A stretch of DNA of 52,645 nucleotides, from contig MAAL01000192.1 in assembly GCA_002163245.1 (NCBI GenBank), forward strand, positions 1-52,645, read 5' to 3'. The translations under genes were made by a program, and so were the position numbers. Below, in pieces: positions 1 through 52,645 of the stretch. Source of the stretch: Gammaproteobacteria bacterium 42_54_T18 (GTDB lineage: Bacteria; Pseudomonadota; Gammaproteobacteria; Pseudomonadales; Ketobacteraceae). Within the stretch, counting starts at the first letter, position 1. Every line of letters begins with the position of its first letter. The notes beneath the pieces are model-generated. The model was not told the origin of the DNA, searched no databases, and saw only the letters and a program-made list of their open reading frames with translations.

Positions 1-12
1 GGGCGTAAAATT

Positions 13-104
13 GGTCACGATCAACCGAAATGACCGTTCACGATCGTCCGTAATTAGCGGTCACGGTAGAGCGAAATGGTCGGTCACGATGGGCCGAAAT
101 ACGC
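13..104. repeat. IS21-type terminal tandem repeats (IS end remnant)
   Basis: Four head-to-tail 23-bp units (13-35, 36-58, 59-81, 82-104) begin G(G/T)TCACG and share a C(C/G)GAAAT-like core. Short multiple terminal repeats of this kind, rich in GGTCACG/TGACC, are typical of IS21-family ends. No istA or istB is visible, so the element either extends beyond the left edge or is a remnant. Family assignment rests on repeat style only. Confidence 0.6.
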
Positions 105-212
105 AGCGACTTCCTTTCCTTTAACATCCTTCCAGTTTGTTGACGTTATACCTGTAAAACTCACATTATTCATCGCTAAGCCGTCCTATTATGTATATAG
201 AGATTAATTTAG

Positions 213-224
213 TTTGCGCGCAAA
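213..224. promoter_or_regulatory. Palindrome upstream of the OhrR-like gene, copy 1
   Basis: TTTGCGCGCAAA is a perfect 12-bp palindrome about 80 bp before the regulator start. A near copy lies 48 bp downstream. Paired palindromes before a MarR/OhrR gene suggest an autoregulatory operator; this is inference. Confidence 0.45.
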
Positions 225-260
225 TTAATTATCAACAAAACCCCGTTTACTGTCAACTAC

Positions 261-272
261 TTTGCGCGCATA
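261..272. promoter_or_regulatory. Palindrome upstream of the OhrR-like gene, copy 2
   Basis: TTTGCGCGCATA repeats the TGCGCGCA core of the site at 213-224 and lies about 30 bp before the start codon, where bound repressor would block transcription. Operator role is inferred. Confidence 0.45.
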
Positions 273-303
273 ATAATATGGACATTTACATGAGCCCCCC
301 TAT

Positions 304-732
304 ATGACAACTAACGAATTTAACTTCTCTGAAATGGTTTGCTTTTCATTGTACTCAACAGCCAACTCGATGATTCGAGAGTATCGCCCAGAGCTTGAAA
401 AATTTGACCTTACTTATCCACAGTTTCTAGTAATGATGAGCCTATGGAACCAGGATGTTGTTTATATCAAAGAACTAAGTGAACAAACCTACCTAGATGC
501 AGGTACATTGACTCAAATCCTGAAAAGACTAGAAAACAAAGGATTTATACAGCGAACAAAGTCGAAAAAAGACGAGAGAGCAAAAGTCATAGTACTCACC
601 GAAGAAGGTAAACTATTAAAAGATAAAACATCACATATCTTCAATGATATGGAATGTCGACTTAAGCTCACAAAGGAAGAACAAAAAGAAATAACGATTC
701 TATGCAATAAGATACTGACTCGATTACGCTAA
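304..732 (+). CDS. ohrR: OhrR-like MarR-family organic peroxide sensor/repressor
   Basis: A 142-residue winged-helix protein. The N-terminal stretch MVCFSLY places a Cys at residue 13, matching the peroxidatic Cys of OhrR (usual context QLCFALY), and it is followed by the family TYPQ(Y/F)LxxxxLW helix. The recognition region LDAGTLTQILKRLE and the wing KxDERAKVIVLTEEG also match OhrR. Cys residues near 118 and 133 could act as resolving thiols, as in two-Cys OhrR proteins. The family represses a thiol peroxidase (ohr) until oxidised by organic hydroperoxides. No ohr gene lies in the window. Two TGCGCGCA palindromes precede it. The start codon has no clear Shine-Dalgarno. Confidence 0.8.
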   Translation: MTTNEFNFSEMVCFSLYSTANSMIREYRPELEKFDLTYPQFLVMMSLWNQDVVYIKELSEQTYLDAGTLTQILKRLENKGFIQRTKSKKDERAKVIVLTEEGKLLKDKTSHIFNDMECRLKLTKEEQKEITILCNKILTRLR

Positions 733-745
733 TCCTAACAACGAA

Positions 746-1720
746 TCAGTCAGCTTTGGATAACTTACCTTCGCTCATAATATCCAACAAATCTGCATTC
801 GTTGGGTATTTCTCAAGTAGCTCAACAAGTTTCCTAGCACCCTCTGCTGGCTTGAGGTTGGTAAGTGCTCTTCGCAAAATCCTTACACCTTTGATATCTT
901 TCGCATTAATAAGAAGCTCTTCTCGACGCGTGCTACTTTTAGCAATATCTAGCGCAGGAAAAACCCGTTGATTCGCAGCCTCCCGTGATAAAACTATTTC
1001 CATATTACCCGTGCCCTTGAACTCCTCAAATATCACCTCGTCCATCCGGCTTCCAGTATCAACGAGCACGGTCGCTAGAATGGTAAGTGATCCACCATTC
1101 TCTATATTTCTAGCAGCACCAAACAGTTTTCGTGGTATCTCCATCGCTCTAACGTCCATCCCGCCCGACATGGTACGACCACTACTCCTTCCCGACGCAT
1201 TATGTACTCGGGTGAGCCTTGTGAGAGAATCAATGACAATCATTACATTATGACCTTCGCCAGCCTCCTGGCGGGCAGTGTTAAGAAGCTCATCGGCCAC
1301 CCGTACATGTTGCTCATAACTTTCGTCCGTAGATGAGGCATGCACATGCGCTGGCACACTGCGCTTAAAGTCCGTCACTTCTTCCGGACGTTCATCAATG
1401 AGTAACGCATAAAGCTTTATCTCGGGATAAGCTTCTCCCACCGCCTGGCAAATATGTTTTAAAATGGTCGTTTTCCCGGAGCCTGGTGGAGCAACAATCA
1501 AACCTCGCTGCCCCATTCCGATTGGCGTTATCAGATCCATCGCTCGTATGGTGAGTTGCTGAGAACCTAATTCTAAGCGAATACACGGAGAAGGATGAAT
1601 GGCTACGCCATTTAAAAATCGCTTTTGCGGATCATCATGAAATTCATCCTTGACCTCCTCATCGACTTGTTCGAGGTCTTTATTTCTTTTCACTTTCAAA
1701 CTTAATATTTTTTTCGTCAT
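746..1720 (-). CDS. Short Rho-like hexameric ATPase lacking the N-terminal RNA-binding domain
   Basis: 324 residues that align with the C-terminal ATPase half of transcription terminator Rho (about 420 residues in E. coli). Visible: Walker A APPGSGKTT (about 77-85), LIDERPEEVTDF (107-118), Walker B VMIVIDSLTRL (159-169), a Q-loop-like segment with SGRTMSGGMD (about 180-189), the R-loop EEFKGTGNM (232-240), and the conserved tail SxREEL. About 100 residues are missing at the N terminus: there is no OB/cold-shock primary RNA-binding fold, only a charged 35-residue leader. The ATPase and secondary-site motifs look intact, so this may be a specialised Rho paralogue rather than the housekeeping terminator. 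It converges on ohrR with a 13-bp gap. Confidence 0.8.
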   Translation of the reverse strand: MTKKILSLKVKRNKDLEQVDEEVKDEFHDDPQKRFLNGVAIHPSPCIRLELGSQQLTIRAMDLITPIGMGQRGLIVAPPGSGKTTILKHICQAVGEAYPEIKLYALLIDERPEEVTDFKRSVPAHVHASSTDESYEQHVRVADELLNTARQEAGEGHNVMIVIDSLTRLTRVHNASGRSSGRTMSGGMDVRAMEIPRKLFGAARNIENGGSLTILATVLVDTGSRMDEVIFEEFKGTGNMEIVLSREAANQRVFPALDIAKSSTRREELLINAKDIKGVRILRRALTNLKPAEGARKLVELLEKYPTNADLLDIMSEGKLSKAD

Positions 1721-1766
1721 AATATCGATTTATAGCTCTAGATAATTAAGTGCTTCGCGCGACGGT

Positions 1767-2972
1767 CTACCCTTCAACCAGCGTCGTCACGACCTGAGGG
1801 TTATTGTGCAACGTTCGATGCACCGGGCAGCGCTCGGCGATTTCCATCAAGCGGGCCTTTTCTGAATCGCTCAACGGCCCGATCAGCTGAACCTTGCGAA
1901 TCAACGCCTCAATCTGCGAACCTTGTTCTGCAGCGTTGTCCGCATCCTCCAAATAATTGCGCTCGTGGGATAAGGAAACCTCTACATGCTCAAGCGGAAT
2001 TTTCTTGTGATTAGCGTATAACCGAATCGTCATCGCTGTACAGGTTCCTAACGCAGCCAATAAATGCTCATAGGGATCTGGCCCTGTGTTTTGTCCGCCT
2101 ACTTTAGTTGGCTCATCGGCAAACCAATGATGATGATCGGTGAAAACTTCCTGCTGAAATTTATGATCAAGCTCAGCGACCAAGACATGCCCTGCCTCGA
2201 GAGTGCGGCGCGTTGTTTTGGGCACAGGGATATATCGACTTGCCCACCCGGAAATCGTTTGCGCGACATACTCGCTATCTACTGACTTTGATAAAAGGTG
2301 GTCGGCTGTGTCCAAGCTAACGAAGCTTTTGGGGTGTTTAGCTGCCTTGTAGATTTTTTCAGCATCGGAAATATCTACTGTTGAGTCAATAGGAGAATGC
2401 ATGACCAGTAAAGCCTTGTTCAGGCGCTGAATATGTTCTGTCGTCTGACTACGCAGATCATCCAAAAATTGCTTTTTAATAGTGAATTCACGTACACCTA
2501 AGGTAACTTTTGCCTGTCCGTCTGTTTCAATTGTGTCTAGGTGGGCATTAAAGTTATGCACGACATGACTTGCTTCAAACGGAGCGCCAATCGTTACCAC
2601 CGCTTTAATTTCCGGAAGCCTTGCTGCCATTGCTAAAACAGCGGCCCCTCCGAGACTATGGCCGATTAATAATTGAGGAGCCTCGTAATGCTCCTCAAGA
2701 AAGCTTGCCGCTGACAATAAATCTTCGGTATTCGATGAAAAGTTGGTATTGGCAAAGTCACCGTCACTATTTCCCAAACCGGTAAAATCAAATCGAAAAA
2801 CGGCAAAGCCATGTTGCACAAGAAATCGACTAATACGCGAGGCCGCCGCTATATCTTTGCCGCAGGTAAAACAATGGGCAAACAACACATAGGCTCGAAC
2901 TGTCTGATCAGGTGTTTCAAGTAAACCCGCCAGATTCTGTCCTTGACTTGGAAATTCAATTTTTGTTCTCAT
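1767..2972 (-). CDS. Bifunctional alpha/beta hydrolase - OsmC/Ohr fusion protein
   Basis: 401 residues with two domains. Residues 1-250 are an alpha/beta hydrolase: the nucleophile elbow GHSLGG gives Ser106, His225 lies in TADHLL, and an acid near D196 follows MHSPID. Residues about 255-401 are an OsmC/Ohr-type domain with the two conserved cysteines, C311 in GTCTAM and C382 in RCPVHR, which form the peroxidatic pair in this family. The fusion is known in proteobacteria; OsmC proteins reduce organic hydroperoxides. Substrate unknown. Located two genes from the OhrR-like regulator, so a peroxide-related role is reasonable but not shown. Confidence 0.88.
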
Positions 2973-3079
2973 CGACTCTACCTCCGGTTCGCAATATGCC
3001 TCGACCTGATGCTAATCATCTAGCTGATGCTTAAATATTAACCCAGCACAAGAAAAACACCTAGTATGAAGCCAACATA

Positions 3080-4231
3080 TTATGAGTGTTTCTCACGCGA
3101 CCACATTTTAGACACATCAGCTATGCTCACCTGTTGGTTCAATAATTTTCGCCTAGCTTCACCAGGAGATTTATCATAATATTTTTTAAAAGCGGCCGAG
3201 AAATTAGAGACTTCCGTGTACCCCAGTCGGTAAGCGATTTCTTTAATAGTCAGCAGCCCATCCTGAATGAGTTGCTGAGCTTTTAACATTCGCACATCCA
3301 TTACCACTTTAGAAAAGCTCGTATCAGCGGCGTTTAATCGCCGGCTTAAGGTTCGAGGAGACAAACACAAATTTTGTGCCACCGCATCCAAATCAGGAAC
3401 AGAAGCATCATAGGACTCAAGTACTTTTTCTACCCTGCGGACAAGCCTATCCGCTTGCTGCAACTGTTTCGCTTCCTGCTCTTCTAATAACCTATCGCAA
3501 GAAACAACGGCTAATTTTAACGAATTCTTATTTCCATTGGCCAATGGATAAAATGCTTTTTCTTTTGAAAACGATATACAGTTTTTATCAGCGCTAAAAT
3601 GCCATTCGATAGGACCATGTTGAAAAATTTCTAATTCAGGATAAGTCTCCGCGCTCAATGTTAACGTCACTTTAGAGTCATCTATCATTTTGAATAAGGT
3701 ATCACCTAACAAAAATAGCGACATCGCGTGTATACTTCCTAAAAGCAATCCAATGAGAAACACATAGATTGGCTCCTCTAGAGGCTCAACTTCGATCAGT
3801 TCCAAGCACATCCGGTCCCCTTCATGGAAATACTTAAAGGCCATCAATGGAGTGACTAACGATAAGTATCGACCGGAATGAATGAGCGCTTCATCTAGGG
3901 TACTACTGCACATCCCTACATAACCCAATTGACCGAACCCAGTTGGTCTCATACTAACCCCTATAATTAGGCCAATCATAAGAGGTGACTGGTGATTTTT
4001 TCTCTTTATGTTAGATAGAATCTGAACGCAATCACGCTTTGAGATCATATCCGGCAGAGTATCGGGGTAAGTATCCGCTAATGCTGTCTCGGCAAAGATC
4101 TCAGACACATCCATCGCGAAATTATTCATGTAATTCACAATCTGATCAATATAATCTGATGAAATACACTCCTTTATTGAGCCCTGACCAGGAACCCGAG
4201 CACTAACAAGCGAACGCATTGGTTTCGACAT
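3080..4231 (-). CDS. AraC-family transcriptional regulator
   Basis: 383 residues. The N-terminal two thirds match the Arabinose_bd-type sensor of OruR-like AraC proteins (GFGQLGYVGMCSSTLDEAL). The C-terminal double helix-turn-helix is clear: LDAVAQNLCLSPRTLSRRL (about 290-310) and IKEIAYRLGYTEVSNFSAAFKKYYDKSPGEARR (split across about 335-365). It probably activates a neighbouring lipid-metabolism or lipase gene; the closest candidates are the foldase on the same strand upstream and the OsmC fusion downstream. No operator was identified. Confidence 0.85.
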   Translation of the reverse strand: MSKPMRSLVSARVPGQGSIKECISSDYIDQIVNYMNNFAMDVSEIFAETALADTYPDTLPDMISKRDCVQILSNIKRKNHQSPLMIGLIIGVSMRPTGFGQLGYVGMCSSTLDEALIHSGRYLSLVTPLMAFKYFHEGDRMCLELIEVEPLEEPIYVFLIGLLLGSIHAMSLFLLGDTLFKMIDDSKVTLTLSAETYPELEIFQHGPIEWHFSADKNCISFSKEKAFYPLANGNKNSLKLAVVSCDRLLEEQEAKQLQQADRLVRRVEKVLESYDASVPDLDAVAQNLCLSPRTLSRRLNAADTSFSKVVMDVRMLKAQQLIQDGLLTIKEIAYRLGYTEVSNFSAAFKKYYDKSPGEARRKLLNQQVSIADVSKMWSREKHS

Positions 4232-4398
4232 ACGACCTATTTTCCCACCAGTATATTGAACTCTGAACCTTGGAGTATATCGCCATAAAAACCCTTTTCA
4301 ACTCCGCTCTAAGCATACCAATGAGTCTCATACGCCTTGGCGAGTCACCACAAGCCTTTGGCGCCTATTCATAAACAATAAATCAATCTCCCTACCCT

Positions 4399-5454
4399 TT
4401 AGGTCTTATTGGTTTCACGAATGCTATCAAGACTACCAACCCGTCTGAGCTCATCATTTTCAAAATGACGCCGCCTTAACGCTTCAATTGATTGGCGTTG
4501 ATCAAGCTGAGACAAATCAGACGCTTTAATTTGATCCGCCTCATCCAAGTACACTTGATACCGCAGCCCCCAACGTTCCCGTTGATTATCCAGCCGTTGC
4601 ATGCGCGATGCGGCATCACCACCAATCAACGACTCGCGCGCGGCAAACAACTGCCCTGGTGTCATCTCTTGGGATTCAGCACTGTCAGCTAGCGCTCTGA
4701 GAGTCAGTACGGCTTGCCTGCGTCTAGAGGGGACACTGAACTCATTGGGTAGCGCATCTAAAAGAGCACTGAAGGCGTCTGTTTTTTCCGTCTCTGTTAA
4801 CAAATCGCTCTGCATAACAGCCAAACGACTAACGGTGTATTCATCATACAATTGTTCCGATTGATAAAATATGCCGGCAACCTCTTCTCCTAAATGCTCT
4901 CGACGTAGCAACGCTCTTGCCGTCAAAAACGCCTGTAACCCATTGATGTCCTCAATATCACCTAACCCCATCGTTGGCAGTGATTCCAACGCTACACTCA
5001 ACGACAGGTGCCTGCTAAGCACGTCTAACGCTTGACTTCTTGCTGGCTCCTCTAATTCCGCTGAAATATAGGATTCCAACATTTGAATTATTTCAGCGTC
5101 GTTCTTGCGCCCTAGTAACGTGAAATAATAATCAAACAACCGCTTTAGTTGAGTTGTCACAATGAGATTACCATCAGAGCCAGTGATTAGGCCTGCGGGA
5201 ATATCGGTTCCTTGTAACGACAACTCACTATTATTCACGGGTATTGTTGGCGATGAAACTTCTTCTACGATTGGCTTTTCATCACCCTGTTTAATCACTT
5301 CGTTAGACTTCTGACCTACAACAAAAAACGATGGATCGACACCGTCAAACTCTGCAATCTGATTCACGTCATTGCTAATTTTATTGAAAGCCATACTCGC
5401 AAAATATAACCCAGCGCTAAAACCAACAACGTAACCTATTTTTTTTATTCCCAT
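4399..5454 (-). CDS. lifO: Lipase-specific foldase (lipase chaperone, Lif)
   Basis: 351 residues. An N-terminal membrane anchor (residues about 6-23) is followed by a variable Pro/Ser-rich linker, then the Lif domain. The signature R-x-x-F-D-Y-(F/C) is present as LKRLFDYYFTLLG (about 106-118). The rest is helical and charged, as expected for the extended foldase that wraps around the lipase in the periplasm. It is divergent from the lipase gene at 5670, with a 215-bp gap holding both promoters. In Pseudomonas and Burkholderia the foldase is usually co-directional and downstream of lipA, so the divergent order here is a variation. Confidence 0.85.
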   Translation of the reverse strand: MGIKKIGYVVGFSAGLYFASMAFNKISNDVNQIAEFDGVDPSFFVVGQKSNEVIKQGDEKPIVEEVSSPTIPVNNSELSLQGTDIPAGLITGSDGNLIVTTQLKRLFDYYFTLLGRKNDAEIIQMLESYISAELEEPARSQALDVLSRHLSLSVALESLPTMGLGDIEDINGLQAFLTARALLRREHLGEEVAGIFYQSEQLYDEYTVSRLAVMQSDLLTETEKTDAFSALLDALPNEFSVPSRRRQAVLTLRALADSAESQEMTPGQLFAARESLIGGDAASRMQRLDNQRERWGLRYQVYLDEADQIKASDLSQLDQRQSIEALRRRHFENDELRRVGSLDSIRETNKT

Positions 5455-5669
5455 TTACCCACCACGAATTTTATGAAACTGAAAAATGCAAAACACACTG
5501 AGTTTACAACCACGATAATAGCATCCTTTTATAGCCCTAGCGCCCTACCCTAAACGACTTGTCTTCTCTTAATAAACTTATGGCGAGGTTCAATAACTGT
5601 AGAAAAACAACACCGCTATACCCTGAAAATCCTCAATCAATACCCATTAAACCTCGGAGATACAGAGCA

Positions 5670-6644
5670 ATGAAAACGAGAAAAACAACACTGTTATTAA
5701 GTACGATCTTTGTACTTATCTTAGGCAGCCCCTCTGCCTTTGCCGGCCTATTTGATCTTTTTACTAAAAATAACGAGAGCGATCTTGCAAAAACAAAGTA
5801 CCCCCTTGTTATCGTAGGAGGGGCCATTATAAATTTCGAAGCATTGGGCCCCATCGACTATCACTACAATATCCCTCAGACATTAGAAAAAAATGGCGCA
5901 GAGAACGTTTTTGTTACCTCAATATCCGGCGCTGAGAGCAATGAAGCCAGAGGTGAACAACTCGCTCGACTGGTTGAGGACATATTGGTTATAACCGACA
6001 CAGAAAAAGTAAACTTGATGGCGATTAGCATGGGCGGCCCTACATCACGTTATGTGGCTTCCGTTTATCCAGAGATGGTCGCCTCGGTATCCTCTACTGT
6101 CGGTGGCCACCAAGGAATACCTCTTGCAGACTGGATCGTATCGGGAGAAGAAACGATGCCGTTGATTAACAACCTACTCTATAAAGTTGGTAATTTTGGC
6201 ATCGGTTTAATTTCATGGCTTGCGGGCGAATCCTTGCCAACGGATACAAAAGCGATGGCATACTCGGAAACCACTAAAGGGTCACAAGAATTCAATGCGT
6301 TGTACCCTGAAGGTGCCCCAACCAGTGATTGTGGTGATGGCCCTGAACAAGCCAGTAATGGCGTGTACTATTATTCAATGGCTGGTGCCAAACCCTTTAC
6401 CAATATCTTTGATCCCACTGACTATATTCTTTACGCGCTTCACAAACTTTTCTTTAAAAAGGGAGAAACCAGTGATGGCGTTATAGGCTCCTGCAGCAGC
6501 CATTGGGGCAAAGTAATACGAGATGATTACCTTATGAATCATATGGACACGGCCAACCACCTCTTTGGGTTAACCCATCGACGCTTCAGCCCTCTCGACC
6601 TATACGTACAGCAGGCCAACAGACTAAAGAATAAGGGACTATAA
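5670..6644 (+). CDS. lipA: Secreted triacylglycerol lipase, family I.1/I.2-like
   Basis: 324 residues from the ATG at 5670, which has GGAG about 10 bp upstream and gives a clean signal peptide cut after residue 25 (AFA-GL). An upstream in-frame TTG at 5559 would only add a non-secretory leader. The triad is Ser120, Asp269 (in SDGVIG) and His291 (in MNHMD). Cys221 and Cys275 match the conserved disulfide. Two divergent positions stand out: the elbow reads A-I-S-M-G instead of G-H-S-H/Q-G, and the oxyanion segment reads VGGA where the family has VHGL. The conserved block GKVIRDDYLMNH is intact. The adjacent foldase would fold it in the periplasm before type II secretion. Confidence 0.85.
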   Translation: MKTRKTTLLLSTIFVLILGSPSAFAGLFDLFTKNNESDLAKTKYPLVIVGGAIINFEALGPIDYHYNIPQTLEKNGAENVFVTSISGAESNEARGEQLARLVEDILVITDTEKVNLMAISMGGPTSRYVASVYPEMVASVSSTVGGHQGIPLADWIVSGEETMPLINNLLYKVGNFGIGLISWLAGESLPTDTKAMAYSETTKGSQEFNALYPEGAPTSDCGDGPEQASNGVYYYSMAGAKPFTNIFDPTDYILYALHKLFFKKGETSDGVIGSCSSHWGKVIRDDYLMNHMDTANHLFGLTHRRFSPLDLYVQQANRLKNKGL

Positions 6645-6889
6645 AATAAAGGACTATGAAATAAAGGAGTGTAAATTAGCAATATGACAGCCACGTCATT
6701 AGTCAAAAAATCTACAGTAAGAAGCATATGACGTGGCTAGCCCCTTTTCCGTCCTTGATTATTCTCCTAATTGTTGCGACATTTTCATTTTCTGTCGAAA
6801 ACACCGTCCACTAAGGGCTGTTGCCGTTAACCGCTATCCGATACAGTAAGGCCTTAATCAATAATGTTGAACCACAATGGAGTGGCATA

Positions 6890-7660
6890 ATGAAAGATCT
6901 ATTTTCGGTTACGGGTAAAGTGGCAGTAATTACCGGAGGCTCGCGGGGCATCGGAGCAATGATAGCAAGGGGCTTTGTTGAGAATGGCGTACGTACTTAT
7001 ATCACCGCAAGAAAGGTAGAAGAGTTACAGGAAACTGCAAAAGCTCTTTCAGAGTTTGGTGAATGCATTGCCATTGAATCTGACCTTTCCACATTAGAGG
7101 GCATTCAAGCTTTTGCAGACAACATTAAAGACAGAGAGAATAGCGTTCATATTTTAGTGAACAATGCCGGCGCCACGTGGGGTGAGGAGATTGAAAAATT
7201 TCCAGAAGCTGGTTGGGACAAAGTGATGGATCTCAATGTTAAATCTCCCTTTTTCTTGATCCAGAAACTATTGCCAGTTCTCAGGGAAGCAGGTGACAAA
7301 GAAGACCCCGCCCGTATTATTAATATCGCCTCCGTTGTTAGTTACACGAATTCAAAAATGACCAATTATTCTTATACAGCAAGTAAAGCAGCAATGGTTC
7401 GTATGACAGAACACTTGTCAGCAGATTTGGTAACGCAACATATAAACGTGAATGGAATAGCGCCTGGATTTTTCCCTAGCGCAATGACCAATTTCATACT
7501 AAAAGACGACCCCCATCAACTGGATTCCAGCATCCCTCGCGGCCGTGTGGGCAACGCATCGGATGTAGCAGGAACAGCGATATACCTTTCCGCCAAAGCC
7601 TCGTCCTGGGTTACCGGGCATACCATTGTCTTAGATGGTGGTCTTGTAGCATCGGCTTAA
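6890..7660 (+). CDS. RhlG-like short-chain dehydrogenase/reductase
   Basis: 256 residues from the ATG at 6890 (GGAG 7 bp upstream); the longer frame from 6821 adds a non-conserved leader. Classical SDR features: TGGSRGIG near residue 14-21, NNAG near 90, and the catalytic Ser plus YTASK (Tyr and Lys present). The C-terminal pattern NVNGIAPGFFPSAMT and the final DGG resemble RhlG, the NADPH-dependent 3-oxoacyl reductase associated with rhamnolipid and PHA precursors in Pseudomonas. Its position after the lipase fits fatty-acid metabolism. Exact substrate is not determinable here. Confidence 0.8.
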   Translation: MKDLFSVTGKVAVITGGSRGIGAMIARGFVENGVRTYITARKVEELQETAKALSEFGECIAIESDLSTLEGIQAFADNIKDRENSVHILVNNAGATWGEEIEKFPEAGWDKVMDLNVKSPFFLIQKLLPVLREAGDKEDPARIINIASVVSYTNSKMTNYSYTASKAAMVRMTEHLSADLVTQHINVNGIAPGFFPSAMTNFILKDDPHQLDSSIPRGRVGNASDVAGTAIYLSAKASSWVTGHTIVLDGGLVASA

Positions 7661-7794
7661 CATAGAAAATTTAGAACACTAGGAGTTTATTCTTACGCGC
7701 CAAACCCCGTATCTTTTTGTCTACCCTACATACTTAAGGTCTTTCTTGTTTCTGTTAGTATTATTTTTTAATACAAAGCGGATAAATAAACATT

Positions 7795-8340
7795 ATGAAA
7801 ATTACTGAGATAATTAACGTTGATGGGCTCTTAGTCGATAACCGTAGAGCAGAAATGTTAGCGTATAATTATGATGAGCTGATCGAAATATTCAAAACGT
7901 TACCTGCTGCGAACGTCAATGTTCTAAAGGGGGAAGTCGATGGCTGCACGTTAGCCGCACGTAACGGATGGGGAAATTTATTAACGTGGGTATCGACACA
8001 CTCCCCCTATCCCGGTATATGGAAAGGCAAGGGATTTTCACAAATTAATGATAAGCAAGGGTTGGGTTACAACCGATTTTCATTGTTTGGTGTAGAGCAT
8101 CGATCAATGCGATTTGTTACCGGACCGGGCCTGTCAGTGGTTGATAATAAACCTGTTTTGCTGATGGACTATCGGCCTTATGTAAACCCTTTGGGGATGT
8201 TGCATGCACTCGATGAAATCCGGCAATTGGATGACAATAACTATTTGTTATGTGGTCATTGGAGATGGCCATTGTTCGGGCGTTCGCAAAACCTTTTTTA
8301 TCATATCTATGGTCCTATTGGAGAGTTTAAGGATAAATAA
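7795..8340 (+). CDS. Conserved hypothetical protein (possible lipid-binding)
   Basis: 181 residues, no signal peptide and no membrane span. The protein is rich in aromatic and glycine residues in its second half (WKGKGF, GLGYNRFSLFG, MDYRPYVNP, GHWRWPLFG), which suggests a beta-rich soluble fold similar in style to GXWXG/DUF4334-type proteins, but I cannot assign a family. Its 3' end overlaps the convergent reductase gene by 14 bp. It follows the RhlG-like gene on the same strand after a 134-bp gap that may hold its own promoter. Confidence 0.6.
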   Translation: MKITEIINVDGLLVDNRRAEMLAYNYDELIEIFKTLPAANVNVLKGEVDGCTLAARNGWGNLLTWVSTHSPYPGIWKGKGFSQINDKQGLGYNRFSLFGVEHRSMRFVTGPGLSVVDNKPVLLMDYRPYVNPLGMLHALDEIRQLDDNNYLLCGHWRWPLFGRSQNLFYHIYGPIGEFKDK

Positions 8341-9322
8341 GTGTTTTTCCTTCTGAGGTATTAGCACTGTATTCAGAAAAATTATCTATTAAGGAAGTAA
8401 GATTAATACGTCGCTGAATATTAACCGTTGAATGCTTTGTAAAAAATGTTTGAATACTATTCATGACAAGCATTTTTCGAATGAACGATAAGCTTTCAAA
8501 CCATCGCATCACTGAAAAACCCGTTATTTTCTGCCCACGGCCTGCTATCAAATCCAATCCATCAAATTTCATGTCCTGATCCGACAAGCGGCCGTACAGC
8601 ACAAGCTCACTCCCCTCTGGCATTGCCGTAAGCAATTGACGACTTTGCTCTCCAGCTACGGCATCGAATGACATCGTCGCGTTCACGCGCACGCACAGTT
8701 CTGCAAGTTCACCTTCAAAATGCGGACTAGTACTATCTAACACATATTTTTCCCCCGCTTTGTGCAAGGATTCTGCCTGCCGTTTTGAACGCACAATGTT
8801 GATAAGGGGAATTTTCCTGCTTTTCGCCAAGGTGCGAATTAGCAAGCCCAACTCACCTGCTGAGGCATTTTGCACCAACGCTCTATGCCCCCCTTTCTTA
8901 ACACGCTCCATCAATCCCCAGGCTGTCGTCGGATTAGCCAGTAGATTACAGCCTGATTCAAAGCTCATCTGTTTTGATAAGGGTAAACAAAGCATTGCAT
9001 CAGTCAAAAGATATTGAGACCAAGGCCCATCCCCATCGATTAAACCGGCGCAACAGACACGTTGGCCACGCATGAAATTGGCGATTAAACCTCCGCCAGA
9101 AGCAATCACAGTCCCACTGGCCACCATACCCGGTACAACCGGTAGGGATTTTTCTTGAATATAACGACCACGAACAAACATAACATCAGCGGGGTTTAAA
9201 GGAACAACTTCAACCTTCACCAACACCTGCCCTTTGCGAGGAACGGGGATAGGCTTTTCTTGAAGGCTTAAGTGCGGGTTATCCGATTGTGCTTCTAAAA
9301 CAATAACTTGCATCATATTCAT
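8327..9322 (-). CDS. Zinc-free MDR-family quinone/enoyl reductase
   Basis: 331 residues of the medium-chain dehydrogenase/reductase superfamily. The N-terminal GroES-like half contains VPLNPADVMFVRGRY and VPGMVASGTV, matching quinone oxidoreductase / mitochondrial-type trans-2-enoyl-CoA reductase. The Rossmann half has an NADPH-binding segment around residue 150-160 (QNASAGELG). The structural and catalytic zinc ligands of alcohol dehydrogenases are absent. Start chosen at the first ATG, with AGGGG upstream. The divergent LysR gene and a perfect inverted repeat in the shared intergenic region suggest LysR control. Confidence 0.8.
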   Translation of the reverse strand: MNMMQVIVLEAQSDNPHLSLQEKPIPVPRKGQVLVKVEVVPLNPADVMFVRGRYIQEKSLPVVPGMVASGTVIASGGGLIANFMRGQRVCCAGLIDGDGPWSQYLLTDAMLCLPLSKQMSFESGCNLLANPTTAWGLMERVKKGGHRALVQNASAGELGLLIRTLAKSRKIPLINIVRSKRQAESLHKAGEKYVLDSTSPHFEGELAELCVRVNATMSFDAVAGEQSRQLLTAMPEGSELVLYGRLSDQDMKFDGLDLIAGRGQKITGFSVMRWFESLSFIRKMLVMNSIQTFFTKHSTVNIQRRINLTSLIDNFSEYSANTSEGKTLIYP

Positions 9323-9403
9323 CTTGAACCCCTAATATTCTTGTCTGGGATAAACCTTAGCGCTACGCTATCATTAAAGCCATGGAATTACTGAGCACTT
9401 AGT

Positions 9404-9420
9404 GTTTCCATTGTGGAAAC
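9404..9420. promoter_or_regulatory. Inverted repeat, candidate LysR operator
   Basis: GTTTCCA-TTG-TGGAAAC is a perfect 7-bp inverted repeat in the divergent intergenic region between the MDR reductase and the LysR gene. Position and symmetry fit a LysR recognition site controlling both; inference only. Confidence 0.5.
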
Positions 9421-9481
9421 CATCCCAATTCAGGAATGGCATTAAAAGAAACAACGATTGAAAGAACGAGGGATCGCAAAA

Positions 9482-10372
9482 ATGAAGCCCAATCTTACGG
9501 AATATGAAGCCTTTGTCGCCGTTGTTGAGGAAGCCAATCTTTCTAGTGCGGCTAAGCGACTCAATCTCACCAAATCAGCTATCAGTAAACAACTTTCAAA
9601 ATTGGAAGCTCGACTTGGCGTTGGTCTGATAGACCGCACCACACATAACGTAGTCGTTACACCCCCCGGGCTGCAGTTTTACCCTCAGTGCAAGGAAGTA
9701 TTGCAATCGATACAGACCCATGAAAAAAACCTTAAGGACATCCTTGATACACCTGAAGGAAAACTACGAATCTCTTTTTCACAGGTATTATTACAATCCC
9801 CCTTGGTGAGTACGCTGGCAAAATTTCATCAACGTTATCCAAACATCGTTTGTGACATGCGAGTAGAAGACAGCTTTGAGGACTTAATGGCCACGCAAAT
9901 TGACTTCGCCTTCCGTCTTAGCCACCAAGAAAACTCTCGCCTAGTCGCCCGCCCCCTAGCAGAAGCTAACCTTGTATTCTGCGCATCACCAAACTACCTA
10001 GAGCAACACGGCAAACCGAAGTCGCTGCAATCCCTCATCAAACACCAAGTCATTATTCCAAATTTCGATCGTTATAATGAACCAAAAGCCATTAAAGAAT
10101 TAATGTACGCTCACATTGATCGCAACAAACTTCACTCCAGCAATAATGTGACGGCTTTAATACAAGCTGCACTTGAGGGAATGGGGATTATTGTCGTGCT
10201 GGATATCGCGGTTAAAAAACATTTAGATGAAGGGCAGTTGGTAAATCTATTTCCCAAGCAAGCTCTATTAAAAAGAATATTACATTTGGTCTACCCCAGA
10301 CAAAATTACCCCGTCAAACGCCTCGATACATTTAAACAGTTTATTCTGGAGGAGTTTCCAAAGGTACTTTAA
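9482..10372 (+). CDS. LysR-family transcriptional regulator
   Basis: 296 residues from the ATG at 9482; an in-frame upstream ATG at 9458 adds eight residues and is less likely. N-terminal winged helix-turn-helix: LTEYEAFVAVVEEANLS, then SAAKRLNLTKSAISKQLSKLE, then GVGLIDRTTHNVVVTPPG. The C-terminal part is a periplasmic-binding-protein-like effector domain (PNIVCDMRVEDS, and DFAFRLSHQENS). It is divergent from the MDR reductase and probably regulates it through the palindrome at 9404-9420. Confidence 0.88.
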   Translation: MKPNLTEYEAFVAVVEEANLSSAAKRLNLTKSAISKQLSKLEARLGVGLIDRTTHNVVVTPPGLQFYPQCKEVLQSIQTHEKNLKDILDTPEGKLRISFSQVLLQSPLVSTLAKFHQRYPNIVCDMRVEDSFEDLMATQIDFAFRLSHQENSRLVARPLAEANLVFCASPNYLEQHGKPKSLQSLIKHQVIIPNFDRYNEPKAIKELMYAHIDRNKLHSSNNVTALIQAALEGMGIIVVLDIAVKKHLDEGQLVNLFPKQALLKRILHLVYPRQNYPVKRLDTFKQFILEEFPKVL

Positions 10373-10498
10373 ATGAGAAAGTGCACGATGGGTTATCTCT
10401 AGCAACCAGTAAAGCACACCTAAACCACCGGAAGATTTACGCTTTGCTGTGCAAAGAGCGAAGCTTCAATTTATCAGAGTACATTTTTTATTAGGCAT

Positions 10499-10529
10499 AA
10501 AAAAGCCTCAGTAAAAACTGAGGCTTTTT
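10499..10529. terminator. Bidirectional Rho-independent terminator
   Basis: AAAAAGCCTCAG - loop - CTGAGGCTTTTT forms a 12-bp stem flanked by A and T runs on both strands. It lies between the convergent LysR gene and the PEP-CTERM gene, so it can serve both. Confidence 0.85.
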
Positions 10530-10547
10530 AAAAGCAAAGACAAGCAG

Positions 10548-11129
10548 TTATGCTTTTTTCTGCTTCCTAGCGAACCCAAGTCCGGCCAAACCTAAGCCAA
10601 ATAGCGCTAATGAACTTGGCTCTGGAACAGAGACACTTTCATTAATAGTAACATTATCAAAGTGATGATAAGAAGATGTTTGAGCCCACTCTACGTAAGC
10701 AAGATCGCTGAAAAGAGATGAAAACAATAATGTTACCCATCCATCACTGTTCAAAGAAATATTCTCGGTTGCTATTAGTTGATCGTTACTGTCATAACCT
10801 AGAAACGCGATAGGTGACGGGCCATTGTCGCTATAAACAGTATCTAAATCTATTGAGTTAAGGTCAAATAGTGAATTGTCTACTGCAGACAATCTAGTCA
10901 TACCATTAGGAGCGTTATTAAAGAGCCCCGCAGATGTATTATAGTTGCTATGCCCTTGGTTCCAATATGCAAAAGTATTAGAAGTTGTAAGCTGATACCC
11001 AAGATCAGTATAAGAAGACAAACCTGTTGTAGCGCCGCCGCCAGCTGTTTCTAAATCATCAAAAGTTAATACCGTTGCATTGGCAGAACTTGCAAATAAA
11101 CAAACGAACAAACAAAAAACCTTTTTCAT
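10548..11129 (-). CDS. PEP-CTERM sorting-domain exported protein
   Basis: 193 residues from the ATG at 11129, which has GGAGAAGG immediately upstream (an in-frame ATG at 11141 lacks one). The signal peptide is MKKVFCLFVCLFASSANA. The body is a Ser/Thr/Asn-rich beta domain starting VLTFDDLE. The C terminus has the full sorting tail: VPEPSSLALFGLGLAGLGF, then RKQKK. This tail is recognised by exosortase EpsH/XrtA-type enzymes in exopolysaccharide-producing Gram-negatives. No exosortase gene is in the window. Transcription ends at the hairpin at 10499-10529. Confidence 0.88.
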   Translation of the reverse strand: MKKVFCLFVCLFASSANATVLTFDDLETAGGGATTGLSSYTDLGYQLTTSNTFAYWNQGHSNYNTSAGLFNNAPNGMTRLSAVDNSLFDLNSIDLDTVYSDNGPSPIAFLGYDSNDQLIATENISLNSDGWVTLLFSSLFSDLAYVEWAQTSSYHHFDNVTINESVSVPEPSSLALFGLGLAGLGFARKQKKA

Positions 11130-11387
11130 TACCTTCTCCATTAAGTTTAAAATCCTTTACAAGCACTATCTATGCCAAAACCATAAGTCATTGTATTTAA
11201 ACGATATTTTACATTTTTTTCACAAAAACAAAATAGCCATGTAAAAAAAATCGACAATCAAAATTACAAAATAACCCCCTTTAATGTCAATTCAATTTAC
11301 CATCACTGACGCCTGCGGTTAAACTACAGCTAGGTTGGAGCTCTCCACAGTCGGGGGGGGGGTTAGTAGTACAGACGTCATAACACC
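11130..11387. other. AT-rich intergenic stretch with a poly-G tract
   Basis: No open frame of note. The first part is AT-rich and probably holds the PEP-CTERM promoter. Around 11353-11362 there is an uninterrupted run of ten G residues followed by GTTAGTA. The attC-like site at 11388 follows directly. Confidence 0.5.
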
Positions 11388-11459
11388 CATATCGGTATTG
11401 AGGGCACCCGCCGCCTGATATTTAACTTTCGCAATTACTTGGAATCCTACTTGTTAGCC
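11388..11459 (-). other. attC-like site outside the main array
   Basis: TCATAAC at the left and GTTAGCC at the right (as CTTGTTAGCC) have the spacing and orientation of the attC sites in the integron array, and the site sits directly 3' of the leftward RraB-like gene. A TCTAAC at 11821-11826, just before that gene, could be the other cassette boundary. Inner pairing is imperfect. Confidence 0.45.
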
Positions 11460-11476
11460 CTATCGGCACGCCAAAA

Positions 11477-11812
11477 CTAGACTTCAACTTCGGTACCCCA
11501 TCCATCATAGTCTGACTCAGTTTTTTCTGCGAAAGCTTCGAGCTCTAGCGTTTGGGCTTCAAGCACATCTAAGCTAGGCTTTACCGATTTCACGAGGTCT
11601 AATTGCCACATTTTCCCATCACCATAATCTGCGTTACCTTCAAACATTATTTTATATCCTGCAGATCGACCAAGCTCTAATAATTTCTGGTAATTCTCTT
11701 CAGAAAAACAATAAAAGTGATGTTCAATTTGATGCTCTTTATCTGCATTACTCCCTGCTTCCTGAAGAGCCTCTAGTACCGTCACGTTTCGTTTGTAATT
11801 TTTTGATTTCAT
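11477..11812 (-). CDS. RraB-family protein (RNase E activity regulator-like), probable solitary cassette
   Basis: 111 residues. The middle IEHHFYCFSEENYQKLLELG and the C-terminal FAEKTESDYDGWGTEVE match RraB, whose family hallmark is the acidic DYDGWGT segment. RraB binds RNase E and inhibits mRNA cleavage. The protein lacks the long acidic tail of E. coli RraB. An attC-like site follows it at 11388-11459, so it may be a mobile cassette rather than the housekeeping copy. Role in RNA decay is inferred from family. Confidence 0.7.
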   Translation of the reverse strand: MKSKNYKRNVTVLEALQEAGSNADKEHQIEHHFYCFSEENYQKLLELGRSAGYKIMFEGNADYGDGKMWQLDLVKSVKPSLDVLEAQTLELEAFAEKTESDYDGWGTEVEV

Positions 11813-12040
11813 ACTTGGGCTCTAACATATTAGGTTGCTATGACACGTTTGAATCGTGTTTCTTAATAGGCGATTGTATAAAATCAAACATCCCTGTGAC
11901 AAGCCATATCACCAGTCAACTCTCGCACTAGAGCTGGCATTTCAGCCACATATGATAAATTTTTAAGACTAATGCTGGCACAACCAAAGCCTTATATGGT
12001 ACCAAGGTACCATAACATCAAAATAACAAAGAGAAAGGTT

Positions 12041-15000
12041 ATGTCAAAGATTAACAACAATCGGTCCATCGCCTGCATTTGGACGATATGGAGCGTAATG
12101 CTACTTGGTTCAATGAGCACAATATCCTTTGCTAATACCAATACTGACATAACACACGCAGGTCCCATTGTAGGTGGACAGACCACAGACTCAAGTGACG
12201 ATTTACCAGAAGTGCCTCTTATTTTTCGCAATGTCACTGGCATTATTAACGATGAATTTACCCGCCCGCATATTCCTCCGATACGCCCAACCAAAGATGG
12301 CCGCGTCGGAGTGGTCAGCCAGATTTATAATGACGGTGTCGCATTTGTATTACTCAACCCCGAAAAGTTGGATCAGCCCAGTTTACTCTCGGAACGAGGG
12401 GCGTCGATCATCAGCCAATCAGAACCCTACTTGGTAAGTAATGAGTTGTTAGAAGCTCCTCTTGGTTTTCAGCATGGCACCTTATGTGAAGCCAACACAA
12501 GTAATCCAAGTGAACGACAAAACCCGTATACCTGTGGAGAGAACGGGGATCAAGACTGTTACGACGTCATTTATGTCGGTGGAGAAAGTGTTAGCCGTGA
12601 TTTATCCGTATTAATCGGAGCGGTGAATGAAGGAAGCGTGCCGGACTCAAACCACGATATTTTGTACAGTGTCCCTATGACCGTGACTGTTTCGAACCCT
12701 AAAACCCCCGGTGCTTTTATTTCAGATATTTCAGTTGATCAACGTGCAATTAAACGTGCAGAAAAGCCGTACCAAGCATCTACCTTCGAACACATCACTC
12801 CCGGTGATGGACGTCTCTTAATAATGCGTTCAGGAAACCAAGCGCTAACCTGGTTTAACGAAAACACACAGCAGTATGTCAGTGATGCATACGATATTGT
12901 CTATAGCGTAGGAGACGATAATGCAGAACCTTGTGACATTGAGCAATGGACACATCTATACCCGATTTCTCATGCACCCTATCACTCCCTTGTTAAATCC
13001 CGTTATGATTTTGCCGCCAACCCATTTCGCGACCCGATGGGGCATATTATTCGCGACGGCGATGAATTCAAAGGCACCTACCCTTGGATGGATAGTAAAG
13101 CTAAAAACCTGACGATGACCGTTTTGCCAGGACCCAACTTATATGGCGCACCCAACACAGGGGTAACAGGGGCCCGCTACCCTACCCGCTGTGTTATTGA
13201 TGGATGTGATGAGAGTCAGTTGCAGGATGTGCCCAATCAACATCAAGGGTTTGTCATTATGGGCTCATGGACTCAAGGCAAGGCAGTCTTATTGGATGGC
13301 GTACTCAACGATATTGATTTTGAATTGCCACAACATGATGAGCGCCATAGTTATGTCAAACTCTACCAACCGGGTACAGGGACTCATGGTACAGAGACTG
13401 GCGAAGTTCGAATGGGAAGTAGCCGGCAAGTTGGTAATGAATTTGCTCCCATCGGTACCAGCAGAAACACAACAATATTTGATTCAGTAGAAGCACGCTT
13501 TAATTATTTACAAAACCTGATACCCATCATGCCTAAAGATGTAGTTTGGCATGCAAGCTCTGGTCGCAATAGTGATGAGTTTGCCTTTGATGATTACGTC
13601 GACCCGAATGCGTTTATTATTTCTAACATGGTTGGAGCGGTAAATTTCAACGAAGGGAATTATGTTTTTGGCCGCTACTATGACGGATGGAATAAAGAGC
13701 TTCAGGCATTCTCAGATCCTGTTTATGTGCAAAACAGCTCTACTGCATTGCGCGATCAATGGGTTGTTCCTAATTATGGCGAAGTTCATAACGGTCGATT
13801 AGAGCCAGCTGCTGTTGGTGGTATTCGAGGTAAAGGTATCTGGTTAAATGGCCAAGATAGTTATGTTCAATATGATATAGAACCCCAACCTCGACGTATT
13901 AACGCTTATCCGTGGTTTGTCTCATTATTTATTGATACCCGCGCTGAACCAAGTGAGTTGCCGGTATTAACAGAACAGGCATTGATTAGCTTCCCAGATG
14001 GCAGTGAGCTGACACTACTAGGCGATAGCACACTTAATTTTCGCGATACCCAAGGCAATATTGTAAACCAGTCAATATTATCCCGGCCCGTTGAAAATAT
14101 GCAATGGCACCAAATTGCATTAAATATCCATCCTGATGGAAAACGAGTTCGCGTTTATCACAATGGATTCCCACTACAAGAGTGGCGCGCAGATGATAAT
14201 GCTGAACCAATATTTCAGTTTTCCGAAGGCGCTTTATTGTTAGGTAAAAGTACGCAAGCAGGCGTCAGCCCTTTCAACGGGTGGATGGATGAGTTCAAAG
14301 TATATGCTCATAGCGTCACACTGGAATCAGTCTGTAATCATGCCCATGGTACGTTGCTGGCATTGGAAGAAGACTACCAAGGGGAACTGAGTGAGGTCAG
14401 TGCGAACTACTCAGCAGAGCAGCAGGCGATTGTCAGTCAAGAACTAAGCATGAAAGGAGCAGAACCCCATAATCGTTATGTCTGTTTTAGCAACAACGAA
14501 CAAGAGTTTGGAATCAACACTCATCAATTACCAGAAAATACCGTGGCAATTGGCCGTTATATAAACTTTCCAGAAGGCCCACTGTATCATGATGCACCTC
14601 GACCGGATTCACGTTTTAACCAATTCTGTTTAACCTGTCATCAGCCGGAAAGTACGCCAGGTCTTGATATCGAAGCCCTACGCTTAAATGAACAAATATT
14701 GGCTAAGCAAGACCCCCGCAGGCAACCGATGCAACCCGATTCGACCGTGTACGGGAATATACCAGCACATTGGTTGCCGGGCTCTCCGGGTGCATCTCTA
14801 CACCTATCAAATGAAGGTGCCTTTATCGACGAATGGGTACTCCCAAGCACACAAGGTCAATCTCCAGCAATAAAGGCCCTTACTCTAGTGAGCGCGGAAA
14901 CAGGGGAAGATATTCTACCTTTACACGACGGTATGACCATCGATGTAAATCAGTTGCGAACATCTCACCTCAACATCCGAGCGGTTACCAATGGATTAAC

Positions 15001-17137
15001 GCGTCAGGTTACCTTTATCCACAACGATGTTTCATCTATTGAGAAAGAGGCACCCTTCGCATTATTTGGGACAAGTGCCAATCTATTTAATGTCGGTACA
15101 TTAACGCAAGGCGAACACACCCTATCAGCAGAAACCGGCTCGGGCGAATCACAGATTTCCGTAACGTTTACGGTACTAGGACAAAGCCAACAACATGAAA
15201 CAGGCAATGGCGCAATAGAAACCCCACTGCCTGATGAAAATACGGTGCTGGAATGGATCATTGACCAAGCGCGATATTTTCTACAACAAATGAAAGACCT
15301 ATTTGAGAACGTATTGTCATTAATAAACTCAGAAGATAACCAACTGGACGATGTAAATGCTCTAGGTATATATCTGAACAGTGCTATTCGAGATGGCAAT
15401 ACCGTCACAATCTCTGGACGCGTTACTGGCCTACATACAGGCACTATCCTCATTAACGATCAAAGCACAACAATAAACAGTAACCAGTTCTCCTACCAAT
15501 CCACCACCAACGCCAATGAATTTTCATTACAGCTAAACCATCCCCAGGGGGATCAAGAAGAAGTACTGATTCGATTTGATAAGCAACGAGTGATAAATGG
15601 CGCTGAAATAAGGTTAAATGGAAAAGAAGGTCTGTTCGGGCACCTCAGTCAAACATTAACAAAAGAGGCTTCCGCCATTAACGAACTCATCGAAGGAGCG
15701 TTCGACAGCCTTCCCGTGTTTAGTGAAACGATGTTAGGCATCGATATTAATTACACCATTGAGTCGGTTGCCGTTAATGATATTACCTTTGATATTGCAC
15801 CTGGACTATTGCCAACATCAGACTTAACGATTCAAGGCGGCGTACAAGTACAAACCATCGACCTTGATTCACGTTTTAGTGCTGTCGGCTGGTGTTTTAA
15901 TTGGTGGGGAAGAACAATATGCCCTATCAACATTCAATTGAACCCCCTTAGCGTAGGATTAGATGGGCTAGCCGTCCCGTTTAGCATATCGATTATTCCA
16001 GGGGCAGACGTAGATTCTAAAAATCAATTGCTGGGCCTCGGAAACCTTGATGTTGCTATTGATTTTGACAGAGTGCGAGTGGCCATCGGGTTTATTCCAG
16101 AATGGTTATTGGGTGTTTTTATTGATCCATTAAAAGCATTTTTATTCCCTCTTGTTGAGCAACCAATCGCGGATGGTATCAGCGGAGCTATTACTGATGT
16201 AGTTGAGCCAATGCTGGCAGTGATTCCTGATGGCCTCAACATTGGCCGAGCGGCACGATTCCACGAATTGACCAAAGCATTTCCATTACCTGATGGGTTG
16301 TTACCTCTGGTAGAAGTGCTTACTGACGGCGCAGGGGTAGAATTCTCTATCAACAACTTGCAAACGCAGCCGGAATTTAATCACATTGGTTTAGATGTCG
16401 GGGTATATTCGTTAACAGCAGATGATCAAGTACATTATGGTTACCGTGCGACTCGTAGTGATATAGATAGTGAAGATGATAGTGGTACCAATCCCGTTAC
16501 GATGGAAACAATCCAAAGCCAAGCAGATGTCCAGGTTTTACTGAAAGAGGCGACTCTAAATAAAACACTAGCGACCTTTGCACAAGAGAAAATACTCAAT
16601 GCAAGTCTACCAGTGGTGCTGGCTGATTTATTAGCATTGGATAACCAACCCACATCGCAGGAAGCAGTAGACGTACTGCTATCGGTTAATGTGCCTTCAT
16701 CCCCTTATGTGAGCCTACCTGAATCAGATACCGTTACGGCTCGGATCAATATTGATAATGTGAATTTCACATTACATACATCAGAGGCATTACTGGATGA
16801 ATACGTTGAAGATCAAGTCGTGACATTGCTGGATCTTACTGCAGATCTAGTATTGGATATTCGATACAGTATGGTTGAGGGAGACTGGCAAACAACCGTT
16901 GATATTTCACAAGCAAACCTCGTATCAGTACAAACCTTCGGTTTAGATATTCCAGAAAATATGGCAACACACATATTGGAGCGTCTAGCCCTTGCTATTT
17001 TACCGCAAGTGACTCGACAAATGACCTATGCCGATGTATTACCGCCGCTGCTTGGTTTAGATAAAACCACGATACAAGCCACGCGCCCTAATAGCGCGAG
17101 AAACGATCTACTCATTGAGCTTCAATTGCTTCGTTGA
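12041..17137 (+). CDS. Giant exported protein with LamG-like domain, single CxxCH and large C-terminal region
   Basis: 1698 residues from the ATG at 12041 (GAGAAAGG upstream); the signal peptide is cut near residue 31 (SFA-NTN). Residues 40-590 are a long beta-rich region of unknown fold with Cys pairs. Residues about 590-766 look like a LamG/concanavalin domain (start WLNGQDSYVQYD, end GWMDEFKVY). CLTCH at 863-867 is one c-type haem motif, inside a conserved-looking PRPDSRFNQFCLTCHQPES segment. Residues about 1090-1160 are a linker and possible helix. Residues 1200-1698 are a repetitive hydrophobic/beta region, reminiscent of lipid-binding TULIP-like folds, but that is speculative. No homologous enzyme recognised. 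It is monocistronic, with a hairpin after it. Confidence 0.75.
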   Translation: MSKINNNRSIACIWTIWSVMLLGSMSTISFANTNTDITHAGPIVGGQTTDSSDDLPEVPLIFRNVTGIINDEFTRPHIPPIRPTKDGRVGVVSQIYNDGVAFVLLNPEKLDQPSLLSERGASIISQSEPYLVSNELLEAPLGFQHGTLCEANTSNPSERQNPYTCGENGDQDCYDVIYVGGESVSRDLSVLIGAVNEGSVPDSNHDILYSVPMTVTVSNPKTPGAFISDISVDQRAIKRAEKPYQASTFEHITPGDGRLLIMRSGNQALTWFNENTQQYVSDAYDIVYSVGDDNAEPCDIEQWTHLYPISHAPYHSLVKSRYDFAANPFRDPMGHIIRDGDEFKGTYPWMDSKAKNLTMTVLPGPNLYGAPNTGVTGARYPTRCVIDGCDESQLQDVPNQHQGFVIMGSWTQGKAVLLDGVLNDIDFELPQHDERHSYVKLYQPGTGTHGTETGEVRMGSSRQVGNEFAPIGTSRNTTIFDSVEARFNYLQNLIPIMPKDVVWHASSGRNSDEFAFDDYVDPNAFIISNMVGAVNFNEGNYVFGRYYDGWNKELQAFSDPVYVQNSSTALRDQWVVPNYGEVHNGRLEPAAVGGIRGKGIWLNGQDSYVQYDIEPQPRRINAYPWFVSLFIDTRAEPSELPVLTEQALISFPDGSELTLLGDSTLNFRDTQGNIVNQSILSRPVENMQWHQIALNIHPDGKRVRVYHNGFPLQEWRADDNAEPIFQFSEGALLLGKSTQAGVSPFNGWMDEFKVYAHSVTLESVCNHAHGTLLALEEDYQGELSEVSANYSAEQQAIVSQELSMKGAEPHNRYVCFSNNEQEFGINTHQLPENTVAIGRYINFPEGPLYHDAPRPDSRFNQFCLTCHQPESTPGLDIEALRLNEQILAKQDPRRQPMQPDSTVYGNIPAHWLPGSPGASLHLSNEGAFIDEWVLPSTQGQSPAIKALTLVSAETGEDILPLHDGMTIDVNQLRTSHLNIRAVTNGLTRQVTFIHNDVSSIEKEAPFALFGTSANLFNVGTLTQGEHTLSAETGSGESQISVTFTVLGQSQQHETGNGAIETPLPDENTVLEWIIDQARYFLQQMKDLFENVLSLINSEDNQLDDVNALGIYLNSAIRDGNTVTISGRVTGLHTGTILINDQSTTINSNQFSYQSTTNANEFSLQLNHPQGDQEEVLIRFDKQRVINGAEIRLNGKEGLFGHLSQTLTKEASAINELIEGAFDSLPVFSETMLGIDINYTIESVAVNDITFDIAPGLLPTSDLTIQGGVQVQTIDLDSRFSAVGWCFNWWGRTICPINIQLNPLSVGLDGLAVPFSISIIPGADVDSKNQLLGLGNLDVAIDFDRVRVAIGFIPEWLLGVFIDPLKAFLFPLVEQPIADGISGAITDVVEPMLAVIPDGLNIGRAARFHELTKAFPLPDGLLPLVEVLTDGAGVEFSINNLQTQPEFNHIGLDVGVYSLTADDQVHYGYRATRSDIDSEDDSGTNPVTMETIQSQADVQVLLKEATLNKTLATFAQEKILNASLPVVLADLLALDNQPTSQEAVDVLLSVNVPSSPYVSLPESDTVTARINIDNVNFTLHTSEALLDEYVEDQVVTLLDLTADLVLDIRYSMVEGDWQTTVDISQANLVSVQTFGLDIPENMATHILERLALAILPQVTRQMTYADVLPPLLGLDKTTIQATRPNSARNDLLIELQLLR

Positions 17138-17160
17138 GTTTTTCTATGAGTAGTGTTGTT

Positions 17161-17195
17161 TGAATAAGGGTTTTTGATTTGAAAACCCTTATTCA
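17161..17195. terminator. Perfect 14-bp hairpin between convergent genes
   Basis: TGAATAAGGGTTTT and its exact complement are separated by 7 nt. The hairpin follows the giant gene and overlaps the stop codon of the leftward membrane protein gene. T-runs are weak, so terminator function is likely but not certain. Confidence 0.65.
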
Positions 17196-17539
17196 ATGAT
17201 TATTTGACCTTCTTCGATTGTAATTTTTTCAGCATTATTAAGGCTATGCGTAACTGCAGGTCCCACAACATATTCATTAATAGCTGCTTGTGTTGCCACA
17301 CTTATTACGAGAATAGCAACGATTTTAAGAAAAGATGCAGAGCCATCGTAAATTTTCACGAGCAAAACAAGACTTAACAAAGAAAGACCAAACCCCGCAA
17401 AGCCAGGAACGACCGATGACAGCCCGATTGGAATAAACGTTAAGAGAATTATCCCTATTATATTAACGTTTAACTTAAGGACTTTTGCTGCCGCAAACAT
17501 ACCTATAAACTGTGTTACAAGAGATATTGGTATTACCAT
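17189..17539 (-). CDS. Small hydrophobic membrane protein, unknown function
   Basis: 116 residues with three hydrophobic segments (about 3-18, 26-60 and 66-88) and a short polar C-terminal tail ending IEEGQIIIE. No family recognised. The first span may serve as the membrane insertion signal. The stop codon lies inside the hairpin at 17161-17195. It sits just downstream of the DUF1330 gene on the same strand (43 bp apart) and may share its transcript. Confidence 0.55.
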   Translation of the reverse strand: MVIPISLVTQFIGMFAAAKVLKLNVNIIGIILLTFIPIGLSSVVPGFAGFGLSLLSLVLLVKIYDGSASFLKIVAILVISVATQAAINEYVVGPAVTHSLNNAEKITIEEGQIIIE

Positions 17540-17582
17540 ATTTAACTTCCTTTTAGCTTACAACACCTGCGGCTGGCGATTT

Positions 17583-17906
17583 TCAGGTATGTCCTGGCTC
17601 ATCGATACTATCTCTCCATGAGCTACCTTCTACCAAAATCAATTTACTATCGGTAGTTCGATGCCGAATAGCGAATAAAGGTTGTACCTCCGGATCAGAT
17701 AAAAAAGCGTTTGCGTTGTCTTTTGAGGGAAACTCTAATACCACCACTCTCTCCGGCTTCCAGTCCCCCTCAATAATTTCAGGTTCAACACCTTCGACTA
17801 TATACTTACCTTCGTGCTTTTTTAGATACATCGGAATTTTCTCAATATATTCCATAAATCCAGGAAAATCTTTGATCGCTAAATCCAATATAAGATAAGA
17901 CTTCAT
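17583..17906 (-). CDS. DUF1330-family protein
   Basis: 107 residues with the ferredoxin-like dimeric alpha-beta barrel pattern of DUF1330: KSYLILDLAIKDFPGFMEYI at the start, GKYIVEGVEPEIIEGDWKPERVVVLEFP (split about 32-60) and a final RxxxDSKLILVEG. Family members are small, soluble and of unknown biochemical role. It is followed by the small membrane protein on the same strand. Confidence 0.8.
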   Translation of the reverse strand: MKSYLILDLAIKDFPGFMEYIEKIPMYLKKHEGKYIVEGVEPEIIEGDWKPERVVVLEFPSKDNANAFLSDPEVQPLFAIRHRTTDSKLILVEGSSWRDSIDEPGHT

Positions 17907-17976
17907 ATAAATTCCATTTCATTTAAATTCGTTTAAAACCACCATAAATTTCCGTACGCATCATATCATAAGGCAA

Positions 17977-18837
17977 TCAAATTAATGGCTTTGTTATATT
18001 TTGTTTCCATTCGATAAGCCTGGATTGCAACTCATATTGCTCATGCGCCCCCATTCGATCCGCGTAAATATCAATAAACTTATGATATAGTCCTATCAGG
18101 CCATCATTAAGTAAGTCAGTGACTATGCCAAGCTCTTGAGGTAATGAGTTAAGCCTCCATTGATAACCATTCCTTACTAGTTCAGTGTCATCACCTGCGA
18201 AATTGTCAACATAGTACTGGTGGGATACATCATTACCAGCGATTTTACCCGTCTTTTCAAGGTAAATAAATCTAGCTGGAAATAGAATTGTTTTTGTCAC
18301 ATAAACTGTCCCCTTATTACTTATAAGATCGCAGTTATAAAACTCATTAATTCTTTCACTACTACCAAGATAACCTAGAGCAAAGTCTGCACTGGCAATT
18401 TCCAACTCTTTTTTCGTTGGTTTAATTAATTCATCCCTAATATCGACACCAGAAAGAAGCAATGCATGATCTATTAGGTCAAGCCTGTCGAATGGAGGAT
18501 ATCGACCAGCATCTACCACACCGTTAATTGATTCTATATTCCCCCAAAATATGGAAACATTATTCTTTACTGAAGCGTGCTTTTTTACTGAGGTAGATTG
18601 AATATTTTCTATTTCGATCAAATCACTATCTTGAATGCATCCGCTAATAATAACCCCTATATCAATATCACTCGCTATTTCACTAAATCCGCCTCTTGCA
18701 AGACTTCCCATTATGTATACTGCAGTACATCTATCCCCAAAGGTTTCTTGTACTGAGGTTGAAATGTCATTTATTAGTGACTTGATTTCTTGATTGTCTG
18801 TTTTCACTGATACACCCTGTAAATAATCTAAAGGCAC
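17977..18837 (-). CDS. Nucleotidyltransferase-domain protein
   Basis: 286 residues. The N-terminal half has the Pol-beta-type nucleotidyltransferase core: YIMGSLARGGFSE (about 40-53) followed by SDIDIGVIISG with the two metal-binding Asp residues. The C-terminal half is helical, as in aminoglycoside adenylyltransferase-like enzymes, but it lacks a signature allowing substrate assignment. The start is uncertain: GTG at 18837 overlaps the upstream hydrolase by 10 nt, and a second GTG lies ten codons in. The overlap implies co-transcription with the hydrolase. Confidence 0.7.
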   Translation of the reverse strand: MPLDYLQGVSVKTDNQEIKSLINDISTSVQETFGDRCTAVYIMGSLARGGFSEIASDIDIGVIISGCIQDSDLIEIENIQSTSVKKHASVKNNVSIFWGNIESINGVVDAGRYPPFDRLDLIDHALLLSGVDIRDELIKPTKKELEIASADFALGYLGSSERINEFYNCDLISNKGTVYVTKTILFPARFIYLEKTGKIAGNDVSHQYYVDNFAGDDTELVRNGYQWRLNSLPQELGIVTDLLNDGLIGLYHKFIDIYADRMGAHEQYELQSRLIEWKQNITKPLI

Positions 18838-19970
18838 GCCCTAAAGCTCTGGAATAACTTGGCAGCTCGTCGATCCGTTAATAGATTATTGGAACAATTA
18901 TTCATCACATACGCAACACTAGCGTTTAGATCACGATCCATCATACATGAGGACCCCCCATATCCATACCAACCAAAACTTCGTGGTCCAATACGAGTGG
19001 TTTTGGCATTCAGTTGAAATCCTAAACCCCATTCCATATTAATGCATAAAACCTTATCCCAACCACTGATTTGTCTTGTGATCGCAGCCTCTACTGTCTT
19101 GGAAGAGAGAAGCGCTTTCCCACCAAAGCTACCACCACTTGCTAGAATGGCACCAACTTGAGCAACGGATCGAGCATTACCATGACCGTTAGATGAAGGC
19201 AGCTCACATGCCCGCCATGCACGTGTATTTGATGCAGGCACAAGTTGGTTCGGATCCGGATTTAATATTCCTTTCGCCGTCACTGGAGTTGCAACTCTCA
19301 GAAAGTTTTTCTCTATCCATGACACCGGTACCGGTTTAGAGATGACATCAGCAATTCTAGGGTCTAGTTCGGCGGGGGTCCCTATATGGAAATCTATACC
19401 GAGAGGATTGGCGATTTCATCCCTAAAAAATGTGCCAAGGGTTTTTCCGCTGACAAGCTTTACTAAATGCCCAATCAAAAAACTAAAAGATACCGTTTGA
19501 TAACCACTTTTGGTTCCCGGTTTCCACCAAGGTTTTTGCGCAGCAAGCATTGCTGCCATTCTGTCTGAATCATAGAGATCTTGTACCGATACCTTTTGAT
19601 CAAACCCTGAAACCCCTGACGAGTGACTCAATAAATATTTGACCGGAACATTCTCTTTTCCAGCTTGCCCAAACTCAGGCCAATACTTGGCGACAGGTGC
19701 ATTTAGATCTATCAACCCACGATCAACTAGCATCAGCAAGCATAATGAACCCATTATTTTGGTGGTGGAAAAAACATTAACGATGGTATCTTCATTCCAT
19801 GTTTGTGTTCTATTAGCATCAGCGTGACCTGCCCAAATATCAATAACCCGCTGCCCTTTCAGGTACGCCGAGAAGGATGCTCCCACTTCTTTTTGTTCAT
19901 TAAAGTGACGTTGAAAAACGGCTTCTACCGCCTTGAACCGCGGCTCACAAAATCCATGAATTTTATGCAT
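18828..19970 (-). CDS. Beta-lactamase-fold serine hydrolase (family VIII esterase-like)
   Basis: 380 residues from the ATG at 19970. The class C beta-lactamase / EstB fold is indicated by the S-x-x-K motif STTK (about residue 68-71) after NVF, by VKYLLSHSSGVSGFD, by the Tyr-containing KSGYQTVSFSFLIGHL segment (the usual Y-x-N or Y-S position) and by WYGYGGSSCMMD near the end. There is no signal peptide, so it is cytoplasmic. Family members hydrolyse esters rather than beta-lactams. It overlaps the nucleotidyltransferase gene downstream. Confidence 0.82.
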   Translation of the reverse strand: MHKIHGFCEPRFKAVEAVFQRHFNEQKEVGASFSAYLKGQRVIDIWAGHADANRTQTWNEDTIVNVFSTTKIMGSLCLLMLVDRGLIDLNAPVAKYWPEFGQAGKENVPVKYLLSHSSGVSGFDQKVSVQDLYDSDRMAAMLAAQKPWWKPGTKSGYQTVSFSFLIGHLVKLVSGKTLGTFFRDEIANPLGIDFHIGTPAELDPRIADVISKPVPVSWIEKNFLRVATPVTAKGILNPDPNQLVPASNTRAWRACELPSSNGHGNARSVAQVGAILASGGSFGGKALLSSKTVEAAITRQISGWDKVLCINMEWGLGFQLNAKTTRIGPRSFGWYGYGGSSCMMDRDLNASVAYVMNNCSNNLLTDRRAAKLFQSFRACL

Positions 19971-20221
19971 TGTTGATAACACCCTTTTTATCGTATTGCT
20001 AAAACGTCACCTTTAATTTTGAGCAAAGCACAGTCAAAGTCAAAGAAAGCGCCCACTTTTTAGACGAAGTCATAATTCTCGAGATAAACCCACAATATAG
20101 CAATGACTTGCGAGCCACCCTCAGTTGCGCACAGATCAACCGCCAGTGCAGAAATTACGTTTGTCAGGCGGTTAAATATCCTAAATACTCACTTCCACCT
20201 TACCAATAAAGGAGAGTTGCT

Positions 20222-21121
20222 ATGTTAGGTGCATACATGGATACCATACCGAATGGACTAAATTCCGCGCGTATCATTCGAAAAATCAAAAACAAACAAA
20301 AGCAGCACTATCACATCATTGAGCTCGATCACTGTTATGTACGTTACCGCATGGAGGGGAAGGGCTCTCACACCCTCGTGTTTGCCGCGGATGCACCGGT
20401 TAACCTAGAAGACTACGACGCACTCATCGCCCACCTAAAAGGGCAGTATCGTGTTGTAGTGATGGAATTACCTGGCTTTGGATTCTCCTTGGCCAAGTTA
20501 TCTATGTCATTTAGGTTTGATGCGTCAGTGGATGTTTTGGAGGAATTCCTATCCCATCTTAACTGTCCTCCCTACGTTCTAGCCCTTCCTTGCGCAGCAG
20601 GATATTTTGCCATTCGCATGGCAGATAAAATCCCTTCTGATATCAGCCATCTCGTTATGTTACAAACACCTGATTGGCAACAAGAACAATGCTGGAAACA
20701 ACGTTTAGATCCCAAAAATCTAATTTCCAAACCCTTTGTTGGCCAGGCCATTGTAAGAGCTCGAAAAAACCAAATCGCTCATCAATGGATTGAGTATTCC
20801 TGTCAGTGCAAGGAATTAACACAACAGATCCAGAATAATTGCTCAACAAATTTTGAGAATGGTGCAAGTTATAGCTTGGCGTCGGCATTGCAAGTCAGCC
20901 TGCCATCCGAACAACCGATACTCAATAAAGTTTCCCAGCCTTCCATTGCAATTTACGGGAAATCTGACAAATCGCATAGAGCAACGGATTTCAATTCCAT
21001 CACCCGATACTTTCACAACATTCGTGTACTTGGTTTAGACGGAGTTGGTCACTTACCTGAACTAGAAGCTCCTGCTAGTGTATCGCAAAGCATTCATTCA
21101 CTGCTTAGTAGCACTGAGTAA
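20222..21121 (+). CDS. Alpha/beta hydrolase-fold protein with Cys at the nucleophile position
   Basis: 299 residues; AAGGAGAG lies just before the start. Fold markers: MELPGFGFS (strand-turn before the elbow), an acid in GKSDKSHRATDF, and the His in GVGHLPELEAP. At the nucleophile elbow, where G-x-S-x-G is expected, the sequence reads LALPCAAGYF with Cys124. Dienelactone hydrolases use Cys in this fold, but otherwise Ser is the rule, so either an unusual Cys nucleophile or loss of hydrolase activity is possible. The 3' end overlaps the convergent LysR gene by 24 bp. Confidence 0.7.
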   Translation: MLGAYMDTIPNGLNSARIIRKIKNKQKQHYHIIELDHCYVRYRMEGKGSHTLVFAADAPVNLEDYDALIAHLKGQYRVVVMELPGFGFSLAKLSMSFRFDASVDVLEEFLSHLNCPPYVLALPCAAGYFAIRMADKIPSDISHLVMLQTPDWQQEQCWKQRLDPKNLISKPFVGQAIVRARKNQIAHQWIEYSCQCKELTQQIQNNCSTNFENGASYSLASALQVSLPSEQPILNKVSQPSIAIYGKSDKSHRATDFNSITRYFHNIRVLGLDGVGHLPELEAPASVSQSIHSLLSSTE

Positions 21122-22000
21122 TGCCTGCACCTTCAACCATTCTTTAAACAGGACTAGAGGTGGATAGTCCGCCAAAGATTTTGGATGTACCAGGTAATAA
21201 TCGCTACTGAGGGAGGGGTTAGCAGGCCCAAGCTGCACAAGTTGCTTAGAAGCGATGAGTTCATTCACCAATGGCCACGCCGCCAGAACAACACCCATCC
21301 CTTCTTTAGCCGCCATTAATGCCGCTTGAGCATCATCGAACTGAATACAGCGATGGTTTGAGAAATCACCCTGCCCTTCAAACCATCGCTGCATCAAATC
21401 GGGCTGAGATCGAAGCGTCAGCCATTCGCATTCGCTGGCCCTGTTTGCATTCTCCTGCAGATCAAATCGTTCAACCAAAGAAGGCGCTGCCAACAAGACC
21501 GCTTGCTGTGGAAAAAACGGTTCGCAAACAAGAGCGTCCTCTTGCGAGGGAGCAAAGCGAATACAAATATCCATGAGTGTCTCATCAAAGGGTTGGTAGG
21601 TTTGCGATGACTCAAATTCTATTTCTATACCGGGGTTATCCGCTAAAAAACCAGAGATTTTGGAAAACAACCAATTATTGGAAAAATATTGCTGAGCACC
21701 CACGCGCAGCGTCATGGTCTTTCGGCTTGGCTCTAACGCCTTTAATGAGCTTTCAAGAATCGAGAATGCTTGCTCCACACCTTGTAGTAGCCCTTCCCCC
21801 TCCTCGGTTAGGGTAATCGATCTATTTCCACGTATAAAAAGCTGTTTACCTAACGCTTGTTCCAACCCCTGTATTTGGCGACTTACCGCTGAGGGAGAAA
21901 GAAAAAGCTGGTCCGCAGCGTCTTTAACGCTCAGAGAACGAGCCACGAGCATGAATGTTCGAAAGGAATTGAGCGGCGGCAAAAGGATATCCTTAGTCAA
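21098..22000 (-). CDS. LysR-family transcriptional regulator (GcvA-like)
   Basis: 300 residues. N-terminal helix-turn-helix: PPLNSFRTFMLVARSLSVKD, then AADQLFLSPSAVSRQIQGLE. The effector domain shows FSKISGFLADNPGIEIEF and a typical LVHPKSL near the C terminus. Start PPLNSFRTF is characteristic of the GcvA/AmpR-like branch. Convergent with the Cys-elbow hydrolase and probably not co-regulated by a shared promoter. Target unknown. Confidence 0.87.
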   Translation of the reverse strand: MTKDILLPPLNSFRTFMLVARSLSVKDAADQLFLSPSAVSRQIQGLEQALGKQLFIRGNRSITLTEEGEGLLQGVEQAFSILESSLKALEPSRKTMTLRVGAQQYFSNNWLFSKISGFLADNPGIEIEFESSQTYQPFDETLMDICIRFAPSQEDALVCEPFFPQQAVLLAAPSLVERFDLQENANRASECEWLTLRSQPDLMQRWFEGQGDFSNHRCIQFDDAQAALMAAKEGMGVVLAAWPLVNELIASKQLVQLGPANPSLSSDYYLVHPKSLADYPPLVLFKEWLKVQALLSATKQ

Positions 22001-22169
22001 CGGTGGTCAGGGGGCGGGTAAAAGAAATCGCCCTATATAGTAACCTCCTGCTGTTTCGGTCGCAAATCCCTGTCAATTAGAACCGCCTGGGATAGCGGTG
22101 AAATATCAGTCCTCGCCATCAATTCCTGGTTTATACTTATTATGCCAATAGCAAAAATAGTTGAACCCT

Positions 22170-22850
22170 ATGAGCGTTTTTAACAAACTAACATCTACTT
22201 TGAAAGAAGGCGGCCTCAAAGGCATCGCCGCAATAGTTTTCAAAAAATTAATCTATCGCCGACAAACAATTACAATACTCCGCCAGGATCTCAGCCAGCA
22301 GAGAAAAAAGTTCAAGTCTTCAAAGCGCTGGGAAGTCAGAGAGTTCACCATTGATGACCTACCATTTTGCCACCAGCATTTTAAGCGGTACACCTGCGAT
22401 TATAAGGATCTATTTAACGAGGGCTTAACAGCACATGCGGCATTCGAAGCCGGCACCAATAAAATGATCGCAGTAGCCTGGTATGCACCCAGAGACTTCT
22501 ACGATCAGCACTATCATCGCTACACCTTTAACGTGGCTCCTCATCAAGTCTTTCAATTTGCTGGCGAGGTCGCTCCTGAATACCGTAACACCCAGATAAG
22601 CGTCAATGTGATGCACGCCGCCTGGCAGCACTGGAGAGAACAAGGAAAACAAGAAATCACCACTAGCGTCGATGTGCTTAATACACCTTCCCTAAGGATT
22701 TGCTTCCACCTTTACTGGGAAGAAACTGGCCAACTTATTCATTTTCACCGCTTATTCTTTATAGCAAGGCAAACCGTTGAACACTATGAAGGGGATAGAT
22801 TTGAGCAGCACAAAAAGAAGCATCGACGCCAAAAGGCAAATGCCGAATAG
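22170..22850 (+). CDS. GNAT-like acyltransferase-related protein
   Basis: 226 residues from the ATG at 22170 (an in-frame TTG lies three codons upstream). A basic N-terminal stretch is followed by WEVREFTIDDLPFCHQHFK. The central part AGEVAPEYRNTQISVNVMHAAW resembles the acetyl-CoA-binding strand-helix of GNAT proteins. The stretch ending TTSVDVLNTPSLRICFHLYW resembles the family's N-x-x-S-x-x-L-y segment. A very basic C-terminal tail (HKKKHRRQK) follows. Assignment is by pattern, moderate confidence. Confidence 0.5.
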   Translation: MSVFNKLTSTLKEGGLKGIAAIVFKKLIYRRQTITILRQDLSQQRKKFKSSKRWEVREFTIDDLPFCHQHFKRYTCDYKDLFNEGLTAHAAFEAGTNKMIAVAWYAPRDFYDQHYHRYTFNVAPHQVFQFAGEVAPEYRNTQISVNVMHAAWQHWREQGKQEITTSVDVLNTPSLRICFHLYWEETGQLIHFHRLFFIARQTVEHYEGDRFEQHKKKHRRQKANAE

Positions 22851-22870
22851 CAAATAACCCCTACACGAAA

Positions 22871-22900
22871 ATATAACGGCGCGTTATTGCCTTGTTATGT
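22871..22900 (-). other. Short attC-like site outside the main array
   Basis: ATATAAC ... GTTATGT with the preceding GCCTTG matches the outer ends of array attC sites and sits directly 3' of the leftward small membrane gene. At 30 bp it is far shorter than usual, so it is a degraded site or a coincidence. Confidence 0.3.
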
Positions 22901-22911
22901 TTTAGACCAAG

Positions 22912-23187
22912 TTAATTAGCAAAAATTAAGTAAGATATTAGAACGGCAATGAGTACTAACGATGCGCTTAGCACATGTTGTATAGTTCTAATTTCACCGA
23001 TTCTATTTTCTTGAATTATACTTTCATAAAACTTGTATATATGTAGCCCATAACCATGTTTTTCCCAAGCGTTGTTAAAACCTCCCTGCGCTTTAAGCTT
23101 TTCTTCATCGATGAATACCGCTAAATAGAGCGCAATCAATATGACGCATACAATTAAAGAACCGAACAATAATCTAACTAATAACAT
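22912..23187 (-). CDS. Small two-span membrane protein
   Basis: 91 residues with two hydrophobic helices (about 4-26 and 70-88) flanking a polar loop. No family recognised. The short attC-like sequence just downstream (22871-22900) raises the possibility of a stray gene cassette. AT-rich codon use resembles the integron genes. Upstream lies a hairpin at 23217-23240. Confidence 0.5.
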   Translation of the reverse strand: MLLVRLLFGSLIVCVILIALYLAVFIDEEKLKAQGGFNNAWEKHGYGLHIYKFYESIIQENRIGEIRTIQHVLSASLVLIAVLISYLIFAN

Positions 23188-23216
23188 TCCAATAATCCTC
23201 GCTTTGCCAAGAGGTT

Positions 23217-23240
23217 AATCCTTTTCAATAAAAAAGGATT
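23217..23240 (-). terminator. Hairpin downstream of the TetR gene
   Basis: AATCCTTTT - 6 nt - AAAAGGATT lies 86 bp downstream of the leftward TetR gene and before the small membrane gene. Modest stem; terminator role inferred. Confidence 0.4.
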
Positions 23241-23325
23241 CTAATGTGAGCTGCTTAACTCAGATCATTTACATATATTGTTCTAATCAGTAAAACGTTT
23301 GCGGTGTAGTATTTACACTCACCAT

Positions 23326-23964
23326 CTATGCCCCAATACCATCCACCAGTATTCGTAACACTGCATCCGCCATGCGTTTTTGCATAGCTTTATCGTCAGG
23401 AGAGCGTAGAAAACTCAGTGCCGATGTCATGATTAAACCAACAATGACATGCCCCGTTGCCTCTGCATCAAGATCCTCTCTGAAAAATCCAAGTTTCACA
23501 CCATGCTCCATGTAGGCGGACACCAGCTTTGCGGCCCAATCAAAAAAGCCCATGATGCGTTGCGTCATTTCGGGATCAATGGATGTTGCCTCTAGCAATA
23601 CCAGCCGTGCCGTATTCGGATTGTCCCTTACGATATTGGCGAGCTGTTTGCTAATACGCAAACATTGCTCTCGATAATCGTCTAGAGAATTTACCGCCCC
23701 CGGTGCGTTCTCATTCAACAACGTATTGGCGATCTTACTGGATACATCATCAATCACATGATCAAGAATATCGCGTTTATTTTTAAAATGGCGATAGAAA
23801 GTACCATGGCCAATACCAAGCCGCTGGGCAATGTCCGAGATGGATGTTTGATGGTAACCACGCTCAGCAAACTCAGCAGAGGCGGTTTCTATAATATCGG
23901 TACGAAGCTGAATCTTCTGGCGCTCCGCCCGTGAAAGGCTTTTTTTCTCATTCATAACAGACAT
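23326..23964 (-). CDS. TetR-family transcriptional regulator
   Basis: 212 residues. N-terminal helix-turn-helix: TDIIETASAEFAERGYHQTSISDIAQRLGIGHGTFYRHFKNKRDIL (about 24-69). The C-terminal ligand-binding domain has the DLDAEATGHVIVGLIM helix seen in fatty-acid-responsive TetR proteins. It is divergent from the monooxygenase operon at 24121, and the 156-bp intergenic region carries two ATAATGACA direct repeats that could be part of its operator. Likely represses the adjacent operon. Confidence 0.85.
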   Translation of the reverse strand: MSVMNEKKSLSRAERQKIQLRTDIIETASAEFAERGYHQTSISDIAQRLGIGHGTFYRHFKNKRDILDHVIDDVSSKIANTLLNENAPGAVNSLDDYREQCLRISKQLANIVRDNPNTARLVLLEATSIDPEMTQRIMGFFDWAAKLVSAYMEHGVKLGFFREDLDAEATGHVIVGLIMTSALSFLRSPDDKAMQKRMADAVLRILVDGIGA

Positions 23965-24120
23965 TCTACCCCATTGATTTCCTTATGTAATATTATTATT
24001 TTGATACATCATTCAAATAATGACATTGCAGTCCGATAATGACACGTATAGTCTGGCAACTAATGCATCGGCAATTAGCCAACAAATGCATCCCTAGATA
24101 ACAACGTAAGAGGGTCTCGA

Positions 24121-25599
24121 ATGAATAAGTGCAGCCAGCAATATGATGTAATCGTGGTCGGCGCAGGTTTTTCTGGCATTGGCGCAGCCATCAAATTGCA
24201 AGAAGCAGGTATCAAAAACTTCCAGGTATTGGAGAAAGCCAACGAAATCGGCGGGGTATGGCGGGACAACACCTATCCAGGCTGCGCTTGTGATATACCC
24301 TCGTCTCTCTATTCTTATTCTTTTGCTCCTAATCCCAAATGGAGCCGAGTGTTTGCAGAACAAAAAGAAATTAAAAACTACCTTTTTGATGTTGCAGATC
24401 AACACAACGTTCGGGGTAGCGTAAGACTAAACCATGAAATGTTGAGCGCAGCGTGGGATAACGACAAACTATGTTGGGTCGTTAAAACTAGCCAAGGTGA
24501 TTTTACTAGCCGCTTCGTCATTTTTGCCTGCGGCCCTCTCCATAAACCCATTATGCCCAACATTCCCGGTATCGACTCTTTCACCGGTTCTATATTCCAT
24601 TCCTCTCGCTGGGATCATGATGTTGACCTTACCAATAAACGCGTAGCGGTAATTGGTACAGGGGCTTCTGCCATTCAATTTGTGCCGCAGATTCAACCAA
24701 AGGTAAAAGAGCTTATCGTTTTTCAGCGTACAGCCCATTGGGTGCTGCCGAAGTTTGATCATAAAATGCCTAGGTTGATACGGGAGATGTTCAAATCATT
24801 ACCACAAATACAGAAGATTATGCGTGGCGGATTATACAGTGCACTTGAAAGCATTAATGGAGGTCTTCGCTTTCCTCGTGCAATGAAACAGTTTCAACGT
24901 TTGGCTCGCCGCAACATTCATCGTGCGGTAAAAGACCCCACATTGCGCAAACAATTAACACCTGACTATGTGATTGGTTGCAAGCGCATCCTGCAATCTA
25001 ATGATTGGTACCCGGCATTGGCCAAAAACAACGTGAAGATGGTCTTTGGTGGGGCTACGTCTATTGACGGAGATACCATTAGCGGACTTTCCGATGATGG
25101 CCAGCTAAGCAAACACAAAGTGGATGCCATTATTTTTGGTACAGGATTTGAAGTAAGCAATCCACCTATTGCCAAGGTCATTCAAGGTAAGGATGGAAAA
25201 ACCATGGCTGAAAACTGGGCCGGTAGCCCTGAAGGTTACTTGGGAACGATGGTGGATGGATGCCCCAACGCATTTTTAATGTTTGGCCCCAATTTAGCGG
25301 TTAGCTCATCGGCATTTATTATTATAGAAGCCCAACTGACCTACATTGTTGATGCGCTAAAAAAAGCACGCACGAATAATCTAGCGACTATAGAAGTTAA
25401 TCCAGAAAAAAACGCAATATTTAATGATAAATTACAAGGCGCATTAAAGGATAGTGTTTGGGATGTGGGGGGATGCACGAGTTATTTTATCGATGAAACC
25501 GGGCGTAACAGCACTGTGTGGCCATGGACAACCTTAGCTTTGCGAGAACGCATGAGCCGATTTAATCTCCATGAATATATTTTGACTTCACGTATTTAA
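24121..25599 (+). CDS. Flavin-dependent Baeyer-Villiger-type monooxygenase
   Basis: 492 residues. FAD-binding Rossmann motif VVGAGFSGIG near the N terminus, a BVMO-type F-x-G-x-x-x-H-x-x-x-W signature as FTGSIFHSSRW (about 154-164), and a second dinucleotide motif VAVIGTGASAIQF (about 176-188) for NADPH. IIFGTGFEV matches the third conserved motif. BVMOs insert oxygen next to a ketone to form esters or lactones. First gene of an apparent three-gene operon with an SDR and an esterase, which could oxidise an alcohol to a ketone, convert it to an ester and hydrolyse the ester. Confidence 0.88.
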   Translation: MNKCSQQYDVIVVGAGFSGIGAAIKLQEAGIKNFQVLEKANEIGGVWRDNTYPGCACDIPSSLYSYSFAPNPKWSRVFAEQKEIKNYLFDVADQHNVRGSVRLNHEMLSAAWDNDKLCWVVKTSQGDFTSRFVIFACGPLHKPIMPNIPGIDSFTGSIFHSSRWDHDVDLTNKRVAVIGTGASAIQFVPQIQPKVKELIVFQRTAHWVLPKFDHKMPRLIREMFKSLPQIQKIMRGGLYSALESINGGLRFPRAMKQFQRLARRNIHRAVKDPTLRKQLTPDYVIGCKRILQSNDWYPALAKNNVKMVFGGATSIDGDTISGLSDDGQLSKHKVDAIIFGTGFEVSNPPIAKVIQGKDGKTMAENWAGSPEGYLGTMVDGCPNAFLMFGPNLAVSSSAFIIIEAQLTYIVDALKKARTNNLATIEVNPEKNAIFNDKLQGALKDSVWDVGGCTSYFIDETGRNSTVWPWTTLALRERMSRFNLHEYILTSRI

Positions 25600-25645
25600 A
25601 TTATCCAATCTAATTAGTAGAAATAATCAACATAAAGGTGACCCC

Positions 25646-26494
25646 ATGTTTACAACAAAATCTGTAAAAATTAAAGGCAGCGTCGTGGCCATTACCGGTG
25701 GCGCTAGAGGCATTGGCTTGGCCATTGCAAAAGCACTGATTGCCGAAGGTGCCAAAGTCTCTATTGGTGATATTGATGTTGATCTTGCCGGTAAAGCAGC
25801 GGCCGATATCGGAGCATATGGTTGCCATTTAGACGTTCGTGAGAGAACATCCTTTGCGGATTTTATCCAGTCCACAGAAAACGCACTCGGTGCCGTGGAT
25901 ATCATGATAAACAACGCCGGTATTATGCCCATGGGATCTTTTCTAAACGTAGACCCCGACCTGAGCGATGCCCAAATTGATATTAATTTACGCGGTGTCA
26001 TTCACGGTATGCAATTAACCATGCCGGGAATGCTGATGCGCGAACGTGGGCATATTATCAATATCGCCTCATTAGCCGGTCTCTTTGCCATTCCCGGTGC
26101 AGCGGTTTACAGCGCAACAAAATACGCCGTCGTTGGGCTTACTGAAACAGTCGCTGCAGAATATCGTGATAGCGCGGTGAATTTCACAACCATTATGCCG
26201 ACCATTGTCAGTACAGAATTGTCATCGGGGTCAACTGATGCAGGCGCCGGTATACCAAACATCACACCAGAAATTGTTGCTGCTAATGTCGTTAATAGTA
26301 TTAAGCAGCCAAAACTGCATGTGACCATACCAGAATATATGGAAGCCGCCCATTCACTTTATAGCCTCTTGCCTCGATGGGTAACAGAGAGAGGTCGACG
26401 TTTGTTCGGAGACGATCGCATACTGAAAAAATGGGATAATAACGCCCACGCCGATTATTCCCAACGTATAGCATCACTTACGAACAACAAATAA
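25646..26494 (+). CDS. Short-chain dehydrogenase/reductase
   Basis: 282 residues. Cofactor motif TGGARGIG near residues 14-21, NNAG in MINNAGIMPMG, catalytic Ser in IASLAG and the active-site YSATK. A C-terminal extension (about residues 215-282) with basic stretches is common in SDRs of fatty-alcohol and steroid type. It follows the monooxygenase by 46 bp and precedes the esterase by 4 bp, so co-transcription is near certain. Confidence 0.88.
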   Translation: MFTTKSVKIKGSVVAITGGARGIGLAIAKALIAEGAKVSIGDIDVDLAGKAAADIGAYGCHLDVRERTSFADFIQSTENALGAVDIMINNAGIMPMGSFLNVDPDLSDAQIDINLRGVIHGMQLTMPGMLMRERGHIINIASLAGLFAIPGAAVYSATKYAVVGLTETVAAEYRDSAVNFTTIMPTIVSTELSSGSTDAGAGIPNITPEIVAANVVNSIKQPKLHVTIPEYMEAAHSLYSLLPRWVTERGRRLFGDDRILKKWDNNAHADYSQRIASLTNNK

Positions 26495-26498
26495 AGGA

Positions 26499-27422
26499 AT
26501 GAGCATGGATCACATTACCCATCCCATTTTGCGAACAGGTTTACGCCTGATGTTTAAATTACCCAGCACACTTCCATTGCCGACGCCGATACTACGACAA
26601 GCAATGGAAATAAGTGCTCAACTTTTTAAAACACGACCCGAAGTTCAGGTAGAAAATTGTCTCATCGGTGGCGTTCCAGCTGAACGCATTAGCACAGGAG
26701 CAGCACATAAAAAAATCATAATTCATCTCCATGGTGGTGCTTTTTTTGCAGGCTCGGCAAAAACCCATCGCGCATTAGCAAGTGAGATCAGTGCTCGAAC
26801 TGATTTTACTTGCTATGTGCTAAATTATCGACTGGCTCCTGAGCACCCTTACCCTGCGGCGCTTGATGATGCGATGGCAGCGTATAGGGCGTTAATAGAT
26901 CAAGGGACTAATCCGGAAGACATCATTATTGGTAGCGATTCGGGCGGCTGTGCTCACGCATTATCTCTAGCCATTGCCTTAAGAGATCAACAGTTACCGT
27001 TGCCTTCAGGGCAGTTTATGATATCGCCCTTCCTGGACCTTTCTCTCAGCAATCCATCGGTGAATAAAAATAAAAACCGTGACCCCATGGTGACAGCCTA
27101 CGCGTTACGCAGAGGCGCCGATGGATACCGAGGAAACTTGCCAGCTGAAGATTCACGCGTATCCCCGCTGTTCGCCGACCTCGAAGGGTTACCACCTACT
27201 CTCGTGCAGATGGGTAAGGACGAGATCTTAGTGGATGATGCGTTGATCTTCGAGCGGCTAGCTAAGCAAGCGGGAATGGAAATTAAAAATCAAATCTATG
27301 ATGGCATGTGGCATAACTTTCAGATGTTTAATGCTATGTCGAAAACAGCTAAAAAAGCATTGGATGAAATTGCCGATTTCATTACGCTATTGGACCATTC
27401 AGGATCTGTATCGAGTCAATAG
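26499..27422 (+). CDS. HSL-family alpha/beta hydrolase (esterase/lipase)
   Basis: 307 residues. Oxyanion-hole HGGAFFAG (about 77-84) is the hallmark of the hormone-sensitive-lipase family. The elbow GSDSGG supplies the Ser nucleophile, DEILVDD holds the acid and MWHNFQMF the His. With the monooxygenase and SDR this makes the set known from mymA-type loci (BVMO, LipR-like hydrolase, SDR). Cytoplasmic; no signal peptide. Confidence 0.88.
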   Translation: MSMDHITHPILRTGLRLMFKLPSTLPLPTPILRQAMEISAQLFKTRPEVQVENCLIGGVPAERISTGAAHKKIIIHLHGGAFFAGSAKTHRALASEISARTDFTCYVLNYRLAPEHPYPAALDDAMAAYRALIDQGTNPEDIIIGSDSGGCAHALSLAIALRDQQLPLPSGQFMISPFLDLSLSNPSVNKNKNRDPMVTAYALRRGADGYRGNLPAEDSRVSPLFADLEGLPPTLVQMGKDEILVDDALIFERLAKQAGMEIKNQIYDGMWHNFQMFNAMSKTAKKALDEIADFITLLDHSGSVSSQ

Positions 27423-27449
27423 TCACTTTCAGAAAGTATATCCCTAGCA

Positions 27450-27478
27450 CCCTAACTATCGCCACATGATGGTTAGGT
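27450..27478 (-). other. Short attC-like site 3' of the methyltransferase
   Basis: CCCTAAC and GTTAGGT face each other with 15 bp between, inside a longer imperfect inverted repeat (AGCACC ... GGTGCT). It lies directly 3' of the leftward methyltransferase, as an attC should, but it is short. A plain hairpin terminator is the alternative. Confidence 0.4.
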
Positions 27479-28153
27479 GCTAACTTCTAATTTTGATAGA
27501 ATAAAACCACTAAAACGTAATGCTTGAAAATATATCAATGGTTCATCATAACCACTTAATTTAGCGACCACGGCCAACTCAGACTCACTTAAAGGATAAA
27601 AGTCTGTTTCAAGACGTCCCAGCATAACTTCTGCCGCTTCAATTTCTAACCCAAGATATTGGCTAATTGTGCTTTGACTTAAGCGTATATCTTCACTTTG
27701 ATATTGCATCAAATCAGCAAGCAATAAAAATGCATCACTTTTTAGTTTGGCATTTATTTCAGATAATAATTTAATTTTTTCATCATACCCTTCAATAAAA
27801 TGAGTCACGAACAAACAAATAGCTGCATCATAATCCCCAACATTTAGGCCACCAACATCACCAGTATGAAAATCAACACGCCCAATGATATTAGCTTCTT
27901 TGAATCTATTTTTTGCGATATCGAGCATATCAGATGATATATCTAACGCGGTAAATGACCATGAACTCTCAATATTAGAAAGTTCCAAAATGTCACTACC
28001 AGTTCCTGCACCAACAACAAGAATACGTGCATTGGGCTTTAATGTGGTTTTAAGGTATGAAGCTGTTAATTGATGCAACAGTTGATAACCAGGAATAAGC
28101 TTTTTAATACGCACATCGTAATCACTTGATCCTTTACCTTCAAAACGACTCAT
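27473..28153 (-). CDS. Class I SAM-dependent methyltransferase, probable stray integron cassette
   Basis: 226 residues from the ATG at 28153. The SAM-binding Rossmann motif is ARILVVGAGTGSDILEL (about 44-60), with motif II ALDISSDML and a following GDVGG segment. The substrate domain is not recognisable. attC-like sites lie on both sides (27450-27478 and 28172-28224) in the same orientation as the main array, so the gene looks like a cassette inserted between two chromosomal operons. Codon use appears more AT-rich than in the flanking operons. Confidence 0.75.
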   Translation of the reverse strand: MSRFEGKGSSDYDVRIKKLIPGYQLLHQLTASYLKTTLKPNARILVVGAGTGSDILELSNIESSWSFTALDISSDMLDIAKNRFKEANIIGRVDFHTGDVGGLNVGDYDAAICLFVTHFIEGYDEKIKLLSEINAKLKSDAFLLLADLMQYQSEDIRLSQSTISQYLGLEIEAAEVMLGRLETDFYPLSESELAVVAKLSGYDEPLIYFQALRFSGFILSKLEVST

Positions 28154-28171
28154 TCCATTTCCCCTCAAAGA

Positions 28172-28224
28172 ACATAACGCCCACCCACACTGACGAATGA
28201 TCAGATTACAGACGCATGTTATAC
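28172..28224 (-). other. attC-like site upstream of the methyltransferase
   Basis: ACATAACGCCC at the left and ACGCATGTTATAC at the right reproduce both ends of array attC sites at a 53-bp length. The cassette that should end at this site (to its right) is absent, implying a lost neighbour. Confidence 0.55.
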
Positions 28225-28326
28225 CTTGTCTAATTACTTAATGATTTACGAAAGGCTACCATTGTAGACAGGCTGAAGCCATCCTTTTGGTATCCCTGCG
28301 CACCTCATCACTATCGTTGGCATATT

Positions 28327-29379
28327 TTAACTCTCACCACGAAACTCTCTAGGGCTCACTCCCTCAAGCTTTCTAAAAGCACGAGTGAAGTTAGCAGCAT
28401 CGGTATAACCAAGCTCATGTGCTATTTGGCTGATGCTGTATTGTGTTTGTTGTAACATTTTTTTTGCTCGATGAATTCGCACACTGGTAGCAAGCTCACG
28501 GAACTTTGTATTTTCTTTGCTAAGTAAGCGATGCAAAGTACGCGGACTCATATTGAGTTCCTCGGCAATCTCTTCTTGGCTAAGTAAGTGACAATCTGTG
28601 GTATTACTTAAACGTTTCCTTATTGCTTGGCTGAGTGAGTACTGAGAGCCGGGTAATTGTTGCAGTAATTCATCGCATTGTTCTATGCTTTTTCGATAAG
28701 TATTTTTATCTGCCAAGGGAATGGGACGTTTTAGTACCTCGACAGGTAATAGGATACGGTTGTGTTGGCAATTACCAACGAAGCTTGAACCAACAAGCGC
28801 ACCATATACATCATGATAAGACTGTAATGGGTAATCTAGCTCTACTCTATAAGCTGGCAGTTCATTGCTGAGCATGAAGCTTGCCATGACATGTAGGCTA
28901 GACAATGTGGCATCAATAGTGAAACGTTTTACATCCGCACTCATAGGCGCGGTAGTTTTAATATCAATGACCCCGTATTCATTTCCATCTATCGCTGTAT
29001 TGTTATGGGGAGTACTAATTTCAATAAGCGGTGTAATGATGGGTATGTATTTATTAGCCACATCCAAAGCATCTGCAACGGTGGCGCTACTTAAGGCAGC
29101 AAAGCCAACCACTCCATGGGAGCTAATATTAAATTTAGCCCCAACAATCATGCCTAAGTTTGGTTCACCCGTTATCCTTAAGGCATTAATGATAAGTTGC
29201 TCGGTTTCTGCCTGAGTGGCTAAGAAGGCTTCATCGTTGAGCTGCTGCTCATTTAAGCCCGTGACCTCGAGTAAATTATCTGTACTAAGGCCGCATTGCT
29301 GAACGTGTTCCAGTAGCTCACAGTAAAAGCGAGTGGGCAAAAAGCGGCCTTGCGGACGATCATTTGAATAGATGCTCAT
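28327..29379 (-). CDS. AraC-family transcriptional regulator (VirS/OruR-like)
   Basis: 350 residues. Arabinose_bd-type N-terminal domain (GEPNLGMIVGAKFNISSHG, GVVGFAALSSATVADALDVA), then a C-terminal double helix-turn-helix: LSQEEIAEELNMSPRTLHRLL and ISQIAHELGYTDAANFTRAFR. Divergent from the four-gene operon at 29498-33164. The 9-bp inverted repeat at 29414-29438 in the shared intergenic region is a candidate binding site. Regulators of this kind control mymA-type loci. Confidence 0.87.
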   Translation of the reverse strand: MSIYSNDRPQGRFLPTRFYCELLEHVQQCGLSTDNLLEVTGLNEQQLNDEAFLATQAETEQLIINALRITGEPNLGMIVGAKFNISSHGVVGFAALSSATVADALDVANKYIPIITPLIEISTPHNNTAIDGNEYGVIDIKTTAPMSADVKRFTIDATLSSLHVMASFMLSNELPAYRVELDYPLQSYHDVYGALVGSSFVGNCQHNRILLPVEVLKRPIPLADKNTYRKSIEQCDELLQQLPGSQYSLSQAIRKRLSNTTDCHLLSQEEIAEELNMSPRTLHRLLSKENTKFRELATSVRIHRAKKMLQQTQYSISQIAHELGYTDAANFTRAFRKLEGVSPREFRGES

Positions 29380-29413
29380 GGCGACTATTTAAACAGAGAC
29401 TGTCTAAAAATGA

Positions 29414-29438
29414 CAGGTTATTGTCTGCAAATAACCTG
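29414..29438. promoter_or_regulatory. 9-bp inverted repeat in divergent AraC/operon promoter
   Basis: CAGGTTATT - 7 nt - AATAACCTG is a perfect inverted repeat midway between the AraC gene and the operon. A role as regulator site or promoter hairpin is inferred. Confidence 0.5.
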
Positions 29439-29497
29439 ATAGAGGCGTTTAATTAAGGGATATTAAGTGACATAGATAATGATTAAGGAGAGGAAGT

Positions 29498-30361
29498 ATG
29501 CAGCAGATAGCCAATTTCACCCAGCCTGAACTAGAACGTTTTAAGCAGGTGCAAGCTTTAGCGTACGAAGCCGTACAAACTGTGGAGCAGCAGTTACATG
29601 AAGGTATAACTGAAAAACAGGCTGCTCAGATGATTGCGGATTATTTGGAAGAGCGCGGGGTCGATAGTTTTTTTCATAAACCATTTGCTTGGTTTGGTCC
29701 TCGCACTGCCTTTACTGATTTCTGGTCTGGTTTTCATTTCTTTCCCACAGACAAAAAACTGACTAAAGGTATGCCCGTTATTCTTGATGTCGCACCTACT
29801 GTGGGTGGTTATACCGCTGACATTGGTTATAGCTTTACGTTTAAAGGCAAAAGTCCTGTGATGGATAAAATGAACGAGACCTTAGCCGTTATTCGTAAAC
29901 ACATTTTACAGGAGGTGAAAACAGGTACTGACTTTGCTGATATCTACCGCAGCGTGGATGACATTATTGCGGAGAGTGGCTTTCGTAATGCCCATCAAGT
30001 TTACCCGCGACGAGTGCTAGGGCATCGTGTGACAAAAACCAAAACCACCTTTTATGATCGCTTTAGTTTCTTGGGTTTTAGTTTGCGCCAGACCCAATGG
30101 TTACTCCCAGAGTTAGGTAAAGCCCTGACTAAACGCGACCGCGGGCAATCAGCCTTGTGGAATGATTTGCCTGAATCCCAGCATGCGCCTATACCGGGCA
30201 CATGGGCTGTCGAGCCTCATTTGGCAAGCATGGATGGGCAAATTGGCGCTAAATTCGAAGAGATTTTAGTAATCACCGAAAACGATGTCTATTGGTTGGA
30301 TGATACCGTCCCCCATGTGTTGGCAAGCCGAGGTAAGGGCTTAACATCGGTGGCGGCTTAA
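29498..30361 (+). CDS. M24-family metallopeptidase-like protein
   Basis: 287 residues with the pita-bread fold ligands in order: D97 (LDVAP), D108 (TADIGY), H176 (LGHRV), E239 (AVEPHL) and E254/E255 (KFEEIL). Family members are methionine or Xaa-Pro aminopeptidases. The short N terminus lacks the Xaa-Pro aminopeptidase extra domain. All five metal ligands are present, so a dinuclear-metal hydrolase is likely. AGGAGAGG precedes the start. First gene of the AraC-linked operon. Confidence 0.85.
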   Translation: MQQIANFTQPELERFKQVQALAYEAVQTVEQQLHEGITEKQAAQMIADYLEERGVDSFFHKPFAWFGPRTAFTDFWSGFHFFPTDKKLTKGMPVILDVAPTVGGYTADIGYSFTFKGKSPVMDKMNETLAVIRKHILQEVKTGTDFADIYRSVDDIIAESGFRNAHQVYPRRVLGHRVTKTKTTFYDRFSFLGFSLRQTQWLLPELGKALTKRDRGQSALWNDLPESQHAPIPGTWAVEPHLASMDGQIGAKFEEILVITENDVYWLDDTVPHVLASRGKGLTSVAA

Positions 30362-30409
30362 CACATAGCAAAACAGAAACTAACGACCTGCATTCAAGAG
30401 AGAAACAAC

Positions 30410-31321
30410 ATGCAAGAACTCATGGTAAAAAATAGAGATGTTGAGCTCTATACCACAGTACACGGCAACACGGACAAACCCATATTATTGTTTTTACATG
30501 GCTACCCCGATTGTTCAAAAACCTGGGGTAAGCAAGTGGATGCCTTACAGGATGATTACTGTGTGGTGTGTTTTGATATGCGTGGCGCAGGTCGTTCAAC
30601 GTGGTCAGCCAATCGAGATGCTTATCGCATAGATAACCTGCTGTCAGATATCGAAGCAGTTATCAATACCGTTGCGGGTTCTGATGGAAAAGTACATTTG
30701 ATTGGTCACGATTGGGGCTCGGTAATTGGCTGGTCATTTATAACTGAGCAGTATTATGCACGCAGGATTTTGTCTTACACCAGTATGTCAGGGCCACATT
30801 TAGGTTTGTTATTCAGTTGGGCACGCAGCGCTCTGCTCTCGGGCAATATAAAGAAAATCAGAGGATTTTCTGGGCAGTTTGCGTCTTCTTGGTATGTGTA
30901 TATGTTCAATATCCCCGTGCTTCCAGAATTGATGTTTAAAACATTTGGTCTGTCTATGTGGAAAAAAGCATTACAAGAAAATGGCGTTGAAGGTAATGAT
31001 TCCTATCTAGATATTGACCAAGAAGAGCTAAATAGTTTCACTTTAAACCCGCTAGGATTGTATCGACAAAATCCTTGGAACCCGCCTGAGGCTCCAGTTG
31101 TAAATGGCATTAAAACCCCAGTACAATTAATAGTTACCACTGAGGATAATTTTATTTCTGACAAGTTGTTTTCAGATTATGGACGTTATGTACCATGCCT
31201 AACGCGCCATGACTTACAAGCCAAGCACTGGGCACACCATTCCCATGCAAATGAATTTAACCGTCTTGTTTCACAATTTGTGAAAAGTGTTGATCAAGCA
31301 AAAGATAAGCGAGCAGCGTAA
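30410..31321 (+). CDS. Epoxide-hydrolase-type alpha/beta hydrolase
   Basis: 303 residues. HGYPDCSKTW (about 30-39) is the HGxP oxyanion motif of epoxide hydrolases, FDMRGAGRS follows, and the nucleophile elbow is GHDWGS with Asp101, as in epoxide hydrolases and haloalkane dehalogenases. The His is within KHWAHHSHANEF near the C terminus. Substrate unknown. The stop overlaps the next start by one base (TAATG), showing translational coupling to the SDR. Confidence 0.87.
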   Translation: MQELMVKNRDVELYTTVHGNTDKPILLFLHGYPDCSKTWGKQVDALQDDYCVVCFDMRGAGRSTWSANRDAYRIDNLLSDIEAVINTVAGSDGKVHLIGHDWGSVIGWSFITEQYYARRILSYTSMSGPHLGLLFSWARSALLSGNIKKIRGFSGQFASSWYVYMFNIPVLPELMFKTFGLSMWKKALQENGVEGNDSYLDIDQEELNSFTLNPLGLYRQNPWNPPEAPVVNGIKTPVQLIVTTEDNFISDKLFSDYGRYVPCLTRHDLQAKHWAHHSHANEFNRLVSQFVKSVDQAKDKRAA

Positions 31322-32139
31322 TGAAAAAACTGAATAATAAAGTGGTCCTGGTAACAGGTGGGGGTAGCGGAATCGGGCGAGAAACAGCGATTGAGTTTTC
31401 CGCTCAGGGCGCGCATATCGTATTAACTGATGTAAATGCCGAAGGAATGGAAGAAACAGGGCGACGTATTCTCCAAGCGGGCGGCACTTTTGAACAACAT
31501 GTCGCTGATGTTGCTAGCCGTCGAGATATGAAAACCTTGGCTGCCAAAGTGAAAGCACAGCACGGCGCATTAGATGTACTCATAAATAATGCAGGCATTG
31601 GCTCTGCTGGTGCCTTTTTGGAAACGACTTTAGACACATGGGACAAAGTCATTGATATTAATATCAAAGGTGTAGTGCATGGTTGTCATTACTTCCTGCC
31701 AGACATGGTAGCAGCGGGTAATGGTGGCAGCGTGGTGAACCTGGCTTCAATGGCTGCCTTTGTCGCCCCTCGTGATATGTCGATTTACGCGACGAGTAAA
31801 TTCGCCGTACTCGGCTTCTCGGAGTCCTTACGAAGTGAAATGGCCGAGCATAATATTCATGTAGCGACCATATGCCCAGGGGTAATTAATACGCCCATTG
31901 TGAAAAACACAGTAATGGAAGGTAAAGCCGAGCAAGGAGAGCAGCGCGACAAAGCCGTGGCGATGTACAAGCGTCGTAACTATCCACCACAGAAAGTAGC
32001 ACGCGCGGTTTTAAATGCAGTGTTAAAACAAAAGTCCGTGGTTCCTGTATCTCCAGAAGCATGGCTGGGTTATTACGCAAAGCGATGGGCACCAAGTTTG
32101 GTTGAACGCTTAGGACGCCTTGAATTGCCGTTTAATTAA
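31321..32139 (+). CDS. Short-chain dehydrogenase/reductase
   Basis: 272 residues. TGGGSGIG cofactor motif near 12-19, NNAGIGSAG, catalytic Ser in LASMAAF and active-site YATSK. A C-terminal segment with PPQKVARAVLNAV is typical of SDRs acting on lipid or xenobiotic alcohols. It is coupled to the upstream epoxide-hydrolase-type gene. The next gene follows after a tandem repeat. Confidence 0.88.
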   Translation: MKKLNNKVVLVTGGGSGIGRETAIEFSAQGAHIVLTDVNAEGMEETGRRILQAGGTFEQHVADVASRRDMKTLAAKVKAQHGALDVLINNAGIGSAGAFLETTLDTWDKVIDINIKGVVHGCHYFLPDMVAAGNGGSVVNLASMAAFVAPRDMSIYATSKFAVLGFSESLRSEMAEHNIHVATICPGVINTPIVKNTVMEGKAEQGEQRDKAVAMYKRRNYPPQKVARAVLNAVLKQKSVVPVSPEAWLGYYAKRWAPSLVERLGRLELPFN

Positions 32140-32162
32140 TACGGCGTTGTATCTGTTTGTGA

Positions 32163-32220
32163 CGTATTGCACTTATTCGTATTGCACTTATTCGTATTGC
32201 ACTGATTCGTATTGCTCATT
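32163..32220. repeat. 15-bp tandem repeat between operon genes
   Basis: CGTATTGCACTTATT repeats at 32163, 32178 and 32193 (last copy with one change), plus a partial fourth copy to 32220. It fills the gap before the PF10118 gene, is non-coding, and may vary in copy number between strains. Confidence 0.85.
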
Positions 32221-32240
32221 ACCGCGCTTGGAGAAAACTA

Positions 32241-33164
32241 ATGACATTAGCAGAAAGTATAAATAAAAACTTACCTAAGTTAAAAGCCATTCGTACAGGG
32301 AAGAACAATACGCCTGCAGACATGAAAGTTCAGCCACGTAAAATGGATTTCATTATCGATGCCGATGTACCTAAATACTGGGCAGGCGGCGACCCAGTTA
32401 AAACCCATTTTTTCAATGCCGTATCAACCCTGCTCCCAATGGGCGAAGCGTTCTTTATAGAAAAATTTCGCCAGCAGACTCACCGCATCTCGGACCCAGA
32501 GTTGCAAGTCATGTGCAGAAAGTTTTGCGGACAAGAAGGGCATCATGCCCGCGAGCATAAAGTCTATAACGATTACTTGGCTAAACAGTACAAACAGATC
32601 CCTGCATTAGAAGCGCGTTTGATCAGCGTACGGAATTGGATTTCATCGCGGGGTGATGACAATATCGATCTAGCGTTAATTGCTAGCGCCGAACATATTA
32701 CGTCGGCTATGGGGAATGCCCTATTACGAGATGTAGAAAAATGGCTAGAAGATGACAATGTCTTCTCTTCGATGCTGGTATGGCATGCAGTAGAAGAGGT
32801 GGAACATAAGTCTGTTGCCCACGATATTTATGAGAACATCTGTGGTGACTACAGTAAACGCATTGCCTTGATGCCCCTCATCATTGGTGTAGTAGCGGGT
32901 AGCATTGGCATTAATCAACTTTACATGCTGCATGTAGACGGGGAATTGAGAAAGCCAACAACATGGATTAGTTTAGCCAAGCTTTATTTGGGAAAAGGCA
33001 GTGTCACTGAAGCGATCTTCAACAAAGAATTCTGGAAATTTATACGTCCAGACTATCATCCATGGCAATTAGATGATCGGCATTTAGTGAAAGTCTGGGA
33101 AGAAAAACACGATGCAAAAGAGGACATGCGATCAGTAAAATTGACTGAAGTGATTGCCGCTTAA
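32241..33164 (+). CDS. PF10118-family predicted metal-dependent hydrolase
   Basis: 307 residues of an all-helical family with repeated E/H metal-binding motifs: GQEGHHAREH (about 95-104), SAEHITSAMG, and WHAVEEVEHKSVAHD. The pattern resembles a ferritin-like di-iron/dimetal site, and the family is annotated as a putative metal-dependent hydrolase. The AraC / SDR / alpha-beta hydrolase / PF10118 neighbourhood is common in lipid-degrading proteobacteria. Last gene of the operon; it ends four bases before the convergent ybaK. Confidence 0.87.
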   Translation: MTLAESINKNLPKLKAIRTGKNNTPADMKVQPRKMDFIIDADVPKYWAGGDPVKTHFFNAVSTLLPMGEAFFIEKFRQQTHRISDPELQVMCRKFCGQEGHHAREHKVYNDYLAKQYKQIPALEARLISVRNWISSRGDDNIDLALIASAEHITSAMGNALLRDVEKWLEDDNVFSSMLVWHAVEEVEHKSVAHDIYENICGDYSKRIALMPLIIGVVAGSIGINQLYMLHVDGELRKPTTWISLAKLYLGKGSVTEAIFNKEFWKFIRPDYHPWQLDDRHLVKVWEEKHDAKEDMRSVKLTEVIAA

Positions 33165-33168
33165 ACAG

Positions 33169-33642
33169 CTATTCTCCCTGACATATTTCAGCAAACACAC
33201 CGCGGGTTAGCTTCGCTAAATCATCAGGACTTAATTCTATTTCTAACCCTCTGCGACCAGCGCTAACATAAACCGTAGGGTAATTTTTGGCTGATGAGTC
33301 AATAATAGTTTTAAGTCGCTTCTTTTGTCCAAGCGGGCTTACACCACCTAAAACGTACCCCGTCGAACGCTCAACATCAAGTTGGTTAGCTATGGCAGCT
33401 TTTTTTGTTCCAGCTGCCTTTGCGATCAGCTTCATACTTAGCATGGATGAAACAGGAACTACCCCCACCACTAGTTCTTGGTTGCCTGTAGATACGACCA
33501 AGGTCTTGAATACTCTTTCCGCAGGCACTCCCATTTTCTCAGCCGCTTCAAGCCCATAAGACTCACTAGATTCATCATGAGAATACTCATGTACCCTGTA
33601 TGAAATTTTATTCTTCTTCGCTACATTGATTCCTGGTGTCAT
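33169..33642 (-). CDS. ybaK: YbaK/EbsC-family Cys-tRNA(Pro) deacylase
   Basis: 157 residues matching YbaK: VFKTLVVSTGNQELVVGVVP, then MLSMKLIAKAAGTKKAAIA, GYVLGGVSPLGQKKRL and the C-terminal SAGRRGLEIEL. It hydrolyses Cys mischarged onto tRNA-Pro. It is the first non-cassette gene at the left end of the array: an attC lies upstream of it but none downstream, so it is probably chromosomal. Confidence 0.9.
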   Translation of the reverse strand: MTPGINVAKKNKISYRVHEYSHDESSESYGLEAAEKMGVPAERVFKTLVVSTGNQELVVGVVPVSSMLSMKLIAKAAGTKKAAIANQLDVERSTGYVLGGVSPLGQKKRLKTIIDSSAKNYPTVYVSAGRRGLEIELSPDDLAKLTRGVFAEICQGE

Positions 33643-33655
33643 TTCAACCTCATAA

Positions 33656-33726
33656 TTCTAACGGCATATTCACCGACTTTCACGTTGCAAGGTTATCTTC
33701 AGTGTCCGATGCTATCTAAGTTAGGT
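33656..33726 (-). other. attC site, terminal (leftmost) cassette
   Basis: TTCTAAC at the left, GTTAGGT at the right, 71 bp. It overlaps the stop codon of the SDR gene to the right. It marks the distal end of the integron array, next to ybaK. Confidence 0.7.
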
Positions 33727-34269
33727 GAGATTGAGCCCACCATCAGATAAAATGATCTCGCCGGTTAAATAACTACTCGAAGTAAGCATTGACGCTGTAT
33801 GAGCGATCTCACTTGGTTTCGCACCACGCTTCATCGGGGATTTTTCTTTCCATAGTTTGTGTGCCTCAACCCAACTTTCCGTCATAGGAGTATCTACAAA
33901 CCCTGGAGCAATAACATTAACCTGATAGAGCTCTCGCCATACTTCTGCCGTTGCTTCTTTCAGAGAATCATGGGGAATCATCGCATTTATCCCAGCATTG
34001 TTCACTAATACATCTAACCTCCCATGACAAAGCAAAACGTCAGATATCAATCTTTTGGTTTGAACCTGATCAGATAAATCGGCCTGAAAATAGGTTGCGC
34101 TCGGAATAGATCTAGCTAAATCTTCACCCTCCATCACTGATGACCGGGAATGCAGCACAACAGTAAACCCATCTTCCGCAAGTTGTAGTGCAATCGCTTT
34201 ACCTATACCTGATGTCGACCCTGTTATGAGAGCCACTCGTCCTTTATTTTTCTCTTGATGATAACTCAT
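33721..34269 (-). pseudogene. SDR cassette gene with catalytic core deleted
   Basis: 182 codons, all in frame. The N terminus is a normal SDR: TGSTSGIG near 16-23, NNAG near 90. After WRELYQVNV the sequence passes straight to IAPGFVDTPMTESW, which in intact SDRs lies some 60 residues later. The Ser, Tyr-x-x-x-Lys active-site block is therefore missing. Both sides of the break normally carry a V-N-V motif, suggesting deletion between short homologous stretches (DNA near 33905-33930). It cannot act as a standard SDR. Last cassette of the array. Confidence 0.75.
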
Positions 34270-34310
34270 GACAACTCCGTTTTACTAACGAGTCTAATAT
34301 TCAGATTGAT

Positions 34311-34565
34311 TCAACTACGAACCATTTTATTGGCAAAAACATCTACACCATTATACCTGGTTTTAAATTCACTAGTGATTATGAATCCAAAGACCTTGGA
34401 TATGCATCCAACAATGACGCCTGAGTAATTTCTCACGAAAGACGAAACTTTCTCTCTATGCACGACTCTAGTAAAAGATTCATTATATTCCGTTAGACCA
34501 GCTTTTAGGGCCGAGAATTTTTCATCTTGAGGTGACGAACGTTTTGTTAACTTAATTTTGCCCAA
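34311..34565 (-). CDS. Hypothetical ORF in the degraded distal array
   Basis: 84 codons starting with TTG and overlapping the end of the sulfotransferase fragment by 19 bp. Basic N terminus, hydrophobic VIVGCISKVFGFIITSEF segment. No family, no clear attC after it and no ribosome-binding site. It may be a remnant of a decayed cassette rather than a working gene. Confidence 0.25.
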   Translation of the reverse strand: MGKIKLTKRSSPQDEKFSALKAGLTEYNESFTRVVHREKVSSFVRNYSGVIVGCISKVFGFIITSEFKTRYNGVDVFANKMVRS

Positions 34566-34990
34566 CTAGGCTTCATAGCCAGAAAACTTTTTCTATCATT
34601 TGTTACTGGAAAAGGTGCCTTTGGTATTGGTGCATCTAAGAATCTACACAAGCTATCCCAACCGTCAGTAACGCTATACTTTAATAGCCTTTCTTTTGGT
34701 ACAGCGTCAATCACACTCTCAATATGCTTTTTGTATACGCCTATACAGTGCTCTTTATCAAGATACTTTTCTGAAAACGTTTGCTCCAATATTAAGCGCC
34801 TAGACATTGCCACCCTTCGTCTCGCGTCTATATTCGGATTAAGATCTCCCGATAACATCGCATCAAAAATCGTGCATTTTGCACTTTCATACCACTCACC
34901 TGGATCTCTCAGTGTTAGGATAACCCTTGCCTCTGGATATTTCTTTAAGAGAAATGGGAGAAAGGTAACCGTAGGCCAGTCAACTGCGGG
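34547..34990 (-). pseudogene. Sulfotransferase-family C-terminal fragment (5' truncated)
   Basis: 148 codons open from 34990 without a start codon at the 5' end. The sequence DWPTVTFLPFLLKKYPEARV, ILTLRDPGEWYESA, then VPKERLLKYSVTDGWDSLCRFLDAPIP (split) matches the C-terminal two thirds of P-loop sulfotransferases. The N-terminal P-loop is missing. The break coincides with the attC remnant at 34990-34996, so a deletion removed the gene start together with most of the neighbouring attC. Confidence 0.75.
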
Positions 34991-34996
34991 TTAGCT
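34990..34996 (-). other. attC remnant (R'' half only)
   Basis: GCGGGTTAGCT directly 3' of the 118-residue gene matches the right end of an attC; the left end and inner part are gone, replaced by sulfotransferase sequence. Confidence 0.5.
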
Positions 34997-35353
34997 CTAT
35001 GCGTGATATGAACAACCTTCGATTAGAACCTTACCTTCACATTCTCTAAAACCATACATAAGTAAGCCCGGTTCTTTACGATGTTCTAATTTTACTTTCC
35101 ATAGTACGATCACATGATCTGGGTTTCTGTGAATTGCCAATAAATCCGCAATGGTGTGTTTACCATATGTATTATAGTTTTCTTCAATCTGACGATTGAA
35201 TTCCTCTTCAGGGAAATGTTCGGAAGGATCCTCATCAATAAAGTATTGAATGAAACCGCTGTAGTCCTTATCATTCCATGAGCTCTCGGTATGTTCTGCT
35301 AGCGGCTGTACTAAATCGAGTATTTCCTTGTCACTCAGACCTTCAGATTTCAT
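34997..35353 (-). CDS. Hypothetical cassette protein (SnoaL/NTF2-like)
   Basis: 118 residues, acidic and soluble. Pattern ILDLVQPLAEHTESSWNDKDYSGFIQYF near the start, then strands HVIVLWKVKLEH and GLLMYGFRECEGKVLIEGCSY, consistent with a small cone-shaped NTF2-like fold; this is inferred from shape, not from a recognised signature. It has an attC half site at its 3' end and is transcribed like the rest of the array. Confidence 0.6.
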   Translation of the reverse strand: MKSEGLSDKEILDLVQPLAEHTESSWNDKDYSGFIQYFIDEDPSEHFPEEEFNRQIEENYNTYGKHTIADLLAIHRNPDHVIVLWKVKLEHRKEPGLLMYGFRECEGKVLIEGCSYHA

Positions 35354-35383
35354 CGTACTCTCTCTATTTTTTTATGGGTAATT

Positions 35384-35406
35384 TTCCGAGACTGGCGTTG
35401 TTATGT
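35384..35406 (-). other. attC remnant 3' of the AAA kinase-like gene
   Basis: GGCGTTGTTATGTG at the 3' end of the P-loop gene matches the right end of array attC sites; no matching left end lies before 35353. Partial site. Confidence 0.4.
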
Positions 35407-35889
35407 GTATTTTTCATTTCGAGTAACCATTCTTTTTTGGCCACAGTAATTATCATAGAATTTCAGATGAGATACCTCAGAAAATGTATCATTTCTTTCG
35501 GTATATTGCCCGATCCATCCAATTAACATCTCTAAATTTTTGTCTTGTGCTTCTTTATTTTCATATTTATGCGGTTCCCATGGGCGATTTTTTGCATTCG
35601 AAATACATGCCTCAACCGGTAGATTCATAAATATGATTTCACTAGAGTATTCTTCAACCAGTTCTAGCAAGTCGGTATAGCAGCCTTCTATAGCCCACCC
35701 CTCATGGGATTTAATGAATATATCAATCTCCTTCCCAGACTCGTCTACGGACTTTCTTTTGGGAGGAACAGTAGGCTTCCAAGCAAGCGTATCCAGGTCT
35801 AAGTGAGCTAAACCATGAGCTTCACACAAATTCTTTGCAAAGGTGGACTTACCAGAGCCTGAATTACCAAATATCAGAATATTGATCAA
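35401..35889 (-). CDS. P-loop AAA / adenylate-kinase-like protein (FlaR-type)
   Basis: 162 residues from a TTG at 35889; the longer frame to 36021 only translates attC sequence. INILIFGNSGSGKSTFAKNL carries the Walker A motif, followed by HLDLDTLAWKP. This resembles the small topology-modulation (FlaR) / shikimate-kinase-like proteins annotated as AAA family ATPases. A late WEPHKYENKEAQDKNLEMLI segment is typical of the group. Cytoplasmic; substrate unknown. These proteins are common cargo of chromosomal integrons. Confidence 0.75.
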   Translation of the reverse strand: MINILIFGNSGSGKSTFAKNLCEAHGLAHLDLDTLAWKPTVPPKRKSVDESGKEIDIFIKSHEGWAIEGCYTDLLELVEEYSSEIIFMNLPVEACISNAKNRPWEPHKYENKEAQDKNLEMLIGWIGQYTERNDTFSEVSHLKFYDNYCGQKRMVTRNEKYT

Positions 35890-35906
35890 ATTTAGAATCC
35901 TCGGAG

Positions 35907-36004
35907 CACATAATGCCAACAACAACGGCGTGACTGTTTGCGTAGCCCTAACCGCTGGCGCCGAAGCGTTTCCATGCAGGTCGGATGGACTATTCTTGTT
36001 AAGG
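35907..36004 (-). other. attC site
   Basis: Left end ACATAATGCC, right end CTTGTTAAGG, about 98 bp. The left box ends AAT rather than AAC; a second box CCCTAAC lies at 35946-35952. It follows the peroxiredoxin remnant. Confidence 0.55.
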
Positions 36005-36317
36005 TTTTTCTTCGCTGACAAGCATGTCTACGAATTTTTCAAATCACCTCTACCTGAAGGGTTGGCAGATTGAGAGCCTTTATAAAGGCTAGGTTGTTAT
36101 CACTTACAAGTTCAAAAGGTAGATGTAACCTATTTTTTACCTCTTGTTGGTAGTCTGTGGTTTGAGTACTTAAGCCATAGACATCTGCGCCTAGCGCTTT
36201 CAGCTCACTGTAATGGTCTCTAAAAGAGCATGATTGCGGAGTGCAACCTCTTGCTCCAGGTATTTGCTCCCAGCCATCAGGTAGTTGATTAAGTGATCCC
36301 ACTTGGGCTCCTTGCAT
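35999..36317 (-). pseudogene. Peroxiredoxin cassette gene with internal deletion and frameshift
   Basis: The frame from the Met at 36317 reads PDGWEQIPGARGCTPQSC, with the peroxidatic Cys, then SFRDHYSELKALGADVYGLS and LHLPFELVSDNNLAFIKALNLPT, as in redoxin-type peroxiredoxins. It then runs to a stop after LQVEVI (36039). A second frame just beyond reads EKFVDMLVSEEKP and stops at 35999, which looks like the true C terminus. Around 40 residues in between are missing. Upstream codons to 36335 translate attC sequence. The active-site Cys survives, but the fold is probably broken. Confidence 0.65.
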
Positions 36318-36407
36318 GTTTAACGCCGCAAACAAGGAAGTACGTTTTCAGTGCGTCCCTTTTTTTGACCTAATTCTGTACAATGTAGATGCTGACAGCT
36401 TTAAGCA
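36318..36407 (-). other. Degenerate attC site
   Basis: GTTTAACGCCGC at the left is a good attC end. The right end near 36400 (CAGCTTTAAGC) is one base off a GTTTAAGC box. It separates the peroxiredoxin remnant from the 55-residue membrane gene. Confidence 0.45.
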
Positions 36408-36568
36408 TTGGCTACAGCTTTCGATGTAAATGCAAAAGGTATTGCCAGTGGCCCAAATATGCCGCCCATGAGCCCCCAAAAGACTGGCTTTGCACCTCGC
36501 TTCTTCGCAATGTAGTGACATACGAATATGCTGAGTATGTTAAGTACCACCAAAGCGTAAACTACCAT
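36401..36568 (-). CDS. 55-residue small membrane protein
   Basis: A short ORF with GGAG upstream. It encodes a hydrophobic N-terminal helix (MVVYALVVLNILSIFVCHYI), a basic turn KKRGAKP, and a second Gly-rich helix VFWGLMGGIFGPLAIPFAF. The pattern charged-turn followed by W-G-(L/I)-(M/L)-G-x-x-F-G-P-(L/F) is shared by many tiny bacterial inner-membrane proteins. It is a real cassette candidate, bounded by attC-like sequence on both sides. Function unknown. Confidence 0.65.
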   Translation of the reverse strand: MVVYALVVLNILSIFVCHYIAKKRGAKPVFWGLMGGIFGPLAIPFAFTSKAVANA

Positions 36569-36592
36569 ATAGATTTTTCTCCGTTTGTAGGG

Positions 36593-36665
36593 GTTAAACG
36601 CCCTTAAATTCAGAACGCCCGCAGAAATGCGCGTTTTTGCGTCGTTTTCACTGCGTTTGTTACGT
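36593..36665 (-). other. attC site
   Basis: GGTTAAACGCCC / AGAACGCCC at the left and TTTGTTACGT at the right, about 73 bp, with a GC-rich inner palindrome (ATGCGCGTTTTTGCGT). Follows the VOC pseudogene. Confidence 0.6.
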
Positions 36666-36668
36666 TTT

Positions 36669-37028
36669 TCACACAGAAAAAACTATTTTATTTTTATCTA
36701 AATCTCTCGCATATGCAGAAAATTTAGGCCCTCGTTGACCTGGCTCGCCCTCACAAGTGCCGCCCAATTCAATAACTTTTTTATGTAGCCTCTTAACTTC
36801 TTCAGTAGAACCAACATTAAAACCAATCATTGTTCCATTTCCATTACTTGCGGGCTCCCCATTAATGGGTTTAGCTATTGCAAATGCAAAATCTTCACAC
36901 TACCAAAAGGTCATTCTTTCCGTTGATAAAACTTGGTTTAATTCTGTTTTTTCGAAGAGTGAATCATAGAATTTAATCGATGCTTCCATGTTGTTTGTTC
37001 CAAGAACACAATAGTCCATTTTCATCAT
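36669..37028 (-). pseudogene. VOC-family (glyoxalase-like) gene with one amber codon
   Basis: 119 codons, start MMKMDYCVLGTNNMEASIKF. The VOC (glyoxalase/bleomycin-resistance) pattern is complete to the end: FYDSLF, then FAFAIAKPINGEPASNGNG, MIGFNVGSTEEVKRLHKKV, and FSAYARDLDKNKIVF. Codon 43 is TAG (36900-36902), in ERMTFW-stop-CEDF, and it is the only lesion. The gene is either a recent pseudogene or read by suppression. Family members bind metals and small molecules. Confidence 0.75.
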
Positions 37029-37079
37029 TTAATATCTCAAGCGATCAATAAAGTTTCATTATATTGTTAATGCTTTGCT

Positions 37080-37186
37080 GGCCAACGATGAACACCCCAA
37101 TTTAGTCTCCATTTTTACCGCCAACATGACCCGAGCGACGACAGGAGTGTCAGCCGGCCAACGGGAGTAGAATACATGTTATTGTT
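37080..37186 (-). other. Very degenerate attC-like stretch
   Basis: GGCCAACGATG at 37080 and ATGTTATTGTTGCG near 37176-37186 loosely resemble attC ends, and the position 3' of the leftward gene at 37200 is right. No gene is seen between 37029 and 37199. Confidence 0.25.
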
Positions 37187-37199
37187 GCGTATCTTTCGC

Positions 37200-37580
37200 T
37201 CACTTCTCATACTCGTTTTTTGTGAGGCGCTCTATACTGCTACCCACAAATTTCTCAGGCCAAACAATTCTTTGTTCGTTGTCATTTCCGGAATCATTAA
37301 TTGTTGCAGCCAGAATCTCATATTCATTAAAATCGTCAGCTTGACTTACTTCGTTAACAGATTTTTTCCACCAAAACCAAATCTCTTGTTCATCATTCAC
37401 CCTGTACCAACTGAATGGACCATGGCCTTGGCACCACATTCCATACTTAGTTGCTAGCACTCCAAGCGTAAATGGCGACGGCTCCTTAGCAATAACATCC
37501 ACGCCAACTTTCAATCTGCATTCTACAGATAGCAGGGAACTTGAAAACAAACATAAAATCACAAACGCTATAGTTCTCAT
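37200..37580 (-). CDS. Exported hypothetical cassette protein
   Basis: 126 residues from the ATG at 37580 (GAGG upstream). Signal peptide MRTIAFVILCLFSSSLLSVEC; the mature part is Trp-rich (MWCQGHGPFSWYRV, IWFWWKKSV) with two Cys that may pair. Likely periplasmic. No family recognised. It has a degenerate attC after it and an attC end (ATACAAC at 37596-37602) before it. Confidence 0.6.
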   Translation of the reverse strand: MRTIAFVILCLFSSSLLSVECRLKVGVDVIAKEPSPFTLGVLATKYGMWCQGHGPFSWYRVNDEQEIWFWWKKSVNEVSQADDFNEYEILAATINDSGNDNEQRIVWPEKFVGSSIERLTKNEYEK

Positions 37581-37595
37581 AAAAAACCTCAGTGT

Positions 37596-37620
37596 ATACA
37601 ACGCCCCGCCCAGGCAACGA
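37596..37620 (-). other. attC remnant fused to the GNAT fragment
   Basis: ATACAACGCCCCGCC matches an attC left end; the right end is missing and GNAT coding sequence follows after about 10 bp. Confidence 0.35.
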
Positions 37621-37628
37621 TTTTCAGC

Positions 37629-37760
37629 TTACCCACAGACGGAACGAAAAAGCGCTGACTCTAGACTCCAGCATTCATTCCATGGCTCATTGGAAAATAC
37701 CTCGGAGTATAATTGAGCACAAGCTACTAAATCCCTCTCTTTAATTTCCCGTATTATCAT
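37629..37760 (-). pseudogene. GNAT acetyltransferase N-terminal fragment
   Basis: 43 codons. MIIREIKERDLVACAQLYSE followed by VFSNEPWNECWSLESAL is the typical N terminus of a GNAT acetyltransferase (strand 1, helix 1, and the NEPW loop). The frame then ends abruptly, without the acetyl-CoA-binding half, close to an attC remnant at 37596-37620. The rest was lost by deletion. Confidence 0.65.
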
Positions 37761-37771
37761 CCATTACCTAC

Positions 37772-37836
37772 TCATAACGCCAAAACAGGCTCCGAAGCGA
37801 TTTTGGCGTAGGCCGGCTTGAAGGTTCTTGTTAGAC
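37772..37836 (-). other. attC site
   Basis: TCATAACGCC at the left, CTTGTTAGAC at the right, 65 bp, with inner GCGATTTTGGCG pairing. It lies between the GNAT fragment and the VOC remnant at 37831-37913. Confidence 0.75.
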
Positions 37837-37913
37837 ATTTTTATCCTTGAAATAGTATAGCTCCACCGTTTCATTTAAGTTGGCACCTGCAATTTAATGA
37901 ACAAAGTGGCCAT
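37831..37913 (-). pseudogene. VOC-like N-terminal remnant with frameshift
   Basis: MATLFIKLQV in one frame continues as ANLNETVELYYFKDKNV in the next, then stops in attC sequence. The joined sequence resembles the beta-strand and helix start of VOC proteins (KLxVANLxxTVxFY). Length 83 nt, not a multiple of three. A short remnant; low certainty. Confidence 0.3.
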
Positions 37914-37933
37914 AATTACTGAGTAAAGTGACT

Positions 37934-37940
37934 TGTTAAA
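37934..37940 (-). other. attC right-end remnant next to the YefM-YoeB chimera
   Basis: ACTTGTTAAAT, immediately 3' of the chimera stop codon, matches an attC R'' end. The left end is not identifiable. Confidence 0.35.
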
Positions 37941-38120
37941 TCATTTAGCATAATGGTATCGGCAAGAAATAACTATTAGTTGGTTTTCGTCTACTGCATA
38001 TACCAATCTATTGCTGCCATCGATTCTCCGCGTGACAATCGTGTAATCTACGCCATTAACTACCTGATCTAAAACACTTTTCAATTGATTTCTCGCGTCT
38101 GAAAAACCCACTACTTTCAT
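37941..38120 (-). pseudogene. YefM-YoeB chimera: antitoxin head fused in frame to toxin tail
   Basis: 59 codons from the ATG at 38120. Residues 1-32, MKVVGFSDARNQLKSVLDQV and NGVDYTIVTRR, are the N terminus of a YefM/Phd-type antitoxin (DNA-binding half). Residues 32-59, RRIDGSNRLVYAV, then ICRYHY-like ISCRYHYAK, are the C terminus of a YoeB/Txe toxin, which includes the catalytic His-Tyr tail. The segment between (antitoxin C-terminal neutralising half, toxin N terminus) is missing. The junction is in ACGCGGAGAATCGATGG, where both parents encode -RR-. The upstream TGTACA operator is still present. Confidence 0.8.
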
Positions 38121-38130
38121 GACCCCAACC

Positions 38131-38181
38131 TTACATGTAGAATATATCGAACAAGCATAAACTTGCACCCTATATTGTACA
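38131..38181. promoter_or_regulatory. YefM-type operator region
   Basis: TTGTACA with its palindromic core TGTACA lies at 38175-38181, and a TTACATGTAG palindrome at 38131-38140, upstream of the YefM-YoeB chimera. YefM antitoxins are known to bind TGTACA-core palindromes. The ancestral operator therefore seems preserved. Confidence 0.5.
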
Positions 38182-38192
38182 TGTGAGGAGTG

Positions 38193-38235
38193 ATTTAACG
38201 CTTTGACCTACCGCCACAGGTCCGCAGTGTTAGTC
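38193..38235 (-). other. Short attC site
   Basis: ATTTAACGC at the left, GTTAGTC at the right, 43 bp, 3' of the gene at 38230. Shortest of the clear array sites. Confidence 0.6.
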
Positions 38236-38541
38236 TGTGAACCCATCGCGGATAAACCTATTCCGACGCTGATCGAAGTGGTCTTCACTACAAGATATAA
38301 ACTTCAATGCGAGCTCCCAACCAATTCTCGTAAACCTATCTGTTTCGGCTAGCTCATATTCATTCATGACTATATTCATAGCTTCTACTGTGTGCTGAGC
38401 TTCATTCTCGCCAACCTTAACCTCCAATGTATCGTAATTTTGTATCATCCATTCCTGCAGTTCGACTGGGGACAACTTACCATCGATACATTCACGAATT
38501 ATTGCAACTAGTTGGTTCTTTGTTATCTCTTTCATGCTCAT
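38230..38541 (-). CDS. Hypothetical cassette protein (103 residues)
   Basis: Soluble, acidic, mostly helical: KNQLVAIIRECIDGKLSPVELQEWM, then EAMNIVMNEYELAETDRFTRIG and a C-terminal DHFDQRRNRFIRDG. No family I can name; the layout resembles small immunity-like proteins of cassette arrays. attC ends lie on both sides. Confidence 0.65.
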   Translation of the reverse strand: MSMKEITKNQLVAIIRECIDGKLSPVELQEWMIQNYDTLEVKVGENEAQHTVEAMNIVMNEYELAETDRFTRIGWELALKFISCSEDHFDQRRNRFIRDGFTD

Positions 38542-38676
38542 TTAACGTTTATCTCAATTGAGGCGTTGTAATTTACGCCTTCAGGCTAAGGCTCTGGTGT
38601 GTTCCATAAATTGGCCAATGACTACAAATTCCACACCCCCCCAAGTTGATTTTCACCTGTCAGAAAAATGTTAACG
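38540..38676 (-). other. Long degenerate attC-like region
   Basis: ATTTAACG at the left is a good end. A possible right end GTTAACG is at 38670-38676. Inner GCGTTGTAATTTACGC is a hairpin. No gene is seen in this stretch. Confidence 0.4.
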
Positions 38677-38715
38677 AAAGCTGCCATCGTAAATGACATT
38701 TTCTCAACGATAGGA

Positions 38716-38886
38716 CTACCATATTTTTTTAGCACACTCTACATATTTGCTTGAATATGAAATTTCCGGATCAAAATACTTTGCTCTGGCTTCGGCAGAT
38801 GTAAAGTCTCTAAAAAGTGGGGAAGACTTCCTCCACTTCCCTCTGAATTTAAAATTTACGACATCAGTGTTTTGTGTAAGCTTCAT
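38716..38886 (-). CDS. 56-residue ORF, ATGA-coupled to the upstream gene
   Basis: Starts at the ATGA overlap with the DUF6151-like ORF. Sequence MKLTQNTDVVNFKFRGKWRK, then SSPLFRDFTSAEARAKYF, and YVECAKKIW at the end. Basic and aromatic; no family recognised. A 4-bp ATGA overlap is the classic sign of translational coupling, but it could also arise by chance in a decaying region. The 3' side has no clear attC. Confidence 0.45.
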   Translation of the reverse strand: MKLTQNTDVVNFKFRGKWRKSSPLFRDFTSAEARAKYFDPEISYSSKYVECAKKIW

Positions 38887-39200
38887 GCTAAAAGAATATA
38901 GAAGCTCGTTTCTTCGAGCTTGCCATTTGTCAGATTAATAAAGTTACGCATATTTTTTAACTTATCGCCCGCATCAATGGCCTTCACAACCGGTTCTCTA
39001 TTGCGAAAGAATGGTGATGGAGTATTCTTTTTACCGAACAACCCCCTTAGCATAAAGGAAAGCGGAATTTTGGGATGCGCATCTTGTGGCATTTTACCTT
39101 TGGCATACTTACCAAATGCCTTCATTTTAACAGGCCCGATAACTTTGAGCTTTCCTTTTACAGTGCCACATGTGCAACTCAAATTAGTAACGTTTGACAT
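38883..39200 (-). CDS. DUF6151-like protein, apparently shortened internally
   Basis: 105 residues. N-terminal LSCTCGTVKGKL is the Cys-x-Cys-Gly start of GFA/DUF6151 proteins. The segment beginning GPVKMKAFGKYAKGKMPQ matches the family's C-terminal part. In the usual roughly 200-residue family a central part with further Cys residues lies between these two; here it is absent, so zinc or glutathione binding is likely lost. The comparison is from memory of the family; an in-frame deletion is the likely cause. Confidence 0.5.
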   Translation of the reverse strand: MSNVTNLSCTCGTVKGKLKVIGPVKMKAFGKYAKGKMPQDAHPKIPLSFMLRGLFGKKNTPSPFFRNREPVVKAIDAGDKLKNMRNFINLTNGKLEETSFYILLA

Positions 39201-39230
39201 AGTATCTCCAATTTGACTCTGGCCTCATTC

Positions 39231-39296
39231 ACCTAACGTCTTTGTAATGAGCCCGACACAGGAGTGTCGATTTAACAATCTTGTTCTGTGTTACAG
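39231..39296 (-). other. attC site
   Basis: ACCTAACGTC at the left and TGTTACAG at the right, about 66 bp; inner GACACAGGAGTGTC hairpin. It overlaps the end of the gene at 39272. Confidence 0.55.
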
Positions 39297-39736
39297 TACT
39301 GGCCAGTATAGGCCGTGCTTGGCTCCTTAATATAGCGAAGGAGCTCGTAAACAATAAATTCCTGTGTTTTTTCAACATCGAGATCAGACTCAATACTAGA
39401 AGCTATCATATATGTCATGTCATATAGAAGATTTGCCCAAACAGATTCTTCATCTGAAGGCAGCCACATGCCAACTAGAACAATTACTCGAATGGAATCC
39501 TCCAAAAACACAATTCGTGCAATTTCTACGCAACCATCATTGCTAGAGACGCCTGGGCCAGGTAACTCTATAGCTTGTTCATCAACTACTTTAACGGATC
39601 CGTACCGAATGTCTCTCCTTGAATCAAACACACCCTCAAAGCACTCTTTCAATTTTTCTTGAACAGTGTTTCGGTTTTGATTCGTTTCTAGAGCGATTGC
39701 ATCGACTACGTGATGAAATACGTCAGAAATTAACAT
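39272..39736 (-). CDS. Hypothetical cassette protein; start region probably damaged
   Basis: 154 residues from the first ATG. The frame is open upstream to 39886 and encodes a sensible extension (RAWIDGGKLSISLSNSFPDD, IENLTNTWGM) without a start codon. An ATG at 39885 lies in a different frame. One missing base after that ATG would join it to the extension, so the gene probably lost its original start by a frameshift. The remainder is acidic and soluble, with no family recognised. The C terminus reads into attC sequence. Confidence 0.5.
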   Translation of the reverse strand: MLISDVFHHVVDAIALETNQNRNTVQEKLKECFEGVFDSRRDIRYGSVKVVDEQAIELPGPGVSSNDGCVEIARIVFLEDSIRVIVLVGMWLPSDEESVWANLLYDMTYMIASSIESDLDVEKTQEFIVYELLRYIKEPSTAYTGQYCNTEQDC

Positions 39737-39893
39737 CCCCCACGTATTGGTCAGATTCTCGATACAGTCATCGGGAAAGCTATTTGATAGCGAAATTGAA
39801 AGCTTACCGCCGTCAATCCAAGCTCTAAAGAATTCCTGGCGATTTTTTCTTCTAGGATATCTGATGGATAATCTAATGTATTCATATTAATTC

Positions 39894-39959
39894 ACAGAAC
39901 GCTCAACACTGAAGGCAGTACGTCTTTTGTGCTGTTCTTTCAGCTGTTTCTTGTTAGGA
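39894..39959 (-). other. attC site
   Basis: ACAGAACGC at the left and CTTGTTAGGA at the right, 66 bp, 3' of the DUF1851 gene. Inner AGCAGTA/TGCTGT-type pairing. Confidence 0.7.
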
Positions 39960-40415
39960 GTTCCCAAGTTTGACCTCTTCAATTTGCGTCCCTTCTGGAA
40001 AATCTTTTACTTGGCCAATAATTTGTCCTGCAATATGAAGACTCACTTTAAAATCCATTTTCTGTAGATTATCGAATACCATCTCGCCATTTAACATCGG
40101 GAGAATTTTGAACTCGTAGCATTCTCCATATCCTAAAATCAAGCCGTGTTCTCTTGCAAGAAGAACCAATTCAGACATTAAAAAATGGTCTTGGCCATCA
40201 GCGGAGTTAAGAATTTCTTCCAATTGCTTTTTCGTATCACAAACAGGTTCTAATTCGCCCGACACTTTATCGAGAAAATATACGCCATCATTTGCATCAA
40301 AAAAGACATCTCCAAAAGCAGTAACGGCAAAGGGTTCTTTACCGCTAAAGTCGAGCCAACCCCAAGCTTCAAGCCCATCATTGATTTCTTCTTTACTCGG
40401 ATGTATCAGAAACAC
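39954..40415 (-). CDS. DUF1851 / T6SS immunity Tdi1-like protein
   Basis: 153 residues. FAVTAFGDVFFDANDGVYFLDKVSGEL is the typical start of the DUF1851/Tdi1 C-terminal domain, and GYGECYEFKILPMLNGE plus HIAGQIIGQVKDFPEG complete it. Members include immunity proteins against type VI secretion toxins. No cognate toxin is nearby, so it could serve as an orphan immunity protein. Cytoplasmic. Cassette with good attC sites on both sides. Confidence 0.75.
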   Translation of the reverse strand: MFLIHPSKEEINDGLEAWGWLDFSGKEPFAVTAFGDVFFDANDGVYFLDKVSGELEPVCDTKKQLEEILNSADGQDHFLMSELVLLAREHGLILGYGECYEFKILPMLNGEMVFDNLQKMDFKVSLHIAGQIIGQVKDFPEGTQIEEVKLGNS

Positions 40416-40432
40416 ATCTAGCTCCTAACGCC

Positions 40433-40497
40433 CGTTTTAAATTCGTGTTCATCCGTTAGTTAGAAAAACGGAGTAGAGAACCTGATGTCAGTTAAAG
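40433..40497 (-). other. attC site
   Basis: TCCTAACGCCCG at the left and AGTTAAAGCGGG at the right, 65 bp, with complementary CCCGTTTTAA-like arms. A 118-bp non-coding tail separates it from the lipoprotein gene. Confidence 0.6.
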
Positions 40498-40615
40498 CGG
40501 GGAAGTTCAGGTAGCTTATAGATACTCTGGTTAGAAGGGCAATGCCATTGCTCATTACTGCACGCAACCCGCTTTCATTCTTAGAGCTTTAAAAACTATT
40601 GGCCTCCTAATATAT

Positions 40616-41224
40616 CTACAAATCAACAAACTCAATTTTTTGTATTTCCGAAATCAATTCCCCTGTAGGAGTATACATTTCGATTGTTCCATTCGTTAGG
40701 GAAAATATAACTGCTGTTGTCGCAGCTCCAATCACCATCCCACCAGCCATCGAAACTGGTGAATTAAATGATGCATTTAATCCCACTGTCGCTCCGGCTT
40801 CAAGGCTATCTTCTGGTTTTGAATTTAAAAGAAAGTATAATTTTGGATCTATCTCCTTGTTCTTTGGCAACCATAGTCCACCAACACCACCTGAAAATGT
40901 AAACTGTTCTCTATGCCTTTCTTCGTAGTCAGTTATCACTCCAGTAGAAAGATACTTCTCCGCACGTTCCTCAGATAGAACTATAACGCTATCTCCTTGT
41001 CCGTGATAATAGAAACCATCACTATCTTCTCCTACAAGTTCGTATTTTCCCGCTCTCAATCCAAATACATATTTAAAATTCAGCAAACCACGGGTTTCTG
41101 TCGTATAAATATCATCAGCAATAACAAATAAACTTCTTTTACTCGGTTGATTCAAATCAACCACCTTGCTCGCACAACCTGATACAAATACAATCATGGA
41201 TAGTAGTACAACTAACTTCTTCAT
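40616..41224 (-). CDS. Lipoprotein of unknown function
   Basis: 202 residues. Signal MKKLVVLLSMIVFVSGCAS has a lipobox VSGC with the lipidated Cys at residue 17. The body is beta-rich (FKYVFGLRAGKYELVGED, GFYYHGQGDSVIVL) with a Gly-rich hydrophobic stretch GGMVIGAATTAVIF near residues 160-175 that could insert into a membrane. No family recognised. Serine after +2 is not Asp, so outer-membrane sorting is expected. Confidence 0.7.
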   Translation of the reverse strand: MKKLVVLLSMIVFVSGCASKVVDLNQPSKRSLFVIADDIYTTETRGLLNFKYVFGLRAGKYELVGEDSDGFYYHGQGDSVIVLSEERAEKYLSTGVITDYEERHREQFTFSGGVGGLWLPKNKEIDPKLYFLLNSKPEDSLEAGATVGLNASFNSPVSMAGGMVIGAATTAVIFSLTNGTIEMYTPTGELISEIQKIEFVDL

Positions 41225-41260
41225 ATTTCATTCCAAAAAGTATCTACGTAATTTAAATAT

Positions 41261-41347
41261 TTCTAACGCCTTAAACACAGGCGGAAATTAGCGCAGCTAA
41301 TTTGTGTCCGAGGAGCTACGCGACTGAAGTACTTTTCCTTGTTATGT
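41261..41347 (-). other. attC site
   Basis: TTCTAACGCC at the left, CCTTGTTATGT at the right, 87 bp, inner hairpin AATTAGCGCAGCTAATT. Follows the intact SDR. Confidence 0.8.
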
Positions 41348-41398
41348 GTATTAGCTATGTAAAATGGCAATACACCATGTATTGAATTTATATACATG

Positions 41399-42106
41399 CT
41401 ATTTTTTTGTTAAACGTAATGTGATCTCTTCCGGACAACAAGAGTCACTTGAATTTATGGCTAACATCATAGCTTCAGCAATATCTTCAGGTCTTAGCAT
41501 TAGCTCTTTATTTATGGATACTTCTGCAGTCATATCCGTATCAACAAAGGCAGGGTTAATTAAAACGACTTTTATGCCGAATTCTCGGAGTTGTTGATAA
41601 CAACTTAAACTCCAGCCTCTTAATCCATGCTTTGTTGCTGCGTAAGCACCTACACTGCTCATGCCCTCAATAGCCGCTACACTACCTAAGTTAATAATAA
41701 TGCCCGATTCTTTATCTTTCATATAAGGTGCAAACCAGCGTGTTAAACGCATAGGCACTAAAAGATTTAGCTGCATGGATTGAGTCCAAGCATCAGCATC
41801 ACCGTCTAACGCATGACCTTTTGTGAAATTACCAGCATTATTGACTAGTAAATCAATGCCGCCATCATCTAATAAAGATTGACATAATTTGTCAATGGCA
41901 TAATTATCTTGTAAATCAAGTTCAAAGCAACTGACCTTCGCAGCGCCGCTTTCATTGCATAATTTAGCGGTTTCATCTAATTGTTTTGTATCGCGACCAA
42001 TTAGAATAAGAGAGGCGTTTTCTGTCGCTAATCGCTGAGCCATAGCTCGACCAATGCCTCTACTTGCTCCTGTAATTAACGCCCTTTTATTTGTAAGCTT
42101 GCCCAT
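41399..42106 (-). CDS. Intact short-chain dehydrogenase cassette
   Basis: 235 residues. TGASRGIG (about 11-18), NNAG near 90, the catalytic Ser in LGSVAAIEG, and YAATK are all present, unlike in the deleted SDR at 33721. It ends ITLRLTKK. Substrate unknown. Its 3' attC is at 41261-41347. Confidence 0.85.
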   Translation of the reverse strand: MGKLTNKRALITGASRGIGRAMAQRLATENASLILIGRDTKQLDETAKLCNESGAAKVSCFELDLQDNYAIDKLCQSLLDDGGIDLLVNNAGNFTKGHALDGDADAWTQSMQLNLLVPMRLTRWFAPYMKDKESGIIINLGSVAAIEGMSSVGAYAATKHGLRGWSLSCYQQLREFGIKVVLINPAFVDTDMTAEVSINKELMLRPEDIAEAMMLAINSSDSCCPEEITLRLTKK

Positions 42107-42135
42107 CTTGATTCCCGTAATTAATTTAATCTTTC

Positions 42136-42142
42136 ACATAAC
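42136..42142 (-). other. attC left-end remnant
   Basis: ACATAACGC just upstream of the SDR start matches an attC left end; the usual right end is lost and the reading frame of the 89-residue gene runs into the remnant. Confidence 0.45.
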
Positions 42143-42145
42143 GCT

Positions 42146-42415
42146 TCACGCACTTGATGGCGCTGCTTTCTCAAACATACGACCTTGAGATTTAAGCTCC
42201 CGTTCGAGTTGCCAAGACGCCTCAAGAATTTCATCGGTGCACATTACGATATCTTCATGCCCTTCATCCGATTCGATGATGTGGGCTACACTATCATCGC
42301 TTAACCTCATACGAAGAAATGCTGAATTCCAGTGTTCAGGGGTAGCTTCGATTAATCTCGTACCTATAGTCGAATAGAGCCCTCTTAATGAGTATTCCAA
42401 ATCTGCAATATCCAT
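42146..42415 (-). CDS. Hypothetical cassette protein (89 residues)
   Basis: Acidic soluble protein: DIADLEYSLRGLYSTIGTRL, EATPEHWNSAFLRMRLSDDS, and VMCTDEILEASWQLERELKS. The last residues (FEKAAPSSA) translate attC-like sequence, so the original C terminus may be slightly altered. No family recognised. Confidence 0.6.
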   Translation of the reverse strand: MDIADLEYSLRGLYSTIGTRLIEATPEHWNSAFLRMRLSDDSVAHIIESDEGHEDIVMCTDEILEASWQLERELKSQGRMFEKAAPSSA

Positions 42416-42431
42416 ATTTATATCCTTTTAC

Positions 42432-42500
42432 ACATAACGCCTTCATCTTGAGCGCACGAAGTGTGCCTCTAGAATGGCATTGCTCTGCTTTCGCCTGTAT
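42432..42500 (-). other. attC site, left end clear
   Basis: ACATAACGCC at the left; the right end is not clear because the operator of the VapBC-type module begins at 42503. A GCGCACGAAGTGTGC hairpin lies inside. Confidence 0.55.
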
Positions 42501-42502
42501 AC

Positions 42503-42523
42503 TTGTACAAACACATTGTACAA
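42503..42523. promoter_or_regulatory. Paired TTGTACAA palindromes (toxin-antitoxin operator)
   Basis: Two perfect TTGTACAA palindromes at 42503-42510 and 42516-42523, 13 bp apart centre to centre, just upstream of the antitoxin start at 42542. Their position in the promoter is what autoregulating antitoxins bind, and it excludes the in-frame start at 42503. Confidence 0.65.
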
Positions 42524-42541
42524 TCTTATTTGGTGCCCGTC

Positions 42542-42772
42542 ATGCAAACTATCAATATTAGCGATTTTAGAGCTAACCTATTGAATTACTTGGAGAAAGC
42601 AAACTCCGGAGAGCCAATATCTGTTACGTCTAACGGCAAATTGCTGGCAACAATCGCTCCTCCTATTAATCAAAGAGCAACAGCTAAGCAGCAATTACTC
42701 TCCCTCGCATCAACTGCCAAAATTCATGATATAACCACCCCTACAGATTCTGACTGGGATGCTTTGTCGTGA
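42542..42772 (+). CDS. Phd/YefM-type antitoxin of a VapBC-like module
   Basis: 76 residues from the ATG at 42542. QTINISDFRANLLNYLEKAN followed by GEPISVTSNGKLLATIAPP is the Phd/YefM DNA-binding fold. The C-terminal tail ends DSDWDALS and would bind the toxin. It overlaps the toxin gene by 4 bp. Transcribed rightwards, opposite to most cassettes, from its own promoter (TTGTACAA operator). Confidence 0.85.
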   Translation: MQTINISDFRANLLNYLEKANSGEPISVTSNGKLLATIAPPINQRATAKQQLLSLASTAKIHDITTPTDSDWDALS

Positions 42773-43164
42773 TTTTAATGGATACCTGCGCAATCATTTG
42801 GGACGCTCTTGAACCTTCTAAGCTTACTCAAAAAGCCACTAAGGTAATTGAAAATGCCGACAAACATCATGCATTAATAATCTCAGACATTTCGCTTTGG
42901 GAAATATCAATGCTAATCAAAAGACGTCGCTTAGAAGTAGATACAACCGCCACCAATTTTTTAAATCTATTTCTTCAATCTAGAAACATCTCCGTTCAGT
43001 CTATCTCTCCCGAAATCGCGGAGCTATCGGTAAATTTTGGTGATGAGATTAACAAAGATCCTGCAGATCGAATCATTGCCGCCACATCAGTCATACTAAA
43101 TGCGCAGCTAGTTACCGCCGATGAAAACCTTCGAGAAAGCGACATGCTCGAAACTATTTGGTAG
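42769..43164 (+). CDS. vapC: VapC-family PIN-domain toxin ribonuclease
   Basis: 131 residues starting GTG. PIN-domain acidic residues are all present: D5 (MDTCAIIWD), E45 (SLWEIS), D97/D100 (NKDPADRIIAA) and D118 (VTADEN). VapC toxins cleave tRNA or rRNA. Paired with the antitoxin upstream through a 4-bp overlap. Confidence 0.88.
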   Translation: MILMDTCAIIWDALEPSKLTQKATKVIENADKHHALIISDISLWEISMLIKRRRLEVDTTATNFLNLFLQSRNISVQSISPEIAELSVNFGDEINKDPADRIIAATSVILNAQLVTADENLRESDMLETIW

Positions 43165-43266
43165 CAGAACGCCGCAAGCACATGCCGGAGGTTAATGGCG
43201 ACTTTTGTGCGCTTTTTGCACAAAAGGTGACAGTGACCGGAGGTCTTGTACCTTGCCTTGTTATGA
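43164..43266 (-). other. attC site
   Basis: GCAGAACGCC at the left and CTTGTTATGA at the right, 103 bp. Inner arms GGCGACTTTTGTGC / GCACAAAAGGTGAC pair as a long hairpin; the same arms recur in the attC at 46633. Confidence 0.8.
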
Positions 43267-43268
43267 GA

Positions 43269-43291
43269 TTTATACCATAATTAGGTATAAA
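43269..43291. promoter_or_regulatory. Inverted repeat, ParDE operator candidate
   Basis: TTTATACC - ATAATTA - GGTATAAA is a perfect 8-bp inverted repeat directly upstream of parD. Position fits autoregulation by ParD. Confidence 0.6.
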
Positions 43292-43312
43292 TTGGTATTT
43301 TAAGGTGGTGAT

Positions 43313-43552
43313 ATGAGCAAGAACACAAGCATTACACTGGGTGAGCACTTTGATGGTTTTATTGCAGGCCAAATTAATAATGGCCGATTTGCCTCTGCAA
43401 GTGAGGTAGTGAGAGCTGGTTTGCGCATACTTGAGGATAATGAACAGAAAATGACAACCTTGAGACACTTGCTTGATGAAGGCGAACAAAGTGGAACTGC
43501 AAAGTACAGCTATGAAAGCCTGATGAATGAAATTGATGATGAACTTGGTTAA
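43313..43552 (+). CDS. parD: ParD-type antitoxin
   Basis: 79 residues. SITLGEHFDGFIAGQI then GRFASASEVVRAGLRILED is the ribbon-helix-helix start of ParD. The C-terminal helix MTTLRHLLDEGEQSG binds ParE. GTGGTGATATG precedes the start. Stop and next start overlap (TAATG), so it is coupled to parE. Transcribed rightwards. Confidence 0.9.
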   Translation: MSKNTSITLGEHFDGFIAGQINNGRFASASEVVRAGLRILEDNEQKMTTLRHLLDEGEQSGTAKYSYESLMNEIDDELG

Positions 43553-43854
43553 TGAAATCATTTACTTTAACTCACAAAGCTAGAGCAGATATAAAATCAA
43601 TTTTTATATACACCCAGAAAAAATGGGGCAAAGAACAGCGTAAAATATATGCTAAGCAATTTGACGATACATTTCACATGCTTGCAGATAATCCTAATAG
43701 CGGCAAGGAATGTGACTATATAAAATTGGGATATAGAAAATTCCCTCAGTCTAGTCATATCATCTTTTACCGAACACTTAGCAACAATGAGATAGAAATA
43801 GTTCGTATTCTTCACAAGCGAATGGATGTACGAACTCAACTAACAACCTCATAA
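43552..43854 (+). CDS. parE: ParE-type toxin
   Basis: 100 residues of the RelE/ParE fold: FTLTHKARADIKSIFIYTQ, then QFDDTFHMLADNPNSGKEC, YRKFPQSSHIIFYR and IVRILHKRMDV, all matching ParE toxins of type II modules (gyrase or ribosome inhibition depending on the branch). The terminal HKRMDVRTQL is typical. Its 3' end abuts the attC at 43849. Confidence 0.9.
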   Translation: MKSFTLTHKARADIKSIFIYTQKKWGKEQRKIYAKQFDDTFHMLADNPNSGKECDYIKLGYRKFPQSSHIIFYRTLSNNEIEIVRILHKRMDVRTQLTTS

Positions 43855-43920
43855 CGCTTGCATGAGCGGCCGAAGGTCCGGCCGCGTCTTATTGCGGCTA
43901 ACTCCATGCACTTGTTAACT
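43849..43920 (-). other. attC site
   Basis: TCATAACGC at the left and CACTTGTTAACT at the right, 72 bp, inner perfect arms GCGGCC / GGCCGC. It overlaps the toxin genes at both ends. Confidence 0.85.
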
Positions 43921-44235
43921 TTCGGGCCCTGCACGTTCTTCTAGTAGGAATTTACGTAAAACCCGCTCACTTCGCATTACATAGATAATGATTATTTTGG
44001 ATTTTTCAGTTCGATAGAACACGCTGCACGGCCCGACTATAACTTCACGATATATTGAGTTTTTTGGTAGCTCTGGTGGTATTCGGCCTGATTTTGGTTG
44101 ATCTTTGAGTTGCTCGACTCGGTCGAAGACGGATTGAACGAGTTTCTGCGCAGCATTAAATTTATCCAACGCTATAAAATCGGCTATTTCATCTAGTTCG
44201 TTTAGGGCTGGTTCCGTCCAAACTATTTGAGCCAT
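43915..44235 (-). CDS. RelE/ParE-family toxin
   Basis: 106 residues. AQIVWTEPALNELDEIADFI, then FDRVEQLKDQPKSGRIPPEL, YREVIVGPCSVFYRTE, and a terminal VMRSERVLRKFL. It is the standard RelE/ParE fold. The antitoxin gene overlaps its start by 13 bp. Transcribed leftwards, back to back with parDE across one attC. Confidence 0.88.
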   Translation of the reverse strand: MAQIVWTEPALNELDEIADFIALDKFNAAQKLVQSVFDRVEQLKDQPKSGRIPPELPKNSIYREVIVGPCSVFYRTEKSKIIIIYVMRSERVLRKFLLEERAGPES

Positions 44236-44480
44236 TTACTCATGCGTTCCTTCGCTTGGGTATGTGAAATAATACGGCCTTCTGAAAAAGCGGCCTCTCC
44301 ACGAGCCAAGCCTTCTAGGAGATTCACGCGGTTTTGCATTAACTCAAAGTCTTCTACATCAACTAGATATGCTGAAGGCTTACCATGCTCAGTAATGAGC
44401 ACTGGCTCCTTAGATTCGTGTAAATCTGCGAGGATTCTCGTGGCCTGGCGCTTTAATGTAGTAACTAATTCAACCTTCAT
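44223..44480 (-). CDS. Phd/YefM-type antitoxin
   Basis: 85 residues. VELVTTLKRQATRILADL, then EPVLITEHGKPSAYLVDVEDFEL is the Phd/YefM fold. The C-terminal tail ISHTQAKERMSKWLK would contact the toxin. Preceded by the AGTGATA inverted repeat at 44483-44502. First gene of its module, before the RelE/ParE toxin. Confidence 0.88.
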   Translation of the reverse strand: MKVELVTTLKRQATRILADLHESKEPVLITEHGKPSAYLVDVEDFELMQNRVNLLEGLARGEAAFSEGRIISHTQAKERMSKWLK

Positions 44481-44482
44481 AA

Positions 44483-44502
44483 AGTGATACTATTCTATCA
44501 CT
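44483..44502. promoter_or_regulatory. Inverted repeat, antitoxin operator candidate
   Basis: AGTGATA - 6 nt - TATCACT immediately upstream of the antitoxin gene at 44223-44480; position fits autoregulation. Confidence 0.6.
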
Positions 44503-44525
44503 CTGAGAATTGCAATAGTTTAGAA

Positions 44526-44582
44526 AGTTAACGTTCACCGCAGAAGCGTGTTTTTACGACTCTCTGCCGGTGCTTGTTAGGT
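44526..44582 (-). other. attC site
   Basis: AGTTAACG at the left and CTTGTTAGGTGC at the right, 57 bp, with inner CACCGCAGAAGC/GCCGGTG pairing. Follows the DUF2314 gene. Confidence 0.85.
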
Positions 44583-44588
44583 GCATAC

Positions 44589-45107
44589 TTAGTAATTAAT
44601 TGATTCATAGCTAGAAACCCCAATATATTTATCGTATTCCAACTTCTCTTTTTCAGATTTCAATTTGTTTCTAGCAACTCGAATAGTAAATCCTCCTTTT
44701 ACTTTACCGTTGTCATTTACCATCCAATCAAAAACATCATCTGATTCAAACCCTAGTCTTTGACCAACCTGGTGCCATTTTTTGAGTTCTTTTGGTACTT
44801 CAAAAAAGACACCTGAAAGAATTTTTTCTTCTGGATGATAAGCAACATTACTGAGCCAGATATATAAAAATTGATCTTTTCCAAGCTCCTCGGAAAGATC
44901 TGGGTTTCTGAAACGTAACTTGGCCATATGCTCACCTTCACCACCAGCTTTAACTAAATCAATGAATTGATAAATAGTATTTGCGGTAAGTGCATATGCC
45001 TTTTTCATTTCTGTATCCTTTGAATCAAGAGCAATAAATTTTGGTTCAGTTGCATCCACATGTCCAAATCCGAAGATGCCTAAAAATAGTAACAGTAATA
45101 CTTTCAA
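44589..45107 (-). CDS. DUF2314-family exported protein
   Basis: 172 residues. Signal peptide MKVLLLLFLGIFGFGHVDA. DUF2314 features: MKKAYALTANTIYQFIDLV, AKLRFRN, YIWLSNVAYHPEEKILSG, and a C-terminal VFDWMVNDNGKVKGGFTIRV. The DWM...G-GGFT-R block is the strongest mark. Family function unknown; cargo of integrons in several bacteria. attC on both sides. Confidence 0.85.
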   Translation of the reverse strand: MKVLLLLFLGIFGFGHVDATEPKFIALDSKDTEMKKAYALTANTIYQFIDLVKAGGEGEHMAKLRFRNPDLSEELGKDQFLYIWLSNVAYHPEEKILSGVFFEVPKELKKWHQVGQRLGFESDDVFDWMVNDNGKVKGGFTIRVARNKLKSEKEKLEYDKYIGVSSYESINY

Positions 45108-45122
45108 TGAATTCCCCCTATC

Positions 45123-45182
45123 ACCTAACGTCTAACAGCTGATGCGCTGTATTTCGCGTCATTTAGGCTGTGCTTGTTATGT
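45123..45182 (-). other. attC site
   Basis: ACCTAACGTC at the left and CTTGTTATGT at the right, 60 bp, inner AGCTGATGCGCT. Follows the zinc-ribbon gene at 45177. Confidence 0.85.
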
Positions 45183-45599
45183 TTTAGTGGCATCAACTAA
45201 CTCCTGGTTGAACGCCTCAAGCTCTTGAATATAGAGATTGAGCGAGCCTTCACTGCAACTCATTAGTTGGTTCAGCCATTCAATATTCTTTTGTCCATCA
45301 AAGCTGCCTTCGCCAAAGCGTAGAAAACCAGAAATAGAAGCCTGAATAACAGGTAAGTAGTGGCTCAGTTTAATGATGGTTTCTCCGTCCTTTTTTGAAG
45401 GCACCCTTTTGTTTCTAAATTCGTTCCATCGTTCGAAATATAAGCACAGGCCTCTTTCTTTAAGAGAACTTAGTTCAGATGGCCTATATCCAGAATTTTC
45501 CTTCATGAAGCACTGCATACAAAGGCCATCACACTTTTCAAAAGTGCTAGGTAGCACGAGAGATTCACAAGTATTGCATTTTACTCTTTCAGATTTCAT
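45177..45599 (-). CDS. Cysteine-rich zinc-ribbon-like cassette protein
   Basis: 140 residues from the ATG at 45599; earlier in-frame codons translate attC sequence. CNTC near residue 8-11 and a second cluster KCDGLCMQC near 22-30 form a probable zinc-binding knuckle pair. The remaining helical part (LSHYLPVIQASISGFL, then MSCSEGSLNLYIQELEAF) has no family I can name. Likely cytoplasmic. Confidence 0.65.
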   Translation of the reverse strand: MKSERVKCNTCESLVLPSTFEKCDGLCMQCFMKENSGYRPSELSSLKERGLCLYFERWNEFRNKRVPSKKDGETIIKLSHYLPVIQASISGFLRFGEGSFDGQKNIEWLNQLMSCSEGSLNLYIQELEAFNQELVDATKT

Positions 45600-45617
45600 G
45601 CGCTCACTCAGAGATAA

Positions 45618-45701
45618 ACATAACGCCTTTAGTTGACACATTTTGATTGTTGTGACGAAGGAGCAACCAGTAAAATGTCGCTCAATCTAATCTTGTTAAG
45701 C
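45618..45701 (-). other. attC site
   Basis: ACATAACGCC at the left and CTTGTTAAGC at the right, 84 bp, with arms GACACATTTT / AAAATGTCGC. Follows the CbrC-like gene. Confidence 0.85.
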
Positions 45702-45704
45702 GGG

Positions 45705-46232
45705 CTACTCATAATCTGCTACAAACCTGTGCGTGTTACAATGGTTGCAGACAAATAGGTGAGCCCATAAAGGGCTATGCTCCCGACTAAGCTCCTTTAC
45801 CATCTCTTCGTAATTTAGCCCATTATCATTTAGTGTTTGTTGAATATCAAACTCCAACTCACTTTCCATAAATTTAAGCTCTGCCCAATTGGTACGACCT
45901 AACAGTTTACAAAAATCTTTACAATGTACAGGCCAAGGATCTCCTTGAGCCGAATAGTATCCCGGAGTCTTGCGTAACAATTCATCCAGTTTGGTTTCGT
46001 CGCCTACCTCTTCTAGCGCACCATCATCGACAAATTCACCATCAAATTTTGAGGCCGCCGAACCATTTTCTATACACCAGGGGCAAATATTCTCAATTTC
46101 TATATATGTATAAAATGGACCAACATAGCGCCATCCCTTTTTTTCGCCACAACATGAACAAGAACCAGAATGTTTTTCAAATACACCAGATTTTACTGGA
46201 TCATCATGGTATTTGAAATTTGGAAGAGTCAT
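45705..46232 (-). CDS. CbrC/UPF0167-family protein
   Basis: 175 residues. The hallmark start LPNFKYHDDPVKSGVF, then CSCCGEKKGWRYVGPFY (C25, C27, C28), ICPWCIENGSAA (C50, C53) and a Cys-containing C terminus CNHCNTHRF are all present. CbrC of E. coli is regulated by CreBC and has been linked to colicin E2 tolerance. The four-plus Cys pattern suggests zinc binding. Cassette with attC on both sides. Confidence 0.9.
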   Translation of the reverse strand: MTLPNFKYHDDPVKSGVFEKHSGSCSCCGEKKGWRYVGPFYTYIEIENICPWCIENGSAASKFDGEFVDDGALEEVGDETKLDELLRKTPGYYSAQGDPWPVHCKDFCKLLGRTNWAELKFMESELEFDIQQTLNDNGLNYEEMVKELSREHSPLWAHLFVCNHCNTHRFVADYE

Positions 46233-46245
46233 AGGGTTCCTATTC

Positions 46246-46311
46246 GCTTAACGTCTAGCACCAACTGTGGCGCGCCTTCTGCACCAACTTGTCTGAATGC
46301 GTTTGTTATGT
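46246..46311 (-). other. attC site
   Basis: GCTTAACGTC at the left and TTTGTTATGT at the right, 66 bp; arms GTGGCGCGCC / GCACC. It follows the broken small gene at 46324. Confidence 0.85.
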
Positions 46312-46323
46312 GCTTTACCCATT

Positions 46324-46619
46324 TCAAAGCTCGTTAACCTCAACGCCATTAAAGTTTTCTGACATGTAAGCAACCAGCAAACCGAAAACAGCCCATGACC
46401 TTTCGTGACCTGAATTATATAGAAACAGAATACCAGTTTTTTCTATGTAGATCGTAGCATCTAGCATAGTGTAGTGCTTTCGGAAGAAAATCGAAGTTCG
46501 ATCTCTTCTGATGATATAGGGTGAATAAATTCACTAAACGGGGAAGTAGCCTTTTCTATTAGCCTTTCCATACGCTCTCGATCGAACTCACTCGATGTTA
46601 CTGAATACTCTATTCCCAT
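46324..46619 (-). pseudogene. Small cassette gene split by a frameshift
   Basis: Two overlapping frames: MGIEYSVTSSEFDRERMERL through FSSESTTLC (46461-46619) and MLDATIYIEKTGILFLYNSG through FNGVEVNEL (46324-46467). They overlap by ATGCTAG and together give one continuous small protein (about 100 residues) with no family I recognise. Either one gene with a frameshift or two tiny coupled ORFs. The attC sites on both sides show that it is a single cassette. Confidence 0.55.
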
Positions 46620-46632
46620 GCTCCCTCACGAC

Positions 46633-46737
46633 ACATAACGCCTTGCTCATTTGCCGTAGGCTATTGGCGACTTTTGTGCAGATCCACCGCACAAAAGGTG
46701 ACAATGGCCAGAGGTTAAATGCAGCACCTGGTTATGC
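46633..46737 (-). other. attC site
   Basis: ACATAACGCC at the left and CTGGTTATGC at the right, 105 bp; inner arms GGCGACTTTTGTGC / GCACAAAAGGTGAC also occur in the attC at 43164-43266, pointing to a common origin. Confidence 0.85.
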
Positions 46738-47049
46738 GAGCTCTAGACTAAGGCCAACCTGAAAATCCGCCAAGTACGTTTTAAGCGGGCCAAGTATATT
46801 AATAATTTCTTGGTGAGGCATTTCGACACACTTTAGCAAAATATTGCTGTTACCTTCACCGAACTTTTCTTGCCATTCATCGCTAAAAATCTCATCTACA
46901 TAAGCTTGAACTTTACGTTTCAAGATATCTTGATGATGTTCACTTTCATTAAGGTATGACGATGCAACTATGACTAAGTCAACGCTCCCGTCCTCATTCT
47001 CCCCAATGACATCTATTGCATCAAAATTCTGTATCGGATCTTCATTCAT
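46732..47049 (-). CDS. DUF6572-family protein
   Basis: 105 residues. FDAIDVIGENEDGSVDLVIVA near the N terminus and HHQDILKRKVQAYVDEI afterwards match the DUF6572 pattern (IDxIG...G-V-L...D...H...L-x-x-K-x-x-x-Y). Acidic and soluble. Often found next to immunity-like genes and in integrons; no defined function. Confidence 0.75.
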   Translation of the reverse strand: MNEDPIQNFDAIDVIGENEDGSVDLVIVASSYLNESEHHQDILKRKVQAYVDEIFSDEWQEKFGEGNSNILLKCVEMPHQEIINILGPLKTYLADFQVGLSLELA

Positions 47050-47069
47050 ATTCTGATTCCATCAAGCGC

Positions 47070-47181
47070 GCATAACGCCTACATAAGGCGAAGGTAGTAC
47101 TGGGGGCGTTTTTTGCCATAGTGAAACGAAAGCGAAAAACGGCACCAGCACTACCTTTCGCGCTTGATGTTCTCGTTAAAA
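47070..47181 (-). other. attC site
   Basis: GCATAACGCC at the left and CTCGTTAAAA at the right, 112 bp, with long complementary arms GAAGGTAGTACTGG / CCAGCACTACCTTTC and GTTTTTTGCC / CGAAAAAC. Confidence 0.85.
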
Positions 47182-47217
47182 AACGAAACATCACATATTC
47201 TTTGTAGAGAATAAATT

Positions 47218-47251
47218 AAACGTGGATATCCCCTAGGGATTATCCACGTTT
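47218..47251. terminator. Strong hairpin at the 3' end of the membrane protein gene
   Basis: AAACGTGGATA and TATCCACGTTT pair around TCCCCTAGGGA. It overlaps the last codons of the 47240 gene and probably ends its transcript. No strong T-run, so confidence is moderate. Confidence 0.55.
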
Positions 47252-47851
47252 ACCATTAACCCCAGAAATGGGATCGCAGACCTTACCATCATCGAAAAAT
47301 ATCCTTAATGATTCCAAATGCCAAACAGAATTTGTTTGGACAGCCTCAACATGAGCCTCACCTTCTACCCTGTCACTCATCAGTATTATTGTCGCAGAAG
47401 CTTTTATTCGATCTTCATTTATTTCATATGTACTATCATAATTACGATAATCCTTTACTGGTAACTGAAACAGTTTATCACAATCCTGAGATTTTGATGC
47501 TTCATCCAATATAAGATCAACCAGTTTATCACTTTCAATTCTGACATCTAGTGTTGAGACAATGACCGTTCCAAACAGAACCATAAAGCCTATAAGGACT
47601 CCCCCTGTAATTGACCATTTCTTTTGCACAGCTCTAAACTGATCATAACTAGCCCATTCTTTATTTTCCCAAGCCCACTTATCTCCATTAAAGCCGAGGA
47701 CGAAAGGCATTATAAAATTAACACCAGGGATCAAAGTTAATAAGGCTAAAGGGACTCCATTACAAAGCCCCCAAATCCAGCTAAAAATAAACGCCCCCCA
47801 ATTCCATTTATATTCAATTTTTACGGGCTCATCACTAATAACATCACTCAC
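47240..47851 (-). CDS. Membrane protein with DUF2628-like N terminus and Coa1-like C terminus
   Basis: 203 residues. The first part WNWGAFIFSWIWGLCNG, then ALLTLIPGVNFIMPFVLG and FNGDKWAWENKEW resembles the DUF2628-type region often attached to zinc-ribbon proteins. A transmembrane helix follows (ITGGVLIGFMVLFGTVIV), then a periplasmic Coa1/Tim21-like part (IKASATIILMSDRVEGEAHV and NSVWHLESLRI). Cytochrome oxidase assembly factor annotation is common but not proven for such proteins. A hairpin terminates the gene. Confidence 0.7.
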   Translation of the reverse strand: MSDVISDEPVKIEYKWNWGAFIFSWIWGLCNGVPLALLTLIPGVNFIMPFVLGFNGDKWAWENKEWASYDQFRAVQKKWSITGGVLIGFMVLFGTVIVSTLDVRIESDKLVDLILDEASKSQDCDKLFQLPVKDYRNYDSTYEINEDRIKASATIILMSDRVEGEAHVEAVQTNSVWHLESLRIFFDDGKVCDPISGVNGKRG

Positions 47852-47943
47852 TTAACAATCTCATTTTTAAGTTTGTTAGTATCCATTTCATAGAATCTCC
47901 AATGATAGTCTGCAATTATCTATTCGAAAAAAATTGACGATAT

Positions 47944-48063
47944 TATTAACGCTCGACACAGCTGCTGGCAGCGCGGAGCCATGTTTGTGTTAATCTTTTA
48001 GCGACAGCGAGCAACACAAAATTGGTGTAGCGCTGGCTGTCAGCCTGATGTCACTTGTTATAA
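47944..48063 (-). other. attC site
   Basis: TATTAACGC at the left and CACTTGTTATAA at the right, 120 bp, one of the longest in the array. Inner arms GCTGCTGGCAGCGC / GCGCTGGCTGTCAGC. Confidence 0.85.
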
Positions 48064-48387
48064 GTTTCTTGGAACATACTTATAGTTCACTCGTTCATTC
48101 TCTGGAATAACATTCTCTATCATTTCCACTTCACACGCGCCATGTTCTTTAAAGGTAATGCGAGCTTGTCTCAACGTAATTCCGTGATTAGGTCCAGAAT
48201 CAACATCTAGCTCATCAACGTCCTGACCGTCGTCTTCCCAAAAACAGATCGGACAAATCAAATAATTTCCTCTCTCTGGCAAAGAAATATAGTCACAGCA
48301 AGGACATTGTTCTCTAGGTGTAGGATCTTCTGGCTCATACCATTCAGGATCTTTCTTACCGAAGAACCCCTTCAACTTCTCAAACAT
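48058..48387 (-). CDS. CPCC-family cysteine-rich protein
   Basis: 109 residues. The signature CPCCDYISLPERGNYLICPI-C (C28, C30, C31, C45, C48) followed by FWEDDGQD and a HGITLRQARITFKEHG segment defines the CPCC domain (PF14206). Zinc binding is expected. These proteins often occur near toxin-immunity loci. Cassette. Confidence 0.92.
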   Translation of the reverse strand: MFEKLKGFFGKKDPEWYEPEDPTPREQCPCCDYISLPERGNYLICPICFWEDDGQDVDELDVDSGPNHGITLRQARITFKEHGACEVEMIENVIPENERVNYKYVPRNL

Positions 48388-48394
48388 TAATTAC

Positions 48395-48490
48395 GCCTTA
48401 CGCCCAGCTCAACTGCGTAGCAAGCTGGCGGGCTTTTTGGAACAAAAAGCGTGACAGTTTGCGGAGTCAGATTGCAGCTGCTTGTTAGGC
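48395..48490 (-). other. attC site
   Basis: CGCCTTACGCCC at the left (one base off TAAC) and GCTTGTTAGGC at the right, 96 bp. Sequence almost identical to the attC at 50112-50226. Confidence 0.85.
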
Positions 48491-48497
48491 GCAACCA

Positions 48498-49232
48498 TCA
48501 AAGCGTACCTGCCTCGGGCCAGTTGCTCCAGTGTGTATTATCATTTTTTGTTTGATTAAATGGCTTTGGTGAATTATCCACTATCATTTTAGAAATTTGC
48601 TGAAATGATTCTGAAGAGCTAGGTAATTCGCCCCCTGAAATATCTGGATGATTCCATGTGTCTAGCTGCAATAGTAAGCCCATTTCAGGTGCAACACTAA
48701 CTCTCCGCTCTTCTTCTGTGCAAAGAACTAAATCTCTATGCTTCCCAGCCAGGAATCGACAAAATTCAAATGTAAGCGGAGCTTCTTCCTCCAGTTCTAT
48801 ACCGAATTCCTTGAAATCAGAAGATTCGGGAAATGGTATCTCATTTCCTCGTAATAAGCAGATGCCATTTTCATTTACGTATTCTTGGTCTTCTTCGTTT
48901 ACCCAATCACTATTGTCGATTGGATAGATAAACCTTGATTCATTATAAGGATTATTTTCTAAGTAACCTTTGTATGCATCTTCAGAAACATAGTTTGAGG
49001 AAGGATTCCGACCATGTAGCTTGCTTGAGAAAGTATATATTTGGATATCAGGATCACCAGACCTTGGTGAGAAACCAAAAACTTCAATAACGATTGCCCA
49101 GTCTCTTTCACTTCGGTAAACGGACATTCTGGTTGAAGCTAAATATACATAGCCGTTATCTAGAGCCGGAAAAGTAAATTCTTCTGCACAGGCATCCAAA
49201 ATTCCTAATATTTTTTCTGATGTCCAATCCAT
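48498..49232 (-). CDS. DUF7003-family protein
   Basis: 244 residues from the ATG at 49232 (a GTG seven codons earlier lacks a Shine-Dalgarno). The pattern MDWTSEKILGILDACAEEF, then TFPALDNGYVYLASTRMSVY, RDWAIVIEVFGFSPRSG and APEMGLLLQLDTWNHPD matches DUF7003. Soluble. Family members occur in immunity-type gene neighbourhoods; function unknown. Cassette between good attC sites. Confidence 0.75.
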   Translation of the reverse strand: MDWTSEKILGILDACAEEFTFPALDNGYVYLASTRMSVYRSERDWAIVIEVFGFSPRSGDPDIQIYTFSSKLHGRNPSSNYVSEDAYKGYLENNPYNESRFIYPIDNSDWVNEEDQEYVNENGICLLRGNEIPFPESSDFKEFGIELEEEAPLTFEFCRFLAGKHRDLVLCTEEERRVSVAPEMGLLLQLDTWNHPDISGGELPSSSESFQQISKMIVDNSPKPFNQTKNDNTHWSNWPEAGTL

Positions 49233-49257
49233 TCTCGATCTCTCTATCTGCACTGGC

Positions 49258-49324
49258 GCCTAACGTCTAGACCCACATGGCGATGCTTATTTTGCAGCGC
49301 TCTTTGTGTGGTCGCTTGTTAAAT
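49258..49324 (-). other. attC site
   Basis: GCCTAACGTC at the left and CGCTTGTTAAAT at the right, 67 bp. Follows the gene at 49319. Confidence 0.85.
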
Positions 49325-49642
49325 TTTCTTACCATCATAACCTTCGTGATAGATCTTCTCACCATCAGGTGTAATTAAAACACTATCATCATCACAATGA
49401 GTATGCGCGTAGTAGTGCTTCTTCGACCTATCGACTTCCAACCATTCATCAAGATCCTCGACAAGATCCAATTCTCCAGGAAGCGGTTCCGGAGTCATAA
49501 AGTATGGCTCAACACTTGACAAGTTTTTCCACCACACTTCTAGCTCTGTTTGAGTCATGTCAGGATACCAAAACCAATGTCGGTATCCGTATTCTTCTTC
49601 AAGAACAACAAGAAACGATCTATTTTCAGATTCAAGAACCAT
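49319..49642 (-). CDS. Hypothetical cassette protein (107 residues)
   Basis: Acidic soluble protein rich in Trp, Tyr and His: YGYRHWFWYPDMTQTELEVWW, then MTPEPLPGELDLVEDLDEW and HYYAHTHCDDDSVLITPDG. No family identified. Acidic composition is in keeping with an immunity-like role, but this is only a guess. attC sites on both sides. Confidence 0.6.
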   Translation of the reverse strand: MVLESENRSFLVVLEEEYGYRHWFWYPDMTQTELEVWWKNLSSVEPYFMTPEPLPGELDLVEDLDEWLEVDRSKKHYYAHTHCDDDSVLITPDGEKIYHEGYDGKKI

Positions 49643-49654
49643 AGATTTTCGTCA

Positions 49655-49751
49655 ATTTAACGCCCACCACATTTGCTTGCGGAAGTGGCGCTTAAATTGC
49701 TCCGCAATTTGAGTGACGCTTTTGCAAGTCCAATGCTGGTGCTGGTTAAAT
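49655..49751 (-). other. attC site
   Basis: ATTTAACGCCC at the left and GCTGGTTAAAT at the right, 97 bp; inner arms AAATTGC / GCAATTT plus GACGCTTTTGC. Confidence 0.85.
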
Positions 49752-49757
49752 TTATAC

Positions 49758-50105
49758 TTAATTGCACGCCATTACCTGCTTAGCAAGTTTATTGTTTGGA
49801 GCCTTGTTTAATACAATGCCTGCTAACTCTATTGCTCTTTTACTGTCACCCAAATCGCTATAAGCCTTAGCAAGTAAACTAGCTGGCTTTAGACTTGAGT
49901 TAAGCTCCATAGCAGCAGTAAGAGGCATGATTGAAGCTTTAATGTTACCAAGCTTCATTTCACACTCACCCCATAACTCTAATGTTTTGAAATGAGCCAA
50001 AGTCTTATTACTTAGTTTAAAGCACTCAATAGCTTTATCGAAGTCCCCCGCATCCATGAATGCTCGGCCTTCGTTGTATAGTGTATGTGACGATTCTTCA
50101 TTCAT
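49758..50105 (-). CDS. TPR-repeat protein
   Basis: 115 residues from the ATG at 50105; earlier in-frame codons are attC sequence. Three tetratricopeptide-like repeats: SHTLYNEGRAFMDAGDFDKAIECF, LAHFKTLELWGECEMKLGN, and PASLLAKAYSDLGDSKRAIEL. A cytoplasmic scaffold; the partner is unknown. Cassette. Confidence 0.85.
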   Translation of the reverse strand: MNEESSHTLYNEGRAFMDAGDFDKAIECFKLSNKTLAHFKTLELWGECEMKLGNIKASIMPLTAAMELNSSLKPASLLAKAYSDLGDSKRAIELAGIVLNKAPNNKLAKQVMACN

Positions 50106-50111
50106 AATGGA

Positions 50112-50226
50112 ATTTAACGCCCAGCTCAACTGCGTAGCGAACTGGCGGTTTTTGTGCGGTTTTTGCACAAAAAGTGTCAGTTTGCGGAGTCAGATTGCGG
50201 AGTCAGATTGCAGCTGCTTGTTAGCT
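50112..50226 (-). other. attC site with internal 13-bp duplication
   Basis: ATTTAACGCCC at the left and GCTTGTTAGCT at the right, 115 bp. GCGGAGTCAGATT occurs twice in tandem (50184-50196, 50197-50209). It is nearly the same sequence as the attC at 48395-48490, which has one copy. Confidence 0.9.
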
Positions 50227-50711
50227 GTGATGCCGAAATCAGCTTGCAATTTTTCAAGTTCAGACCACTCTTTGTCTTTGTAGAAATTTATCTCTATTGG
50301 ATATGCAGGATGACTATCAAGTGCACCGTTAAAATTATTCATGAACTCTTCACGATCAGCAATATAAAAAACGAACTCTTTTAGATTATTTCCAGTAGCT
50401 GAATACACATCGAAAAATAAACTTCCTCTTCCCTTAATATTTTCCAGACCATCCTCAAGATTTATCATTGATTCGTTGATTTCTTTAAGTGGCATTCCAT
50501 TATTGCTATCCCCATCGTATTTCCATGAGACAACTGCTAGCCACGGTATCCTGTGACGAGTGACTTCATCAGGAAATTCATTCATGAACTTATAAACAAC
50601 AGGTCTCTCTTGTACATGGGCATTGCCTACACTCCATGTTTTTTCAGTCCATGCCATCGCTGCTTCTCCAAAAACTAACAGTGATATAAATATTAACGCG
50701 ATCTTTCTCAT
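50190..50711 (-). CDS. DUF695-like exported protein
   Basis: 173 residues. Signal peptide MRKIALIFISLLVFGEAAMA. The body has W-x-V-G...NAHVQERPVVYKFMNEFPD, then NESMINLEDGLENIKGRGS, and a C-terminal KEFVFYIADREEF, which fits the DUF695 pattern (a conserved R-E-F-x-F-Y-V segment). Likely periplasmic. Its last residues read into attC sequence. Cassette. Confidence 0.7.
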   Translation of the reverse strand: MRKIALIFISLLVFGEAAMAWTEKTWSVGNAHVQERPVVYKFMNEFPDEVTRHRIPWLAVVSWKYDGDSNNGMPLKEINESMINLEDGLENIKGRGSLFFDVYSATGNNLKEFVFYIADREEFMNNFNGALDSHPAYPIEINFYKDKEWSELEKLQADFGITANKQLQSDSAI

Positions 50712-50713
50712 AC

Positions 50714-50802
50714 AGCTAACGCTGCAAATCAGCGGAGAAAGTGAGCTTTGGCGTTTTTCAGCCCAAGCTCACTTTTTTCCGACTGAATTTGCCTTGTTAT
50801 GT
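50714..50802 (-). other. attC site of the first cassette
   Basis: AGCTAACGC at the left and CCTTGTTATGT at the right, 89 bp; inner arms AGTGAGCTTTGGCG / CCCAAGCTCACTT. It belongs to the attI-proximal cassette. Confidence 0.85.
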
Positions 50803-51146
50803 TTTTCATCGAAACTTTCCTTAACCTTCCTGATTTCTGGTCTGCAAAATAATTCAGAAATTTCATTTCCGTCTTTTGAGAATCGAACAAGGTATAGCTC
50901 TCCTGCCTCTGATTTGTAGACTTTATTAACTATACCAATATCTAATCGATCTACCTGATACTGTCCCAGTTTGAGCCTTACCTCAACCTCCATGCCTTCT
51001 TCAATTTCTGGAAAACAATCGAAACAGAAAGTAGGAACTGGATCACCAATATCCAAATCTGGATGTCTCTCGTTGTACCAAGACTCTACATCCGCGACAT
51101 TTAGGTGCATTAACGAACCACACCTTGTGCATTTGCTATATGGCAT
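50769..51146 (-). CDS. First cassette: small zinc-ribbon protein
   Basis: 125 residues. CTRC (C6, C9) and CFDC (C41, C44) are the two knuckles of a likely zinc ribbon. The rest is acidic (EIEEGMEVEVRLKLGQYQV) and ends EKHNKANSVGKK. The Shine-Dalgarno GGAG lies just before the ATG. It is the cassette next to attI, so it should be the best expressed from Pc if Pc works. Confidence 0.7.
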   Translation of the reverse strand: MPYSKCTRCGSLMHLNVADVESWYNERHPDLDIGDPVPTFCFDCFPEIEEGMEVEVRLKLGQYQVDRLDIGIVNKVYKSEAGELYLVRFSKDGNEISELFCRPEIRKVKESFDEKHNKANSVGKK

Positions 51147-51158
51147 GCTGCTCCATAA

Positions 51159-51165
51159 ACATAAC
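51159..51165 (-). other. attI core site
   Basis: ACATAAC here (GTTATGT on the cassette strand) lies between the first cassette and the integrase gene and is the expected insertion point. The recombination core is defined by matching the attC ends; the full attI is not delimited. Confidence 0.65.
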
Positions 51166-51195
51166 AGTATATTCTACAGAATCTCGAGTATGCAA
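51166..51195 (-). promoter_or_regulatory. Candidate Pc promoter for the cassette array
   Basis: On the cassette strand TTGCAT (51195-51190), 18 bp, TATACT (51171-51166) ends at the attI core, so a transcript starting just beyond would read into the first cassette. It is a good but unproven sigma-70 match. Confidence 0.5.
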
Positions 51196-51462
51196 CATTT
51201 TCGAGCTTTTCAACACCTTACGCATCTCAAAAAATTCCCTTTCTATATCAACAAGTTAACCCAACAAAACTTCCAGAAAGATCAACATTTATACGCTGGG
51301 AAAAAGCCATTCTACATAAGCAGCCTTGCAAGGTAAATTAAACAAACACCTCATTTCTTATTCATCAATCACTTACCTAAAATTTGTGTGTGGAAAAAAG
51401 CCTTCGAAATTTGTGTACTCATAGGGCCAAAGTATTCCCTTTTTCCAACTTTTCGCATATAA
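51172..51462. other. attI-integrase intergenic region
   Basis: About 290 bp of AT-rich sequence. It contains the Pc candidate at its left end and the integrase promoter at its right. No open frame that looks coding. Confidence 0.5.
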
Positions 51463-51478
51463 CTGTATATTCATCCAG
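51463..51478. promoter_or_regulatory. LexA box upstream of intI
   Basis: CTGTATATTCATCCAG matches the SOS-box consensus CTG-N10-CAG with a TATAT start, 23 bp before the intI start codon. Integron integrase genes are commonly repressed by LexA through such boxes. Confidence 0.75.
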
Positions 51479-51501
51479 TTCAACTTATCAGGAAGATAAA
51501 T

Positions 51502-52289
51502 ATGAAACGATCGCCGTTTATAGAAAGCGTAAGGAAGGAACTAAGAACTCGACACTACAGTCTTCAAACCGAAAAAACCTACCTCTATTGGATAAGATCC
51601 TTCATTCTATTTAACGAGAAACAACACCCGGAGAAAATGGGCAACCATGAAATAGAGCGCTTTTTAAACTATATCGCAACAACCCGTGGAGTTGCTGCCT
51701 CGACACAAAACCAAGCGCTATGCGCCATCATCTTTCTGTATCGGTACGTAATAAAACGCGACATCACGGACTTATCCTATTCGTTTGCAAAACGCGCAAA
51801 ACGTTTACCCACAGTACTTAGCCCTGGGGAAGTTAATTCCATATTGAAAAATTGCAGTGACAAATATTGGCTGATTATTGCTTTACTGTATGGTTGCGGG
51901 TTTCGTGTGAGTGAGGTCCTTTCATTACGAATTAAAGATATCGATCTGAATAATCGATCTATCTTAGTGTTTAATGGCAATATGTATTTCCATCAACAAC
52001 ACGATGCACTCACCCTTATGACGGGTATATTTGCCGACACCATTTGCATCCAACAGCATTTAGCAAACAATTAAGATTGGCGGTTGTTAAAAGTGGTATA
52101 CATAAACGTGTTACCGCACACACGTTTCGTCATTCCTTTGCGACACAACTTCTCATCAATGGCAGTGATATTCGTACCGTTCAAGAATTATTAGGGCATA
52201 CGGATATTCGCACCACTGAAATCTACACTCACGTAGTTGGCAACCGATGTGCAGGCACCGCTAGCCCCGTAGACTTTCTAGTAAGTTAG
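51502..52289 (+). pseudogene. intI: Integron integrase IntI, inactivated by internal deletion and frameshift
   Basis: Tyrosine recombinase of the integron type, transcribed away from the array. The first frame (51502-51979) holds the SAM-like N-terminal domain (MKRSPFIESVRKELRTRHYS, QTEKTYLYWIRSFILF) and the start of the catalytic domain with the first Arg (LYGCGFRVSEVLSLR, R135), up to ILVFNG. The second frame, open from 51975, reads [10 protein letters not shown], then [33 protein letters not shown] and the terminal SPVDFL: the HxxR, H and Tyr nucleophile are present. About 50-55 residues of IntI, including the IntI-specific helix, are missing between G159 and W, and the frame is shifted. 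No intact recombinase can be made. Confidence 0.93.
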
Positions 52290-52366
52290 ATTTGGGTCAC
52301 ATCGTTAAGCAAATGAATTACACTTGACGATATTTATTAGGGGGTGCAAACTGGTCGGCGGTTACG
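52290..52366. other. Intergenic gap after the integrase
   Basis: AT-rich, no gene seen. It could be the 5' exon flank of the putative intron. Confidence 0.4.
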
Positions 52367-52645
52367 GTGTGTCCCCCTTATCTCACATGGAGTAGGAACA
52401 CACGATAACGCAACCTGATGCCATGAGTGAATGTTAGGCTCATGACAGAAAGGTGCCTTCGCGAGTGGTGGAACACCCCGAAGGCGTGGCGAGGTCCCGA
52501 CCAATACGCGACCCCGCAGGTGGAACAATAACATAGTCGTAGTCCCTGCATGGCGAGCGCATCCGAATACCCCGTCAAATATGGGCTGTAGAAAGCAACC
52601 ACACGAATAACTGTAACACTCGCTAATTACCATGAGCTCTTTTAG
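52367..52645 (+). ncRNA. Probable 5' part of a group II intron (domain I), truncated by the window edge
   Basis: Starts GTGTGTCCCC, matching the GUGYG 5' splice-site consensus of group II introns. What follows is a highly structured GC-balanced RNA-like sequence with many short complementary stretches (for example GGTGCCTTCG / CGAAGGCG; CATGAGTG / GGCTCATG) and no ORF that looks coding. The conserved-looking AACATAGTCGTAGTCCC and CATGGCGAGCGCATCCGAA blocks resemble domain I segments. The intron-encoded protein would lie beyond the right edge. Another structured RNA cannot be excluded. Confidence 0.5.

Follow-up and report, generated by a model that had tools for sequence, protein, structure and literature searches.

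The cassette array in the window, by which we mean the whole analysed stretch of 52,645 nucleotides, raises the question of how the genes furthest from attI came to be broken, and whether a deletion-prone process acting on old cassettes, as proposed in the first-pass annotation, is required. Scoring of 38 cassette units, whose limits and states were set by hand and whose near/far boundary was that of the annotation, revealed deletion lesions in none of the 18 units near attI and in 11 of the 20 far units (one-sided Fisher 1.4e-4). The deletions were clustered by position across all 38 units (permutation p 2e-4); with four remnant units dropped, the p value was 9e-4 (34 units kept, 7 with a deletion). 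Thus, the claimed distal clustering of lesions and the mostly intact state of the genes near attI were both upheld. The proximal half (40433..51146, minus strand, with two toxin-antitoxin units on the plus strand) showed 15 strong attC sites and no deletion lesion; ORF length was the sole ground for scoring five of its units intact, and in a sixth the only match was to TPR repeats. A single proximal unit, 46324-46619, carried an apparent frameshift, read by eye in a unit that the family scan did not cover. The far half held point lesions besides deletions, and some of its genes looked intact: 38230-38541 (minus strand, 103 aa), AAA 35401-35889, SnoaL 34997-35353, 36401-36568, and the YbaK-type gene at the distal end (33169..33642, minus strand). 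An Rfam scan of 30000-52645 gave no match at E up to 1.

The attC sites were located with a matrix trained on 22 sites, all outside the window, which replaced a first scan with strict boxes. At thresholds of 8 to 12 the array was poorly separated from shuffled sequence, so only scores of at least 21 were used. At this cut-off, 15 proximal and 2 distal sites were found, compared with 0.6 per shuffled array, which demonstrated the attC array expected of a sedentary chromosomal integron. In addition, the attC of the 38230-38541 cassette was shorter by 14 bp than its counterpart in L034 (at about 38228).

The integrase gene intI (51502..52289, plus strand, TIGR02249) is a pseudogene. Relative to the intact intI of L151, it lacks 177-178 bp internally, the flanks being joined out of frame at about 51975-51980. 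Of the 315 positions of TIGR02249, it matched 1-155 and, in a different frame, 216-314. Because positions 156-215 are absent and the frame is lost, the locus is classified as a decayed integron and not as a working sedentary chromosomal integron; judged from its sequence, intI is predicted to encode no functional integron integrase. A second integron integrase in the genome is intact, and therefore the array may not be frozen. Since intI shows one visible lesion against two or three in some distal genes, distal decay may predate the loss of intI. Two sister species have an intI with a deletion differing from the one here; in sister genome G001 it spans 299 bp, with a 7-bp repeat there in L151. 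Across the genus, intI is broken or absent in differing ways. The putative attI/leader region beside intI (51160..51476, no strand assigned) is conserved, with matches in its own genome and in all four sister genomes searched (5/5 genus genomes). No orthologous array was found among the sequences compared, and the only stretches shared between the window array and the sister contig that carries YbaK and the leader (G002:C64) were those two (E up to 1e-4).

The six distal genes named in the annotation and intI were indeed broken, as judged from partial Pfam matches and, for the GNAT gene, by eye. DNA relatives bore out the deletions in DUF6151, SDR, YefM-YoeB and intI. The SDR gene (33721..34269, minus strand) has lost 210 bp in frame at a 14-bp repeat (33918-33905), of which 12 of 14 positions are alike in L029; its best Pfam stretch covers 5-105 of 236, and a second stretch is also above threshold. 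At 34311..34550 (minus strand), two GNAT-like genes form a chimera, with a 31-bp deletion (TTGG, 34411-34408) and a fusion at CTTTGGATT (34392-34384). The adjoining sulfotransferase (34550..34990, minus strand) lacks its N-terminal third, its Pfam match starting at position 73 of 215, and is joined at about 34990 to the SnoaL cassette, most of whose attC is lost; relatives were present in nine other genomes of 115, at identities of 45% or less. The peroxiredoxin fragment (36047..36335, minus strand; Pfam 39-101 of 124) lacks N- and C-terminal parts and is joined, at the block 36056-36047, to the C-terminal end of a YdeI-like gene (36003..36056, minus strand, named by eye), the full ORF of which lies on contig C191 of the same genome (L026). 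Beyond this YdeI-like tail, no DNA relative of the peroxiredoxin was found in 174 genomes, and apart from itself one distant protein relative was found in 115 genomes; the searches scored few candidates per genome, and relatives may have been missed. Five relatives were found in a genome-contig collection, and the best of them (67% protein identity, a Terriglobia MAG) was the reference for junction E8.

Further towards attI, the VOC/glyoxalase-like gene (36669..37028, minus strand) is full length compared with L036 and has an in-frame stop at 36902-36900. A GNAT-like remnant of 43 codons (37629..37760, minus strand), assigned by eye and with no Pfam match, runs into the right half of an attC. 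What appears, from the sequence, to be the C-terminal remainder of a further cassette gene (37836..37900, minus strand) is followed by an attC-like site at 37836-37772. At 37941..38168 (minus strand), a YefM N-terminus is joined to a YoeB C-terminus (PhdYefM 1-32/74 and YoeB 51-80/80) by one deletion of 332-337 bp, depending on the reference, with the junction within about 38045-38025; the references were eight loci in seven genomes with both genes aligned, the reading frames being checked in L019 only. Gene remnants at 38598..38978 (minus strand) show apparent frameshifts near 38720-38640, seen by eye without a confirming relative, and the part scanned, 38719-38886, matched no family above the cut-off. 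The DUF6151 gene (38978..39200, minus strand; two Pfam stretches, the best 125-185/188) has lost 318 bp (shared AGTT, 39144-39141) and 21 bp (39057-39050), and its 3' end continues into other sequence; an intact copy lies on contig C128 of the same genome (L025), and G003 (L028) also has full-length arms. The DUF5076-like gene (39272..39885, minus strand) has an apparent frameshift near 39845, likewise seen by eye and without a confirming relative. The pattern was broader than the annotation had stated. Its remark that both neighbours of each lesion remain does not hold throughout: at several junctions one cassette has been fused to another, with loss of an attC (peroxiredoxin with the YdeI-like gene, the two GNAT genes, and SnoaL with the sulfotransferase).

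The annotation had suggested comparing the junction bases with a random expectation. Comparison of the broken genes with their relatives defined nine junctions, of which seven lie in far cassettes, one in a far attC and one in intI; the AAA-SnoaL, SnoaL-sulfotransferase, sulfotransferase-GNAT, YefM attC-remnant and GNAT-attC junctions and the DUF6151 3' end lay outside this set. Bases common to both parental sequences were compared with simulated deletions, the best-aligning relative of each junction giving the main result. The summed longest exact run was 38 vs 21.9±3.1 simulated (p<2e-5), the junction similarity was 86 vs 54.0±6.1, and every leave-one-out p value was at most 3.4e-4. The run was 28 vs 22.0 with the least favourable references (p=0.039; p=0.24 without E7) and 47 vs 21.9 with the most favourable; a first test with hand-picked references (44 vs 22.3) is not relied on. 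Taken singly with best-aligning references, E2, E3 and E7 were alone under 0.05 on the run measure, while E4 (YefM-YoeB) and E5 (intI) showed no excess of shared bases. The comparison supports the view that the parental ends share bases beyond chance in aggregate, marginally so with the worst references. To this extent the proposed shared mechanism stands, and the textbook deletion between short direct repeats would account for it; none of the tests pointed to a process special to old cassettes.

We therefore regard the locus as quite probably a decaying sedentary chromosomal integron, in which unrenewed distal cassettes under relaxed selection are eroded by short-direct-repeat deletion. New integron cassettes enter at attI, and from known integron biology the far half would hold the oldest and least transcribed cassettes, whose genes selection may no longer keep. 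Their wear would come mostly from the loss of roughly 14 to 340 bp at a time between short direct repeats, with some point lesions. RecA-independent deletion of this kind leaves one repeat copy at the junction, and a single copy is likewise kept here, a likeness read from the junction sequence; slipped-strand mispairing or a related RecA-independent pathway is probably the route. Such deletions would disregard cassette borders, so that genes are cut, cassettes fused and attC sites erased, and a segment without attC could no longer be cleanly excised. The same type of lesion appears to have broken intI, separately from the deletion in the two sister species. The dN/dS values were low in the broken genes (VOC 0.07-0.10; SDR 0.04-0.08, with dS above 2), which suggests recent death after long constraint. 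They were low in intact and broken distal genes alike, and the proximal gene 49319-49642 gave 1.67, a value that rests on very few changes. Of the 21 comparisons, 6 had saturated dS and another four had a dS of about 2 or more. A contrast indicating relaxed selection is absent from this comparison.

It could also be supposed that a high-rate microhomology deletion process is directed at the array and affects old cassettes at more than the genome-wide rate, for instance through attC hairpins that provoke lagging-strand slippage. If so, a specific process in the arrays of this genus would erase genes and attC sites, and the integron would turn, starting distally, into chromosomal DNA that can no longer move. 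The varied loss of intI in the genus would agree with this, as would the deletion-heavy decay of DUF6151, in which two internal deletions stand against 4 substitutions in 259 aligned bases relative to the intact C128 copy. We consider it unlikely, however, since several deletions are intragenic and distant from attC, the intI adjoining attI has the same lesion type, and point lesions are present. Folding with RNA parameters of six deleted segments (E1, E3-E6 and the sister intI; E2, E7, E8 and E10 were outside the set) placed five within 1.6 SD of shuffles, YefM-YoeB alone being more structured (z -3.4), and the hairpin idea was rejected. Relaxed selection and a general deletion bias would suffice, and a special array-directed process is not needed for the pattern.

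An artefactual origin of the junctions, in assembly or library, appears very improbable, although the lesions were read from the assembly alone, a draft of 199 contigs with 3.93% estimated contamination. The shared repeats are 14 bp at most, and usual assembler k-mers are longer; moreover, a stop codon and attC decay occur within the same stretch, the lesions cluster by position, and intI in sister genomes has the same lesion type. It is scarcely credible that some in-frame deletions were kept because the shortened or fused products are useful. Four of the six intragenic deletions (E1-E4 of E1-E6) do leave the frame open, but by our own arithmetic chance would give at least four of six in frame with a probability of about 10%, open frames are more readily noticed, and the stretch lost from SDR is the part with the usual active-site motif. 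Equally little can be said for deletions made by the integron integrase through off-target recombination: such activity has been reported for a plasmid-borne integron (PMC10127599), but the repeats seen at the junctions differ among themselves, without an evident common GTT-type core, and intI itself was hit.

The decaying integron proposed here resembles several described loci, as far as the available portions of those reports extend. An intI pseudogene is shared with Nemergut 2008 (PMC2426708), which concerns intI, whereas polar cassette decay and junction sequence are features of the present array. In Treponema (PMC3607928), loss of intI has left attC sites and cassettes in place; here, intI stays as a broken gene and the cassettes have mapped deletions. 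The integron remnant of Xanthomonas fuscans 4834-R (PMC3826837) has a truncated intI, attI and a pseudogenised cassette, but only a few cassettes, while the gradient and the junction test are features of this study. Some degenerate gene-less cassettes of Vibrio (PMC11014356) also contain decayed genes; the clearest case has premature stops, called surprising by its authors, whereas deletions dominate here and are distally clustered. According to two papers, cassettes contain few or no pseudogenes, a scarcity attributed there to selection, or to regular rearrangement, that keeps the cassettes alive. The present array is a useful counter-case, and with its broken integrase, intact genes near attI and decayed genes far off, it offers a natural test of the keep-alive idea. 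It suggests the outcome once renewal stops, and it also shows how plain deletions that remove attC would fix cassettes in the chromosome.

The genome that carries the window comprises 6.66 Mb in 199 contigs, the window being contig C109. The integron integrase gene intI is located on the plus strand at 51502-52289, and the cassette array extends leftwards from it to about 33.65 kb, mostly on the minus strand, with YbaK beyond. The array was split into 38 cassette units, and the state of each was assigned by hand. Deletion lesions were absent from all 18 proximal units and present in 11 of the 20 distal ones (one-sided Fisher p = 1.4e-4; permutation p = 2.2e-4). Lesions of any kind affected 13/20 distal units versus 1/18 proximal units (p = 1.5e-4), in agreement with the earlier description of genes near attI as mostly intact. 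The position effect persisted when four remnant units were dropped (34 left, 7 with a deletion; p = 9e-4). The sole apparently broken proximal unit (46324-46619) contains a hypothetical gene spread over two frames, as read by eye.

A Pfam scan of 20 proximal proteins showed that 12 span nearly the entire family, while one had TPR repeats as its sole match. The match of the Phd-like antitoxin (42503-42772) was limited to positions 1-39 of 74; its cassette aligned gap-free to a relative over 740 bp. Six proteins had no Pfam match: 49319-49642 has a 97% DNA relative across 377 bp, and the intact status of the other five was assigned from ORF length alone. A scan for attC with a matrix derived from 22 sites at other loci counted 15 sites proximally versus 2 distally at a score of at least 21; the background was 0.6 sites for each shuffled array and, in 18 kb of adjacent chromosome, 1 on each strand. 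Between attI and the decayed stretch, separated from the latter by a few intact units, are three consecutive toxin-antitoxin cassettes (42503-44480), two of them reverse-oriented, which might protect their surroundings from loss.

Relatives were obtained by DNA searches in which the entire distal half was queried against 57 genomes, the window's own among them, and three separate distal stretches were each queried against 174. The six genes that the first-pass annotation had listed as missing a segment, together with intI, were all found to be broken. The DUF6151 gene lacks 318 bp and 21 bp compared with its relatives, and its 3′ end passes into other sequence; its own genome carries an intact copy (190-codon ORF) on contig C128, and the sister genome G003 a full-length sequence. 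The aligned arms differ from the intact copy at 4 of 259 positions. Deletions keep up with substitutions in this gene, which was chosen for being broken. In the SDR gene, 210 bp are gone between two motif copies that match at 12 of 14 bases in the related locus. YefM and YoeB were fused through a single deletion of 332-337 bp (versus eight loci carrying both genes); cutting antitoxin and toxin in one event may be a safe route for losing such a pair. The intI gene lacks 177-178 bp compared with the intact intI L151. Point lesions were also observed: the VOC gene contains a stop codon in an otherwise full-length alignment with its relative, and apparent frameshifts at 39272-39885 and near 38720-38640 were read by eye, with no relative for comparison.

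The first-pass annotation had held that both neighbours of each broken gene remain; several deletions, however, cross cassette borders. At 34311-34550, two GNAT-like genes are merged as a chimera with a further 31-bp deletion, and SnoaL continues into the sulfotransferase gene, which lacks its N-terminal third. The tail that follows the peroxiredoxin gene is part of a YdeI-like gene, whose full ORF is present in contig C191 of the same genome.

For nine window deletions with a parental reference (E1-E8, E10), the junction was placed on its parental references through an explicit two-part alignment. The sequence shared at the junctions was then set against that of deletions simulated in those references at equal mutational divergence. 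With the highest-scoring references, microhomology exceeded the random expectation in aggregate: the summed longest exact run was 38 versus 21.9±3.1 (0/50,000 draws as high), and the summed 20-base similarity was 86 versus 54.0±6.1, with each leave-one-out p ≤ 3.4e-4. With the least favourable references the excess was marginal by run (28 versus 22.0±3.0, p = 0.039) and clearer by similarity (70 versus 53.6±6.2, p = 0.006); when E7 was dropped, the run excess lost significance (p = 0.24). Singly, E2, E3, and E7 (run) and E1 (similarity) fell below 0.05; E6, E8, and E10 showed the same tendency short of this level, the references for E8 (peroxiredoxin) being distant (67% at the protein level). 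E4 (YefM-YoeB) and E5 (intI) showed no excess over simulated deletions; candidate repeats seen there by eye (RR codons; TGGCA) were excluded from the count. The attC of the second cassette (50226-50112) carries a 13-bp tandem duplication absent from the similar attC at 48490, so slippage may also produce gains.

The observation of repeated distal deletions stands with these corrections. Rather than a new deletion-prone process, the best explanation of the pattern is decay by deletion in that part of the integron which is oldest and least maintained. Among six deleted segments that were folded, only that of YefM-YoeB was unusually structured, and the in-frame share of intragenic deletions (4/6) was not significant. 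The dN/dS values of distal genes, intact or broken, were low against relatives where dS was unsaturated, suggesting that gene death is recent relative to divergence; one proximal gene had a value of 1.67, from very few changes. Pseudogenes of intI are reported as common (PMC2426708), and integron remnants are described from Treponema (PMC3607928) and Xanthomonas (PMC3826837). Among the open-licence papers listed by literature searches on integrons, none dealt with polar, repeat-joined deletion of cassettes, judging by titles and abstract openings.

Two sister species (G001 and G003) have an apparently common intI deletion, different from that of the window. In G001 its length is 299 bp, and it is associated with a 7-bp repeat in L151; the G003 gene differs immediately past the junction and has a stop further along, as read by eye. 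The conserved attI/leader region (51160-51476) had 12 matches across five genomes including the window; further copies lie elsewhere in the window's genome (C24, C128) and in G001-G004. In fetched DNA covering 9 of the 11 outside copies (all but C19 and C192 of G002), eight had no adjoining intI, among them the leader retained in G002 (C64:25173-25487), and the copy in G001:C248 adjoined a 22-residue intI fragment. The genome with the window encodes a second, intact integron integrase in contig C117 (L150:781-1749; 381 bits versus a cut-off of 265), about 35% identical to the broken intI across the N-terminal part, so integrase activity may be available in trans.
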